Shown here in pieces: positions 1 to 64,000 of a stretch of 64,000 nucleotides of DNA; position 1 is the first letter of the stretch; each line of letters opens with the position of its first letter. The DNA lies in NCBI GenBank assembly GCA_916610825.1, contig OU744446.1:15744538-15808537 (forward strand), given 5' to 3'. This DNA comes from Haliclystus octoradiatus. Taxonomy: Eukaryota > Cnidaria > Staurozoa > Stauromedusae > Haliclystidae. The position numbers were made by a program, and so were the translations under genes. The notes beneath the pieces are model-generated. The model ran no database searches. It worked only from the letters and a program-made list of their open reading frames with translations, and had not been told where the DNA came from.

Positions 1-2180
1 CCTTCGGCTTCCTCAAAGAGTCTGGCTCCCGTTAGTAGCCTGCAGCATGTCTTGTCAAAGAGAATGTCAATGAAACAAAAGTCATGAGAAGGAATTAAAA
101 ATGCAGAACAACACTGATAATTCATTTCAGTTTTGATAATTAATCGTTACATACATGTAAAGCATAGTGAAAAGGAGATAATTGATAATTGACTACATAT
201 TTCAAATCAAATATATTTATAAATATGGGTTATCCATAAGTACATTTTATGTTGACTGCATAGTTCAAATGAAATAAGTATGGATTGTATGTTGGGTATT
301 GCAGTTAATGAACTTGTTTTCACAATGAAAGGCATTGGTATGTAAATATTATTGCTGTGTCGGTTGAGTGAGTCTCAGCATGAGTCATTGAGTGATATTG
401 GTAATAACAACAGGTAATTCTGAAATTTGATACAGTAAATTACATAAATGAGAGACCCAAACTCTAATATTTTATTAACTTTAGCCAACTTCTCACAGAG
501 AGGACACATGTCTATAATGGTCACCATTCACATACCTCATATAATAATGATTAAAGTAACCAATGTGTGGACACAGTGGACGTTGTCAATGTATGGCACA
601 TTATAAATGTACATTTCGACAAAAGATAATTTACAACTCCAATTTTGTATTTGTACAACTTACAACTGCTAGACGACTGAAAAGTACCACACTAATTGTC
701 TGAATTTGTTTATTTGTTATTGGTCGAATCTCTGTGCGTGCAGTGTGGATAACAGAACAGAACTGCTGACATAAAACGGTGACACAGTTAATCCTTTCTT
801 CCAACGAAGAACAGTTCATAACAAATCAAGCTAATATTAGCGATACAGTGACACAGTAATCTCTTCTGCCAACGATGACTTGATAACAAAGTAGGCTATT
901 TGGGATTATGATACTTAAAAGAAAACTATAAGTAACAATTGCCATCAGAGTCCTGCAAGCCCTCATGCAACAGGGTAAAAACCACGGTAAAAGTGACTTC
1001 GACAGACTTCACATGAAGCATTTAAACATTTAAGTTGTAAAAGACTTACCGAGAATTGTGTCTTCTGTTTGTGATGTAAAATGGAGTATTGTTGGACCAC
1101 TTCTCCTTCTAGGCATATTGGAATACTTTTGCAAAATATGATGAAACACTTTTACGAAATATTGGCAGCCATTGAAATAAAGCTTGCTCTAAAATTCGTG
1201 ATGTTGCTAGGCATGACGGGATACACCAAGGAAAGCAGTTTATTTTCACATAACTTCCGTCGAAATATCACGATTTTGGGCATTTTATTCGCAATTTATG
1301 AGCAATTTATAGCATTTTAAACTGTAAAAACAAAACGTCGGATAGCCAAAGGCCTATAGATAACCCAGAAGCGTATAAGAAGTTTGGAAAGTACTCTGCG
1401 GAAAAGGAGTTTAACAATAATGAAACAATGGTGATTTGATCACCGACCGTATTATTATTATTAATAAATTTATATAACTGTGATAATAATATTTTTAAAC
1501 GATCATCGATCGCGCTTCTGTCACCATGTCATAAGTTGCTATATAGATAACTGAAACTATATCAACAACAGAGCAAGAAGATACACAACAACTAGGCAAG
1601 CGTTAGAACTGAAAAGAACAAGGGTGTTTCCCTTGGTCATGTGTTTATATTAAATCACACCATACATTAATAATGATTATGCTAGTTATGCATTACGTGA
1701 CACACCCATCTTGCATTTAAGCCAATTAACTTCTCCTGCTCTTCCAAAATATCATGTGACATGTACTTATTCTCCTTCATAGGTAATGCCAATCCTTCAC
1801 TGTCTGTAGATTTATCTTTCTTGAATTGGTAAATATTTGAAACCGCGTCACTTACCAGACCCTAACGTTCTCAAAATGCTTTGGTCTGTGACGCAGGCTA
1901 GTAGTTTGATGGATTGTTTTATTTTTGACAGATAACCGAGCCAGATTAAATAATGACACAGTTCATAATTGGTTGGTACTCTTTATTATAATAATGGTAG
2001 GTCGTGTCTGCTGACATTACAAGAAGAGATGCTATAAGGGCTACTATGGCCAGTAGTCGGAGCTCTTTGATACAACAGACACAACCGTACAGTAAGATAG
2101 TAAGAGGTAAAAGAGGACGTTTACGTGGTACAGTTTACAGTCTTTTAACTCTTGTTACCACATTCTGTTAAGTTTGAAAG
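1..2180. other. non-coding, AT-rich, no gene seen
   Basis: No open reading frame here looks like a protein. An imperfect direct repeat lies at about 778-895, with two blocks containing 'gtgacacagt' and 'ccaacga'. A half MITE lies at 1853-1911 and is listed separately. Confidence 0.5.
1853..1911. repeat. solo end of a TIR MITE family
   Basis: The stretch ends in GGTCTGTGACGCAGGCTA. The same terminal sequence is found in both inverted arms of the complete element at 30281-30943. Only one arm is present here, so this is a fragment. Confidence 0.6.
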
Positions 2181-2189
2181 CATGATATA

Positions 2190-3190
2190 TTATTTTCATT
2201 TCTACATAATTTTGACAATTTGTCTCTGAGTCTGATAGCTTCGTCTATGCTGGATGGGATCTATGGTGGTCGTTGTGCTTTGATAAGTTTAGTGGTTAGA
2301 GATGCGTGTTTTTCTGATACGGAATTAACTTTAAAGAGCTATTTACTCCAAACATCATTGGAAGACATTAGCTCTTCATTGCCAGCTTTGTATATCTGAT
2401 CCCATTGTATCTCTCATAAATCGTTGTTCAGTGTATTAAATTCAGTAGGTATTTTGTTCTTCTGCAGCTTATTAACATTGGCTATGGATGGAGGAATTTC
2501 GTTTTGTACTTTGTTGTACATATGCTATTGCCAGAGGCGCCAGTTGCAACGGTATTACAGGCAGTGAAGTGTCTTGGATGAGATACGAGAATGACATCAA
2601 GTGATGTTCCTGAAATTGGTCTAGTTGGTCCTGTGATAATGTTTGTAAAGGCAAAGTTATCAGTAAATTCCTGCACTGTTTTTCCAGAGTGGTATCAACA
2701 TTCTTGCTTAAATCACCATTCAAATCACCTTGTAAAATAATTTCAGATCTTGTTTTGAAAGTACATTTTCTATTACACAATTTAAACAAATGAAATATGC
2801 ATTCAATGCATGGTATGGCGGCCGATATGTTAGTATAATTGCTAGCTCTTTCATCCCAAGTTTCACATCAAATGACATTATCTCAATGTCACTGCTTTCT
2901 CATTTAGTTTTTCTTGTGCAAGCGATGTTGTCACTGACGTGCAATACAAGACCACCTCCGGCATTACTGTTGACTCGATCTTTTCGATGAAGCATGAATC
3001 CTTTTAACTATTTTTGCTTGTTGGTGATGTTGCTGTTTAATTTGCTTTCACACAGGGCAATGATGTTTGGTTTAAGCTTGTTACTCAGATGATCTATTTC
3101 AACTTGTTTCCCTCTGAGGCTATTGCAATTCCAGCTAATGATATTAACACTTTTATTTGGCCCAGAGTTTGGGAGTATAACTGAATATCA
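2190..3190 (-). pseudogene. LINE (non-LTR retrotransposon) APE-endonuclease remnant
   Basis: On the minus strand the fragments follow the order of an apurinic-like endonuclease of a non-LTR retrotransposon. The start is about 3170-3044 (ISWNCNSLRGKQVE, then PNIIALCESKLNSNI). The middle is about 2990-2900 (NAGGGLVLHVSDNIACTRK). The core is about 2735-2480 (ILQGDLNGD, then TGP and SGTSLDVILVSHPRHF). A linker lies at about 2290-2226 (IPSSIDEAIRLRDKLSK). Several stops and frame changes separate the pieces. The reverse transcriptase that should follow is absent. The motif style fits the CR1/L2/Jockey group, but the exact clade cannot be fixed. It is dead and 5'-derived, which is unusual because LINE copies are normally 5'-truncated. 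Confidence 0.72.
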
Positions 3191-3460
3191 GCACAGCATA
3201 GTAAAATTAGTATTAATATTATTAGAGTGACGTTATAAGTAGTAAATATTTTGAGTGCATTGTTTTTCAATGTTCTAATTTTGTGGCAAGAAAAGCTGTT
3301 CATTATGTGGAAAGTATAATATGTTTGAGTTGTTCATAGAATTTTGATTTGGTACTGTAAGTAATTGGTATTTGCGATTTTCCAGCAGTTACGTTAAATA
3401 GACCAGTTGATATACGAAACTGCATAAAAGTATACAAATATAAATTATATACAAGGGATA

Positions 3461-5021
3461 TTAGCAAAGAGAATATGAAAGTAGTAGTAGTCTCACCTTT
3501 AGTTTCTCAAGCATGCTTTGATTATTTCCATCAACCCAGTCGTCTTTGAAGTACGGGTGAACTATTGCAGCAGCAATTAATTTTGTATCGTTTAGAACAT
3601 TGTCGAATCTTGTTTTAATTCCACTCAACAGAGCATCGATCAGTGGTGTGCAATTTGGAGCAATTACACATTTTTTCTCCAATTTCTCTATTAGAATGAT
3701 AATAGTTGGCACCAATGTACCCATGTACATCATTTTATCACCTTGGAGAACATCCAGAGCTTAAGCAATAGGTTTCATGACAGATGCATAATTTTTTAGG
3801 AAATTAATTTCATTAGCAATCTGAAATAAGAAAAATGCATCACAATAAATAACTTACAAATCAATTCATCAGTTTAATATCAAAAATAACAACGTTAATA
3901 CATGGATAAATAGTAATACGTAGGATTATGCAAAACTTAAATTAAATTAAACATTGGAATATAACAAAATAGAAGGCCAGCTGTTAAAAACTATAATAAT
4001 TAAAATTAAAACTAACTTTAGTTACCTTGGAGCTGCAATTTTGTCGAAAACTTTGTGGAATATTCCATGCAGCTTGTCATTTGGCAAAAGCTGAACGACT
4101 GATTTTCTTATACAATATATTTTTACATGCCTTATCAGCATCAGTTGTTGACACTAAATTTAGCGTGTGAGCTGCACAGCGTTGATTTTCAGGTAAACTA
4201 TTGTCGGCAGAGTCAATTCCTTCTTCAAGTTTATCGAAACTTTTCACAAAGTCTTGGTCATCTACATCATAATTGTTTTCATCTCCGTTTTCATTAATAT
4301 CGTCTACATGTTCTAATCCTCTCTCATTGTTTGAAATAGCATTAGTATCATCGCTATCATCTTTGGTGTCTCCAAATTCCACAAACGCTTTGAGTTGGAC
4401 CCGTTGTCCGTGGTCGTGATAATTAATTTGTCTTTTACTCCAAATTCTTCGTGAATTTCTTCTTAAGGCTTTCTGCCAAAACCTCAAACGTGTGAGAGCT
4501 TTTCAACCTACATAAGGTCAGCGCACCATTTTTTCTGTCAAGTTTTTTTTGTCGATCCATTGTACAATTTCGCCGATGTAGGAACGTCTACGTGATGTCC
4601 AGCAGTCTGTTGTGGTGGCACAGTATTCAACATCAGCTAGAATTTTCTTGAGGTTAGTCTTGCATGTTGAAGCTTGACTTGCAACTCTGCTTCCAATCGT
4701 TTGCCGACGAGGGACATTCTTGTTTGGCTGTATTCCTTTTATCATCTCCTTGAAAGATGGCAGCTCAACTAACGAAAAAGGCAACGATCCCTCGATGATG
4801 ATTTAATTAACAGCTCATCAAACCTCTTCTGCGATACTGGGCGTAAATGCAAAAGGAGAGGCTGGCTTGTCGTCACATGATCTACTGTTTTTAGACTTTG
4901 CAATCGGCAGCTTCTTTCCGTGTTTTATGCATGAGTTTTCAAACCCCTCCAACTTGTCGGGATTGGTGTTTACATAAATGAAAGCATATGAATAATATGA
5001 AATTAAAAAAGTGCTAAACAT
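3461..5021 (-). pseudogene. hAT transposase, ZBED-like, decayed
   Basis: Reading on the minus strand, four pieces occur in hAT order. The N-terminal linker is at 5021-4818. The conserved block at 4784-4518 holds PFSLVELPSFKEMIKGIQPN and the catalytic-domain motif TTDCWTSRRRSYIG. A third piece at 4487-4077 has an acidic insert and NQRCAAHTLNLVSTTDA. A fourth at 3733-3461 has LIDALLSGIKTRF and DTKLIAAAIVHPYFK. Stops and frame changes separate the pieces, so no complete transposase can be made. The C-terminal dimerisation motif that normally follows is not found downstream on the minus strand; the copy at 5629-5881 lies on the wrong side and belongs to the other hAT family. No BED zinc finger or clear terminal inverted repeats were found. 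Confidence 0.78.
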
Positions 5022-5628
5022 TAACAGTCCAGAAAACCTTCTAAATCATGAAACAATTTACTGTAGTAACAGGCTTTACAACTATTCAGAATATTCGGTA
5101 CAACAATTACACATGCTATTTTTACGTTTCCCGCTTCATTTCAATCGAATACTGTATATTATAATAATATTCACAATATTATAGAAACCTTATACTTATA
5201 TGATAATAATAAAAATAGCAATAATAATTAATTCAAGGTTCTTACCTTTACATACTTTCAAAGCGCACATCTTCCAATGACTTTTTAGCGCGGGACCAGG
5301 ACTGAAAGAGAATAACTTGTTTCACTTTAGGCCAAAAATAGCGGAAGAAAATAAAACTTGTAGTTGCGCGGCCGTAATGACCAATGTCATGAATATGTGC
5401 AAACATTCGGACGCAATTCAGTAGGAACAAATGGTCAGGGTGTAGTAGATTAAAGTTTACACCATAATTTACCTTCCAGAAAACGTACTTCCCAAAACAC
5501 TAACCCAAAAGTTGAAAAAACATTTATTTTGAGCCTGTACAAAATGAGGCTATGAAACAAAATCAAGGCTCATAGAATTCACAACATCAGGAGTCGTTCT
5601 AACAACTTTCTCCTAAGAAGATCTTCTT

Positions 5629-5881
5629 CAATTGTTCAGCTTCATCATTTGTTGCAATTGACTTTATGGACTTTGCCAAATTAACTAGTTCTTTTGTAAT
5701 TTTCACTTTGGCTGCAGAAGTCTTCATACTTTTCAAATTCAAATGCAAGTTGCTTTGCATTAACGCAACAAGTGGTCCGATGTGAGGTTTTTACTATTTT
5801 CAATAGAGAAAATATTCTTTCAACTGATGCATTACAGCGTGGTAGTGAAGCAACAGCAGCATAAATCCTGTCACCCCCCAA
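5629..5881 (-). pseudogene. hAT C-terminal dimerisation fragment (extra copy)
   Basis: The minus-strand reading contains PRCNASVERIFSLLKIVKTS, then CCVNAKQLAFEFEKYEDF, the usual hAT C-terminal dimerisation signature. It is closely similar to the C-terminus of the hAT copy ending at 8764, with the same nucleotide stretch around 'ttgttcagcttcatcattt'. Here the reading runs on past the point where the other copy is cut by a direct repeat (EAEQ, then LKKIFLGES and a stop). It is therefore a second insertion or a duplicated end of the same family. Confidence 0.75.
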
Positions 5882-6233
5882 GCACCAGTCACACTGATAA
5901 TCAATGGAAATTAATAGCTATTTAGAATCTAAAGTTAAGTAACACATTGCAATACAGTAAAAATTAAGGCGTGGGTGGGCGGGAAGAAAGGCTAGCATCT
6001 TGGCTATTTCTCGTTCGACGAGGCATACTGCTGAGACTACAAAATGTATATATAAAGGCTAGCAAGGCGTTAGTAAACTGCGTGACTAGTTAGCAAAATC
6101 CAATCAAGAATTAATTAGATAATTAATTACCTTCCGCCTTTTTTGACCTCCATGTGATGGCTTCCTTATAAGGTCATCATGTGCACACCCTCAGCAAAGC
6201 ATTGTTTGACCAAGAAGAGCCAATAGCTGCATC

Positions 6234-6393
6234 GACTTCACGTGCTGATTGTGTGCGTAATAAGTCTGTGCGCATGCTACCTGGCCCTAGCTCTTGTAAC
6301 CCAGGTTACTTACTGTGTGTGTGCCCTGGGTCATTGAGTGTGCCGTCACAATGGGTTAAGTTTAACTCAGCCTAATTAAAAATAGCCCCCTTT
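6234..6393. repeat. left direct repeat of the DIRS-like element
   Basis: About 160 bp, nearly identical to 8600-8761. Both contain 'gcgcatgctacctggcccta', 'cttgtaacccaggttactta' and 'tttaactcagcctaatta'. Differences are scattered substitutions and a short indel. Confidence 0.85.
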
Positions 6394-6603
6394 AAACACA
6401 ACCCATTGATGAGTGTTGGCATTTAGTGCTTGGTTGGTGGGAGCGAAGTAGTTAGGAGTCTGCGTTGGACCCGCTAGCGAACCTGTCACCACTCATTCAA
6501 ATCTCCAATGTGCTTGGAGAGAGAGAGACTGGAACCTGAAATCCCACCAGACTTGTCCAATCACCCTGTGAATTCATGTATAACAAGAAAAGAAAACGCT
6601 TAC

Positions 6604-7545
6604 CTATGCCGGAAGACGGGACATGGCTGCCAGTGCTTCCGGCGACGACCTTGTATACAAGGTATAAGCTTGGCTATTCCATCGTCCCAAGGCTTTGATC
6701 ATGTGATCAGTCACGCCATTGAGTCCAGCTGTAATGGATGCTCCAATCATGAAACTATGGCTAGCAAAATTACCAGGTATGTTGGCGTTACTGAGTATTG
6801 TACGGAGTTGCGACAATAAACTATCTTGTGTTAAAGGTATACCCGATGCAAACATGAATAGAGGGCCTGAATTGTTGCCCCTTTGACTTAGATAAGCAGA
6901 CATGGCCGTTATGGGACACAGCAGATTAGATGTACGGCCAGTGTAAATGTTGTGGCCCTGATGAAACAAATCGGTCTTGGAGACCTCGAGGAAGACTCTA
7001 AGACATGTTGGGTTGTTATGATTGTTAAACGATAGGTCAGTTGCTTGCAGATGGTGTGTCAAGGAGAAGCCTGCTAAATTAGGGACGGTAAACTCTGCTG
7101 CTCTCAAGAATCCAAAGTGTGCCAGTGTGCATGCAGCCCAGAACATCTTATTGTCGGGAGTTGACATATCCAATGAATTGCGGATGGTTTGTAGCAGTGA
7201 CGGTGTAATAGGCAGTCTTGCTTTGGTAGCCTGACCCGTGGTCCTTTGAATACCCCCGGACTACTCTATGGAGCTGTAAGCATTTGGCCAGATGATCTGG
7301 GAAACCCGAGGATCTGGGAAACCTTTTTCGATGTGTAGAGAGCGGATGGCTGCTAAGTAAACTTTGACTGAAGGTGGCTTCAAATATTTTGAAAGGTTTG
7401 ATGCAAACAGACATAGGGTGTGTTGTGTAGTCGGTAGAGGTTGATGTTGTCCTATGGTCTTTGAAAATTCAAGAAACTTGCGTTGAGCAGCAGTGTAAGT
7501 GCGGCGAGTCGAGGGGCCAGTCCATTGACTTGTAACATGTGGCAT
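6604..7545 (-). pseudogene. tyrosine recombinase (YR) of the DIRS-like element, frameshifted
   Basis: Two overlapping minus-strand frames make up the recombinase. The N-terminal core-binding part (7545-7261) has WTGPSTRRTYTAAQRKFLEF. The catalytic part (7173-6604) has the first Arg motif in GFLRAAEF and the C-terminal LGRWNSQAYTLYTR with the nucleophile Tyr. The central box reads HSFMIGASITAG. In DIRS-type recombinases this box is H-x-x-R, so Met replaces a catalytic Arg. Together with the frameshift this predicts an inactive enzyme. In a working element the protein would integrate circular cDNA. Confidence 0.82.
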
Positions 7546-7561
7546 CTAGCTTCCAGTGAAA

Positions 7562-7861
7562 TCAGATCAATTTGGCCAGTAGGTGATGAGGAATTTGAGA
7601 CGCACAACGATGGCTCAATGGTGCCAATCGGCAGAACTCCTGCCAACGGAAACAAGAAATAGCGTCAGCAATTGAATAATAGGAACCAGAGACATGTACA
7701 GATGAGAACAAGAAATTGTAACGAGCAGCTGCAAGCAGGAGAGCTCTCATGAGGTGCATTATAGATGGTATTATTGAAGTACGTTTATTTAGAATGTAGA
7801 CGACCGCTTCATTATCGGAGCGGAAGAGAGTATGTTGGCGGCTCCATTCAGATCCCCACAC
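7562..7861 (-). pseudogene. RNase H domain of the DIRS-like element
   Basis: The minus-strand reading contains FRSDNEAVVYILNKRTS, which matches the RNase H Asp motif of DIRS-type polyproteins, and further on SYYSIADAISCF, the usual C-terminal part of that domain. It lies directly between the reverse transcriptase and the recombinase, as expected. It is in a different frame from its neighbours. Confidence 0.78.
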
Positions 7862-7988
7862 GTGGGAAGCAACAACAATCGGAAACAGCTCTTTGTAGGC
7901 TATTGATTATGACGCCTGGGACGAAGCCCATGTGCCATTGAACCTTTTCTGATTATGAAATGCTCCATAACCATGAGTTCCTGAAGCA

Positions 7989-8534
7989 TCAGACACCACT
8001 TCCAGATCGAAATATGCTGAACACCCGAGCCAGAAGTTGACGCCGTTCCAGTCTTGGGAAGCTATTCCACCATGCCACATCTAATTTAAACTCCCTGTTG
8101 AGACGAATTGGGTGAGACGGAGAGCGAAAGCATGACAACAGATTAATCATCTGCCGAATAAATGTGCGGCCCGGCCACACCACTTTTGCGGCATGAAGCA
8201 AATGCCCAATAAGAGATTGAAGTTGTGACTTATTGCATACGTTGTAAGCCTGCCAGGATGAAACCAGCAATCGAAGGTTAGTCAGTTTATAGTTTGGTAG
8301 ACGAACAATCTGCCTGATTGAATCGATCTCGAGACCCAGCACCACAAGGTGCATGGAGGGTCCTTCGCATTTAGCTGGGTTCAATGGCAAGCCCAATTCC
8401 TGACAGACCAGCTGGGAGAGACCGAGGTGGTCTCCGCAAATGGCTGAGCTGGGAGGGCCCGCCAGGATGAAATCATCCAAATAGTGAACAATATTGGAAA
8501 TGCCAAATTTATTCTTGAGTATCCATTCTACCAT
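7989..8534 (-). pseudogene. reverse transcriptase fragment of the DIRS-like element
   Basis: The minus-strand reading holds VHYLDDFILAGPPSS, where YLDD is the RT active-site box. It continues through CQELGLPLNPAKCEGP and VVLGLEIDS and then the connection region with LIGHLLHAAKVVWPGR. These are the palm and thumb of a DIRS-type RT. The fingers and the first catalytic Asp, which should lie upstream, are missing because the right repeat begins within 70 bp. Confidence 0.83.
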
Positions 8535-8599
8535 GTCTGCAACAGCGTTGAATATGTAAGGAGCAGAATGAATTAGATAATAGTTTTCAGATAATAGTA

Positions 8600-8761
8600 G
8601 ACTTCACATGCTGATTGCGTGCATAATGAATCTGTGCGCATGCTACCTGGCCCTAGCTCTTGTAACCCAGGTTACTTACTGCACTGTGTGTGCCCTGGGT
8701 CATTGAGTGTGTCGTCACAATGGGTCAAGTTTAACTCAGCCTAATTAAATTAGCCCCCTTT
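8600..8761. repeat. right direct repeat of the DIRS-like element
   Basis: Partner of 6234-6393. Its outer end abuts the hAT coding sequence at 8762-8764 and cuts that reading frame at Glu-Ala-Glu-Gln, so it marks an insertion or recombination boundary. Confidence 0.85.
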
Positions 8762-8763
8762 CT

Positions 8764-10802
8764 ATTGTTCAGCTTCATCATTTGTTGCATTTGACTTTAT
8801 GGACTTTGCCAAATTAATAAGTTCTTTTGTAATTTTACTCTTGGCTGCAGAAGTCTTCATACTTTTCAAATGCAGGTTGCTTGCATTAACGCAACAAGTG
8901 ATTCGGATGTTAAATTGGTCCGATGTGAGGTTTTTACAATTTTCAATAGAGAAAATATTCTTTCTTAGAGCATGGTAGTGAAGCAACAGCAGCATAAAAC
9001 GCACTGAGGTTTGGATACTTTCTTCCACCGTTGGCATCTGTATCACTCTCCAGCAGTCATTTATATCCATGGAGATGTCAAGACCTTCCTGGAATACAAT
9101 TGGTCTCTCCATTCAGTGTCTAACATCTTCTTGTCCAGACCAGATATAAGCCTCCGATGCTTGTTACAGATCGACATAAGTGATGCTGGTGATCGTTCGA
9201 GAGCACATTTGGGACTCGTCCATTCGACAATGTTATAATAGGCATTCTTGAGGTCAAACCGTGTGTTTTTGAGCTATAAGCTCAATGCAGAAGCTTTTAC
9301 AATGTGTGCGGAATGCATCAATCATTTCTTTGCTTGCTACCTCTTCAAGTTCACCTAATGTAGCAGCTGCCTCAAATCCAAGATAAATTCTTTCCAAAGG
9401 CTCATGTTGATGCAATAGGCTAGGTTTGATGTCTGCGGCGTCTGTTGCTTTCACATAATCTTGCCTCATAAAGTCGTTTGCTGTGCTTTTAATCAGCTGG
9501 CTTATCTCACCCTGCAGTAGGTACAATTGTGGACGCTCCTGTTGGAAAATCCTGTTGAATGCATTCACTCTAGATAGTTGGTGGTCCATAAATTCCAGAT
9601 GCCCTCTAGTAAATAGATTCTTTAATGAGGATATAATCCTATCATTTTTATTTGAGGGATCCTCAAAAGCAGCAAGTGTAGAATATGATTGTAATGCTTG
9701 GTATTGTTCCAGTATTCTTTTCACACATATTTGAAGTGATAACCATCTTGTTTGCCCTGGAGAAAGCATCTTATGCGGTTCAGTATCGACAATTTTTTGA
9801 AATTGGCTGAAGGCATCCTGGCGCTGGGCAGAGTGATTCAGGTAGGAATAAACATCTCTGCACAAGTCCTCTACACTACACTACTTTTTGGTAGCTTGAG
9901 TGCTGCGTATGATGAAGCCAAGTGTATAGGATGACATGAACCATTTTACTGCTATGACGTCATGGTCTTTATGTAGCAATTGGACGACAGAATGTTTTTT
10001 CCGAACGTCACATTGGTTGTATCGGATGAGTAGCCAATAATATTTCCCATTGATATATCTCTTGAAGCAAATGTTTTTTCATCGCTTTCTATATGGCATC
10101 GGCTGTCCCGTCAGCAGTCTCCAACATATCAAACAATATTTAACAATTTTCAAAGGCCTCATTATCATAGTAAACTGCTAGTACTGCCAGTTGCTTTTTA
10201 GATGACAGATCTGTTGCTTCGTCTATAATGACACTAAATTTTGCATTTTGCAGTGATGTAACAGCTTCTCTCGTATAGTCAAAAGCCAAGGCTTGACGAA
10301 TCATGTTAGTTGCCTTTTGTTTCCCAAGAGTCACATAACGCAGAGCTATATCTCGTGGGAATAAAACTTGAAGGAGCTCCAGTAATGAGTCTGACAAACT
10401 GACTGATAAATTGTGTTTGGCGACAAAGTAGCAAATGCGTAGCTCTATTGATTTTGCTTCTCTTGATTCGTCCTTTGTCCAAGTCCCTTCGTCAGTAATT
10501 GGCTTTTGAGTCCCTATCTCTTTCTCATTTGCAGTATGTTTTCTACTCTCTACATGTCTTGAAATTCCTGTCTTTGAACATATCAGAAATTCAGAGCAGT
10601 ATTCACACCAAGGAGAGTGCTTACTAGACTTTGGCTGTATTTTTCTTCTAAGCCATTTTTTCCACACTGGATTTAGAAGCCACGCCCCAAATATTTGTTT
10701 ACTCTTTATATCATTTCCGCTCTTATTCTTCTTCTTTCTTTTTTTTGATAGTGGTTCAGCAGCAATCGGAAGGGTCCCCAAATGTGGCCAGCTTTGTTGC
10801 AT
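8764..10802 (-). pseudogene. hAT transposase, second family, broken
   Basis: The minus strand encodes an almost complete intronless transposase. 10802-10140 starts with a basic stretch (KKRKKKNKSG), then a zinc-finger-like C-x2-C...H region (CEYCSEFLICSKTGISRH), and ends in the catalytic-domain start (SVIIDEATDLSSKKQLAVLA). 9865-9254 carries DTEPHKMLSPGQTRWLS and the all-helical insertion region. 9112-8764 carries the end of the insertion and the C-terminal dimerisation motif (about 8965-8940, IFSLLKIVKTSHRT). Stops and frameshifts fall between these segments, so it is non-functional. The family resembles the ZBED/SCAND3-like hATs found domesticated in animals. The last codons are replaced by the right repeat of the DIRS-like element. 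Confidence 0.8.
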
Positions 10803-12403
10803 CCAACTGTTGAATCAATACCATGCCATCTAATATGTGTACAGTGCATTTCTCACCCAAGCAACCAAGGCGTAGGACCCAAAAGATATGATAATAATGC
10901 TCTCATAACTGAAGTTGCTGTTTTTTTTCACCTATAATGACTAATTTTGCAATAATCTCTCTCTCAGCGTTTAAACTCACACCTTTTTCTTTCAATTGGC
11001 ACAGTTGTATAACAGTCATTTCCTTGAAAGTTTTAGTTTTTTATTCTTTCGAAGAAAGGAGTTTTAATACTTTCAATTCTTTTTTAAATAAAGTGTTTTA
11101 AGGATCGTTTATTATTGGCTTCAAATTTATCTTGTGCAATTTCTTTTCTTGCTTCTATCCCTGAAGAATTATTAATTATAGGGATTACTTCAATTTGAAA
11201 GGATCTCATACAAGCTATATAGCTTCTCATCAAAATCAATACTGTCTCTTTCCCTGGTCTTTAGTGATGGTAGATTGATTATTAATGCCTACTGTATCTT
11301 CCAATCTCGAGGTGCATTTTGATACACAGTGACTAATGAGGACCCATCTCTAGACAGTTCCTGCATTTGTACAATAACCAGATATTCCCTCATGTCATTT
11401 CTGATCTCTATTTATTGTTTGTTTGATAACTTGGTCAGACGATAAATTGAATCTACCAGTTTGCCTTCTCACAACAAAATTACCATTCCTAGAAAATAAA
11501 GAAAATAAGCCACCCACAACTATTTAATATATGTTATCCAATTTAATAATGTTAATCTCATTTGCAGATCCAGAAAATACCTGGAAGCTTTGTCTACATC
11601 AGGATGAAAATTAGGTAAGTCTTCCATTTCTGCCCAGCAATAAGTAATACATCTTGATTAATTTGGCCTATCACAGGCAAACATCCAAGGCAGCATCGTT
11701 TCTGTTGCCTGGAGATGATTGAGCAAATCACCTCTCCTCAGAGACCTAATGAAGGTTAGCAATACTTCAGCAATCTCTAAGAAGTACAGAAAGACTGCTG
11801 TAGCTGTTGTAGACCATAGCTTCCGCTTGAGTTGTAAGCTTCAAAACTTTCATACAACTCAAAAACAGCCTTTGTAAAAAATAAATTTCTTTTGTAATAT
11901 TATTTATTGTTTGATGGTCAATATTTATTAATCAATTTTTCATGTTTTCAGTTCGGCTGAATGACCATATGCTTCAATCTTGTCATTTTGGTGCATCCAC
12001 TCTTTAAATGCATCTACGTGGTGTCCTTACATGGCCTCGTACATATATTTGTATATGTGTATCGCTTTGGTTGTAATGTTTTCCTGATAAACTGACCCGC
12101 TCAACTGAGTCTCTACCCAAGGTAATAATACATTTGTTTTGTTATCAAAATATTATAGTCAAATTGATTGGCAACATTTGACAACATTTGGATTTTCAAA
12201 CAAAGTTTAAACTGTATCTATTTCATTTGGTGATTATTAATTGAAATAGAAGTATTTAATTAATTGACGATTGATTGTATTGATCAGGCTCAGTTTATTG
12301 GATATTAATTGTGTTTTATTTGGAAATCAAAAGTTGTATAATACCTACCAATAACTGGCTTTGACAATCTTACATTCAACATTTAACACATAATATCTCA
12401 CTG
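10803..12403. other. no gene seen
   Basis: AT-rich sequence following the 5' end of the broken hAT gene. Part of it may be the hAT 5' non-coding region, but I found no terminal inverted repeat. Nothing else recognisable. Confidence 0.4.
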
Positions 12404-12689
12404 CCCCTGCGAAAAACAGTTCAGGAGTTCATGAACAGTTCATGAAGAGTTCATGAACGTTAAATGGCTCCACTTTTCCTGAACTGTTCATGAACAGTTC
12501 ATGAACCCTCACAGACAGTTCATGAACGTTAAATGGCTCCAATTTTCCTGAACTGTTCATGAACAGTTCATGAACCCTCACAAACAGTTCATGAACAGTT
12601 CATGAACAGTTCATAAAAATTTGGGGCCATTTAACGTTCATGAACTGTTCTTGAACTGTTCATGAACTCCTGAACTTTTTTCGCAGGGG
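12404..12689. mobile_element. palindromic GTTCATGAAC foldback MITE, longest copy
   Basis: The element opens with CCCCTGCGAAAAACAGTTC and closes with the reverse complement (GAACTTTTTTCGCAGGGG), so it has terminal inverted repeats. The interior is built from runs of the 10-bp palindrome GTTCATGAAC alternating with 'gttaaatggctcc' spacers. About 12 shorter or decayed relatives occur in this window. There is no coding capacity. Flanking 'tg' on both sides may be a short target duplication but is too short to trust. Confidence 0.85.
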
Positions 12690-13248
12690 TGTACAAACAG
12701 TCTCAATTCCTGACCCTGGTGGAGTTGATCTTGAAATTTCAATCAAAGACCTAAGCTGCTTTTTATCAAACCCATTCTTGGGTATGATTTCTTATCTAGA
12801 TTTTCTTGGACAGTTGTCTGGAATCAAATTTGTATCAAAGACTATTCATATAATACAAGACCACCAATGTTCCATCAGATCCATTAAACAAGAGAGATTG
12901 CCATCAATTTCCAAATGAATGACTGTTTTCCTGTCACTATACACAACATTTATCTGAGCCCTTTGAAAAAAGTTTCTGAATAAGTAAACAAAGGTTTCTG
13001 AATAAACAATGATGTTGGTGAAGATGAATTCGACAGAGTGTGTCTTCCATTCCATCTATTTATAAACATTATCAAATCTTAAAAAATATACAATTAATAA
13101 AAATCATAATTTAATATTTATCTTTGTGGATATCAAGACAATATCGCCCATTACCAATGTAATATAGAGACCTCAAAGAAACAATGAATTGCTATTATGT
13201 TACATTGCTTAGTGAGTTATACAATATTTTTAATTGATCTATAATATA
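12690..13248. other. no gene seen
   Basis: A 69-codon open frame on the minus strand (12846-13055) has no recognisable motif. A short direct duplication 'tttctgaataa' occurs at about 12974-13005. Confidence 0.35.
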
Positions 13249-13620
13249 TCACTCTGGATATTTTAAATAACTACGGCAACATTCTCCATAACGTGGAAAT
13301 GGTAAACTTGATTTAACATTATTTACGCTGACACATTCATTAAATTCTATATCCAATTTTAAGAAATTATTTGTGCCATGCGAATCTCTTACTTGCATTC
13401 CACCCGAGATATAAACCCCATGTTTGACTTTACTTAAAGCAAATAATTCCATGTTGCAAAGTCTTAATTCAAATATTAATCATTTACCTGTACATATGTC
13501 AAATTGTTGCGTTATTGTATTACTCTGAGAAGACGTTCCCGTTTCAATAACTGTTATAATTCCATTGGAAATAATTGAATTGGATTTCCCGCCAACAAAA
13601 CTATTTGATACATTTTTTAG
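13249..13620 (-). pseudogene. Kelch-repeat pseudogene, copy of the last exon of the downstream gene
   Basis: The minus strand aligns without gaps to residues of the last Kelch exon at 25340-25871. NSFVGGKSNSIISNG matches NSLLGENGNCVIADG. CNMELFALSK matches YNMKLFSLTK. VYISGGMQVRDS matches VYFIGGMRIKDS. SSLPFPRYG matches SSLPLPQYG. Between the first and second blocks the intact gene has Trp (TGG) in ANKWMP; the copy has TGA in the equivalent position. A one-base shift near the end destroys the terminal codons. Only the last third of the exon is recognisable. It keeps the same orientation as the intact gene 12 kb away, consistent with an old tandem duplicate rather than a processed copy. Confidence 0.83.
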
Positions 13621-15060
13621 CAGGGGTTGTCCCCTCTGGCCTTCTCATATTGTATCTCATAATCTACTAGATAGAAGATATTTGATTAGCACAGAACACA
13701 TTTTTACAGCTATTAGATCTATACGCTTCTAGATGACGATGTAGTTAATTTGAGAAGTGTTAACTTATAATACTTGAAAACGTCTGTGTGAATTGAATTT
13801 ACATTTATTTGATCTCCAAGGCTTTGTTTGCATGGGTGCATCACTGTCTAAGCATTCAGGCAAATGCTGTCACTGTTACAGCATAGTTAAGGAGGTGTTA
13901 TTGAACAAGGATTGTATAATTGGTATTGTATGTTAAATTGCTCATTATAATGCAATACTGTAATTCACTGTCCTCAGTCAGTCAGATTTGAGTTCTTTAT
14001 GTCAGAATGCTATTTGTTATTGTAATTAACAGAATATCAAAACCGCTTTGAAATATCTTTTGTAAAGTTCTCGAATACCTGTTTTATGTAAAACCCCGAC
14101 CCAAATTCATTTGAAAATTAAACCAAATAAAAAGTTGTGGAATGGAATTAACTCCCAGCTAAAGAAGTCGCTCCATCGAAGCTAAATAGATCATTTCTGC
14201 TGCAAACTGGCTCATAGCCGCATCTTTGAGAAATCGCAGCTAAAAGAAATGATATTGCTGCAGCTAAATATATCTTTCCACAGCAAATCGTCTGAACGCT
14301 GCATATTTGTTAAATCATAGCATCTAAATGGATCTCTGACTAATATCAATACTTAACTCATTTAATCATGGGCTTTATTCACGAAAAACACTGATTTTTG
14401 GAGACAACAATTATCCCATCTGATAGTAGATTGAATAGCTAGGTACTGTAGTGTGAGATGATGAAAAAGAGCTGAATAGATTTGACTAATTAGATGATGT
14501 ACAAGGACTTTTTAGCTGCAGAGATCTAACTGAATAGCTGCAACTGATTAGCTGCGGTACATGGACTCTTTAGCTGCAGACATAATTATTTCTCAAAAGT
14601 TATTAAAGACGTATTACCCGCTTTTGCAGTCGGTTTTCACAGCTCGGGCCACGTTTTTCAACGCATTGTTTTGAATTAGTTATTTCTGTTGAAATTATAA
14701 AGATTCAAACATTATAAATTAATCAATTAAAATTATGCAGATCATCAGATCTACAGTCCCTCTATTTAAATTTAAATTCATATTGCAAAACCTCAAAAAC
14801 ATTTTTGAAATCTGAAAACCTACTGGAAAACTCACTGAATAGGCTAGTGAATTGGTCTCTTTTCGGCAGCTTTCATATGGTGTGTTCCTGTAGTTTTTCA
14901 GTAGAATAAGAAAGATCTAAATTAAAGTGTTTAGCGGCTTCAGTTCCCAATCCCACTCCAGTATGTTTTAGTAAAGGGTTACCACATACTTGCTATGTTT
15001 GTATTCATATTTACTAAACGAGAAAATGTTGGGAGACACGAGTGATTTTTAGCTTCCCGA
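13621..15060. other. no gene; possible AGCT-rich decayed repeat
   Basis: Between 14150 and 14590 the words 'gcagctaaa' and its complement 'tttagctgc' recur in opposite orientations at the two sides, suggesting a decayed foldback element. The remainder is featureless AT-rich sequence. Confidence 0.35.
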
Positions 15061-15208
15061 GTAATCTACTTATATTAATAATACTGTCTGTTTATATATC
15101 ACAATATTTCTATATTTCTATATTTCTATCACTTATATCACTTATCACTTATATACATAATACTGTCTGTTTATATCACTTATATACATAATACTGTCTG
15201 TTTATATA
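15061..15208. repeat. local duplication of a unit 5' end
   Basis: The stretch 'ataatactgtctgtttatat' occurs three times. The block containing 'atcacaatatttctatattt' is present at about 15096 and again at the start of the first 3-kb unit (15209), so the 5' end of the unit was partly copied. Confidence 0.7.
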
Positions 15209-18200
15209 TCACAATATTTCTATATTTCTATATTTCGATATTTCTGTGTCTGTCCGCGACTTATGTACGTCTTACTGGCGATATAATACGGATAATCCGT
15301 TGTCGGGAAATTATGCAAACATTTGTGTCGAGATAACCGTGTACAGTAACAAATTTGTTGTATGAAAAGTATGGGTCTATGACGTTGTTTTAAAATAATA
15401 TACTTCATCTGATAATTTATTTGATATCCTTGCATTAAAAAATTCAGAGATTTTGAAAAATTTCATAGGTCGATAATCTAGCGGGCAGCCAAATCGAATT
15501 CAAATTGAAATCCCCAGAACAAAAATATTTTGCTTTGAATTTAAAAGCTGCGTGTAAATTGTTTGAGCAAGTGAAACTTGAAAATGAATCAGTTTTATGA
15601 TAATTAAAACAATACGAAATACTGAATTACATTGAATTACCAGTATAAATAGGCCAAACAAAATATGTTTTGAAATCAAAGAAACGTAGACTTATTTCAT
15701 GTAGTGTTGATATCAGCAATACATATAGCGCTGCACAAACGCTATGAAAATTAAAGAGACTTTAGGTCTTTAATTTATAAATGAAACAAAATGCCGTTCA
15801 TTACTTTTCACAAAATCGAGATACAAAACATTTCACTTTTAAAAAGGCTATTTTGATATATAATTTGTGAGAACACTGAGCAAACAATCTGTTTTGAAAT
15901 GAATAATCTATCGCGGGGCATAAAAACAAATTAACTTTCAAGAATTTTCAAAATGACGTTGGCGTTCGATCAATTCGAAAAATATTCAAAGTTCGAATAG
16001 ATTATCTGTCTACAGTATAAAATTATAGAGTTTAGAACTAATCAAGGCATTGCACAAAAGTATTTCTATAATTTATTAGTGAATATAAAAATATGAATCA
16101 TTTGGTTATGAGCAGGCAGGCTTTTATTTTCAGATTTTGCTTCAATAATTAACGAAGGAATTATAGGCATCGATTAAAATTAAAATTTCATTTTGTTGAC
16201 TTGCTATACGAATAACACACAGTATGTTACTACAGTTTCGAGAATAAAAATAGCGATGTCTTGTTATTATCGTTGATCAACATTTAATAAAGTTAATTTT
16301 TTCAGGTATATCAAATTCAACAAAGTTAAATTGAATTGAGCGTATGATTTGTGATAAATAATAATAATTATAATATTTTCAGCGTTCAAAAATTTTGCTT
16401 TGAATTTAAAAGCACAAAAACATAATTTAAAAACATTTTTAAATAGTTAATACAGTTTGGATGAGTGTAACAAACCTTGTGTTACAAAAATAAAAAGCGA
16501 AAAGGTTGCATGAAATAATCGATCATAGCAAACAATATTTATTAAAATACAACTTACCATTTTCCAAATGAGATCCAAATAAAAACTATACGAGCGGCAT
16601 AATCTCCGAACAACATTTAAATACATAATAGCGGGTTCTCTGAGTTAATACACCAATCAATAATAAGTTAACAACCATATTTTATCGAAGGAGAATGTAC
16701 GCCCGATAAGAATAAAATAAAGATTGTCTTTTATTCGAAATAATTCTGACAAAAATGATCATTTCATATCGTGATCAAATGCATGGTAAAGTAGATTCAT
16801 TTTCTACATAGTAAATTATCCTTTTCGTCAGACATCATAACATGAGCATTTAAATATTACCATCGGCTGTGGTATTTTATATCTTTGAAGCTGCACTAAA
16901 CATTTCCACTCTATAAACCATCGCGTCAGTTTCAATAAATTCTGAATAAATGCATATCACGAATCTGGCAAAATGAGTTGTTTTCGTTTTTCTATCAAAA
17001 TAATTAATTTATTCATAATCATCTTTTCTTTCATTCGACATCTGTAATGTATTATAAATAGCGCGTAGAAATATTGACAACAAGATGTAACATAATATCA
17101 ATATCGAATTAGTATAGCGATTTATTATAAAATTTTATTTCATTTTAAAAGAATGTTGATGCTATTATTCTGGAAAATTTGATAACAAGAAGCACTATGA
17201 GGTCAACTTTTCATATCTTTTGTTTACTTTTAAAATTTTATTTTCAACGAACTCTTAGTATTTTGATAGACTGCCATGAAAATCACAGTCCTACTTGCTG
17301 AGATTGCAAAGATTAAAAATATATAGGCTCATATACTATCATATCATAATATTTTCAGATTATATATATAATTTGATTTTCAATTACACGCGCGTGTGTC
17401 GGCCTTGTTCAATAATACGTTGTCGAAGCAGTAGGTTTGTTGATGACGTCAGTCAAAGCGTCTATAATAATAAGTAAGGCAGTGGCTCATTGGTTAATGC
17501 TCTGGCATCACAATATGAGGGTCGTCAGTTCAAATCCGCCATTCGGAAAATTTTTATCAACAATTTTTCTTATTTTTTTTAATATGAAGCAGTAAATCAT
17601 TGTTAATTAACAAAAGATATCGTTTGATCATGTTAATAACAGAAATTAGTGGACCATGTGTCTTGTCGAAGCTAAATTAATTTAATATTGAATATATTAC
17701 ATGCGATGCCACGAGTTTGACCGGCCTCACCTTGACGGCGTTATTTTGTGAACACCACATTAGTGTTGTTTGTATTGCAATGAAGATTTATCAATCCGAA
17801 CGGAACGCGATTTGATCGTATCGGGTCAGATTCGGGTTAATATTTTAGGTCTTCGGATCGGATCGGATTTGAAATGATTTTTTATGGATAGTTTCATATT
17901 TCGAAATTTGACTGAATATTTGTAATTCATAATAATTAATGTGTTCTGGTTTCCTTTCAGCACATAAAATAAAGTTTTTCTATGTAGAGATAGCTACGTT
18001 AAATTATACATTTCAATCGACTCAATTGATGTGAAATAAATTAAATTTTTATTAAAGGAATGATTAAGATGTATTGATTAATGCTACATCGTTTCAATAC
18101 GTATTGTGTCTCGTGTTCTCCTCCAGAGTTCATACTCCGTATTATACAGCGATAGTCAGCTTAGTCAATTGTTTAATTATAAGTGATCTGAAAGTTTTAT

Positions 18201-18236
18201 CATAGAAGGTCCATAATGGACTACACTCATTGCTAG
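15209..18236 (+). mobile_element. 3-kb Helitron-like unit, copy 1
   Basis: First of three tandem units. It begins TCACAATATTTC after an A and ends CTAG before a T. A short perfect hairpin (GTCCATAATGGAC, 18209-18221) lies 11 bases before CTAG. A 5' TC, a 3' CTRR preceded by a hairpin, and insertion between A and T are the structural marks of Helitrons. No Rep/helicase ORF is present, so it would be non-autonomous. A tRNA-like Pol III promoter lies at 17478-17547. The short ORF at 15220-15435 recurs in all copies but has no known domain and is probably incidental. Confidence 0.62.
17478..17547 (+). promoter_or_regulatory. tRNA-like Pol III promoter inside unit 1
   Basis: An A-box-like TGGCTCATTGGTTAATG is followed at the right distance by a B-box-like GTTCAAATCC, and the end is followed by T-rich sequence. 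It reads like the head of a tRNA-derived SINE. It lacks a clean acceptor stem and CCA-side pairing, so it is not called as a functional tRNA. Confidence 0.6.
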
Positions 18237-18238
18237 TA

Positions 18239-21200
18239 TCACAATATTTCTATATTTCTATATTTCGATTTTTCTGTGTCTGTCCGCGACTTATGTACGT
18301 CTTACTGGCGATATAATACGGATAATCCGTTGTCGGGAAATTATGCAAACATTTGTGTCGAGATAACCGTGTACAGTAACAAATTTGTTGTATGAAAAGT
18401 ATGGGTCTATGGCGTTGTTTTAAAATAATATACTTCATCTGATATTTTATTTGATATCATTGCATTAAAAAATTCAGAGATTTTGAAAAATTTCATAGGT
18501 CGATAATCTAGCGGGCAGCCAAATCGACTTCAAATTGAAATCTCCAGAACAAAAATATTTTGCTTTAAATTTAAAAGCTGCGTGTAAATTGTTTGAACAA
18601 GTGAAACTTGAAACTGAATCAGTTTTATGATAATTAAAGCAATACGAAATACTGAATTACATTGAATTACCAGTATAACTAGGCCAGACAAAATATGTTT
18701 TGAAATCAAAGAAACGTAGACATATTTCATGTAGTGTTGATATCAGCAATACATATAGCGCGGCACAAACGCTATGAAATTAAAGAGACTTGAGGTCTTA
18801 ATTTAATTTATTAATGAAACAAAATGCCGTTCATTACTTTTCTCAAAATCGAGATATAAAACATTTCACTTTTAAAAAGGCTATTTTGATACATAATTTG
18901 TGAGAACACTGAGCAAACAATCTGTTTTGAAATGAATAATCTATCGCGGGGCTTAAAAACAAATTAATTTGCAAGAATTTTCAAATTGGCGTTGGCGTTC
19001 GACTATTTCGAAAAATATTCAAAGTTCGAAGAGATTATCTGTCTACAGTCTAAAATCATAGAGTTTAGAATTAATCAAGGCATTGCACAAAAGTATTTTT
19101 ATAATTTATTATTTAATATAAAAAAACGAATCATTTGGTTTTAAGCAGCAAGGCTTTTATTTTCAGATTTTGCTTCCATAATTAACGAAGGAATTATACT
19201 GGCATCGATTAATATTAAAATTTCATTTTGTTGACTTGCTATACGAATAAGACACAGTATGTTACTACAGTTTCGAGAATAAAAATAGCGATGTCTTGTT
19301 ATTATCTTTGATCAACATTTAATAAAGTTAATTTCAGGTATATCAAATTTAACAAAGTTAAATTGAATTGAGCGTATGATTTGTGATAAATAATAATAAT
19401 TATAATATTTTCAGCGTTCAAAAATTTTGCTTTGAATTTAAAAGCACAAAAACATAATTCAAAAACATTTTTAAATAGTTAATACAGTTTGGATGAGTGT
19501 AACAAACCTTGTGTTACAAAAATAAAAAGTGAAAAGGTTGCACGAAATAATCGATCATAGCAAACAATATTTATTAAAATAAAACTTACCATTTTCCAAA
19601 TGAGATCCAAATAAAAACTATACGAGCGGCATAATCTCCGAACAACATTTAAATACATAATAGCGGGTTCTCTGAGTTAATACACCAATCAATAGTAAGT
19701 TAACAACCATATTTTATCGAAGGAGAATGTACGCCCGATAAGAATAAAATAAAGATTGTCTTTTATTCGAAATAATTCTGACAAAAATGATCATTTCATA
19801 TCGTAATCAAATGCATGGTAAAGTAGATTCATTTTCTACATAGTAAATTATCCTTTTCGTCAGACATCATAACATGAGCATTTAAATATTACCATCGGCT
19901 ATGGTATTTTATATCTTTGAAGCTGCACTAAACATTTCCACTCTATAAACCATCGCGTCCGTTTCAATAAATTCTGAATAAATATGCATATCACGAATCT
20001 GGCAAAATGAGTTGTTTTCGTTTTTCTATCAAAATAATTAATTTATTCATAATCGTCTTTCCTTTCATTCGACATCTGTAATGTATTATAAATAGCGCGT
20101 AGAAATATTGACAACAAGATGTAACATAATATCAATATCGAATTAGTATAGCGATTTATTATAGAATTTTATTTCCTTTTAAAAGAATGTTGATGCTATT
20201 AGTCTGGAAAATTTGATAACAAGAAGCACTATGAGTTCAACATTTCACATCTTTTGTTTACTTTTAAAATTTTATTTTCAACGAACTCTTAGTATTTTGA
20301 TAGACTGCCATGAAAATCACAGGCCTACTTGCTGAGATTGCAAAGATCAAAAATATATAGGCTCATATACTATCATATCATAATATTATCAGATTATATA
20401 TATAGTTTGAAATCAATACACGCGCTGTCGCCTTGTTCAGTAATACGTTGTCGAAGCAATAGGTTTGTTGATTAGTACAGTCAAGGCGCGTACAACAGTA
20501 TGTAAGGGGTTGGCTCATTGGTTAATGCTCTGGTATTACAAAATCAGGGTCGTAAGTTCAAATCTGCCATTCGGCAGTTTTTATCAACGATTTTTCTGAT
20601 TTTTTTTTTAATATGAAGCAGTAAATCATTGTTAATTAACAAAAGATATCGCTTGATCATGTTAATAACAGAAATTAGTGGACCATGTGTTTTGTCGAAG
20701 CTAAATTAATTTAATGCTGAATATATTGCATGCAATGCCACGAGTTTGACCGGCCACACCTTGACGGCGTTATTTTGTGAACACCACATTAGTGTTGTAT
20801 ATATTGCAATAAAGATTTATGAATTCGAACCGAACGCGATCCGATCGTGTCGGGTCAGATTCGGGTTAATATTTTAGGTCTTCGGATCTGATCGGATTTG
20901 AAGTGATTTTTTATGGATAGTTTCAGATTTCGAAATTTGACTGAGTATTTGTAATTTATAATAATTAATGTGTTCTGGCTTCCTTTCAACACATAAAATA
21001 AAGTTTTTCTATGTAGACAAAGCTACGTTAAATTATACATTTCAATCGACTCAATTGATGTGAAATAAATTAAATTTTTATTAAAGGAATGATTAAGATG
21101 TATTGATTAATGCTACATCGTTTCAATGCGTATTGTGTCTCATGTTCTCCTCCAGAGTTCATACTCCGTATTATACAGCGATAGAAAGCTTAGTCAATTG

Positions 21201-21265
21201 TTTAATTATAAGTGATCTGAAAGTTTTATCATAGAAGGTCCATTATGGACTACACTCATTGCTAG
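18239..21265 (+). mobile_element. 3-kb Helitron-like unit, copy 2
   Basis: Separated from copy 1 by the two bases TA. It starts TCACAATATTTC and ends in CTAG after hairpin GTCCATTATGGAC (21238-21250). The loop base differs from copy 1 while the stem is kept. The tRNA-like box at 20506-20575 is more diverged than in copies 1 and 3. The region around 20400-20510 also differs from the other two copies. Confidence 0.62.
20506..20575 (+). promoter_or_regulatory. tRNA-like Pol III promoter inside unit 2
   Basis: Same A-box/B-box pair as in units 1 and 3 (TTGGCTCATTGGTTAATG and AGTTCAAATC). Substitutions are concentrated in the anticodon-arm region. Confidence 0.5.
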
Positions 21266-24200
21266 TATTTCTATATTTCTATATTTCGATATTTCGATAT
21301 TTCGATATTTCTGTGTCTGTCCGCGACTTATGTACGTCTTACTGGCGATATAATACGGATAATCCGTAGTCGGGAAATTATGCAAACATTTGTGTCGAGA
21401 TAACCGTGTACAGTAACAAATTTGTTGTTTGAAAAGTATGGGTCTATGACGTTGTTTTAAAATAATATACTTCATCTGATAATTTATTTGATATCATTGC
21501 ATTAAAAAATTCAGAGATTTTGAAAAATTTCATAGGTCGATAATCTAGCGGGCAGCCAAATCGAATTCAAATTGAAATCCCCAGAACAAAAATATTTTGC
21601 TTTGAATTTAAAAGCTGCGTGTAAATTGTTTGAACAAGTGAAACTTGAAAATGAATCAGTTTTATTATAATTAAAACAATACGAAATACTGAATTACATT
21701 GAATTACCAGTATAACTAGGTCAAACAAAATATTTTTTTGAAATCAAAGAAACGTAGACCTATTTCATGTAGTGTTGATATCATCAATACATATAGCGCG
21801 GCACAAACGCTATGAAAATTAAAGAGACTTTAGGTCTTAATTTAATTTATTAATGAAACAAAATGCCGTTCATTACTTTTATCAAAATCGAGATATAAAA
21901 CATTTCACTTTTAAAAAGGCTATTTTGATATATAATTTGTGAGAACACTGAGCAAACAATCTGTTTTGAAATGAACAATCTATCGCGGGGCATAAAAACA
22001 AATTAACTTGCAAGAATTTTCAAAATGACGTTGGCGTTCGACTAATTCGAAAAATATTCAAAGTTCGAATAGATTATCTGTCTACAGTCTAAAATTACAG
22101 AGTTTAGAATCAATCAAGGCATTGCACAAAAGTATTTCTTTAATTTATTATTTAATATAAAAACATGAATCATTTGGTTTTGAGCAGGCAGGCTTTTATT
22201 TTCAGATTTTGCTTCCATAATTAACGAAGGAGTTATAGGCATCGATTAAAATTAAAATTTCATTTTGTTGACTTGCTATACGAATAAGACACAGTATGTT
22301 ACTACAGTTTTCAGAATAAAAATAGCGGTGTCTTGTTATTATCGTTGATCAACATTTAATAAAGTTAATTTCAGGTATATCAAATTTAACAAAGTTAAAT
22401 TGAATTGAGCGTATGATTTGTGATAAACAATAATAATTATAATATTTTCAGCGTTCAAAAATTTTGCTTTGAATTTAAAAGCACAAAAACATAATTTAAA
22501 AACACTTTTAAATAGTTAATACAGTTTGGATGAGTGTAACAAACCTTGTGTTACAAAAATAAAAAGCGAAAAGGTTGCATGAAATAATCGATCATAGCAA
22601 ACAATATTTATTAAAATACAACTTACCATTTTCCAAATGAGATCCAAATAAAAACTATACGAGCGGCATAATCTCCGAACAACATTTAAATACATAATAG
22701 CGGGTTCTCTGAGTTAATACACCAATCAATAATAAGTTAACAACCATATTTTATCGAAGGAGAATGTAAGCCCGATAAGAATAAAATAAAGATTGACGTC
22801 TTTTATTCGAAATAATTCTGACAAAAATGATCATTTCATATCGCGATCAAATGCAAGGTAAAGTAGATTCATTTTCTACATAGTAAATTATCCTTTTCAT
22901 CAGACATCATAACATGAGCATTTAAATATTACCATCGGCTGAGGTATTTTATATCTTTGAAGCTGCACTAAACATTTCCACTCTATAAACCATCGCGTCC
23001 GTTTCAATAAATTCTGAATAAATATGCATATCACGAATCTGGCAAAATGAGTTGTTTTCGTTTTTCTATCAAAATAATTAATTTATTCATAATCGTCTTT
23101 TCTTTCATTCGACATCTGTAATGTATTATAAATAGCGCGTAGAAATATTGACAACAAGATGTAACATGATATCAATATCAAATTAGTATAGCGATTTATT
23201 ATAGAACTTTATTTCCTTTTAAAAGAATGTTGATGCTATTATTCTGGAAAATTTGATAACAAGAAGCACTATGAGGTTAATTTTTCACATCTTTTTTTTA
23301 CTTACAAAATCTTATTCTCAACGAACTCTTATTTTGATAGACTGCCATGAAAATCACAGTCCTACTTGCTGAGATTGCAAAGATTAAAAATATATAGGCT
23401 CATATACTATCATATCATAATATTTTCAGATTATATATATAATTTGATTTTCAATTACACGCGCGTGTGTCGGCCTTGTTCAATAATACGTTGTCGAAGC
23501 AGTAGGTTTGTTGATGACGTCAGTCAAAGCGTCTATAATAATAAGTAAGGCAGTGGCTCATTGGTTAATGCTCTGGCATCACAATATGAGGGTCGTCAGT
23601 TCAAATCCGCCATTCGGAAAATTTTTATCAACGATTTTTCTTATTTTTTTTAATATGAAGCAGTAAATCATTGTTAATTAACAAAAGATATCGTTTGATC
23701 ATGTTAATAACAGAAATTAGTGGACCATGTGTCTTGTCGAAGCTAAATTAATTTAATATTGAATATATTACATGCGATGCCACGAGTTTGACCCGCCTCA
23801 CCTTGACGGCGTTATTTTGTGAACACCACATTAGTGTTGTTTGTATTGCAATGAAGATTTATCAATCCGAACCGAACGCGATTTGATCGTATCGGGTCAG
23901 ATTCGGGTTAATAATTTAGGTCTTCGGATCGGATCGGATTTGAAGTGATTTTTTATGGATAGTTTCATATTTCGAAATTTGACTGAATATTTGTAATTCA
24001 TAATAATTAATGTGTTCTGGTTTCCTTTCAGCACATAAAATAAAGTTTTTCTATGTAGAGATAGCTACGTTAAATTATACATTTCAATCGACTCAATTGA
24101 TGTGAAATAAATTAAATTTTTATTAAAGAATGATTAAGATGTATTGATTAATGCTACATCGTTTCAATGCGTATTGTGTCTCATGTTCTCCTCCAGAGTT

Positions 24201-24307
24201 CATACTCCGTATTATACAGCGATAGAAAGCTTAGTCAATTGTTTAATTATAAGTGATCTGAAAGTTTTTCATAGAAGGTCCATAATGGACCACAACACTC
24301 ATTGCTA

Positions 24308-24308
<1 letters not shown>
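21266..24308 (+). mobile_element. 3-kb Helitron-like unit, copy 3
   Basis: It lacks the first few bases (TCACAA) and starts directly in the 'tatttc' repeat. It ends in CTAG after the best hairpin of the three (GGTCCATAATGGACC, 24277-24291). The stem there gains a base pair and so does its neighbour. It is followed immediately by a TAA microsatellite. Around 23360-23640 it is almost identical to copy 1; elsewhere it groups with copy 2. Confidence 0.6.
23549..23618 (+). promoter_or_regulatory. tRNA-like Pol III promoter inside unit 3
   Basis: Identical to the box in unit 1 across A box, loop and B box. Confidence 0.58.

Positions 24309-24376
<68 letters not shown>
24309..24376. repeat. (TAA)n microsatellite
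   Basis: More than 20 uninterrupted TAA units directly after the CTAG end of unit 3. Confidence 0.97.
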
Positions 24377-25339
24377 TGTTATAACATTAACATTAGCTCC
24401 TTATATTGAATTCAAGAAAATATGACCAATACGATTCCGTTCCATAATCAAGATGCTTCAAACTTGTAATTTTTAGATAAGACCAATTGCTCTTTGGAAC
24501 ATTTAGTAATTAAAGTAATGTAAGGCCAATCTTTTCTCGTAAGCAGAAACACTGTAGTTGCCAATCACGTAACTTTCGAAAATCGACACCAAAATTCACT
24601 GTGAAACAAATAAAAATTGTGGTTGTGTAGCAATGCACATTTCACTATGAATCTTTGATATACTGAAAAGGTACTGATTTGGGATTGGGTACTGAGCAGA
24701 GAACATATTGAAATTCATCAGACACTTGAATCTAGGTTCTTCACATTCTACTGAAACGCACCTTGAAGGCTGAAACCTTAACTGATTGAAAAGGTCCCAA
24801 TTCCGAAGCCTATTAAAGTACGTTTTCAGTAGGTTTTCAGATTTTCAAAATCTATAGTGATTTGTGATGTTATTATTGATTAACAGTATTAAGCCTTTTC
24901 AGAGTTTAGATTAGAAGTTTCTTTGGATTATCCCCTGTTTCCCCCCTATGGACATGTATAAACAATAAGAAATATGAAATTGACAAAGAACTCTGAAGAA
25001 TTTAAAACGATATACATGATAATGAGGAAGATTTTCAAAAATAATTAATTTAATGTTTCTTAAGTTAATTATTAATCAATAAATATTAGAACGATTTGTA
25101 TATACGGTATATGGATTAAGAATGCATCTACATATAAATGTTTAAACAAAGTCAATGAGATGCAAAACAGGTTTTATGAGGTATGCGGCAAGGAATTTCC
25201 TTTCCCGAATACGATATTATGATATTAATTATGATATTAATTAATTATAATATGCTGCAAAATATTATTTGTGCAATGAAAAACTTACAACAAAATATTG
25301 ACAATAAAATACTTTATCTGTTTTAAAAATTTAACAGTA
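24377..25339. other. 3' flank of the Kelch gene, no gene seen
   Basis: AT-rich sequence. It should contain the 3' UTR of the minus-strand Kelch gene. I saw no convincing canonical poly(A) signal close to the stop codon on the minus strand. Confidence 0.4.
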
Positions 25340-25871
25340 TTATATAACTACAGAATTATGTCCATATTGCGGCAATGGCAAGCTTGAATGTACTACTGCT
25401 TTGGCATTGTCAAATGAGCTTGTATCAAAGCTTAAAACATCTCTGCTCATTTGTGAATCTTTAATCCGCATTCCACCAATGAAATAAACCTTCTTTTTTG
25501 ATTTAGTCAATGAAAACAGTTTCATATTATACAGACTTAGGCTAGTAGGCATCCATTTATTTGCTCGGATATCAAAAAACTGTATCACTGTATTATTAAC
25601 TGCAAGTTTACCAGTTCCTGCAGCAAAGATTTTTCCGTCAGCAATCACACAATTACCATTTTCACCAAGAAGTGAGTTTGGTAAGCTTGTAACACAACTC
25701 CAGTAGCCAAGCCTTGGGTCATAGCGTTCTATTAACTGGACAGGAGACTTTATTGTACAATGAGAGTTAGTATAACTAAAACCAGCCATTGCGTAGAGTG
25801 CACCATGATATGACTGAAGGCTAATATTACTTCTAGCTTTACTCATAGGTGGAATTACTTGCCACACGTCA
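25340..25871 (-). CDS. Kelch gene exon 4: last Kelch repeats and stop
   Basis: Acceptor AATATTTTTAG, then codons giving DVWQVIPPMSKARSN, ERYDPRLGYWSCVTSL, KIFAAGTGK, IRANKWMP and VYFIGGMRIKD, ending HNSVVI and a stop. A broken relative of this exon is at 13249-13620. Confidence 0.92.
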
Positions 25872-28800
25872 CTAAAAATATTCAAAGCAACAATTATCAA
25901 CATGCAGAATACATTGGATTGTATTTATTAAGCAAAGTAAAGTGGTTGTCAATTCCCTTTCGAAAAAAAGTTCATGAGTTCATGAACGTGAAATTGCCCA
26001 AAAATTCATGAACTGTTCATGAACTTCCAGACAATTTCACATTCATGAACTCTTTGTGACTGTGACTGATAAGTATTTGATTGAAACTTAAAATAATAAC
26101 ATTGACAATTTGGGTAAAACTTTGAAAGTAAAATGAGCTTGACTCAACAAACAGTTTGTTTTTTGATTAATACAAATTACTAAAACCATTCGAAAGAGTG
26201 TTGCAACCTTTTGCTTACAATAATTTCATTATTTATAATTTATATTCAAATACTCGGCCGCTGAATAAATAATCTCAACGTATCACATTTGACATGCTTT
26301 AATTCAACTCGATTTGTTTGAACATTATCATGGTCTATGTTTTTCCTTCTGCTCTGTTTGAATTAGTTGGATGGGAAATAATCGGAGATACTGAATCGAT
26401 TAATCGTTCAAGTATCATGACTAATCTTCTGATAATGGCATACTAGATTTTATAATTAAGAGATTGGAGCACACTTTTCTATAAGCTCTAGCCATATCGG
26501 GCACGAGAGGGAACACATAGGAGAAAACGAGAAAGCATCAGAATAACCCACGAGCCATCGCAGCTGGATTGTTGTGACATAGGTTGGGCCAACAACAAGT
26601 ATGGTATATATTTGAATTGTATTATACCATCGTCAGTTCAAAAGAAATCTATCTGTTCCCGACTCCTTTAGTAAAGTACTCATAAATAGCACATTTGTAA
26701 TTGAATAGGTTTTCTTTTCTTTTTCATTGTTTAATTTCTAGCAGTATTAAACAATTAGATTGTATTAAGTTTTTAGATCCTTAGCCTATAAATAACTTGT
26801 AAATTAATATTTTATTTCTTATGAACTGACGATGATGTAATGAATTATACCGAACATTTTTCAACAATCACTACTTGTAGTTTTTTGTCACTATCTTTTA
26901 CTCCGAAACGTTTTACGAACATGCTTTTGATCAATATACGAAAACTACATAGTCTACATTGCTTAGCAAAAATAATGTCATTAAACAGTTGTGTCATCTC
27001 AACACATTACCATGCCACATTTTAATAATAAACAAGCATTTGTTTAAACATATACTGTTAAGCATACATCACCGTCTCTTAAAATCTCTCAAAGATTGCA
27101 ACAGTGGAAATGCCGGGTTTTTAGATATAAAAAAAGATATTGACACTCAACATAGGGCTGACAAAAGTTGGAATTCTGAAATCCTAAATTCCGGAAGGTT
27201 TGAACAAAATCAGAAGAAATTGATATTTTTATGATTTATAGACCACACTTAGGCTACGTTTACACGAGAGCAAAAACCCGGGTTTTCAAAAGTCTTTCAA
27301 AAGTCCACTTTCAAAAAGTTCAGATAGGGTATCAGTTTACACAAGGCTAGATTTATCTATTTTGTCTACACAAAACGCTGTAACTCCATTATTTCTTGTC
27401 GGTTTTTCGTTGAAATTGGAATTTTATAATTCTTCGATTCTGTAGCTTCAGATCGATATGTTTTTTTATTTAAACCATTCAAAATAGTTTTTGTTATTCA
27501 TATCTAATTAAATTCCATGTGAATTGACACCGCTTTTGTAAATAATACATTTTAAATACGTATTATTCACGATTTTACCTTGCATAAACAGATGCATTGG
27601 ATAGTTTTACTAAATTATAGAATTTTATCCTAAAGCAAGGCCAAGTGGTTGCCAATATTTATAGGCAGTATCGCTGTAAATTGAAAGTAGACTTTTGAAG
27701 ACCCGTGTTTTCCATAAATCTCTGTTTAGACGACAAAAAGACCTGGGTTTTGCAAAGTCTGGTTTGAGAAACCCGGGTTTCCTATCCATACTTTCAGAAG
27801 TCCTGATAGACTCTCTAAGCGGACTAATTTCCTCTCGGGTTTCCTGTTTACGTCTAGACGCGAGGGCGATCCAGATTAAAATTCACTCGGGTTTCGTAAA
27901 TCCATTTGTCGTGTAAACGCAGCCTTAAAGTTAAGCAACACAAATAAAAAAAGTTAAAATGTTTCAAGAATTCCAGAACGTCAAATGAGATCCCCTGAGA
28001 ATCGCTACAAATGGATTTTGTACTCAAATTGTAAAAGTCATTGAAAATATTTCATTTCAGATTTTTAGATCTGAATGCCTCCAAAAATCAACACTTGTAT
28101 CAGGCCCCCGTCCAGGGTCCGACAAAAGTAGGAACCCTGGAATTTGATTACGGAAGGGTTACGGCAAATTCAGAAGAAAATTGAGATTTGATGATTTATT
28201 GGTTAAACTTTAACAAAAGATCAGAAGAAAATGCTTCTAGGATTCCAGAAGGCTGAATATTTAGTCAGGCCCTACCCCGTTCCAAGAAACCCTGTGCAGG
28301 CAGCTGTAGGCCTATGAAATAATGAGAAACTTACAGTAAAGGATCATATCGCTGTACAGTATTGAAACATCCCACTCCATCATTGCCGCCGGCAGCATAC
28401 ACCCATCCATCGTTTTCAGAAATAGCTAATCCTTGTTTAGGGCAATTCAGTGGAGCACAATGTTCCCAGGATTGCTGTTCAACATTAAACCTTTCCATAC
28501 TGCTTTTTAAATGTGTTGATACGATTGCATTTGTCCCTAAAAATCAAATATTACAATACTACAATCTGTGGATACATAGGATATTTAACTGTACAAGGAA
28601 TTGCGGCATATTGCTGCAGCTGGATAATCAATGATATCAGACTTGAAACTTGTATTAATTCATCAAACAAAAAACGCTGTCAGTTATGTGAAAAGTTTGC
28701 TTAAATAATGTTATCAGTTCATTTAGAGCTTACTTATCCGGTATTTCTATATAAATGATGATGATAATAATGATTGTTATTGTGAGAACATAGCTTGAAT

Positions 28801-31800
28801 TGACATCCAAAATTGACCCTGATCAATAATTGATCATTGATCATCATCATCATAATTTATTCAGAGAAAAAAACATCATTCCTATAGCTTCATATAGCTT
28901 TTACAGTATGTGCTGATCGGGGAATAGGGACTTGTCCAGATACAGTGTATCAGTAAGGGTGCCTTTGACGATGTGATACAGTCTGTATTGCTTGTCAAAT
29001 ATTGAAGGAGGAAGGAGCTAGAGATTATTAAGGCTGCATTTGTAACCCACTTAATTAATAGGGTTTCACTAAATCAGAATTGCCCTTTAAATTGAGTTAC
29101 ATCGTAGGCCTTAGTTGCACAAAATCATAATCTATAACGCGATATTAAGTAATTATATATATTTATTACGAATATTTATACAGGATAAACAAGTCAGCAA
29201 AATGAATCACTTTTTTCAATGTGTGTCCTGTTAAAAATCACAATTAAAATAACTAGGATAAAAATACACTAGGAGCCAATGTTTAAAAAAGTTCAAAAAG
29301 GTGAATGATCCCCTTGCGTTCCTAAGAGAGGTTGGTAGGTCATTATACAGTTTGGCCTCAAGGTAAGAGAAAGATTTGCGGGCATATTCTATTTTTATTT
29401 TTAGTAAGACAAGAATTAGAGAGGAAATATTTGCATTTCTAGAGTTGACTTGTCATAGCAATTCAGCTTGTAGTAATCAATAAGAGTGTGTGTCACTTCT
29501 TCATTTATACATTTGCGAACAAGTTTGCAGGCGTGTATTATGTTTGATATTATAATAGATGGTATCTTTTCTTTAAGATTTTTATTCAGGCTTCCCCTAC
29601 GGAAAACAAGTCAGGAGTTCATGAACAGTTCATCAAAATTTGGGACCATTTAACGTCCACAAACTGTTCATGAACTGTTCATGAACTCCTGAACTCTTTT
29701 TCGCAGGGTTTTATGGCAAATTTAGGTATCTGGCCTGCTGCCGCTTAACAACATAAAAAATGATTGTTCAGATCAAATGAGCCTGTAATATGTATACCCA
29801 GATATTTGCAATCGTTTGCATTAGATATTTTCCCTCTACCTTGATATTAGTGGTGGGTCAGATTCATTGATTAATCAATAATCGTTTTGTTTTCATGAAT
29901 CGATTATGAAATTGTAAATCGTAAACAAAAGCTATGTTTCTTTAGCGTATTTTTGTATCATAAAATAGTTTATTATTTATATATCAGAATTGGGTTTTTC
30001 TAAATGTAGATCATATTTATTGAAGACTAAACTTTTTTGACTTATTTCTTCACAATTTAATGTTCATTAAATAAGTTATTAATGTTTGTTTACATCACAA
30101 AGGATTGTAATTCAACATTTCAACTTCTTTATTAGCCCCACCATTAGATAGTAGATACAATTTTTGATTTTGTCTATTGTTATCATGAAGAGGTCATCAC
30201 TATTCCAGCGTTAATGATAAATTATTGATAAAAACATGTTTGAAAGCGTTTGTTTATTTTGGAATAATCAATGACTTGATTAGCCTGCGTCACAGACCAT
30301 AACATTTGAAGACGTTGGGTCTGTGCATTACGGCCTCATGTCTAGTTGTGTGATGTAGTATGTTCCAGAGATTTCTGTGATAGGATTATGTGCCTCACTC
30401 TCACTTTTTTATTTGTTGACTCAGAAGACTTATGAGAATGGCCGCTAACTTTGATTGCAAAGAATTCGAAACGAAATTTTTGAAATTGGTATTTCGTACA
30501 TATGTGGCTTATTTGGTTATAAAAATAATAATAAAGGATAATTGTCTTCCTGCAGGTTTATCGACAACATGATGAGATTAACGTTTGGCGATGGTTGATG
30601 CAGCCCATTTAGCTTATAAAACTGCCACATACATCTCTTGCAAATTAATCTACTTCTTGTTTTATCAAAATCGAAAAAAAGGCTGGAGAACAATTCTTCA
30701 TTTTTGCCATTTTACATTTTTTGACTAAATTATAGTCCCCACGAGACGAAGTAAACAAATGACATTTCCTTTTGCAATTTCGCTATCGGCATTGTCCATT
30801 TTGAAAATGAATGTGTCTCGCTCTGGTGTAGCGTGATTAATTTATGCATATTCAAACAAATTGAACATGGCCCCAAACTTAACAACAGGCCGTAATGCAC
30901 AGATCCTAACATTATCAAAATGTTTAGGCTGTGACGCAGGCTATGACTTTATCATTGATTCAGTATTTGCATTTTTTCTATGAAGAAAATGGCATCAAAA
31001 TATACTAGCGCTTAGGATAAAGAAAAGCTCACAATTAATAAGATAAACATTAAAATGATAAGTTAACACAATGAAATCCTTAAACATATTTGAAATGAAT
31101 TCATTTCAGTTATTTGATAAAGAAAACGCCATTCATAACTTTATAATGAATCATTTTCTAAGAAATGAATACAAAAACCTTGTAACTTTTTCAAACTTTC
31201 AACCGCTTGTGACGTAGAAAACTCAGCAAGAAATAGGTCTATTGTCTTAAAATGATTAATCGATCCGGAAAATATCCAAATCTACTCACCACTACTTAAT
31301 ATCGATAAATTCCTTTTGGTAGCATGTTTGTCTTGACGTAACAGACACTCATTACTTTAATTTTTTAAGCTTACCTCCACAGACGTAAATCCATTTCCCA
31401 CTAGAACATGCACCAAAATTAAACCTTGCTTCTTTCATAGAAGGTGATTCTGTCCAGGCTGCTTCACTAAGAAGACATTTTTTAACTTTGTTGATGGACA
31501 ATGCATTGTCTCCATGATATTGACAGCCACCCAAAACATAAATAGTTTTATTTAAGCATGATGATCTAGGGCAACGGTTATCAATAGCAACAGTGCTGTT
31601 GTTTATTAATTGGCTTTTCACATTCAAAATGTGTGACCGACATTCAATGTTTTCCTTGACTAAGTTTGTTGCTTCAATGTGGTCTACTGTAAGTAAATAA
31701 AATGTTTGATTAATCAATTGTAGTATGAAATAATTTGTTTTTAAATCACTTGCTTACAATTGAGATTTTCCAGAAGGCATAGGGGAGACTGGGGAGACTT

Positions 31801-34800
31801 GGACCAGTTTTCACATTTTTAATTATTAAAATTATTGTGGTTGTTGTGCAAATGTAACAAATTTTATGTCATTAATTAGCCAACATGCTCAATTCAAAAG
31901 GGTAAGAATATCAATTACATAAATGTAGCAATTTTGTAAATATTTAGTGCGGAAGACCGACCATTTTAGTGGGGAGACTTGGGACACGGTGGGGTGACAT
32001 GGATCATACATATTTTATCAAAATTTCATTAAATAACTGACAAATAAACTTTCCAGTACCAGACACTACAGCTGTTGCTTTGACTTAGGGAGTTCATTTG
32101 ATCAAAATTGAGCCAGCAAAAAGTAATTTTAGCATTAATAAAGAATATTATTTTTGACGCACCTGTCATCAGTCTAATTGTAATTGATTTAGCAACTTTA
32201 TCTCCACAAAGTAAAAAAGTCAAACATAGCGCGTATAAATGAAAACAAACTCATATCTTCACCAAATGCGATTAGTTTCCCATTCGTCGTCTATGCTAAA
32301 ACGCGTTGTTCCATGTCTCCCCGTTTGGCTTCCCAGCAAAAATTGAAGTGGTACTCCTCATCAACAGGAATGTATTCAAAAAATTTATATCAAAATATTC
32401 ATCAAAGTGAATCCATTGCAATGGCACCATTCAAAATGGCAATTAAACACTTATTCTAAAATTAATTGAATCAAAAGAGGAACCGCAAAACGTATGACGG
32501 TCATCAAAAGCTAGTACACGGAATTTCTTGACAATTAGTTATTGTTGCTTATTGAAATTTAGGGAAACAACATGAAATGAAGTGATATATAACATATTAG
32601 AAGATAATTTACATGGGTAATCAGGAACGCTCTTGTCCCATGTCTCCCTAGGTCCAAGTCTCACAGGTCTCCCTTAGCCTACAGTGAAACCTAGACATGA
32701 CATCCAGGTACGGGATTGAGGTAGACTGGCTGAATTACGATCAGGTGGTAAATGTAGCCTACAATGTTTTAATACATTAACTATATAATAATGACCTATA
32801 TAGGCTACACATATTTAATTTTGAAGAATATAGCCATCAAAATGGATTACTGGGTGGCGTCAGGATTCCCGACTAAGGTACAAACTCCCCTCTACAAAGG
32901 GTCTATTTATAGCAAATATTTGAAAAATATGTGGGAAAGTACCAAACATTTCCCAGGCAATCACAACTTTTTCCCACACAGCTGAGGATCCCTAATAGAT
33001 TGTGGGCAGTCACCCCTTCACCTCCGATACAACCGCTGATTGACAAAGTGGTGACTATAAATAGGTTATCATCCTATGAATGACCCTTTGAAGTTGATTA
33101 ATAAATTAGCATATTTTGACAATAAAATATCAAATATTTCACCAAAGAAAATGCCAAAATCACAGATTGAAATTAATGATTTCAAGATTACAGTTTTCCA
33201 TAATTTGTTAGCGATTTTAGGTAAAAAACCACAGGCAGTCAATCCTCCACGATTGGCTATTACGTTATTCATGTGCACGCCGGTAATATTCTTCATATTT
33301 AGTTTCATGTGCACGCCGGTAATATTTTTCATATTTAAATTCAAGTTATAAGTGCACGCCCATACGATAAGTGCACTCCGGTAATATTCTTTATAGGCTA
33401 TGTAGTTTTATGTGCACGCCCCTACTATAGGTACACGCCGATAATATTCATATAAAAAAGTTTTTGAAGTGCAAGCCCTGCTATAGGTACACGCCGGTGA
33501 TATTCTTCATATTTAAATTCAAGTTATATGTGCACGCCCATACGATAGATGCACGCCAGTAATATTATTCATATTTAAAAAAAATTAAGTGCACGCCCAT
33601 GAGATAGGTGCACGCTCTTAACATTTAAAAACTTTTACGTCCACACCTCTGTTTTAGGTGCACGCTATCGATATTTTAGGTTTTCATTTCGTGTAAAATT
33701 GCGGTAATTATTTTACTTCCGCGGCAAATCGTGCCGGCTCCTTCTTGAAATGTATCTACGTCATTCGTATCGCGCGGCAAAATCTCGTAGATGCACGTGG
33801 AAAAACGTACATTTTGGGATTTATGTCGAAAATGTAACGTTGAAAAATTTTTTTCGACGTTATAGCATACAATCCAATCTTCTGCATTTTGAAAATTTTT
33901 TCGGGCGACATCCGTGTCTCATTTTTGAACGATTGCATAGTCTGAGCATGGTCTGAGTGCTGAAGAACTTGATTACGGTATATATCAATCCTTTATTTCT
34001 TTGAAAACATGTACAAATTAGCGTATTGTCCGTTGGCAGCTTTCAATTACCAAGCAATATATATAGGCTACTCTTCACAGCGATCACAATGATCACCGAG
34101 CTAGTTTCTCAAATCATGCTCAAGTCAAAGATCTCTCGATCATTCTTACTTTGGAACTTAAACAATTAAAACATTTTTCAATTATTTTTCATTTCGAAAA
34201 ATCCATATTCTACTCATCCCTGCATTTATATTTGAAACTTATGACCGGTCCTCATTGCAATCTTGCAGTCCAGTTTGGAATCAACATCTGGCCAAAGATA
34301 TTATTTTAATAAAAAGTTTCCAGAGGTCCTTTACTAAAAGCGTTTCTTATTTTGCCAATATAGACTGTGTTTACTATGCTGGTTGTTTAAGGATTAAATG
34401 TAAAGTCAATGGATGACGAGTGGAAGCCATTCTCTATCTCATATAAAATTCTACATGGCATTACTGTTGTTCCATTTGGCGACGTTACTGGAATTAAAGT
34501 AATTAAAAAGTCTAAATATTTATATCAAGTTCCTTGTATTCAAGTATATTAAGCCCCATTCCTTAACATTCCTGTTTAATCCGAGAACTGATGGTTCATT
34601 AATAAATCATTATTCACTTGACCATTCTTAAAACATATTTAATTGCCGACAAACCACTTTGTGAGATTTCAATTTCGCTCCTGAGTTATCCCTTGGTGTT
34701 GACTCTTTCTCACCAGAATTTTTTTTTGGTACTTTAAGTTAATGACATTGCAATGACGCTATATGGAAAAGCGTCATTTCTTTATATTATTATAGCACTA

Positions 34801-36513
34801 TACCATGTATTAAGAAGCTATTATGATCAAATAAACATCTATCTATCTATATCCAGGTTTCATAGTATTCTGAATACTGCCCTATTATTCCCTGTGAAAA
34901 GTATTTTTTGTGGTTAAAATGATTAATTTCAAGTGAGGTTAAACTGATGCCTATATGGCACTTGATAACTTATTAAAGTTGAGATTATCATGGCAAATGC
35001 TATATTGAATAAATGGTCAGTGGACAAAGTGATTGACACTAGGATCTTATTGGCCACATGACGTGTGTAGCCTATTGAATAAGTGAGATTTTATGAATTA
35101 TTTTTAGTGCGCATGTCTCTATTATCTGGGTGTGGTAGCCAGTCTTGCCATTTTTGTCCAGCTTGCTAGCAGAATTTGAATCGCTCTTCAATTCAGTATA
35201 TTTGTTTTGATAGTTTGATACTGATTTTTCTATTGGTTATTTGGCTATTTTGAGTTTGATTTAGAAGTCGATACACTGATTGTTTGCACACCATAAATGG
35301 TGTTTTTTCGTGCATTATATTTATTAGAGTTATTAGGTTATTGAATGATGTTATTAACTATTTGATTGAAGTGCGAAGTTGCACTGAGTGATATTAGAGT
35401 ATTGAATGATGTTATTAATTATTTAAGTGCAAAGTTGCACTGAGTGATATTAGAATATTGAATGATGTTATTAATTATTTGATTGAAGTGCAAAGTTGCA
35501 CTGAGTGATATTAGAATATTGAATGATGTTATTAATCATTTGATTGAAGTGCAGCAGAAAATATGGTAAGGGGAGTATATTAGGTACTCCACTGACTTAG
35601 CAGTGTGACTGGTGCTTGGGTTGGTGGTGACAGGTATGATTTATGCTGTATTGGTGCTAATATATTTGGGTCATCTACCAATATCCACCAACCAAACACC
35701 AACGCCAAATATTCAATATAGGCAAGGAGTTTAACTGAAAAATAATTATAATGATAGGCCTAACAATAGAGTAAGAAATATTCACTTACGAAGTGTTTTT
35801 GATGGAAGGTACTTGATGCGAACTAGTTTGAAAAGTTCAGGAAATTGATCTTCTCTTTCAAGAAAATTGTAGTTACACCATTTGACAAGGAAATCAAAAA
35901 CATCTGTCTCAGAATAGATTTCAAGTTCCTCGCAATTAAACAGAGCTTTCAAATGGAAAACATCAAGTTCTAGCAATTGTTCCTTCTTAGAGAGTGTAGA
36001 AAAATGATGACGAATATACTTCACTGCTACACTTTTGAGCATATCACTTTTTTCAGCTGCCAGCTTCAAATTATATACACAGTTTTCTTCACTTATAAAA
36101 TTTGTCAAAGCTGAATAGGTTATATTCAGCAGACTTTTAATTTCCAAAGTTTCAGCAGCTAGAATAATTTCAAACATTTCCATTTTTGATACAGTAATAG
36201 CTGACGTGTAACAATACTGGATAATTTTTGATAAAATATCAGGCTGAATATCTTTTAGCATGACAGGTTTATGATCGCTTTCTTCAATGTTGTACGATTC
36301 AGCAGTGATAAATTTCTTCACGTAATCACTACTAGCAGCCAGGATAATTTTATGGACTTTGAAGGATTGATTGCCAGCAATTAAAGTTAAGTCGCATGCA
36401 AAATTATCTTTGTACATTTGCAGCAATGATTCCTTCGAGATAAGCGAATGTGAATCATCCCTTAAAGTAAACTCATTTTCAATATCTTGCGAGGTTTCTA
36501 TGTTGTTAGCCAT
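25340..36513 (-). CDS. Kelch-like protein (BTB-BACK-Kelch), 4 exons, 589 aa
   Basis: Four exons on the minus strand, 36513-35790, 31686-31375, 28536-28335 and 25871-25340, join with matching phases and GT-AG ends into 589 residues, the usual size of KLHL proteins. Residues about 28-140 form the BTB domain (CDLTLIAGNQSFKVHKIILA). Residues about 140-241 form BACK (SEENCVYNLKLAAEKSDML, ending KLVRIKYLPS). Residues 260-589 form Kelch repeats with the GG pairs in IYVLGG, IYVCGG, VYAAGG and VYFIGG and the terminal Trp/Tyr positions (ERYDPRLGYW, QRYDPLLDVW). By family knowledge such proteins are CUL3 E3-ligase adaptors that bind substrate through the Kelch propeller. The particular KLHL orthologue and substrate are not identifiable. 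The start is the first Met of the frame; the next gene begins 420 bp away on the other strand. All three introns are filled with mobile elements. Confidence 0.9.
25964..26058. mobile_element. GTTCATGAAC foldback MITE, decayed copy
   Basis: Runs of 'gttcatgaac' around 'aaattgcc' spacers, in intron 3 of the Kelch gene. The outer CCCCTG ends are lost. Confidence 0.7.
27252..27924. mobile_element. PIF/Harbinger-type MITE with TTA target duplication
   Basis: Terminal inverted repeats GGCTACGTTTACACGA and TCGTGTAAACGCAGCC match at 15 of 16 positions. TTA flanks both ends (27249-27251 and 27925-27927), the 3-bp duplication typical of PIF/Harbinger. The interior has several near-palindromic 'aacccgggttt' boxes. 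No transposase is encoded. Located in intron 3 of the Kelch gene. Confidence 0.82.
28335..28536 (-). CDS. Kelch gene exon 3: middle Kelch repeats
   Basis: 202 bases, acceptor TTTTTAG and donor TTACT before GTAAGT. Encodes NAIVSTHLKSSMERFN, QSWEHCAPL and WVYAAGGNDGVGCFNTVQRY. Too short to be found by an ORF-length filter; found by phase and motif continuity. Confidence 0.88.
29594..29710. mobile_element. GTTCATGAAC foldback MITE copy
   Basis: Both arms present: 'caggagttcatgaacagttc' on the left and 'tgaactctttttcgcaggg' on the right. Lies in intron 2 of the Kelch gene. Confidence 0.8.
30281..30943. mobile_element. TIR MITE, AGCCTGCGTCACAG ends
   Basis: Left arm TAGCCTGCGTCACAGACC and right arm GGCTGTGACGCAGGCTA are inverted, with further inverted similarity inside ('gcattacggcc' and 'ggccgtaatgc'). 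Flanks are TGACTTGAT and TGACTTTAT, a probable 8- to 9-bp target duplication. No transposase. In intron 2 of the Kelch gene. Confidence 0.75.
31375..31686 (-). CDS. Kelch gene exon 2: first Kelch repeats
   Basis: 312 bases with acceptor ACTTACAG and donor GGAG before GTAAGC; phase 1 at both ends. Contains IYVLGGCQYHGDNALS and WIYVCGG. Confidence 0.9.
31776..32679. mobile_element. TIR element with GGGGAGACTTGGACC ends
   Basis: The left end reads GGCATAGGGGAGACTGGGGA followed by GACTTGGACC. The right end is its inverted form (GGTCCAAGTCTCACAGGTCT, CCCTTAGCC). Subterminal 'ccatgtctccc' boxes recur. No coding capacity. In intron 1 of the Kelch gene. Confidence 0.75.
33273..33680. repeat. degenerate GTGCACGCC minisatellite
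   Basis: About a dozen occurrences of GTGCACGCC or one-base variants. They are spaced 25-50 bases apart and usually followed by 'ggtaatattc' or 'catacgata'. Units alternate between two tail types. In intron 1 of the Kelch gene. Confidence 0.85.
35340..35553. repeat. 61-bp tandem repeat, about 3.5 copies
   Basis: Units start with 'attgaatgatgttattaa' at 35340, 35401, 35457 and 35518. The second unit lacks five bases. Located in intron 1, about 240 bp from exon 1 of the Kelch gene. Confidence 0.93.
35790..36513 (-). CDS. Kelch gene exon 1: BTB and BACK domains
   Basis: 724 bases, phase 1 at the donor (CACTTC before GTAAGT). Encodes residues 1-241: a polar N-terminus (MANNIETSQDIENE), BTB and most of BACK. 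Splitting BTB-BACK from Kelch by an intron is a common layout in this family. Confidence 0.92.
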
Positions 36514-36933
36514 ATCTCTAGTATATATTTCCAGAGCAAGGTTTTACCGTTTCAGATAAGAGCCGAATTCCAACCGTCAATCAGGTTATATTCAAGTTGT
36601 ATTTGCGTCTAGATGAGTTGAGTAGATTAATATTTTTAATAACAATAAGGTATTTGAGAAAAGCGAAATCCAACAATTTCTTTGAATAAATACATACTTA
36701 GTTTTAAATAAAATAATGATAAATTGTTAGCCAGCTGAGGTTTGTGACTGTTGTGAGTGTCATGCTCCTGATCACTGATCAGATCGAATGTTGAAAATTG
36801 ACCATAAAGTAAGCGTGCAATTATCGATAACCTGTACTAAACCTGTACTGAGTTCCACCATATTGTTTTCGCGCCAGCTCTTTTGCTGTTAAAACCTCTT
36901 TAGTGAAAAGTAGGAGCGAGGCCGGCAAAGAAA
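36514..36933. promoter_or_regulatory. shared head-to-head promoter region
   Basis: The two start codons are 420 bp apart on opposite strands. There is no TATA box at a useful position. Adjacent motifs CCACCATATTG (36855-36865, YY1-like) and TTTTCGCGCC (36866-36875, E2F-like) lie 60 bp upstream of the plus-strand ATG. This layout is typical of a bidirectional TATA-less promoter, but no transcription start can be placed. Confidence 0.55.
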
Positions 36934-39900
36934 ATGCAAGAAAAGAATTATCGAAAAGAACAACATCAACCAAAAATGGCAGTGACACTAACAACTGCGA
37001 ATGGGAAACTTATTATCCCCCAGCAAGTTGATGTAAGTGGGATCGTGAAGGTTTATAATAATCTCAAGTTATCTCATTGTTTTACATTAGTAGATCAGAA
37101 GAAGAAGTTTTGTAAATTCCATCAGTGGAAGTGCATAGGCTAGGCTACTGCAATGTGCTGCGCTGCTGCAACGCTCCCGCTGTCCTGGAGCTCGCTTGTT
37201 TATGCAAGCATGGTTTATAGAGATAAACTATGATGCAAGCAAGCATCTATACTCTTACAAAGACTTATCATTATACTGAAGACGACATAGGATCGACAGA
37301 TAATTGTCTGGTGAAAAGTAAAGATATTAGGCTAATCAAGGTTATTAGGACTTTAGGAGAAAGCCATGTCTAGTAATTCAGAAAGAAGTCGTGTATGGGA
37401 CTCAATGTTTCCCTTTACCCCCTGGTTGAAAGTTGAAACTAATTGGTAGTTCGTTTCTCACATCCAACCATAACAAACTACTCTTACTTTTTGCTATCGT
37501 GTATTCAAAAATTCTGTTATTACAAGGCCTCCATTTAACTACTTTCAAGTTTCATATTAAATTATATCTCAAATATAAAATCTGTAAGTCTGTTGGGAAT
37601 ATGCCCACTGCGCATTCCATGTCCTGTAATAAATTCTAGCCTCCGTGCAGACTAAAACATTTCTTAAGGATAGTGACAATTCTGCGTAGCCAACCTTATA
37701 AAGCTATCATATTTTCAGACCTTAGCAGAATATCACACTGCAATTGTTGTAAATGAACTTCTAATTTAAAGATTTTGTTCATATTTAAATGTTCGCAGTT
37801 CACAAAAAATGCTAACATTGATGAATCTTTCAACATTTGTTGAATATGAAATCTCGGTGGGTTAGGAAGGTGTAGAAATGTTGGGAGCACTGGGACCGGC
37901 GGTCGCAGGCACAATTATTGAATAATAGAACTACTGCAGGCACATTTTTCTAACAGGTAAAAGTAATCTGTAAGCAATTCATAAGGCTTATTAGTGAAAC
38001 CAAATAAGAGGTGAATAAGGATGAAACTAATTACTCTATGTATATATAAGGTTAGTTTAAATTGCTTGACCAGAAAAGCTTTCAGCAAAATATCTGAAGA
38101 CATTTTTAAGGCAAAATTGTGTGGTCGCAGGCACTGAAAAATATTTTAGACCCCTGGGGTTAGGCCAGCGGAACATGGAACGCGGAATACGGAATAAAAA
38201 ATGTCAAATATCGTAATTACGCTGTTCCCAGGGATGTTTAATCTGTTTGCCGTTTGGGGTAGAAAGCTGTGGCTTGTCCAGATGGGCTAGGTAGGCCTAG
38301 TCTTGCTTAGAAGGCTTGAAGTCTAGCATGTTGAAACTTTCAAATAGATTTTCAAGGAATAATTTAGAATTACATCATTTCAAATTTATGTACATACCTG
38401 AGCTTAATTTTTTAGCAGAGCTTTGTAATATCTTGGTTTTTTATTGACCTTTCATTTATTATAAATAAAATAATCTATTTTTATTATTGCATTAGAATGT
38501 TGATGTACGACTTGGCTGGAAAGACTTTGTATATGCTGTTGAAAGTCTCCGTCATTTCTCATTTGGATCAGACCTGAATCAAAGGTAAACTATTTATTCT
38601 ATTTATCCGCATAAATGTCTCTAAGTACAGTTAAGTCAACAAAACAAAATCCAACAAAAAAGAACATTCAAGTCTTGTCTGCAATTTTCTTTCCTTTTAG
38701 GCGAGTGTTTCCGTGGACCGTAGGAATTATGCAACCATATGGCTCTTATTTTAGTAAACTCTCGACATAGTTTTGAAGAGCTGTATCATGGCAATCAAAT
38801 AAAAAGTCAGCCAATGGCATTATTATAAATTTTAGCAATTAAGGGTTCATGGACGGGTTGCCATGCTTCATCGCAAAATTCCTGCATGAGCAGTCACATA
38901 GAGTTCATGAACACTTCCTGAACCAGTTCATGAACTGGTTCATGAACATAAAATTGCCTGAAAGCTCATGACTGTTCATGAACAGTTCATGAACTTTTGG
39001 GCAATTTCACTTTCATGAACTTATAAAATTTTATGCAACGGTGATATTACTTACTTCAAATAATCGCTATTATATAAGTTGCTACTATAAATATTTCATT
39101 TCAGGTATTGTAAGACATTCATACATTCAACATATTACATAAAAATAAGCGAAATATATCTTCAAAAGCTGTTGAAACATTTCATTAGGCTTTAAGAAAC
39201 TGAGATCCAAACATACCATAATAACATAGTAGTCAGAAATGTTCAAGTGACAGCTGCTACTGTAAGCGGTCTGTGATGCAGGGAGAGATTCCATTGCAAG
39301 TACAGCCCAGCAAGATATGAGAACTATATCTCTATTAAAAAGATTTCGACAGTAAAATATTTAAATCGAAAGTTAATTGCAAAGCAAATACAGATTCCAT
39401 TTCACTGAACTTTTGTAAAATACTCAAAATGGATTGAAAAACCACGAATCGGAAAAGGCGATCCAGAGAACCCAAATCAAATCAGTCAAAGCACATTTTC
39501 TTTCGATATGCAACGCAAAAGGAAAATCTGAAACTAAGGCCATATGTACAACTATTTGCAATTATCTATCGAATGATAGGCTTTATTGTTTAATTAATTT
39601 GCTTTTGAAATGGCTGGGAAAGTCACGAAAAACCACCGCCGACATATATATATGCTTAAAGACTTTCGCATTCATATGTATAGGCTCTAGGTAACGTAAC
39701 ATATAATAGAAGATAACAGTAGTTTGAATTAATTTTGAAATTTCTGGATCGCATCGGATTAGATTTACATTTATTGATTTGGATCGCATTCAGAATCGGA
39801 TCACTGCAGTCAGGGTTCGACAAAACATTTTTCCTTCGGGAACCTCATTTTTTCGCAAAATATCTTTGGAATATTTTGATTATGGAATGCAACAATAACA

Positions 39901-42900
39901 ATGTTTCAAGTTTTACAACAATGAATTTTGATTAAAGTGACATTGCAAAAAAAAGTATGGTAGCAAAATTACATGCTCTTTTTTTGTGAAATGAATGATT
40001 TTCAGAATGAAATAAATATCTTTTTTATATTGGCTGGGTATGCATGTGTCCGAAACTCCGAATTATTGAATCGATAGGCAGTCTGTCTCGAATTCGACTG
40101 AAACACATTTGAACGTTTATATGTAGCTTTTATTCGTCAACTATGACCTACGGATGCATCAGTCGGTGTAACTTGACTTCGAATTTACTTTCTAAAAAGT
40201 TCCTATTTTCCCCACGAAAAACGATAGATTACGACTTATAGCCTACACTGAGTCATTTCCAAGCAAACAAAAATTTAGATTATATCTTCAGAAAAATCCA
40301 CGGTGAGAATAATATGAGATACAATACACAGATTGTATATTCATTAGTACTTTCCGTTTTAGTAATTTTAAATTCTAAAACTTTGCCTTGTTTCATCTTT
40401 TGAATTATGAGTTCGAAATATGGATAAATGAAGGAAGTAAAGCAGCATCAAAGCAAACATTTAAATGGTAAATTTGACTTTCCATAGTTCTTTATAACAT
40501 AGCCAACATAAGCAATTGAGCAAAAAAGAGTAATACAACTACTATTAGAGTGGTAAACTTAAAATGATATTTAACCAAAATGTAGCTACAACCAATTCCC
40601 AGAACAAAAATTAAACAGTATGTTTGTTTTCGCAAGTGCATTCAAGCGTCGTAGATTGGCGAGGCGTTTTCAATTCAAGGAAACCGTTGCTGATTCACAA
40701 GCTCATGCCAATCAAATCTCTATTGTTGTTTCTAAATTTAGGGCCAAAGGTTGCGAGAATAAAAATTGATCTTCAAGTTTTATTTTATGTCTTCGCCTCC
40801 AAACTGTAAACACAAAATGTTTAACAAGCTCTCAAAATTAGGCAGTGATATTTTGAAAAAGAGAATGAATTTTCTCCCATCATTTTCATTTTGCTCTTAA
40901 TTAATTTAAAAAATGTTTCTCTGCCTTCGGAAATCGAAATTGTTTGGAATTTGCTCAAGTTTTGCTTCAGCTTCGGGGCACCACGTGCCCAGGTGCCGGG
41001 TTTCGTCGTACCTTGACTCCAGTATTATTACCTGTAATGAACCTTTCTTAAATCATTGCACACCTTTAGTTGTCCACATGCGAGCTGGCAAGATTGGTTG
41101 CACCATTGTTTGTTTTCTTTCAAGGCAATGATTTGTGAAAATTAATGGAGAAACACACAGTGCGACATTAAAAACTCATCATTTTGGTAGTGATCCATAT
41201 TAATTGTCGCTATCATAATTTATGGTCAAATCCTTCTCAGATCAACTATGAAATATATACCTTCAACGAAGTCTCAAATGGGTCTAGAATTTACAATTTT
41301 GAGTAAAGATGTATGCTGGAAGTGTTTGCTGCTTCACAAAGACTTCCAGCTGTGTGTTGACATTGGTTGTGTGACTGTTCTAGCAAATTGCTTCAATTTT
41401 GAAGTTGAAAATTGAAGTTTGAAGATTGAAATTAAGCTGTTAGGCTAGAGGAACATAACACTCATAAACATAACACTTTAGAAATTTGAAGAGTGTTATG
41501 TAGCTTTTTGCATTGAAAGGAAAGCCTTGCAATGCAGAATTCTCTCAATACGTTATGCTAGAAGTTGAGGTAAATGCTTGCAAACAAATTACGATGTTGC
41601 AGCTTGGGACGGATAATGGAATGTATTCCAACATAATCACGGCCCAGGCAATGGTGACGACACCTGTCACTGATGAGCCATGGATTTCATCAATGTATGC
41701 AAGATTATTAAATGATTATAGGCTACCTAGGTTGATGTGAGTATATATCCAGGGTCTTAATTTCTTCTTCTTCCAATTAATAGGGATTGGTTTACATTGA
41801 ATCCTATGGAGATATTCCTTCTTGGGTGTCAAACCATCATTGATAAGTCTTATGCAACTCAGAAGGTGAAGATTCTATTTTTAATGGCGCTTTATTTATA
41901 TTTTATTCTATTTTTTGTCGAATTGTTGAAACTGTCAACATTTATGTTGTTTACCTTTTACACACACACACTCCCCTGTACAGAACAGTTCATGAACATT
42001 CAATGACTCCAGTTTTCCTGAACTGTTCATGAACAGTTACAGACTACATTTCATGAACATTTCATGAAAGTTGATCATGAACTGTTCACAAACTCCTGAA
42101 CTGTTTCTCACAGGGGCTGATTTTAATATGGTACTGCATTCAGCATATTTCTATTTTTTAAATCCATTATTTATGAATGTACTGTATTGTAGATATGTTT
42201 TTCAATATGTTGGGTCCACCAAACAACAAATATAACTATGTCCATATTGTTATCCTATTCACGGGTAGATTTTTCAAATAGGTTTCTTTAAGATTCTAGT
42301 TTAACTTCAAGTTGTTAATCATTTACCTTCCTGGCAACAATTGATTTGTCTTATTACCATCTATCAAGTAGCTATTGATTTCTTTACTTAGTTTGGTACA
42401 GTACTACTTGGAATGGAATACCTTGGTGAAATATTGGAAAAGAAGCTGTCGTTGTTTCAATGGACTCTTCAAATTTTGATCCAAGCTATTAAATCAGAAA
42501 GTACAACCACATTTTTAACAAAGGTAAATAATGTTCTACATTACACCAATTCCCACGAAGAGCCTGATTGTATTCTCATCTGGATTGTATTGACCTCCAG
42601 AAATGAGATAGAAGCTGCTGCAGTAATGAGATACAACAATGAGATAATAAACACTAAAGTGAAAGTTAGAGAAATGACAAAATTACATTTATATTCAAAA
42701 ATCTTTAAAGAATCCTCCTTCATTTTAGTCATACAATTAATTTATTTCATGTAGCCTAGGCCTCAGGTATAGGCTTCTTACAAACAGGACAGTATCCCTG
42801 CACAAAACAGTTCAGCAGTTCATGAACATTTCATGAATGTTAAATGGCCCCAATTGTCAAGAACCGGGAGTTCATGAACAGTTCATGAACTTTACATGAC

Positions 42901-45900
42901 TCCAATTTTCATGGACAGTTCATGAACCTCAACAGACAGTTTATGAACACTTCATGAACCCCTTAACTGTTTTCGCAGGGGTATGCAAAGCTTGCTGGTC
43001 CAAAATTACCTGGCTATTGTCACAAAATGGCCATTTCTTCATTTATATTATGATTAAAAAATAAATTATTGGAGGATTAGCTCAGATGGCAGAGCAACCG
43101 AACTTCAGATCGGATCATATCTGATCGACCGTGGTTCAAATCCCCTAAGGTCAACTCAGCCTTGACTTTATCTGAAACATCAAATGAGTACCATCTGAGA
43201 ATGGCGGATGGAATGGTCCAGAGGGAATTGCATTGTGAGTAGCTGCGGCGCATCGTTGCGCATTGACAATCGAAACCTATCTGCCATGAAATCTGTTGAA
43301 ATTGATCTGCAGTGTTGCGGCTGAGATCAACAAAGAGCGTTTAAAATCATTGCTCTCAGCGAAAAAAGCCACTCATCTAGAAATAGAGGAGTGGTACGGG
43401 TGCCTTCGGTAGGGCGACACCGTCTACATTACTTTTTTTTAATAATGAATAGTGGCATTGTGAGTAAATCTTCTTCTACCAGTAATTGTACCAATTTTCA
43501 CCATAAAAAATTTCTTTCAAATTCTAGAAACCATCATTCGCCTGTTCCTCTATTGCCTTTTTCATCATTATGTTATCATTATGGCATCATTGTTCAATAA
43601 AGATGTTAATATCATGTCAAAAGGAGTTGTATGATGACTTAATGTTCGTCTCATTCTCAGGTTTTTGGGCTGTAATGACAATTGACTAGTCCATTGATAT
43701 ACACCAGCAATGCTGGTTTTGTTTGTCTATTGCTCCTGTTATATATTCTTACGTAAACTTGATTATACCATGTAATGCTTGTAAGCTCTATTTCAGTAGC
43801 GTATTTTTTTCTTGTAGCGCTGTTGCACAATCCTTGTTGGAATGTCTCTTGCTACTGCAAAAGATGAAGGAAGGTCTGTTTTGGACAATATCAAATCACA
43901 AAACCATCAATAATATTATTGATTTGCCGTTTCATATTGCAGACACCTCAAGGCTCTGCGACACTTGGATCACAGTACTCAGTTAATGAGTAAATCTGAG
44001 TGATGTGATGACTTCATTGTCATGAACAGTTCAACAAAAATTATTTGACATACAAACAGTTCAATAAATAGTAGTTGACATACATGCTAATATCAGTTAT
44101 GGATTGTTTCAAAAGGCAGGCATGAGAATGTTCCTTGCAAAAGCTTATTTCCTCGGGGTTTTTAAACAGCTCTGAAACAATGGAAATTCACCTAAAACAC
44201 CAATTTTGCTTTGTTTTTGGCATTTTTCAAAAGATTTTCCTTTCTTTTGGCTGAGCCTGACGTTTGTGGCTGCAAAAGGTTTGTGATGTCAAATTGAAAA
44301 TAAAGTTCATAAAATCTGACAACCCCTGTGAAAAATTTAATTTAGTTCATGAACTATTCATTGAAGTTTGGCCATTTATGTTCATAAACTTTACAAACTT
44401 TCATGAACTGTTCATAACACCTTTCATCATCATCATTTATTCAGAACCTGATAAGTTTTACAATAACTTTTTTTCACAGGACTGATTTACGCAATAAACT
44501 AGAGAATAAACATAAAATAATTGATTACAATAATACATAGATATATATACAGCTGCAAGGTTAATTAAATACGAAACTTAACAGTTATTAGATGCTGTAA
44601 TTTTATTGGTATTTAAATGCTTCTCAAGGAGAGTTTTGAAACTTTTCCTTTTGGAAACCTCCTTCATTGTAGACGGAAGATCATTCCACTTATGAGCACC
44701 AGCATATTGAAATGAGTGGCGATGGCTTGACTTGATGTATATGGGTGTGAGATCTTGTCTTGGTCGTATTTGGTTGCTGAAATATATGGGAGAGCAGAGG
44801 AGGAACTAGATTGAATTTTAGTTTGTGAGTGAGCATTAGTTGGTTTGAGGTTATTCTGTCTCTGACAAAAAGCCAGCCAAGCCGGCTTTGCATATTAGAG
44901 ATTCGAGTGCGATAATTACAACTTCTAATGTTAAATGGCCAAATTTTCATGAACCTTTTTCAGGAACTATTCATATGAAAACCAGGCCATTTAAATTCAT
45001 GAACTGTATCACAGGGGAATGTATGATGTAGTAGATTCAACCTCGTCCATGTGACTTGAACTTTATATTTAATATGTGCTTGCAGATTGATTTTGCTTTA
45101 GTCTGTAATGTGAGTGTACTATGCATATTTGGATATGTTCGCCTCACTGTCGAAAAAGAAATGAATAGTACAGTATACGGAAGTTGTTATAGTAAAAATT
45201 CAGTTTAATAACTTCTTGATTTTTTCTCAGGTTGAATTTTATGTTCCAAACTGAGATATGCAATTCTCTAGAGACACTCCAAAAAGTCCATGCGAATAAA
45301 AGTGAAAGTTGTAGGTGAGTGGCTCATTTAACAACTGAGGTTTATATCTTATAGTTCCGGTTACAGAACACACGACACGTGTAGTTAGCAAACCACAAAC
45401 ATACACCAGGAACCACAAGCGCTGTAACAAGAAGTCTTAAGCCCTGGGCAATCAACAGCAACATTTGCTCAACTCTTATATCCTTCAAAAATCCTTGTCG
45501 TTTAGCCACTCTTTCGATTTTGTCTGGCTTGTTGGATTGTGTATCTTGTTTGTCCTATTGTGTTTGATGGCCATCAAACTGTGTTTGATGGCCATCAAAC
45601 TGTGTTTGATGGCCATCAAACATTTTCCAAGGATTATTGTTATAGAACGTCTTCGTCATCTTTTTAGAACCATTTCGTTCAAAATTTACCTAATCCCTTC
45701 AATGCTGTGGCCATGGTTGCGGCTTTTGTGTGACTTCCTTTTAAGTCCAGTCAAGACTCTCTGAGTTTTCTAGAATAGTCTTAAGAAAGTTGGGTTTGTT
45801 TAGCAGCTCTTGAAAAGAATGCTTCGAAACACGAAGAACAGACGTCAGACTAAAACAGATTTGTTGTACAAAAGTTGCCATCGTTTGCCCAGGGATTAAG

Positions 45901-48900
45901 ATGAATGTTGATTTTTCCTTGCACAATTTTAAACAAAGCTACAAAGCTACTGGCATCAGCCTGTCTCGAAGTAGCTTTTCTTCCATGCGTATCATCGCTA
46001 TGTCATTGCTTTCAAAGAATTACCTTCATTATCGTTTGTCAAATGTTACTGCAAAATAATATGGTGTCTTGATTTTGACATAACATACCGTTCACTTACA
46101 CGTGTATACATATGTTAGTTTTAATTTTCATTTGAGCTATTCCAAAACAAACAACTCTAGCATGTAGCTCAGTACTTAGAGTAGGTAGTTGTATTATGGC
46201 CACAAAGCAGCCCTTGCATTCTGTTTGCTGAATGTTTTTTTAACAAAGTTTTGTTGTCAGAAGTATTATATGCTATTCCATTTGAATTAAACTGCTATAA
46301 GTCTACCATATTAACAGTCATGTTGATTGTTCAGTTTGTCACTATTGCGCATATTTTGACAGCAAAGGTCTGTTGCAACATATATTTGAGGCTTCTATGC
46401 ATTATTCACAGGGCTGTCAGTTACTGAGATTTTTTTAATCAGTTACTGTTACAAATTACTTTGAACTATCGCTGTATGATTACAATTATCAATACTGTGT
46501 TCCAAAAAGTACTTAATTACAATTAGAAATTACTTAACTTTTAAAAGCAATTACGATTACTGATTACTTTTAAGCAAAACCGAACCATTTGATATTGTGA
46601 TATCTAATATCGTAACGCAGCATCACCGGAGGAAAACTAAAATACGGCGGTGTTACAACAATCATGTTGCTAGAAAGCCATACTTTTTTACAAGCTATTA
46701 AGTGTTTTATTTTGAATAGGCGTCATTTTAAGAGTCATTTATAAGCATTGTTTGTGTGGAACCAAAAAGCATTACCTGATTCAAAAAAGTAACACACTCT
46801 TTTTTCGGCTAATCAAAACATTTGTTTGTAATCAGCATTTGGTAGGCAACCAACTAAAAAATAATATGTTAGGCCTACCGTTACCAAAAATAGTAGGCCT
46901 AACGATTACTGATAAAATTACTTTTTCAGAGAAGTAATTGATTACAGGTCAAAATTACTGAAAAAGTAAGTAATAACAGGTCAAACTTGCTGAAAGGTAT
47001 TTAATTACAGTAGTCAATTATTTTAGTAGCGATTACCCATAGCCCTGATTATACAGTAGACAGCATACGGATGTTTGTGACCAATGTCATGATGTTTTTT
47101 CTGTTTCAGTCATCTTGAGGAAATAATCAACGAAGCAGATTCTGTCAAAAGTCAATCCATTTCAAAGAAGGAACTGTATGTTCTAGGCATTATGCAAGGT
47201 TGCCCAGCATTAAAAGTATGTCAAATTAAATCTGGAAATTCTCATGTAATAATAGTTTATGAGCCTGAACATTTTTGTGTTTTATGTCAAATTGTGTATA
47301 CTGTAGTTAAATTGGGGACTGCTGGGAACGACGGTCGCAGGCACATTTTGTGAACAATGGATTTACTGCAGGCCCACTATCAAGATTGCATAAATTTCAT
47401 CATTTTTAATGATTATTGCAGACTTTTCTGAACTAGAATCTGTTATGAATTATATGCATGTTTCAATCAATGTTATTCTCACTGAAATAATGGTATCTCA
47501 TAAATTAATAACCTAAACAACTTACGGGCACTTTGAAAGAAAAAATTTGGTCACAGGCACAAATGTAGACCCCTGATCTGTTAAATCTCTTAATGCACTA
47601 CTTTACAATGATTATACATTCATCTGTTACACACACTGCTGCAGATTTTTTCACATAATCTCATGTAGTCACAATGGTTGGTGCTTTAGGTAGCTTACAG
47701 TCAATAAATGCAATTAAATATATGATACATCAAATGAAACTGATGATATTTACATCAATTTTTGCAAGAATGTATCCATCATTTCTCCATGCGTCTATAG
47801 AGATTCTTATATCATCATAGATTTATTGATCATGAAGAGTCAAGGAGAAAACAACTAGAATAATTCATTGGCTGTCTGTGAATGATTTTAATTACGATTA
47901 ATCGCACCAATAGTTGAACTAAATCGCCAGATGATCACCTTATGGTGTGAAACTTGAAGTAGCATAATTCTAGCATGTTTCGTTTTTGACTTTCATTCTA
48001 TTCACATCGCTACATATCAACAAGCAAATTCACCTGTTCTATTTTAGCTAACCTTAATAATGAGAAAGATTGGTGTTACAAGTACAAAACTGTGGGTGCA
48101 GCTAGGGTAAGTACTAAGTAGATAGATGATTAACTATTAGGATACAATTTATTATATCCTTTCAGTTAATATTGGAGAGTGATGTGTATATCACAGAAAT
48201 AATAAACCAATAATCACACAAGTATATATTATGCAGTGAGTTGTATATTATAAACAACGACTGGTCTCTAATAAAGTCACACTAAAAGTTGAAGAACTAT
48301 AAAGAGGACGTGGGGAACTACACAACCGTTTAATTAACTACTTATATAATATAAACATCTGTATTGTCCAGCAGTTAATTTGCAGCAAATTGTTTCTTCC
48401 TGAGCTAACACTTTATAACGATTCACGTAGCGGCCCTTCAATCCTGCAATCCTCGTCTGTGAAATCTGGCAATGACTACAAAATTGCTAATTCAGTAGAA
48501 TATTTGAAATAGTCTTTGATTGCATGTGTACGATTCTTTCACATTTGTTTTGAACTGTGCGCTGTAAACACAGTTCACAAAAGTTAAATGGCCCAACTGT
48601 CATAAAATGGTCATAAACATTCCATTGAACATTTCATAACTTGGTGAATTTTTCGCATGGGTTCTCTTGCCTGTTCAATGTTACTGATTTTGAATATACC
48701 CAAACATATTGATTTAATAGACGCATCCACTTTGAAATCTGTGGCATTCATTTACAGGCTACTAAATAAAGTATTTTGTTTTACTAAATGAATATTTTGT
48801 TGAGGTTTAACCTATAAATCAGAAAATTATCAATTTTCTTCTGAATTTGCTCTAGCCTTCTGAGCTCTAAGATCCCAGGATCCCCACTTTTGTCGGACGC

Positions 48901-51900
48901 TGGCTGTGGATATGTATGCTCATTCAGGTGTCACTAAACTGATTTTGATTTGTTAAGGTTTTCAAAAATTGCTGAACTTTTGGATGAAGTATCATTTGAT
49001 CCAGAGGAAGCTTGCAGTGTTTTAATGTCAATGTTGAGGGTATGTAGCTATATCATTTGCTGGGTTGTTTGCCTTACAGAGAAGCTGAGCTCACTCATTA
49101 TATACCTTTAGCTGATATGATTAAGTCGTAATCTTTGATTTACAGATATTGATTGATTTCTTATGTGTCCCTTCTAAGAAAAAGGAGCCACCAAGCAAGG
49201 TATGTTTTAATTGAACAGAAAATAATTTAGTATTATTATCCACTATTAGTGTCCAACAAAAGTGGAAGGAATTCTGGATTCCGGATAGGCTAGAGCAAAA
49301 AGGTTGACTCATAGAAATAAATAAATCGATTTTTTACCTCAACTAAGTGCCTTGATTATCTTTCGGTAAGTTTTTTTTAGATAAACAGATAAGTAATTTT
49401 GAGAAACAAGTATTTGAAAAGTGACCGTTTCATATCAAACAGAGATTCAAACTAAAGTGACGTCATAATGTCATTTTTTTAATCACAACAAGTAGGCGCG
49501 ATAAGATCACAACAGCTATTGAGCATTCGTCCATAACAACTGATACTTCAATCTCCAAAAATCGTGTTGTCGTTATTGACGAATGATTGTTAGTTGTGGT
49601 GATCTTATTGCGCTCACTTGTCGTGATTAGAAAAAAGATCTCATAAAATCATTTAACTTTGAATCTCCATTTTGCAAGATTAGAAACAGTCACTTTTTCA
49701 AATGCTCATTTCTCAAAAGCGCTTATCCGTTTGTCGAAAAATACTTGGCAAAGTAATCAAGGCATTTAATGTAATAAGTAAATGTAAAAAAGATATTAAA
49801 ATGAAATACAAACATTTCACTTCTTTTAGAATGGTTAGGTCAATATATAATTTGTGGGAACACTGCTTTTAAATCAAAGCAACGTTTGGTTTTGAAATCA
49901 AAATCTATCACGGGCATAAAAATAAATGAACTTGCAAGAAATTTTAAAATGACGTCCGCGTTTGACTAATTAAAAAAAGATTCAAAGATGGAATAGATTA
50001 TCAAAAATATTATTCAAAACAATTCTGACTAAGATAAATTACACATCGTGATCAAATGGTAAATTAAATTCATTTTCTACGTAAGTAAATCCTTTTCATC
50101 ATAACATGAGCATTTAAATATGACCATCGGCTATGGAATTTATATATCTTTGAAGCTGCACTAACCATTTCCACTCTTTAAATCATCTCATCCCTTTCAA
50201 GAAATTCTGGATAAATATGCATATCACGAATCTGGCAGCAGAATGAGTTGTTTTGGTTTTCTATCGAAACAACTAATTTATTCATAATCGTCTTGTCTTT
50301 CAATTACATCTGTGTAAAGTTAAAAAAACGCCTAGAAATATTGACAACAAGATGCAACATAATATCAATATCGAATTATTATAGCGATTTATTACAGCAA
50401 TAAATTCAATGTTTAATAATAAACGAAGATAAGTATACTAATATGGGCTAAATCAGAGGTATATAATTGCAGAACATTTTCGCTCTAGATTTCTAGTATA
50501 TAAAACATTATACAATACTGATACAGAAAATAATATATACAACAATACTAGCAATAAGGACCTGCTGCGCCAGGTATATTTGGGTTGTACAGTTTTGGAT
50601 CATATCTGAAATGATATTCAGAAGTATGTAGACCCCAATCTACATGACTCGAGGACGAATGTTAATTCAGATTCAAGGAACATGACTAAAGCTAAATTTA
50701 GAACTATATTAGTTATTAAGCTTTTAAATTTAAGTAACTTAGTAACTTAAACAGAAGAAAAATTATGCTTTTCCAAATTATTACATTTTAAACGGGAAAT
50801 CCCGGATCGGCCCATGTTATATAGCATAAAAAGGTCATATGTTAAAGGGAACCATGTTATATAGCAAGCTCTAGCGGACAATATTCGAGTGAGACAAAAT
50901 AGTTCGTTTAAACAATCTTTTCATGTTTTAGACATTTTAAAGTCAAGGACTTACATGTTGCATGTTCTCAAAGTGTAACAATTGTTTAATTGTTTTTGAT
51001 ATTTAGTAATCTGAGAAAGTTTTATCATAGTACTGGACCTACACTAAGTGACAGTGATAAATAGACACTATTATAAATAGGACGTTTTGTCTTTTCAGCC
51101 AGGAAGGATTATATCTGGATATGATGATGAAACTGACCCTTTTGAACTGTCGCCTGACTTTCAATCCCGTGCAGAATTATATGTCCAACTTGTGTCTGAA
51201 ATAGAACATGCAATCAGGGAGGTAATTACAACTACACATTGACTGATTGACTAGTAGTTGTTGCTCTATGCAGACAACATTGCTATTACCCTACTACTCA
51301 AAGGTGTGTGCAGCACTCATTTTCTAGAATGATTGTTTATATACTTGTGTATGTGCTTTTCCCCAATAACGTATGGTATATAGTCACTATTGGTCTCAGG
51401 TGTGATACTGCATATGATTTGACGTCCATGCCACAGTGATACCTCACAGCTTATTATAATGCAGTTCTCTTTAGGCATTATATTTATCATCATTAGATGG
51501 TACTCGTATGAGTCAAGGCTTAGTTTTTATCACACAATCATTTCATGAGCCTAGCTTTGCTGCCATGTAAATTCTAAGCTAATTTCTTTGAAACAACCAA
51601 AACTATGTTCCATTACTTCCTTTGGTTGTTTTATAGTGCCTGGTGGTTAATGGTGAAGAAAGTGTCAGTGCAAGTCTTACTCCCAATAAAATACTGGAAT
51701 ACATCTTAGTTGAATTATCCTCTCTAAGATCTGATGATAGCCATGTTGATAGAAGTGTTGCCTTATTAGCAGAGAGTCTACTGCCAAGTATCAAAGCATT
51801 CTGGTCATATTCCTGTGAAGGTGAGAACGTAGTCATATCATATTTATATTTATAAAATCATCTAATAAGATACTGATCACTGATTTTTTTTTAATGTTTG

Positions 51901-54900
51901 TGTCAGGCTACGTAAACTCGTAAAATTGAGGCTTATGGGTTGGAGCCCCTAAGCTAAACAAGATAGCATCAGAAACTAAAAACAAACAGGTGTTCATACA
52001 AAGCAAAGGCTTTGTTTGATAGATAGAGCACTTAAATATACCTTTTTCATATACAAATGAGCAACAAGAAAACATAATTACTGTTAAACCAAATCGAAAA
52101 TTAAACAAGTTCTACACAATTCCTTTGTTCAATGTTTCTATATTGATTCGTCATTCTGATTGGTGTAGGTACGAAAACACAATCGATCTTACATTTTGAG
52201 CTTGACATCACAGATGACAATATCAAATTTGATCAAAGTTTTCAAAAAAAAATTATGAGCAAAAGATTCATATAAATGTTTATCAAATTTGTGTAAATTA
52301 TAATACAAAGCAATTAGCGCACAATTACCTATGAGCTATTGGTATTTGGTGCACTTGAGTCACTTCAGGAAAACCTCACTCGACGCTGCGGCTCATCAAT
52401 TTCTGACACCTTCTTATTTTCTCCTTACATGCCCTCTCGTGCGTCAGATATAAATAGCTCACAGGAAACTGTGCAGCAATTTCTTAGTGTAATATGGTAT
52501 ATTCTGCTGCATAACAAAGCTCAACATGTGAAAATATGTTTGAATCAAATTCAACATTGGTGGTGATGAGTGTGCCATGCCTAAATGCTGTTGCCTGGTT
52601 ATAAAATGTTGCATATCGCATGTCTCATTTTTAGACCATTTGCCATTACACGGCTGAGGGGAGATTTAAATCATAAAACTTTATTTGTTATTTATCACCC
52701 TAACAGACATGTATGCATTTAATTGCATTATTATTGTTATGCTGATACTGGTTATTTGTATTATTAGTGTTCACATAAAGTTTGTAGTCAATTATTTGAG
52801 GTCATCAATATATTGGTTTTACCTCGTATTCAACTGTATACATTATTTTGTAGAATTAATATATACAGTTGCCATAGTGACACGAAAAAATAAAATGAAA
52901 AAGTCAAGATATTGTTATACTACATATAGTAAATCAGGATTATAGGGAAGTAAAATTAAAAACATATTAGAAAGATATCTTGATAAATGCTTTGAAACTT
53001 ATTTTAGAAATTAAAATCTGGAAAAGTCTATGGAATCTATGTACTATTTGGCTTCTTTTTTCGTTGAACATTGGTTAAATTTCTGCTCAAGCAATAGTGT
53101 GTTGGACAATATTGAGACTTGTCTAGTAACAGAGTTTTCATCAACCTTGGTGTTGAATTTTGATACATACAAGGCCTTTGTTTTTGCAGCCTTTGTTTTT
53201 GCAGCCCTTATACGTCCTGAGATTGTTACAAACAGGTTTTAAATATATACTGGAACTAGGTCTTGTTTCACTTCCCAGCAAACGATTTTCATGCCAGAAG
53301 TGGTGCAGTTTGTCAATGTACTTCCATGTAAAACGAAACATGCTTTGACAGACATCTATCCACAGTTGTCACTGGTTGTCACAAAGATATACTGAATCAC
53401 TCCTCTATTTTACTATTAGTACCATTATTCATATCATTTCAAATCCCATTGCTAGCTGTTTTAATAAGCTTGACTGATTGTTGTGACTGTTTTCATATTT
53501 ATTTATTTATAGTTGGTACACCAGAGTCACTAGAAGATGAAGTCATGTATAATTTGCTTGAATATCTTATTTCTGCGGTTGAATCTGATGTGCCAAGAAC
53601 ACAAAGCCTAACTGTCATTCTACCTAATTTGCTTCGAATAGGTATGATTTGATATCCTGTTATATCTAGACAGATTTAAATGGTTTTATGAAATTTTTCA
53701 TGAACTTTTTATAGTTCATAAATTGCTATAAAACGTTTCATGAAACTTTTGCCATCTACCGTTCATGAACAGTTCATGAACCCTCCATCTACTCATGAAC
53801 TTTTTTCCAAAGAGGGTGTCATATGAATTACAAGTTATGAAAATACTACCTTGTTTTGTCGAAATTGAGTTTAGGGACAGGAATGCTAATTTAGAAAACA
53901 TTCGCTAGGTTCACGTCAATGACCTCTTTCAGATGTTTCTGTTTTTTTTTAAATATGTAAATTTTTGATGCAATGTGATTAAGCCTATAGCCTGCATCCT
54001 GACTTGACAAGGACGCCTTCAAACTTGTAATAAGTATGTTTAATTTGACTCTTGAAGTCTGCATGCAGACTACCTGTGCTTTTGTTGTTGTTTTTGTTGT
54101 TAGATTAATTCAATTAATTCCATAGAACGTGAAAGCAGAGTCCCTGGAATGCATTCCTCATTTTTCTCACTGTTTGACGTCCTTTCCACTCGACATCAAT
54201 TAAAAATGCTGCTCAACCAACAGAATGAAGTTTTATTGTGTTGTTATGGAAATTTTGCTCCTAATAATAGAATGGAGTAAATTTGCAAAAATCCCCAAAA
54301 AATTATTAACTAGACTATATGCAAATAAACAGGAAGGAATTGCTTTAATAACGTAACTCCCGTGTATGATGTTATTCCAAAGGTTTTGGTGTGGATCGTC
54401 AATGTGATGCTGTGTGTAAGTTATTGGAGTATGGCTCGTTATCATTCCGGTCAAGACATGGTTCATCACTTATCAAAGAAGATTTGTGGTTTATTTTAAA
54501 GTCAAATGAAAGATTAAAACCGATAGCTGATACATGGTAATTATGAAAAACCTGCTACTACTAAACGCTTACTACACGCATGACGTTCCTGAATGTCTTC
54601 CAACTTTTACTAGTTTACTAAAACATGAGTACAATTATCTCCAAGCATGTTCAAACCCTCTTATAAATGAAACAAACTTCAGAGTCGAGTATGTATATAT
54701 TGCGGTAGGCTATTTGAATATTGACTTAATTATTTCAAATTCAATTCATTGTTTTTATCTACAATGTCCTCTGATTAAATAAAAATTTACTAGAAATGAT
54801 TGCTTTGATAATATGGTATAGATTCCTATTCTACTTCTACTTTAAATCTCTGACAAAATCGATACTTTTTGATTAATGTTTATGCTTGAATTTCCTGACG

Positions 54901-57900
54901 TTTGGACCAACCCCTGTGAGAAACATTTCAGGAGTTCATGAAAATTTGGGGGTCATTTAACGTCAAAGACTGTTCATGAACAGTTTTTAAATGTTAAATT
55001 GCCTTTTATCATGTCTTTCATTAAAGGGTTACCACACACTTTCCCGTGTTTGTGGTAACCCTTTTCTAAAATGAAACAAATTTCATCAAAAAGTTTGTTT
55101 ATATTGCGGAGGTCGCTCAAATCTTGAATTAATGATTTAAAATTCAATTTAAATTCAATGTTTTCATTTACTAAAATGTCCTTGGATGAAATTCAAACTT
55201 CAAAACGTTAGTCTTTCTTAAATAGAGATAACTTTGTCAATAAAATTTCTTTAGTACCGGTAAAGCATTACAGTTTCCTATTCTTCTTCAGCTTTGACAA
55301 TCTGACTAAGTTTTATCGACAAATTTCGACAGGAATTTTCGAAAAAACGTTTACCTTGTATTTCCAAGCATACGGACCAACCAATTAAATTACAGAATTA
55401 CGTTCGAATATGACGTCATGTTTTAGAATAACTATTCATGTACTGTTCTCGCAGAGGTATAAACAGATACTGCATTGTCTTATTATGCTAAATTGGTTTG
55501 CATTTAATTTCCAGTGAAACGGTATTCAGTTAATATTTTCTCAAGGAGATTCTTGGAACTATGAATAAGATATATTTTTTATTTTTGGTATTATTATTAT
55601 TATGAACATTTTGTGTGAACAATAAGACGCCTAGAGAATTCTGTAAGTTTTAGTGTTCAGCATTTTCTGTATAGTTATTGACAATTTAAATGGTCAAATC
55701 TGTCTGCATGGTCATTTTGGTTGTTGCTGTCAGGCTGCCATTGCAATCCGCATTTTCACACGAATAACCAAGTGTTCGTTATAACTTTGATTGATAATGA
55801 TTACATGGAGACTACTTCATGTGTAGCGCGTCACTGATTGGCTCAATAAAAACAGATAAAAAATATTGTAGAAAATAAGTAACTGGAAATCTCACTAGGT
55901 ATTGATAAAATATTATAGTCGATGATACATGTAAGAAAGTTTGATCTGTTCCTTTAAGTAATTGTTCAAGCTTTGCCTTAAACCCTTTTTCACTTTATAG
56001 CCTACAAAGCTAGATATATGTATATAATTATGATTAAATGAGGAAAAGATATATGACATCTGTTATTTCTATAATTCATGAAAACACTCAATAATCCTAA
56101 ATTGTAAACTTGTATCTTAACATTGACACTTTTTTTAAGGAAAGAGAATGCAAGGATTCGTAGCCTCAAAGAATCTTATTTCATTTGCCGAACAATTCTT
56201 GAAAATGTGATAGATGATGTAACTAGTTCTGAAAAAATGAATATAAAGACTGTGTGTGAAGAATCATTCACCGAAGAGCTTTTCCATTCTTTGTATCCAG
56301 CTGGAATGATCGAGAATTACTCAAAGTCACCAGAAAAATCAGAAATTGATCAACGCATTGCAGACGATATATGCGCACGTGAAAGCAATCTCATCGCAAT
56401 GCTATCTTTGGCTTGCAACATGATAAAACGAGGACTTAGTATAACTTATACATTCGCTAGTGTTGTACCAAAACTCTTGGCCTATACAGATTTCCCATAT
56501 ATACCTGATATTGATGAATTGATTCATTTGCTTCCGAATACTTTTTCTCATGATCTTGGTGTGTTGCCATGGCAAGGATGTAAAACTTTAGTCACTGGCA
56601 ACATTTTACAATTTTGTGTTGATTCCTCAAAGACATTGGCAAACCCTACGTTTCAAATATGCGCCATTCTGATACCAAAATTAGTACGCAATCTCAACAA
56701 GACTGGTTATTGTAATGCTACAAAATTTACGATGCTTTCTGGTAAGTAATCAAACACATTTCTAATCTTAATTGTGTGCATTTGAACATATCAGAACTTA
56801 CAATAATATAACCAAGTAGAGAAAACAAATTATTAGTCGTATTGTCACTTCAGCCTTAATAAATAGTATGCAATATCTTAACCCAAGTGCTTGCTTGGTG
56901 AACAACGTAATGCAATGCTGGAAGACCAAAACAGACCTGGAACCCTCCAGCGTGCTTAGAGAAGAGACTAGGAAGCCTGATTCACATAGTAACTGCATCA
57001 GCTGTATACACGTGGAGTTTCTGTTAGACACATTTTTTATTGTTGGATTAATTTAGTTTTATTTTACAGACTTCATTGAAGAAGCTTCAGAACAAATAAA
57101 GGCTGGCCTACCAGTTGACGCTTTGATCTCGCATGGTCTCGATCTGATGTCATTGTTAATGCCTGAAAATTGTACTCCTGCCGAACTGAAGTCATTTCTT
57201 GATGGCATGACATCATCAGTTAGAAAATTAGCAAATACATCCAGTCTCTTGCTATTGAAAGATTCTTGTGAATTCTTTTTATCAAGATTTGAGGATAATC
57301 AAGTTACACTAAAGGTATTCATTAAGATACTATTCGATTAATTTCTATGCTAGATTGCTGATATCCCCAGCTTTTAAAAACATTTCAAGAGTTCATGAAC
57401 AGTTGATGAACATTAAATAGCCTCAATTTTCATGAACTTATGAATTGTTTTTCGCAGGGGATGGCAGGACCTCCCAAACGTACCTGCTGAATATTGAGAT
57501 AGAGCAAACAATATATACTATTTAGGCCAACCATGCTATACTCTCACACTCTTCCTATTGATGTGACACTAGTCACATCGATAATCAGTGAAAACGAATA
57601 GTTGTGTAAAAGAATTACAACAACAGTACAATTTAAATTAAAATTACGATAAGAAGTGGGCTATCGATGTTTAAGATAATCAATTTGATATCTATCATCA
57701 TTCTACATAATAATACTGTAGTCCATCCAAAAAATTGCATTTCAAAGAGTAAATTAAATGCATCAATACCCTTTGGCAAGCAAGCTCAAAACATTGAGTC
57801 GTTGATATCTGTAGTCTCTTTGATAGAAATAATAAAAATTACATCATGAAGATGAACATGCCTAATTTCTATTGAGTGCTCATACATTGTTCATGAAATG

Positions 57901-58217
57901 ATCCTGAGCCATCCAGGAAATGGAAATTCATGACCTATCCATGAGTTGACTGTTCCTCACCCGATCTGAAATATTATATTAAAGGTATTAATGTTTTCCA
58001 AACTGTTTTTCTTTTCTTTCTAGGAGTTCTTTATCAAATTACTACTGAAGGGCAATCGTAATGATATCAGAAATGTTCATCAGTTGAAACATGACTGTAT
58101 CACTGAAAATCGTTTCAGTTTTATAATTGATGCATTAAGAACATTTTCACTTGGTATCATCAGATCTAAACAATTAGAATTCTTGTCAGAGGTATTTATT
58201 GCTAGAAATATATATAT

Positions 58218-58250
<33 letters not shown>

Positions 58251-61200
58251 TCAATTATACGTAGAACCTGAATAACAGGCTGCTAGACTACTGCATGAAA
58301 TGGAAATTGACAGTTTTGGACAGGTTAATATGTATAATGTTGTACCGCTGTGGGAGGATTAGCTCAGATGTCCAGGGCCTATTTGACATAGATTCTATTG
58401 AAACTGATCTGCAGTGGTTCAGCTGAAATCAACAGAGAGCATTTAACATCATTTAATTGGCGAAAAGAGTCACACTAGAAATAGAGTGAAGTATGTATGT
58501 AGGTATAGGTATATGTATAGGTATATGACTGCCTTCGTTATTGCAATACCGTCTCAATTACATTCATTTAAGAATGAAATTCACAAAATATAACTTACTA
58601 AATGATAGGCTAGAGATATCAAGTACACAGATGTGATGTAAGATGTGGCAACTACTTACTACCATCAAACCTATTATAACAGTCACTACCATTAGTACTA
58701 TACAGTGGCCACTGGTACGTAATGGTCAATCTTGGTATGTCTAAAATAGTGTTTTCTATTGATCAATCCTGCATCTATAGGCCACCTGCATATAGTTGTC
58801 AATTTATCTACCTCTCGTAGATAGCTGTGATATACATATGTCACAGTACATTGGTCTCTTATTGGAAAACTGGGAATTTGAATTACAGCATAACATAAGG
58901 CAGCAAAATATAGGTAGCAATTAGGAAAAACGTTTCTTTGTAAAAAATCATCTGCATGCATGAACACCTGTTTGTGTCAGCCTTCATTAATCTTATCGTC
59001 CCACTATCCCGACAGAAGGAACAGCAACAGAAAGTTCTCTCCGAAGTTGTATAGGAAGTAACACAAAAAACGTAATTCAAACAAGTATTACTATAAGTAG
59101 CAGTATTCTTGAAGTGCTTTTTATTTATTAATGGTGAGACCCACGCCAGGAATTCACCACAAAATGTATATAATAAATTAAGATTATTGTTACTCTTTCA
59201 CACTGTCGCATATAACTCAATTGCACGCTTCCCAATTAGAATACGCGCAAAGTACGGCAAACAAACCTTCAAAATGGCCAATTAAAAGAATTTATTCGAA
59301 TAAGATATATTTCATTTTGTATCAACGATAAAGGATTAGTTCTTGATTCTTCTTACACGATTTTGATACTGTTCTACCGTACGTTTTTACGCTTGCCTTT
59401 ACTGACGTCATTGTATTTTTGGAAAATGGCATCATTTGGGAAGCGTGCCATGTTGTTTTAGACATATAAGACTCATTGTTTGCTGCTTGTTTCTATCCCC
59501 TCTTCTCCAATGAAGCTTAGTCTAGTGTAAGAATTCAGGGATGCAGGCTACAGTATGACAGCATACTCTTAGCCAATTTCGTCATTCTGATTTTTCTTTC
59601 TTATTTTTTTGACAGTCATTCAAGAGCATGATAGCAATCGAGACAAAACTTGTATCATCATTGAAAATTCAACAAGAAAATAGCACCAATAAAGAAGTTC
59701 TATTCCCACCTACAATTATAACACAAGAGATACTTACTGATTTGAGTCTTGAACTTCTGAATGGTTATGAAAGATCTGCAAGAGATCGAATAAATAAAAA
59801 GATTTCTAGTTTATCATTATACCATATACTTTATCCAGAACCAATCACGAATGCTTTGTTGACCGGAAACGAGAATATATTTAACGAATTATCCAAATCT
59901 ATTCCAATTATTATCAAAGAAAATGCAATAATTATGAAAGCATTGTTTTTGTTTAGTAAAAGACTTGAAAATATGCAACTTCCTCGATTTAAAGGCTTAC
60001 AAAATATGGTAATTACTATTTTACAAAAGTTCCTAGCAACAGATTTCACTTTACATTCTGAACATCCTGCTACATTATCAAATAGAATCGCTCATCTAGA
60101 AGAATACATACACAATTTACCAGAAAATTCCAGAAGAAGATCGAATTTATTAGAATACGGGTATAACCCCCGTCTTTGGCAACCACCAGTGATTTCATTG
60201 AGTATAAAAACAAATGGTAGTTTGAGTTTAGAAGAGAATTTACGTCAGTCACTGTATGGATGTTTTCAAGATTATGTTGAACTTTTACATCAACTCGGTG
60301 TGTTGGTTGTATCTATTGATGGTAAAGAAGTTCCCGTTCGTGATATTTTCACTGATGATCTAGCTGTCGTTGATTTGAAAGGACGGAGAGCTATTGTTAG
60401 CAAGGTAAATACAATAGTAATTTAGCAACATTACAGTTTCAATAGTTGAAGTCTCGACAGATTCTTATAATTGAATGATTCTCCCTAAGACTGTACAATA
60501 ATATGGGGGTGGTATCGGGTTTGCCTCTCCCCTCTCCCAGCAGAGTAAATATATGCTTGTTTTCGTGGCTTGGTGCTTGCTATATAATCCTGGATGGTTG
60601 ATTCTGCTATTTAATATTTCTTAATAGTGTATGGTTAAGGCCTCTCGTAATATTATTCATATGCTTCTTTCAGTCAACGTAAATACAGAAATAAATATTT
60701 TGCTCTATACGAAGTTAAGATAACCTCAGTCGCAGTGAAGTTCTCAAACTGTATAAGTAGTTTAATATATTAGATTCATTGCACTTGAAATAAAACGCTG
60801 TTGTCCTCATCCAGATTCAAGATTCTGCTGTCGAGGCTCACAAATTCATGCTATGAATAATGAATGAGACATTAAGGTATCTTTTGTTATCTTAAGTCCA
60901 CCAAGTATATCTAACATGTTCTTCATTTGATTTTCAGCTTATTGAAAAATCATCAAGTCGTACTTCAAGCCCTAAAATCGCTGAACGTCGTCTAGAAATT
61001 TTACTTCGAGAAGAGAAAATAGAACACGATATTCAAAAAGAATCAGAACAGCCAATCAGAGAGCGTCAATTTACCATCTCTCTTCTGGTTGGATTCTTTG
61101 ACTGTGGGCAATGTTGTGATTCAACTATTATTGGTTGTTACGCTCCCGGTGGTGACCATTGTCAAAAACCACTGGAAACTGGTGAGGTTTTTATTTTATA

Positions 61201-63128
61201 ATTTTGATTGTGATATATTTGCAAAACAGAACGACTTAATTTTGACAACGCAGCAATACTGAATGTATGAATTTATTGTTCGTGTGCTCAGTGTTGATAA
61301 TGTCAAATTTAACAATTGTAAGGTATGATACCAGCAGGGAAAAGTTGATGTGGACAATGAATACCCTTTCTTTTCTGGTATAACGCACTCCTGTCACACT
61401 CGTCTATAGAGTCATATATGCTATCACAGCCTTGTTAGGCAGTTGGCATGTCCATCCTAGTCGTTTATCAGTGTCTTGGATGTTCATTCTCTACTGGATT
61501 TAACCTGTATTAAAAAGCCAATTCCTTCTAAGATTTTTATTGGTCGTTATGCATAGATGATATTGTACACATTAGGATATGAAAAGTAACTGTTATTGCA
61601 TACAAATTCAAATTATACTCTATGGATTTTCTGTGAGGTGTTGAATAGGCTTTATCCATACATAAATACTTTAATTGCTGTAGTATTTGCTTTTTGTAAA
61701 ATTCACACGGTTGACAAATGTTATAAGGCCTTAGCATGATACACGGTAAGACTGACAATCTGAAACACAAAATTTAATATCATATAGGCATATTTCTGTA
61801 CGTGATTATCTGACAAGCATTATATTAATAGAATCATTATTTCGTAAACGGTGCCGCCAACCTATACCTGCATGGTGAACGGTCTATACCCGACATAGCA
61901 GAAAAACCCATCTACCTTGAGTGGTTGTCATAGAATGTCGTGAGTTGTCTTGACATAACTACAAATCACGTGGTACAAATTCACCAATCATGACTCTCTA
62001 TTTTTTCAAGTGATTATCAATCAATTGATAAAGCGGCTGGTCTTAAGTGTTTCGTCCCTGCCAAGGCACTCATGAGAGACCTTCCTGATGTCGTAGCTCG
62101 ATGTATTATCAATCAGTATTAAATATCATGTTTCATTGATTTACCATAAAATTTTATTGCGGTGTCTTCTGTTCTTTCATCATATTCCTCTTTTAATTCT
62201 GATCATATTTTTCTTGTTATAGGATTGCGATCCGATTGTGGATTTATCTCTGTTCGAGACGAAAACGATAAAGAAATAGAAAATGCTGAAGTGATCTTCA
62301 CTCAAGAAGGAATGCTTGTATATAAAGTGTATACATGTGGCCATCCATATGATACATCACAGGTAATAACGCATCCTGGAACAAGTACTGTACATGCAAT
62401 AATGCTTTAATAGATGAGATATTTTGTTGTTTAAGTGGAGCAACCTCAGATATCAAAGACAGCAAAGCTCCCGAACTCCTCAGCCTTGACTTTATTTGAA
62501 TATCAAATGAGGGTGATCTTTTGTAGGTGGTGGGATGTTCTAGAGGGGATTGCATTATTTACTAAGCTGCTGCTTGCCGCTGTGCTTTCGTAATCATGGC
62601 CGATCTTTGATTGAATCTGTTATAATGTATATGCGATGTCTCGCTTCTTTCCAGTAATATGTGTTTACCATCACTGCTTTGAGCTTAAAGAAGCATGCTC
62701 TGGAAATAGAAGAATGATACTGGTTGATACATTCTGTGCTTGGATGCCAATACCATGCCTATAGCCCCTAAAAAAATAGCATATTGGCTTTTGGAAGGTA
62801 GAATTTAGGGAGAGAGCAAGCATGTTAGTATAATCTCAGGCATAATCTGAAATCCGTTTGGAATCCGTTCCCATGCATAGTCTCGACTTATCCGATACAG
62901 CTCTATGATGACCTCTGTATCCATACTCGCTATTCTCCACCATGTGTTACTTGAATATAGTAATTATATTCGTTGCTTCTTCTGTGCTTCTTCTTCAGGT
63001 CTGGCTCTCGTTTTTTTCTGATTTGATGGGCAAGCATCGTTTATTTCCTGCTATTTTGCTACCTTACAATTTTCCTAATCATGATACATGGGAAACAATC
63101 AGACGGAAGATATCAACCGAAATAACAG
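36934..63128 (+). CDS. large mostly helical protein of unknown family, at least 23 exons, 3' end uncertain
   Basis: Exons with matching phases: 36934-37032, 38496-38584, 38701-38753, 41520-41736, 41784-41865, 42392-42523, 43818-43873, 43943-43999, 45231-45314, 47110-47215, 48048-48106, 48958-49039, 49146-49199, 51099-51221, 51637-51820, 53513-53641, 56145-56741, 57070-57314, 58024-58191, 59616-60404, 60938-61181, 62223-62362, 62999-63128. They give 1306 residues without a stop. The product is rich in Leu/Ile/Ser/Glu amphipathic helices (KFGTVLLGMEYLGEILEKKL, LLEYLISAVESDVPRTQSL), suggesting a HEAT-like or other alpha-solenoid scaffold. Near the end (residues 1136-1306) it changes to a Cys-rich, beta-rich stretch (CGQCC, CYAPGGDHC, YTCGHPYD). 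There is no signal peptide or membrane segment. A second in-frame Met (AAAATGGCA at 36976) has the better start context. Exons 3-4 and 7-8 are the weakest links. I recognise no family. Either the last exon reads through to a stop at 63149-63151, or the weak donor GTTGGT leads to exons beyond the window. Confidence 0.72.
37885..38160. repeat. GGTCGCAGGCAC dispersed repeat, copy 1
   Basis: Opens 'ggcggtcgcaggcaca' and closes 'tggtcgcaggcactgaaaaa' followed by 'agacccctgg'. The same opening and closing blocks recur at 47311-47578. In intron 1 of the large gene. Confidence 0.75.
38900..39045. mobile_element. GTTCATGAAC foldback MITE, decayed copy
   Basis: Several GTTCATGAAC palindromes around 'aaattgcc' spacers; the type matches the copy at 25964 more than the one at 12404. 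In the intron after exon 3 of the large gene. Confidence 0.72.
41520..41736 (+). CDS. large gene, exon 4
   Basis: Donor GAT before GTGAGT. Splits a Met codon completed by exon 5 (AT then G), giving RLLNDYRLPRLMDWFTL. Phase continuity and the Trp-rich junction support the join. Confidence 0.6.
41973..42118. mobile_element. GTTCATGAAC foldback MITE copy
   Basis: Begins 'cccctgtacagaacagttca' and ends 'gaactgtttctcacagggg', so both terminal inverted repeats are visible. Between exons 5 and 6. Confidence 0.82.
42392..42523 (+). CDS. large gene, exon 6
   Basis: 44 whole codons between CTTACTTAG and AAG/GTAAAT. Encodes FGTVLLGMEYLGEILEKKLS and QWTLQILIQAIKSES, two clear amphipathic helices. Confidence 0.7.
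42792..42981. mobile_element. GTTCATGAAC foldback MITE copy
   Basis: Begins 'tccctgcacaaaacagttca' and ends 'taactgttttcgcaggggt', with flanking TA on both sides. Between exons 6 and 7. Confidence 0.82.
43071..43440 (+). mobile_element. tRNA-headed SINE, most complete copy
   Basis: Starts GGAGGATTAGCTCAGATGG (A box), with a B box GGTTCAAATCC at 43133-43143, then a body ('cagccttgactttatctgaa', 'agaaatagaggagtg') and a T-rich end. The head looks like a tRNA with an extended stem-loop. Copies or fragments lie at 58353 and 62430. The layout resembles composite SINEs known from sea squirts, but the identity is not verified. Confidence 0.75.
44321..44479. mobile_element. GTTCATGAAC foldback MITE, partial
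   Basis: Starts 'cccctgtgaaaaatt' and ends 'aactttttttcacagg'; interrupted by an unrelated 'catcatcatcatttattcag' piece. Confidence 0.65.
44930..45017. mobile_element. GTTCATGAAC foldback MITE, decayed
   Basis: Contains 'gttaaatggccaaattttca' and ends 'aactgtatcacagggg'. Just upstream of exon 9. Confidence 0.65.
45563..45620. repeat. three tandem perfect 16-bp palindromes
   Basis: TTTGATGGCCATCAAA occurs at 45563-45578, 45584-45599 and 45605-45620, at an exact 21-bp period, separated by 'ctgtg'. Within the intron between exons 9 and 10. Confidence 0.97.
46409..47047. mobile_element. hAT-type MITE with CAGGGCT ends
   Basis: Ends CAGGGCTGTCAGTTACTGAG and CGATTACCCATAGCCCTG. The flanks ATTATTCA and ATTATACA form an 8-bp target duplication with one difference, the hAT signature. 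The interior is rich in 'gattactt' and 'taattac' in opposite orientations. It lies directly upstream of exon 10. Confidence 0.85.
47311..47578. repeat. GGTCGCAGGCAC dispersed repeat, copy 2
   Basis: Same start ('acggtcgcaggcacat', 'tttactgcaggc') and end ('ggtcacaggcac', 'tagacccctg') as copy 1, with a different middle. Confidence 0.75.
48553..48662. mobile_element. GTTCATGAAC foldback MITE, old copy
   Basis: Weakly conserved: 'cacagttcacaaaagttaaa', 'tggccc', and the end 'gaatttttcgcatggg'. Between exons 11 and 12. Confidence 0.5.
49344..49770. repeat. long inverted repeat (foldback) with small loop
   Basis: The arm 'ttaatcacaacaagtaggcg' to 'gagcattcgtc' (about 49480-49531) is inverted at about 49578-49630 ('gacgaatgattgttagttgt', 'gcgctcacttgtcgtgatta'). 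The pairing extends outward: 'gtgccttgatta' on the left matches 'taatcaaggcat' on the right. In the intron between exons 13 and 14. Confidence 0.8.
49790..51045 (+). mobile_element. diverged copy of the 3-kb unit
   Basis: Shares diagnostic blocks with the tandem units: 'aacatttcactt', 'atataatttgtgggaacact', 'cgggcataaaaa', 'tgcatatcacgaatctggca', 'ataatatcaatatcgaatta', and near the end 'tttttatcatag'-like 'aagttttatcatag' followed by 'tggacctacacta'. Deleted internally (1.25 kb against 3.0 kb). The terminal hairpin is decayed. Same orientation as the tandem copies. Confidence 0.75.
51637..51820 (+). CDS. large gene, exon 15
   Basis: Residues about 432-492: CLVVNGEESVSASLTPNKIL and SVALLAESLLPSIKAFWSYS. 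Acceptor TTTTATAG; donor GAAG before GTGAGA. Confidence 0.8.
53690..53816. mobile_element. GTTCATGAAC foldback MITE, decayed copy
   Basis: 'ttcatgaacagttcatgaac' preceded and followed by partial palindromes; ends 'actcatgaacttttttccaa'. Directly after exon 16. Confidence 0.65.
54911..55458. mobile_element. GTTCATGAAC foldback MITE split by other DNA
   Basis: Left half 'cccctgtgagaaacatttca' to about 55015; right half 'ttcatgtactgttctcgcag' at about 55434-55454. The intervening 400 bp begins with a hairpin at 55025-55071, so another element probably inserted into this copy. Confidence 0.55.
55025..55071. repeat. near-perfect hairpin
   Basis: AAGGGTTACCACACAC is followed after a short loop by GTGTTTGTGGTAACCCTT, its near-complement. 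A related half occurs at 14974 ('aaagggttaccacatac'). Confidence 0.85.
56145..56741 (+). CDS. large gene, exon 17
   Basis: 597 bases, residues about 536-734. Helical throughout (SLKESYFICRTILENVIDDV, ESNLIAMLSLACNMIKRGLS, QICAILIPKLVRNLNK). The phase-correct acceptor is the AAAG just inside the frame; a second AG five bases upstream would break the frame. Confidence 0.85.
57070..57314 (+). CDS. large gene, exon 18
   Basis: Acceptor TTTTACAG and donor CTAAAG before GTATTC. Encodes FIEEASEQIKAGLPVDALIS and KDSCEFFLSRFEDNQVTLK. Confidence 0.85.
57366..57462. mobile_element. GTTCATGAAC foldback MITE copy
   Basis: Short copy with 'caagagttcatgaacagt', 'gaacattaaatagcctcaat' and the end 'attgtttttcgcagggg'. 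About 50 bp after exon 18. Confidence 0.75.
58024..58191 (+). CDS. large gene, exon 19
   Basis: 56 codons, phase 0 at both ends; RFSFIIDALRTFSLGIIRSK. The donor is followed within 15 bases by a TA microsatellite (58207-58249). Confidence 0.83.
58207..58249. repeat. (TA)n microsatellite
   Basis: Nearly pure TA with two 'taga' interruptions, within 20 bp of the exon 19 donor. Confidence 0.95.
58353..58571 (+). mobile_element. tRNA-headed SINE, internally deleted copy
   Basis: Keeps the GGAGGATTAGCTCAGATG head, loses the B box, then matches the 3' half of the 43071 copy ('gaaactgatctgcagtgg', 'cactagaaatagag', 'gccttcg'). Confidence 0.72.
59221..59451. mobile_element. small MITE with GCACGCTTCCCAA ends
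   Basis: 'ttgcacgcttcccaa' on the left is inverted as 'ttgggaagcgtgcc' on the right, about 230 bp apart. In the intron before exon 20. Confidence 0.55.
59616..60404 (+). CDS. large gene, exon 20 (longest)
   Basis: 263 codons, residues about 873-1135. Begins SFKSMIAIETKLVSSLKIQQ and ends with a beta-like stretch VLVVSIDGKEVPVRDIFTDD and VVDLKGRRAIVSK. Clean acceptor (TTTTTTGACAG) and donor (AAG before GTAAAT). Confidence 0.9.
60938..61181 (+). CDS. large gene, exon 21
   Basis: Starts with a charged helical linker (RRLEILLREEKIEHDIQKES), then a Cys-rich segment with CGQCC and CYAPGGDHC. The Cys/His spacing could bind metal, but this is inference. Confidence 0.85.
62223..62362 (+). CDS. large gene, exon 22
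   Basis: Beta-rich GLRSDCGFISVRDENDKEIE and VYKVYTCGHPYDTSQ. Phase 1 acceptor fits exon 21; donor CAG before GTAATA. Confidence 0.85.
62430..62760 (+). mobile_element. tRNA-headed SINE, diverged copy
   Basis: 'cagccttgactttatttgaa', 'atcaaatgaggg', 'agaggggattgcatt' and 'ctggaaatagaagaatg' are shared with the body of the 43071 copy. The head is strongly mutated. Confidence 0.65.
62999..63128 (+). CDS. large gene, last visible exon
   Basis: VWLSFFSDLMGKHRLFPAIL and LPYNFPNHDTWETIRRKIST. Acceptor preceded by a strong pyrimidine tract. The donor GTTGGT is weak; the frame otherwise stops at 63151. Confidence 0.75.
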
Positions 63129-63151
63129 GTTGGTACTATTTTTCTTTGTGA

Positions 63152-64000
63152 AAGAAGTTGGTTCTATTGTTGTTTGCTTATAATACTTGGTTTGGTTTGC
63201 AAAAACAAGGTTTGGTTGGAGAGTAGTCTGAATTGAGTTACATTGTCAGTGACAATGCCTCACCAATCGAGCTTACGTAGCTGGTCATGGACAATCTCAA
63301 TTTGACAGTAGCGCGCATCAGCGATATGTAAGATGTTATTAACACTTCGCTTCTTCTGCGTGTGTGTTGTTCGTCGCTATCTACCAAAGACCGTGATTTC
63401 TGTTTGCCCACCTCAGTCGTTAGCTGAGCATCCTGCTAGGACGTACATGACCGTAGTCTCAGACCTTCCCGGGAGGAGGTATGAATGCTCATTGGCATCC
63501 TGTGTGTACCTCCCTAGGTGAGCATTCCAACCAAACACGTTGATAAGGAAGTAGCCATTTCTACTTATAGTCAGAAATCGAAAAGTGATAAGTCAAGTGG
63601 TGAAAATGTTGAGTCTCCATTCGCGCTTTGATTTCTAGTGGTTGAAACTGCACCAATGGAAATATGATGCCAAATCTCAAAATTTCAGAGGTTGCCTATT
63701 GCGCATGCGCGTACAGCTTGTATAGCTCATAGCTGTATTTTTGAATATATCAATGTATGACGACCATCATCAGGTTTGAAGCGATATTATCCACGATTTA
63801 TAATTAGTTTCATGTAATATTGCAGCTTGAAGTCACAACAATACCCCGGCTCTGATTAGTTGTAAATGGTTATACCTGACTAGATTGGTCACCTGTCTAT
63901 ACGACCAGCTAAAGCAGGTTCTCGAGCGTTTGGATAGTTTCATTAGTTATATAGATGAATTTTATACTACTTGTACCTAATAACACAAAACATTCTTAAA
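63152..64000. other. intron or 3' flank of the large gene, no exon recognised
   Basis: No exon with a compatible phase and helical or beta-rich content was found. A palindromic stretch 'gcgcatgcgc' lies at about 63700. No convincing poly(A) signal directly after 63151. Confidence 0.4.

Follow-up and report, generated by a model that had tools for sequence, protein, structure and literature searches.

Tandem arrays and head-to-tail joints of Helitrons have been cited in support of rolling-circle transposition (PMC5876387), and an array of three Helitron-like units in the staurozoan Haliclystus octoradiatus raises the question of whether such a structure records one round of replication or several separate insertions. 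The window, by which we mean the whole stretch of 64,000 nucleotides that was analysed, spans C1:15744538-15808537 of a 261.9-Mb genome. As a first-pass annotation had described, three units follow one another head to tail, and all three end in CTAG (at 18236, 21265 and 24308) with T as the next base. BLAST identities are 95.3% between the first and second units, 97.0% between the first and third and 94.9% between the second and third. The array has a GC content of 29-30%, in keeping with its earlier description as A+T-rich, and no stop-to-stop frame within it exceeds 95 aa, which agrees with the earlier statement that it carries no Rep/helicase. We consider it very likely that a non-autonomous canonical Helitron inserted here on three separate occasions, one copy nested in another. 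It was probably mobilised by an autonomous Rep/PIF1-helicase Helitron of about 19.8 kb with the same ends.

Joints and severed heads in the window

The 5' boundaries had been placed at a TC at 15209 and at 18239, whereas both positions proved to be internal, since other copies of the element continue upstream of them into what we call heads. The true element start in the window is T15065, preceded by A15064, and the interval 15065-15208 is a stack of repeated heads, every one beginning A/TC. Copy 1 (15176..18236; all array features lie on the plus strand) is a complete unit running from A/TC to CTAG, with its own head at 15176, whereas copy 2 (18237..21265) and copy 3 (21266..24308) lack their cut-off heads and start with TATCACAATATTTC and TATTTCTATATTTC, respectively. 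The internal joints read CTAG/TATCACAATATTTC (CTAG/TATCAC) and CTAG/TATTTCTATATTTC (CTAG/TATTTC), and both are A^T cuts within the head of the next unit, at different places. A head remnant of copy 2, ending in CTGTTTATA, lies upstream at 15138..15175 and, when fused to 18237 onward, restores the intact canonical head of that copy exactly. A further remnant at 15065..15128, which starts A/TC and ends in TTTCTA, is assigned to copy 3 and is compatible with the joint CTAG/TATTTCTATATTTC at 21266, its exact cut point being masked by an 8-base repeat. Between the two remnants sits a spare 9-nt head piece, TCACTTATA (15129..15137), that nesting does not account for.

In the proposed course of events, copy 3 would have entered a host A^T at the (TAA)n run that now follows the array (24309..24376), with A15064^T24309 as the putative target; copy 2 would have entered an A^T within the AT-rich head of copy 3; and copy 1 would have come last, into an A^T within the head of copy 2. 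We infer this order from the upstream position of the cut fronts and from the fact that copy 1 keeps its own head. Every insertion would strand the severed front of the older head upstream, and heads would therefore accumulate ahead of a head-to-tail row of bodies.

The relationships of the three copies point the same way, as each has closer relatives elsewhere in the genome than in the array. With the window's own loci set aside, copy 1 shows 99.94% identity across 1657-1692 bp to loci L008, L012, L015, L017 and L018 (on C2, C6, C7 and C8); copy 2 matches L062 at 100% across 1515 bp in its 3' half and L026 at 99.0% in its 5' half; and the halves of copy 3 are 99.7% and 98.6% identical to L044 and L006. 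The units represent different sublineages and do not look like local duplicates. The first-pass annotation had read the array as a reflection of rolling-circle replication, a view at odds with joints that are A^T cuts in heads, with remnants upstream and with units of different sublineages.

The neighbourhood has features of its own. The left flank (14966-15062) represents a palindromic repeat family of many genome copies, and a single arm of the palindrome adjoins the array. Retroelement- and transposon-like open frames occupy 6604-10814 on the minus strand; within this region, 7989-8603 gave a weak RVT_1 match (3.8e-5, below cut-off), and 6604-7260 and 10140-10814 gave no Pfam match. Kelch and BTB/BACK exons on the minus strand (25340-25924 and 35782-36543) indicate that a Kelch-like gene probably adjoins the array. 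A nuclear RNase P RNA gene lies at 63212-63534 on the minus strand (151.5 bits), and arrays of an 11-bp palindromic unit of the AGTTCATGAAC type are found at 12426-12614, 38902-38994 and 41983-42072.

The family, its ends and its autonomous relative

Judged from sequence features, the array units are non-autonomous canonical Helitrons of a dispersed family. The last 14 bases of the unit have 699 exact matches in the genome (343 + 356; reversed control 0), and a 26-base word near the 5' end has 776 (388 + 388; control 0). On C1, an exact end lies on the same strand no more than 25 kb away for 43 of the 64 5' anchors, and 26 of these 43 sit 2953-3010 bp from it, so that units of about 3 kb are the common form; 47 of the 58 exact ends on C1 lack a same-strand exact anchor within 400 bp. 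A dense cluster at C2:2.48-3.03 Mb has 36 listed 14-mer ends in about 0.55 Mb, compared with 58 on the whole of C1. TC follows a host A, CTAG is followed by a host T, a hairpin precedes the 3' end and a Rep/helicase partner has the same ends; insertion at A^T without target duplication is seen in the exact restoration of copy 2's head. Together with the dispersed copies, these features bear out the earlier assignment to a non-autonomous Helitron. The checks proposed with that assignment had mixed outcomes. Independent copies do have the exact 3' end in common, whereas their 5' end is an A/TC inside a block of variable length and not the boundary first noted. Empty A/T sites were found inside the family's own heads, but none in unrelated DNA for this array: the joined window flanks (479 nt) matched both flanks and a repeat family on part of the left flank, with no listed match spanning the join (40 of 1297 candidates scored).

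Several other classes were considered and rejected. Satellite DNA does not fit, as the copies are dispersed and not solely in continuous tandem arrays, nor does a SINE or LINE with a TAA tail, as other sequence follows many of the ends. The region near 17470-17550 has a tRNA-like look from what we take to be A-box- and B-box-like words, an impression dropped when ARAGORN gave no tRNA and 17380-17620 had no Rfam tRNA match at E up to 5. Helentrons and HINEs insert between T and T (PMC4067079), whereas here A precedes and T follows the element.

The heads are of two types, starting TCACTTATATACATAATACTG or TCTACTTATATTAATAATACTG and continuing with TTTATATATCACAATATTTC and the 8-base repeat. All 19 head starts parsed, from nine blocks, are preceded by A; the L003 block is a truncated head without such a start. 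At the other terminus, T follows CTAG in 57 of 57 distinct ends bearing CATTGCTAG, the next two bases being TA in 44, TT in 11 and TG in 2, a count that omits eight Rep loci in which the match is internal and coding, as well as the ends with a changed motif (L001, L005 and L021). The short perfect stems reported earlier before CTAG are indeed present, at 18209..18221 (GTCCATAATGGAC), 21238..21250 (GTCCATTATGGAC) and 24277..24291 (GGTCCATAATGGACC) in copies 1, 2 and 3, 11-13 nt before CTAG. Shuffles of the same ends reached the 5-bp stem of copy 1 in 204 of 2000 cases, the stem of copy 2 in 220 of 2000 and the 6-bp stem of copy 3 in 37 of 2000, and the 7-bp stem of the autonomous 3' end in 7 of 2000; the hairpin by itself is weak evidence for a Helitron. 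Stems of 5-7 bp, 14-17 nt from the end, occur in 9 of 13 end variants, V10 having a different hairpin and V11-V13 no perfect stem longer than 4 bp by the script used; in the alignment of the 13 variants, hairpin lengths vary between subfamilies and the alignment shifts. It had been suggested that copy 3 gained a base on both sides of its stem. The reverse reads better, for the autonomous end has AGGTCCATTATGGACCT, relative to which copies 1 and 2 lack one C on the 3' side. The ends of L046, L048, L051 and L059 have ACACTCATTGCTAG in common and differ in upstream sequence and hairpins, so these loci are probably other subfamilies. L047 (C1:6406482, minus strand) is a tiny derivative in which three heads are present and the distance from anchor to CTAG is 79 bp, a near-minimal set of ends.

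An autonomous relative, for which a search had been suggested, was found as a Rep-helicase element with the common 3' end. The Helitron_like_N model has 54 matches in the genome, some of them separate pieces of one element, and eight matches lie in open frames of 985-1195 aa with E-values of 1e-44 or better. The copy on C4 is about 19.8 kb long, with its own head at 33222887 and its terminal CTAG at 33242713, and its open stretches contain Helitron_like_N (6.8e-50), PIF1 (4.6e-43) and Pif1 2B (3.5e-20) domains; the coding sequence also has words that we take to be the H-C-H and Walker-like motifs. In two further autonomous copies the Rep match and the same 14-mer end lie 10,965 and 10,964 bp apart, confirmed by sequence. 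The repeats before the autonomous element's Rep domain (L072:3-1040) resemble STPR repeats (4.8e-5, 24.1 bits, cut-off 27). The autonomous element and the unit have the head in common; copy 1 is 95.0% identical to the autonomous 5' part over 2460 aligned positions; a 57-bp block follows, and the final 60 bp or so of copy 1 are 88.5% identical to the autonomous 3' end. The unit's 207 bp at 17600-17806 are missing from the corresponding part of the autonomous element, and its 314 bp at 17864-18177 have no match in the part of that element that was read, all but 4.3 kb (C4:33238001-33242349). The unit looks like an internal-deletion derivative, for which the autonomous element would supply the enzyme.

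Joints across the genome and their orientation

Joints of the kind seen in the window are numerous. One head-joint class has 132 genome matches (control 0), and a pattern for three further classes has 121 (control 4), of which 95 of the 100 listed are head-like. Joints with a head core within 30 nt in the same orientation number 126 (control 0), whereas the matched search in the opposite orientation returned 2 (control 0); the sets of 132, 121 and 126 overlap. On C1, a same-strand exact anchor lies within 400 bp of 11 of the 58 exact ends, as against 0.019 expected under uniform placement over an assumed 39 Mb, and an opposite-strand anchor lies near none. A genome search for direct CTAG/TC(T)ACTTAT joints gave 15 (control 1), for which either concatemers or insertion at A^TC could be responsible.

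What produces this one-way pattern is a matter on which we can offer only a tentative proposal, namely that the Helitron machinery directs insertions, with strand polarity, to 5' ends of its own family that are already resident. Our guess is that the bias arises from strand exposure at the resident's 5' end: the enzyme would open one strand at the A/TC end, and incoming copies would join A^T sites on the strand thereby exposed. Alternatively, insertion may be undirected, the heads being merely AT-rich, with opposite nests lost afterwards because close 3-kb inverted repeats are unstable. This possibility, which concerns the bias and not the nesting itself, is the chief competing account and seems to us about as likely as the first; it is consistent with the generally AT-rich insertion flanks seen in the two bases that follow CTAG. 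It sits less easily with the share of exact ends on C1 that abut another unit, given that the genome has much other AT-rich DNA, and with the near absence of opposite joints. Helitrons in maize are also reportedly found near other Helitrons.

Other arrays and known systems

Nesting makes predictions for arrays elsewhere, and all three forecasts made before the search came true. At L007, a joint CTAG/TATCACAATATTTC was expected near C6:4,245,680 and seen at C6:4245678; at L008, CTAG/TATTAATAATACTG was expected near C6:2,420,840 and seen at C6:2420820; and at L004 no joint was expected and none is among those listed near 12.26 Mb. Two remnants match two joints at L002 (C6:16830858 and 16833893), and one remnant matches one joint at L006 (C6:10417246). 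The autonomous copy on C4 occupies the same nested position, inside another unit's head, with a remnant at C4:33222840-33222886 and the joint CTAG/TATTTCTATATTTC downstream, and behind a second autonomous copy (C2:31713412) a joint at C2:31724875 follows at the same distance. At C2:4357133-4363349, the pieces carried by three consecutive joints, TATCACAATATTTCTA, TATTTCTA and TATTTCTATATTTC, add up in that order to the head. Other observations run against the scheme. The remnant TCTACTTA predicted at L097, the sole testable one of four regions (the other three had no unit there), was not present in exact form, and TCTACTTATATTA stood in its place, a miss of 5 nt; the L008 array has two more joints without an upstream remnant; the spare piece TCACTTATA recurs at L007; and L047 carries its three heads with no joint behind them.

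Long regular arrays of units of about 3 kb are found at C8:5.58-5.61 Mb and C8:7.12-7.15 Mb, and the latter has five joints of equal matched length, with two joint types alternating further on, which suggests later duplication. Local duplication by unequal crossing-over, deriving three units from one, is a process that this C8 array seems to illustrate; for the window it is highly improbable, as units 3-5% apart have nearer relatives elsewhere and the cut point differs between the two joints. A single insertion of a multimer, made by repeated copying of one Helitron beyond its 3' end, is hardly credible here: Helraiser is known to form exact CTAG-TC circles (PMC4778049) and the direct joints counted above would suit such an origin, but insertion at A^TC is equally expected to give direct joints, neither window joint is CTAG/TC, the units are too unlike at 94.9-97.0% when closer relatives exist elsewhere, and upstream remnants are not predicted. 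Nested insertion accordingly stays our reading of the window, and it is not the sole process in the genome, nor are all joints independent events, because of the direct CTAG/TC joints and the signs of duplication on C8.

The Haliclystus family resembles canonical Helitrons (Helitron1) such as Helraiser of bats, which is described as having 5' TC, 3' CTAG, a terminator palindrome 11 nt from the end and exact head-to-tail circles, in its TC and CTAG termini, A/T target, autonomous Rep and helicase, non-autonomous derivatives and a hairpin lying some 11 nt from the end (PMC4778049). Unlike the Helraiser described there (PMC4778049), it has a 5' terminus made of variable heads stacked in a block, it often inserts into heads of its own kind and does so nearly always in one direction, and its coding region is spread in several open stretches over the autonomous element of about 19.8 kb. 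A further parallel is FoHeli of Fusarium, for which several 5' termini per element are described and self-insertion into the 5' end was proposed; the authors left a tandem triple in Metarhizium undecided between self-insertion and rolling circle (PMC5148889). FoHeli has non-canonical, Helitron2-like termini and few cases (PMC5148889), whereas the present family combines canonical ends with joints in the hundreds, remnants that fit exactly and a bias in strand. An adjacent pair of maize Helitrons, likewise head to tail, was interpreted as consecutive insertions because the two elements differ, as our units do; the maize joint is CTAG/TC at the terminus, whereas most joints counted here lie inside a head (PMC2267711). 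Plant centromeric arrays (Xiong et al. 2016, as reviewed in PMC12628747) similarly have many 5' ends and few 3' ends and have been explained by rolling-circle amplification of truncated copies, whereas the present units are full-length with their own 3' ends. In the literature searched, mostly non-subscription papers, no statement was found that a Helitron family inserts one-way and at genome scale into 5' ends of its own. Self-insertion was thus proposed before, in Fusarium, and what seems new is its scale and strand bias.

The element is of an ordinary kind (a canonical Helitron together with its deletion derivative), and its habit is unusual and well marked. The window array, and parts of others, resolve into separate insertions with matching cut pieces. 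Counting such pieces allows concatemers and self-insertion to be told apart in whatever genome is examined, and the family offers both an origin for multi-headed 5' ends and a natural system for the study of Helitron target choice. If the machinery does target resident 5' ends as proposed, the pile of heads before an array would serve as a legible record of nested insertions, and some arrays credited to rolling-circle replication would be nests instead.
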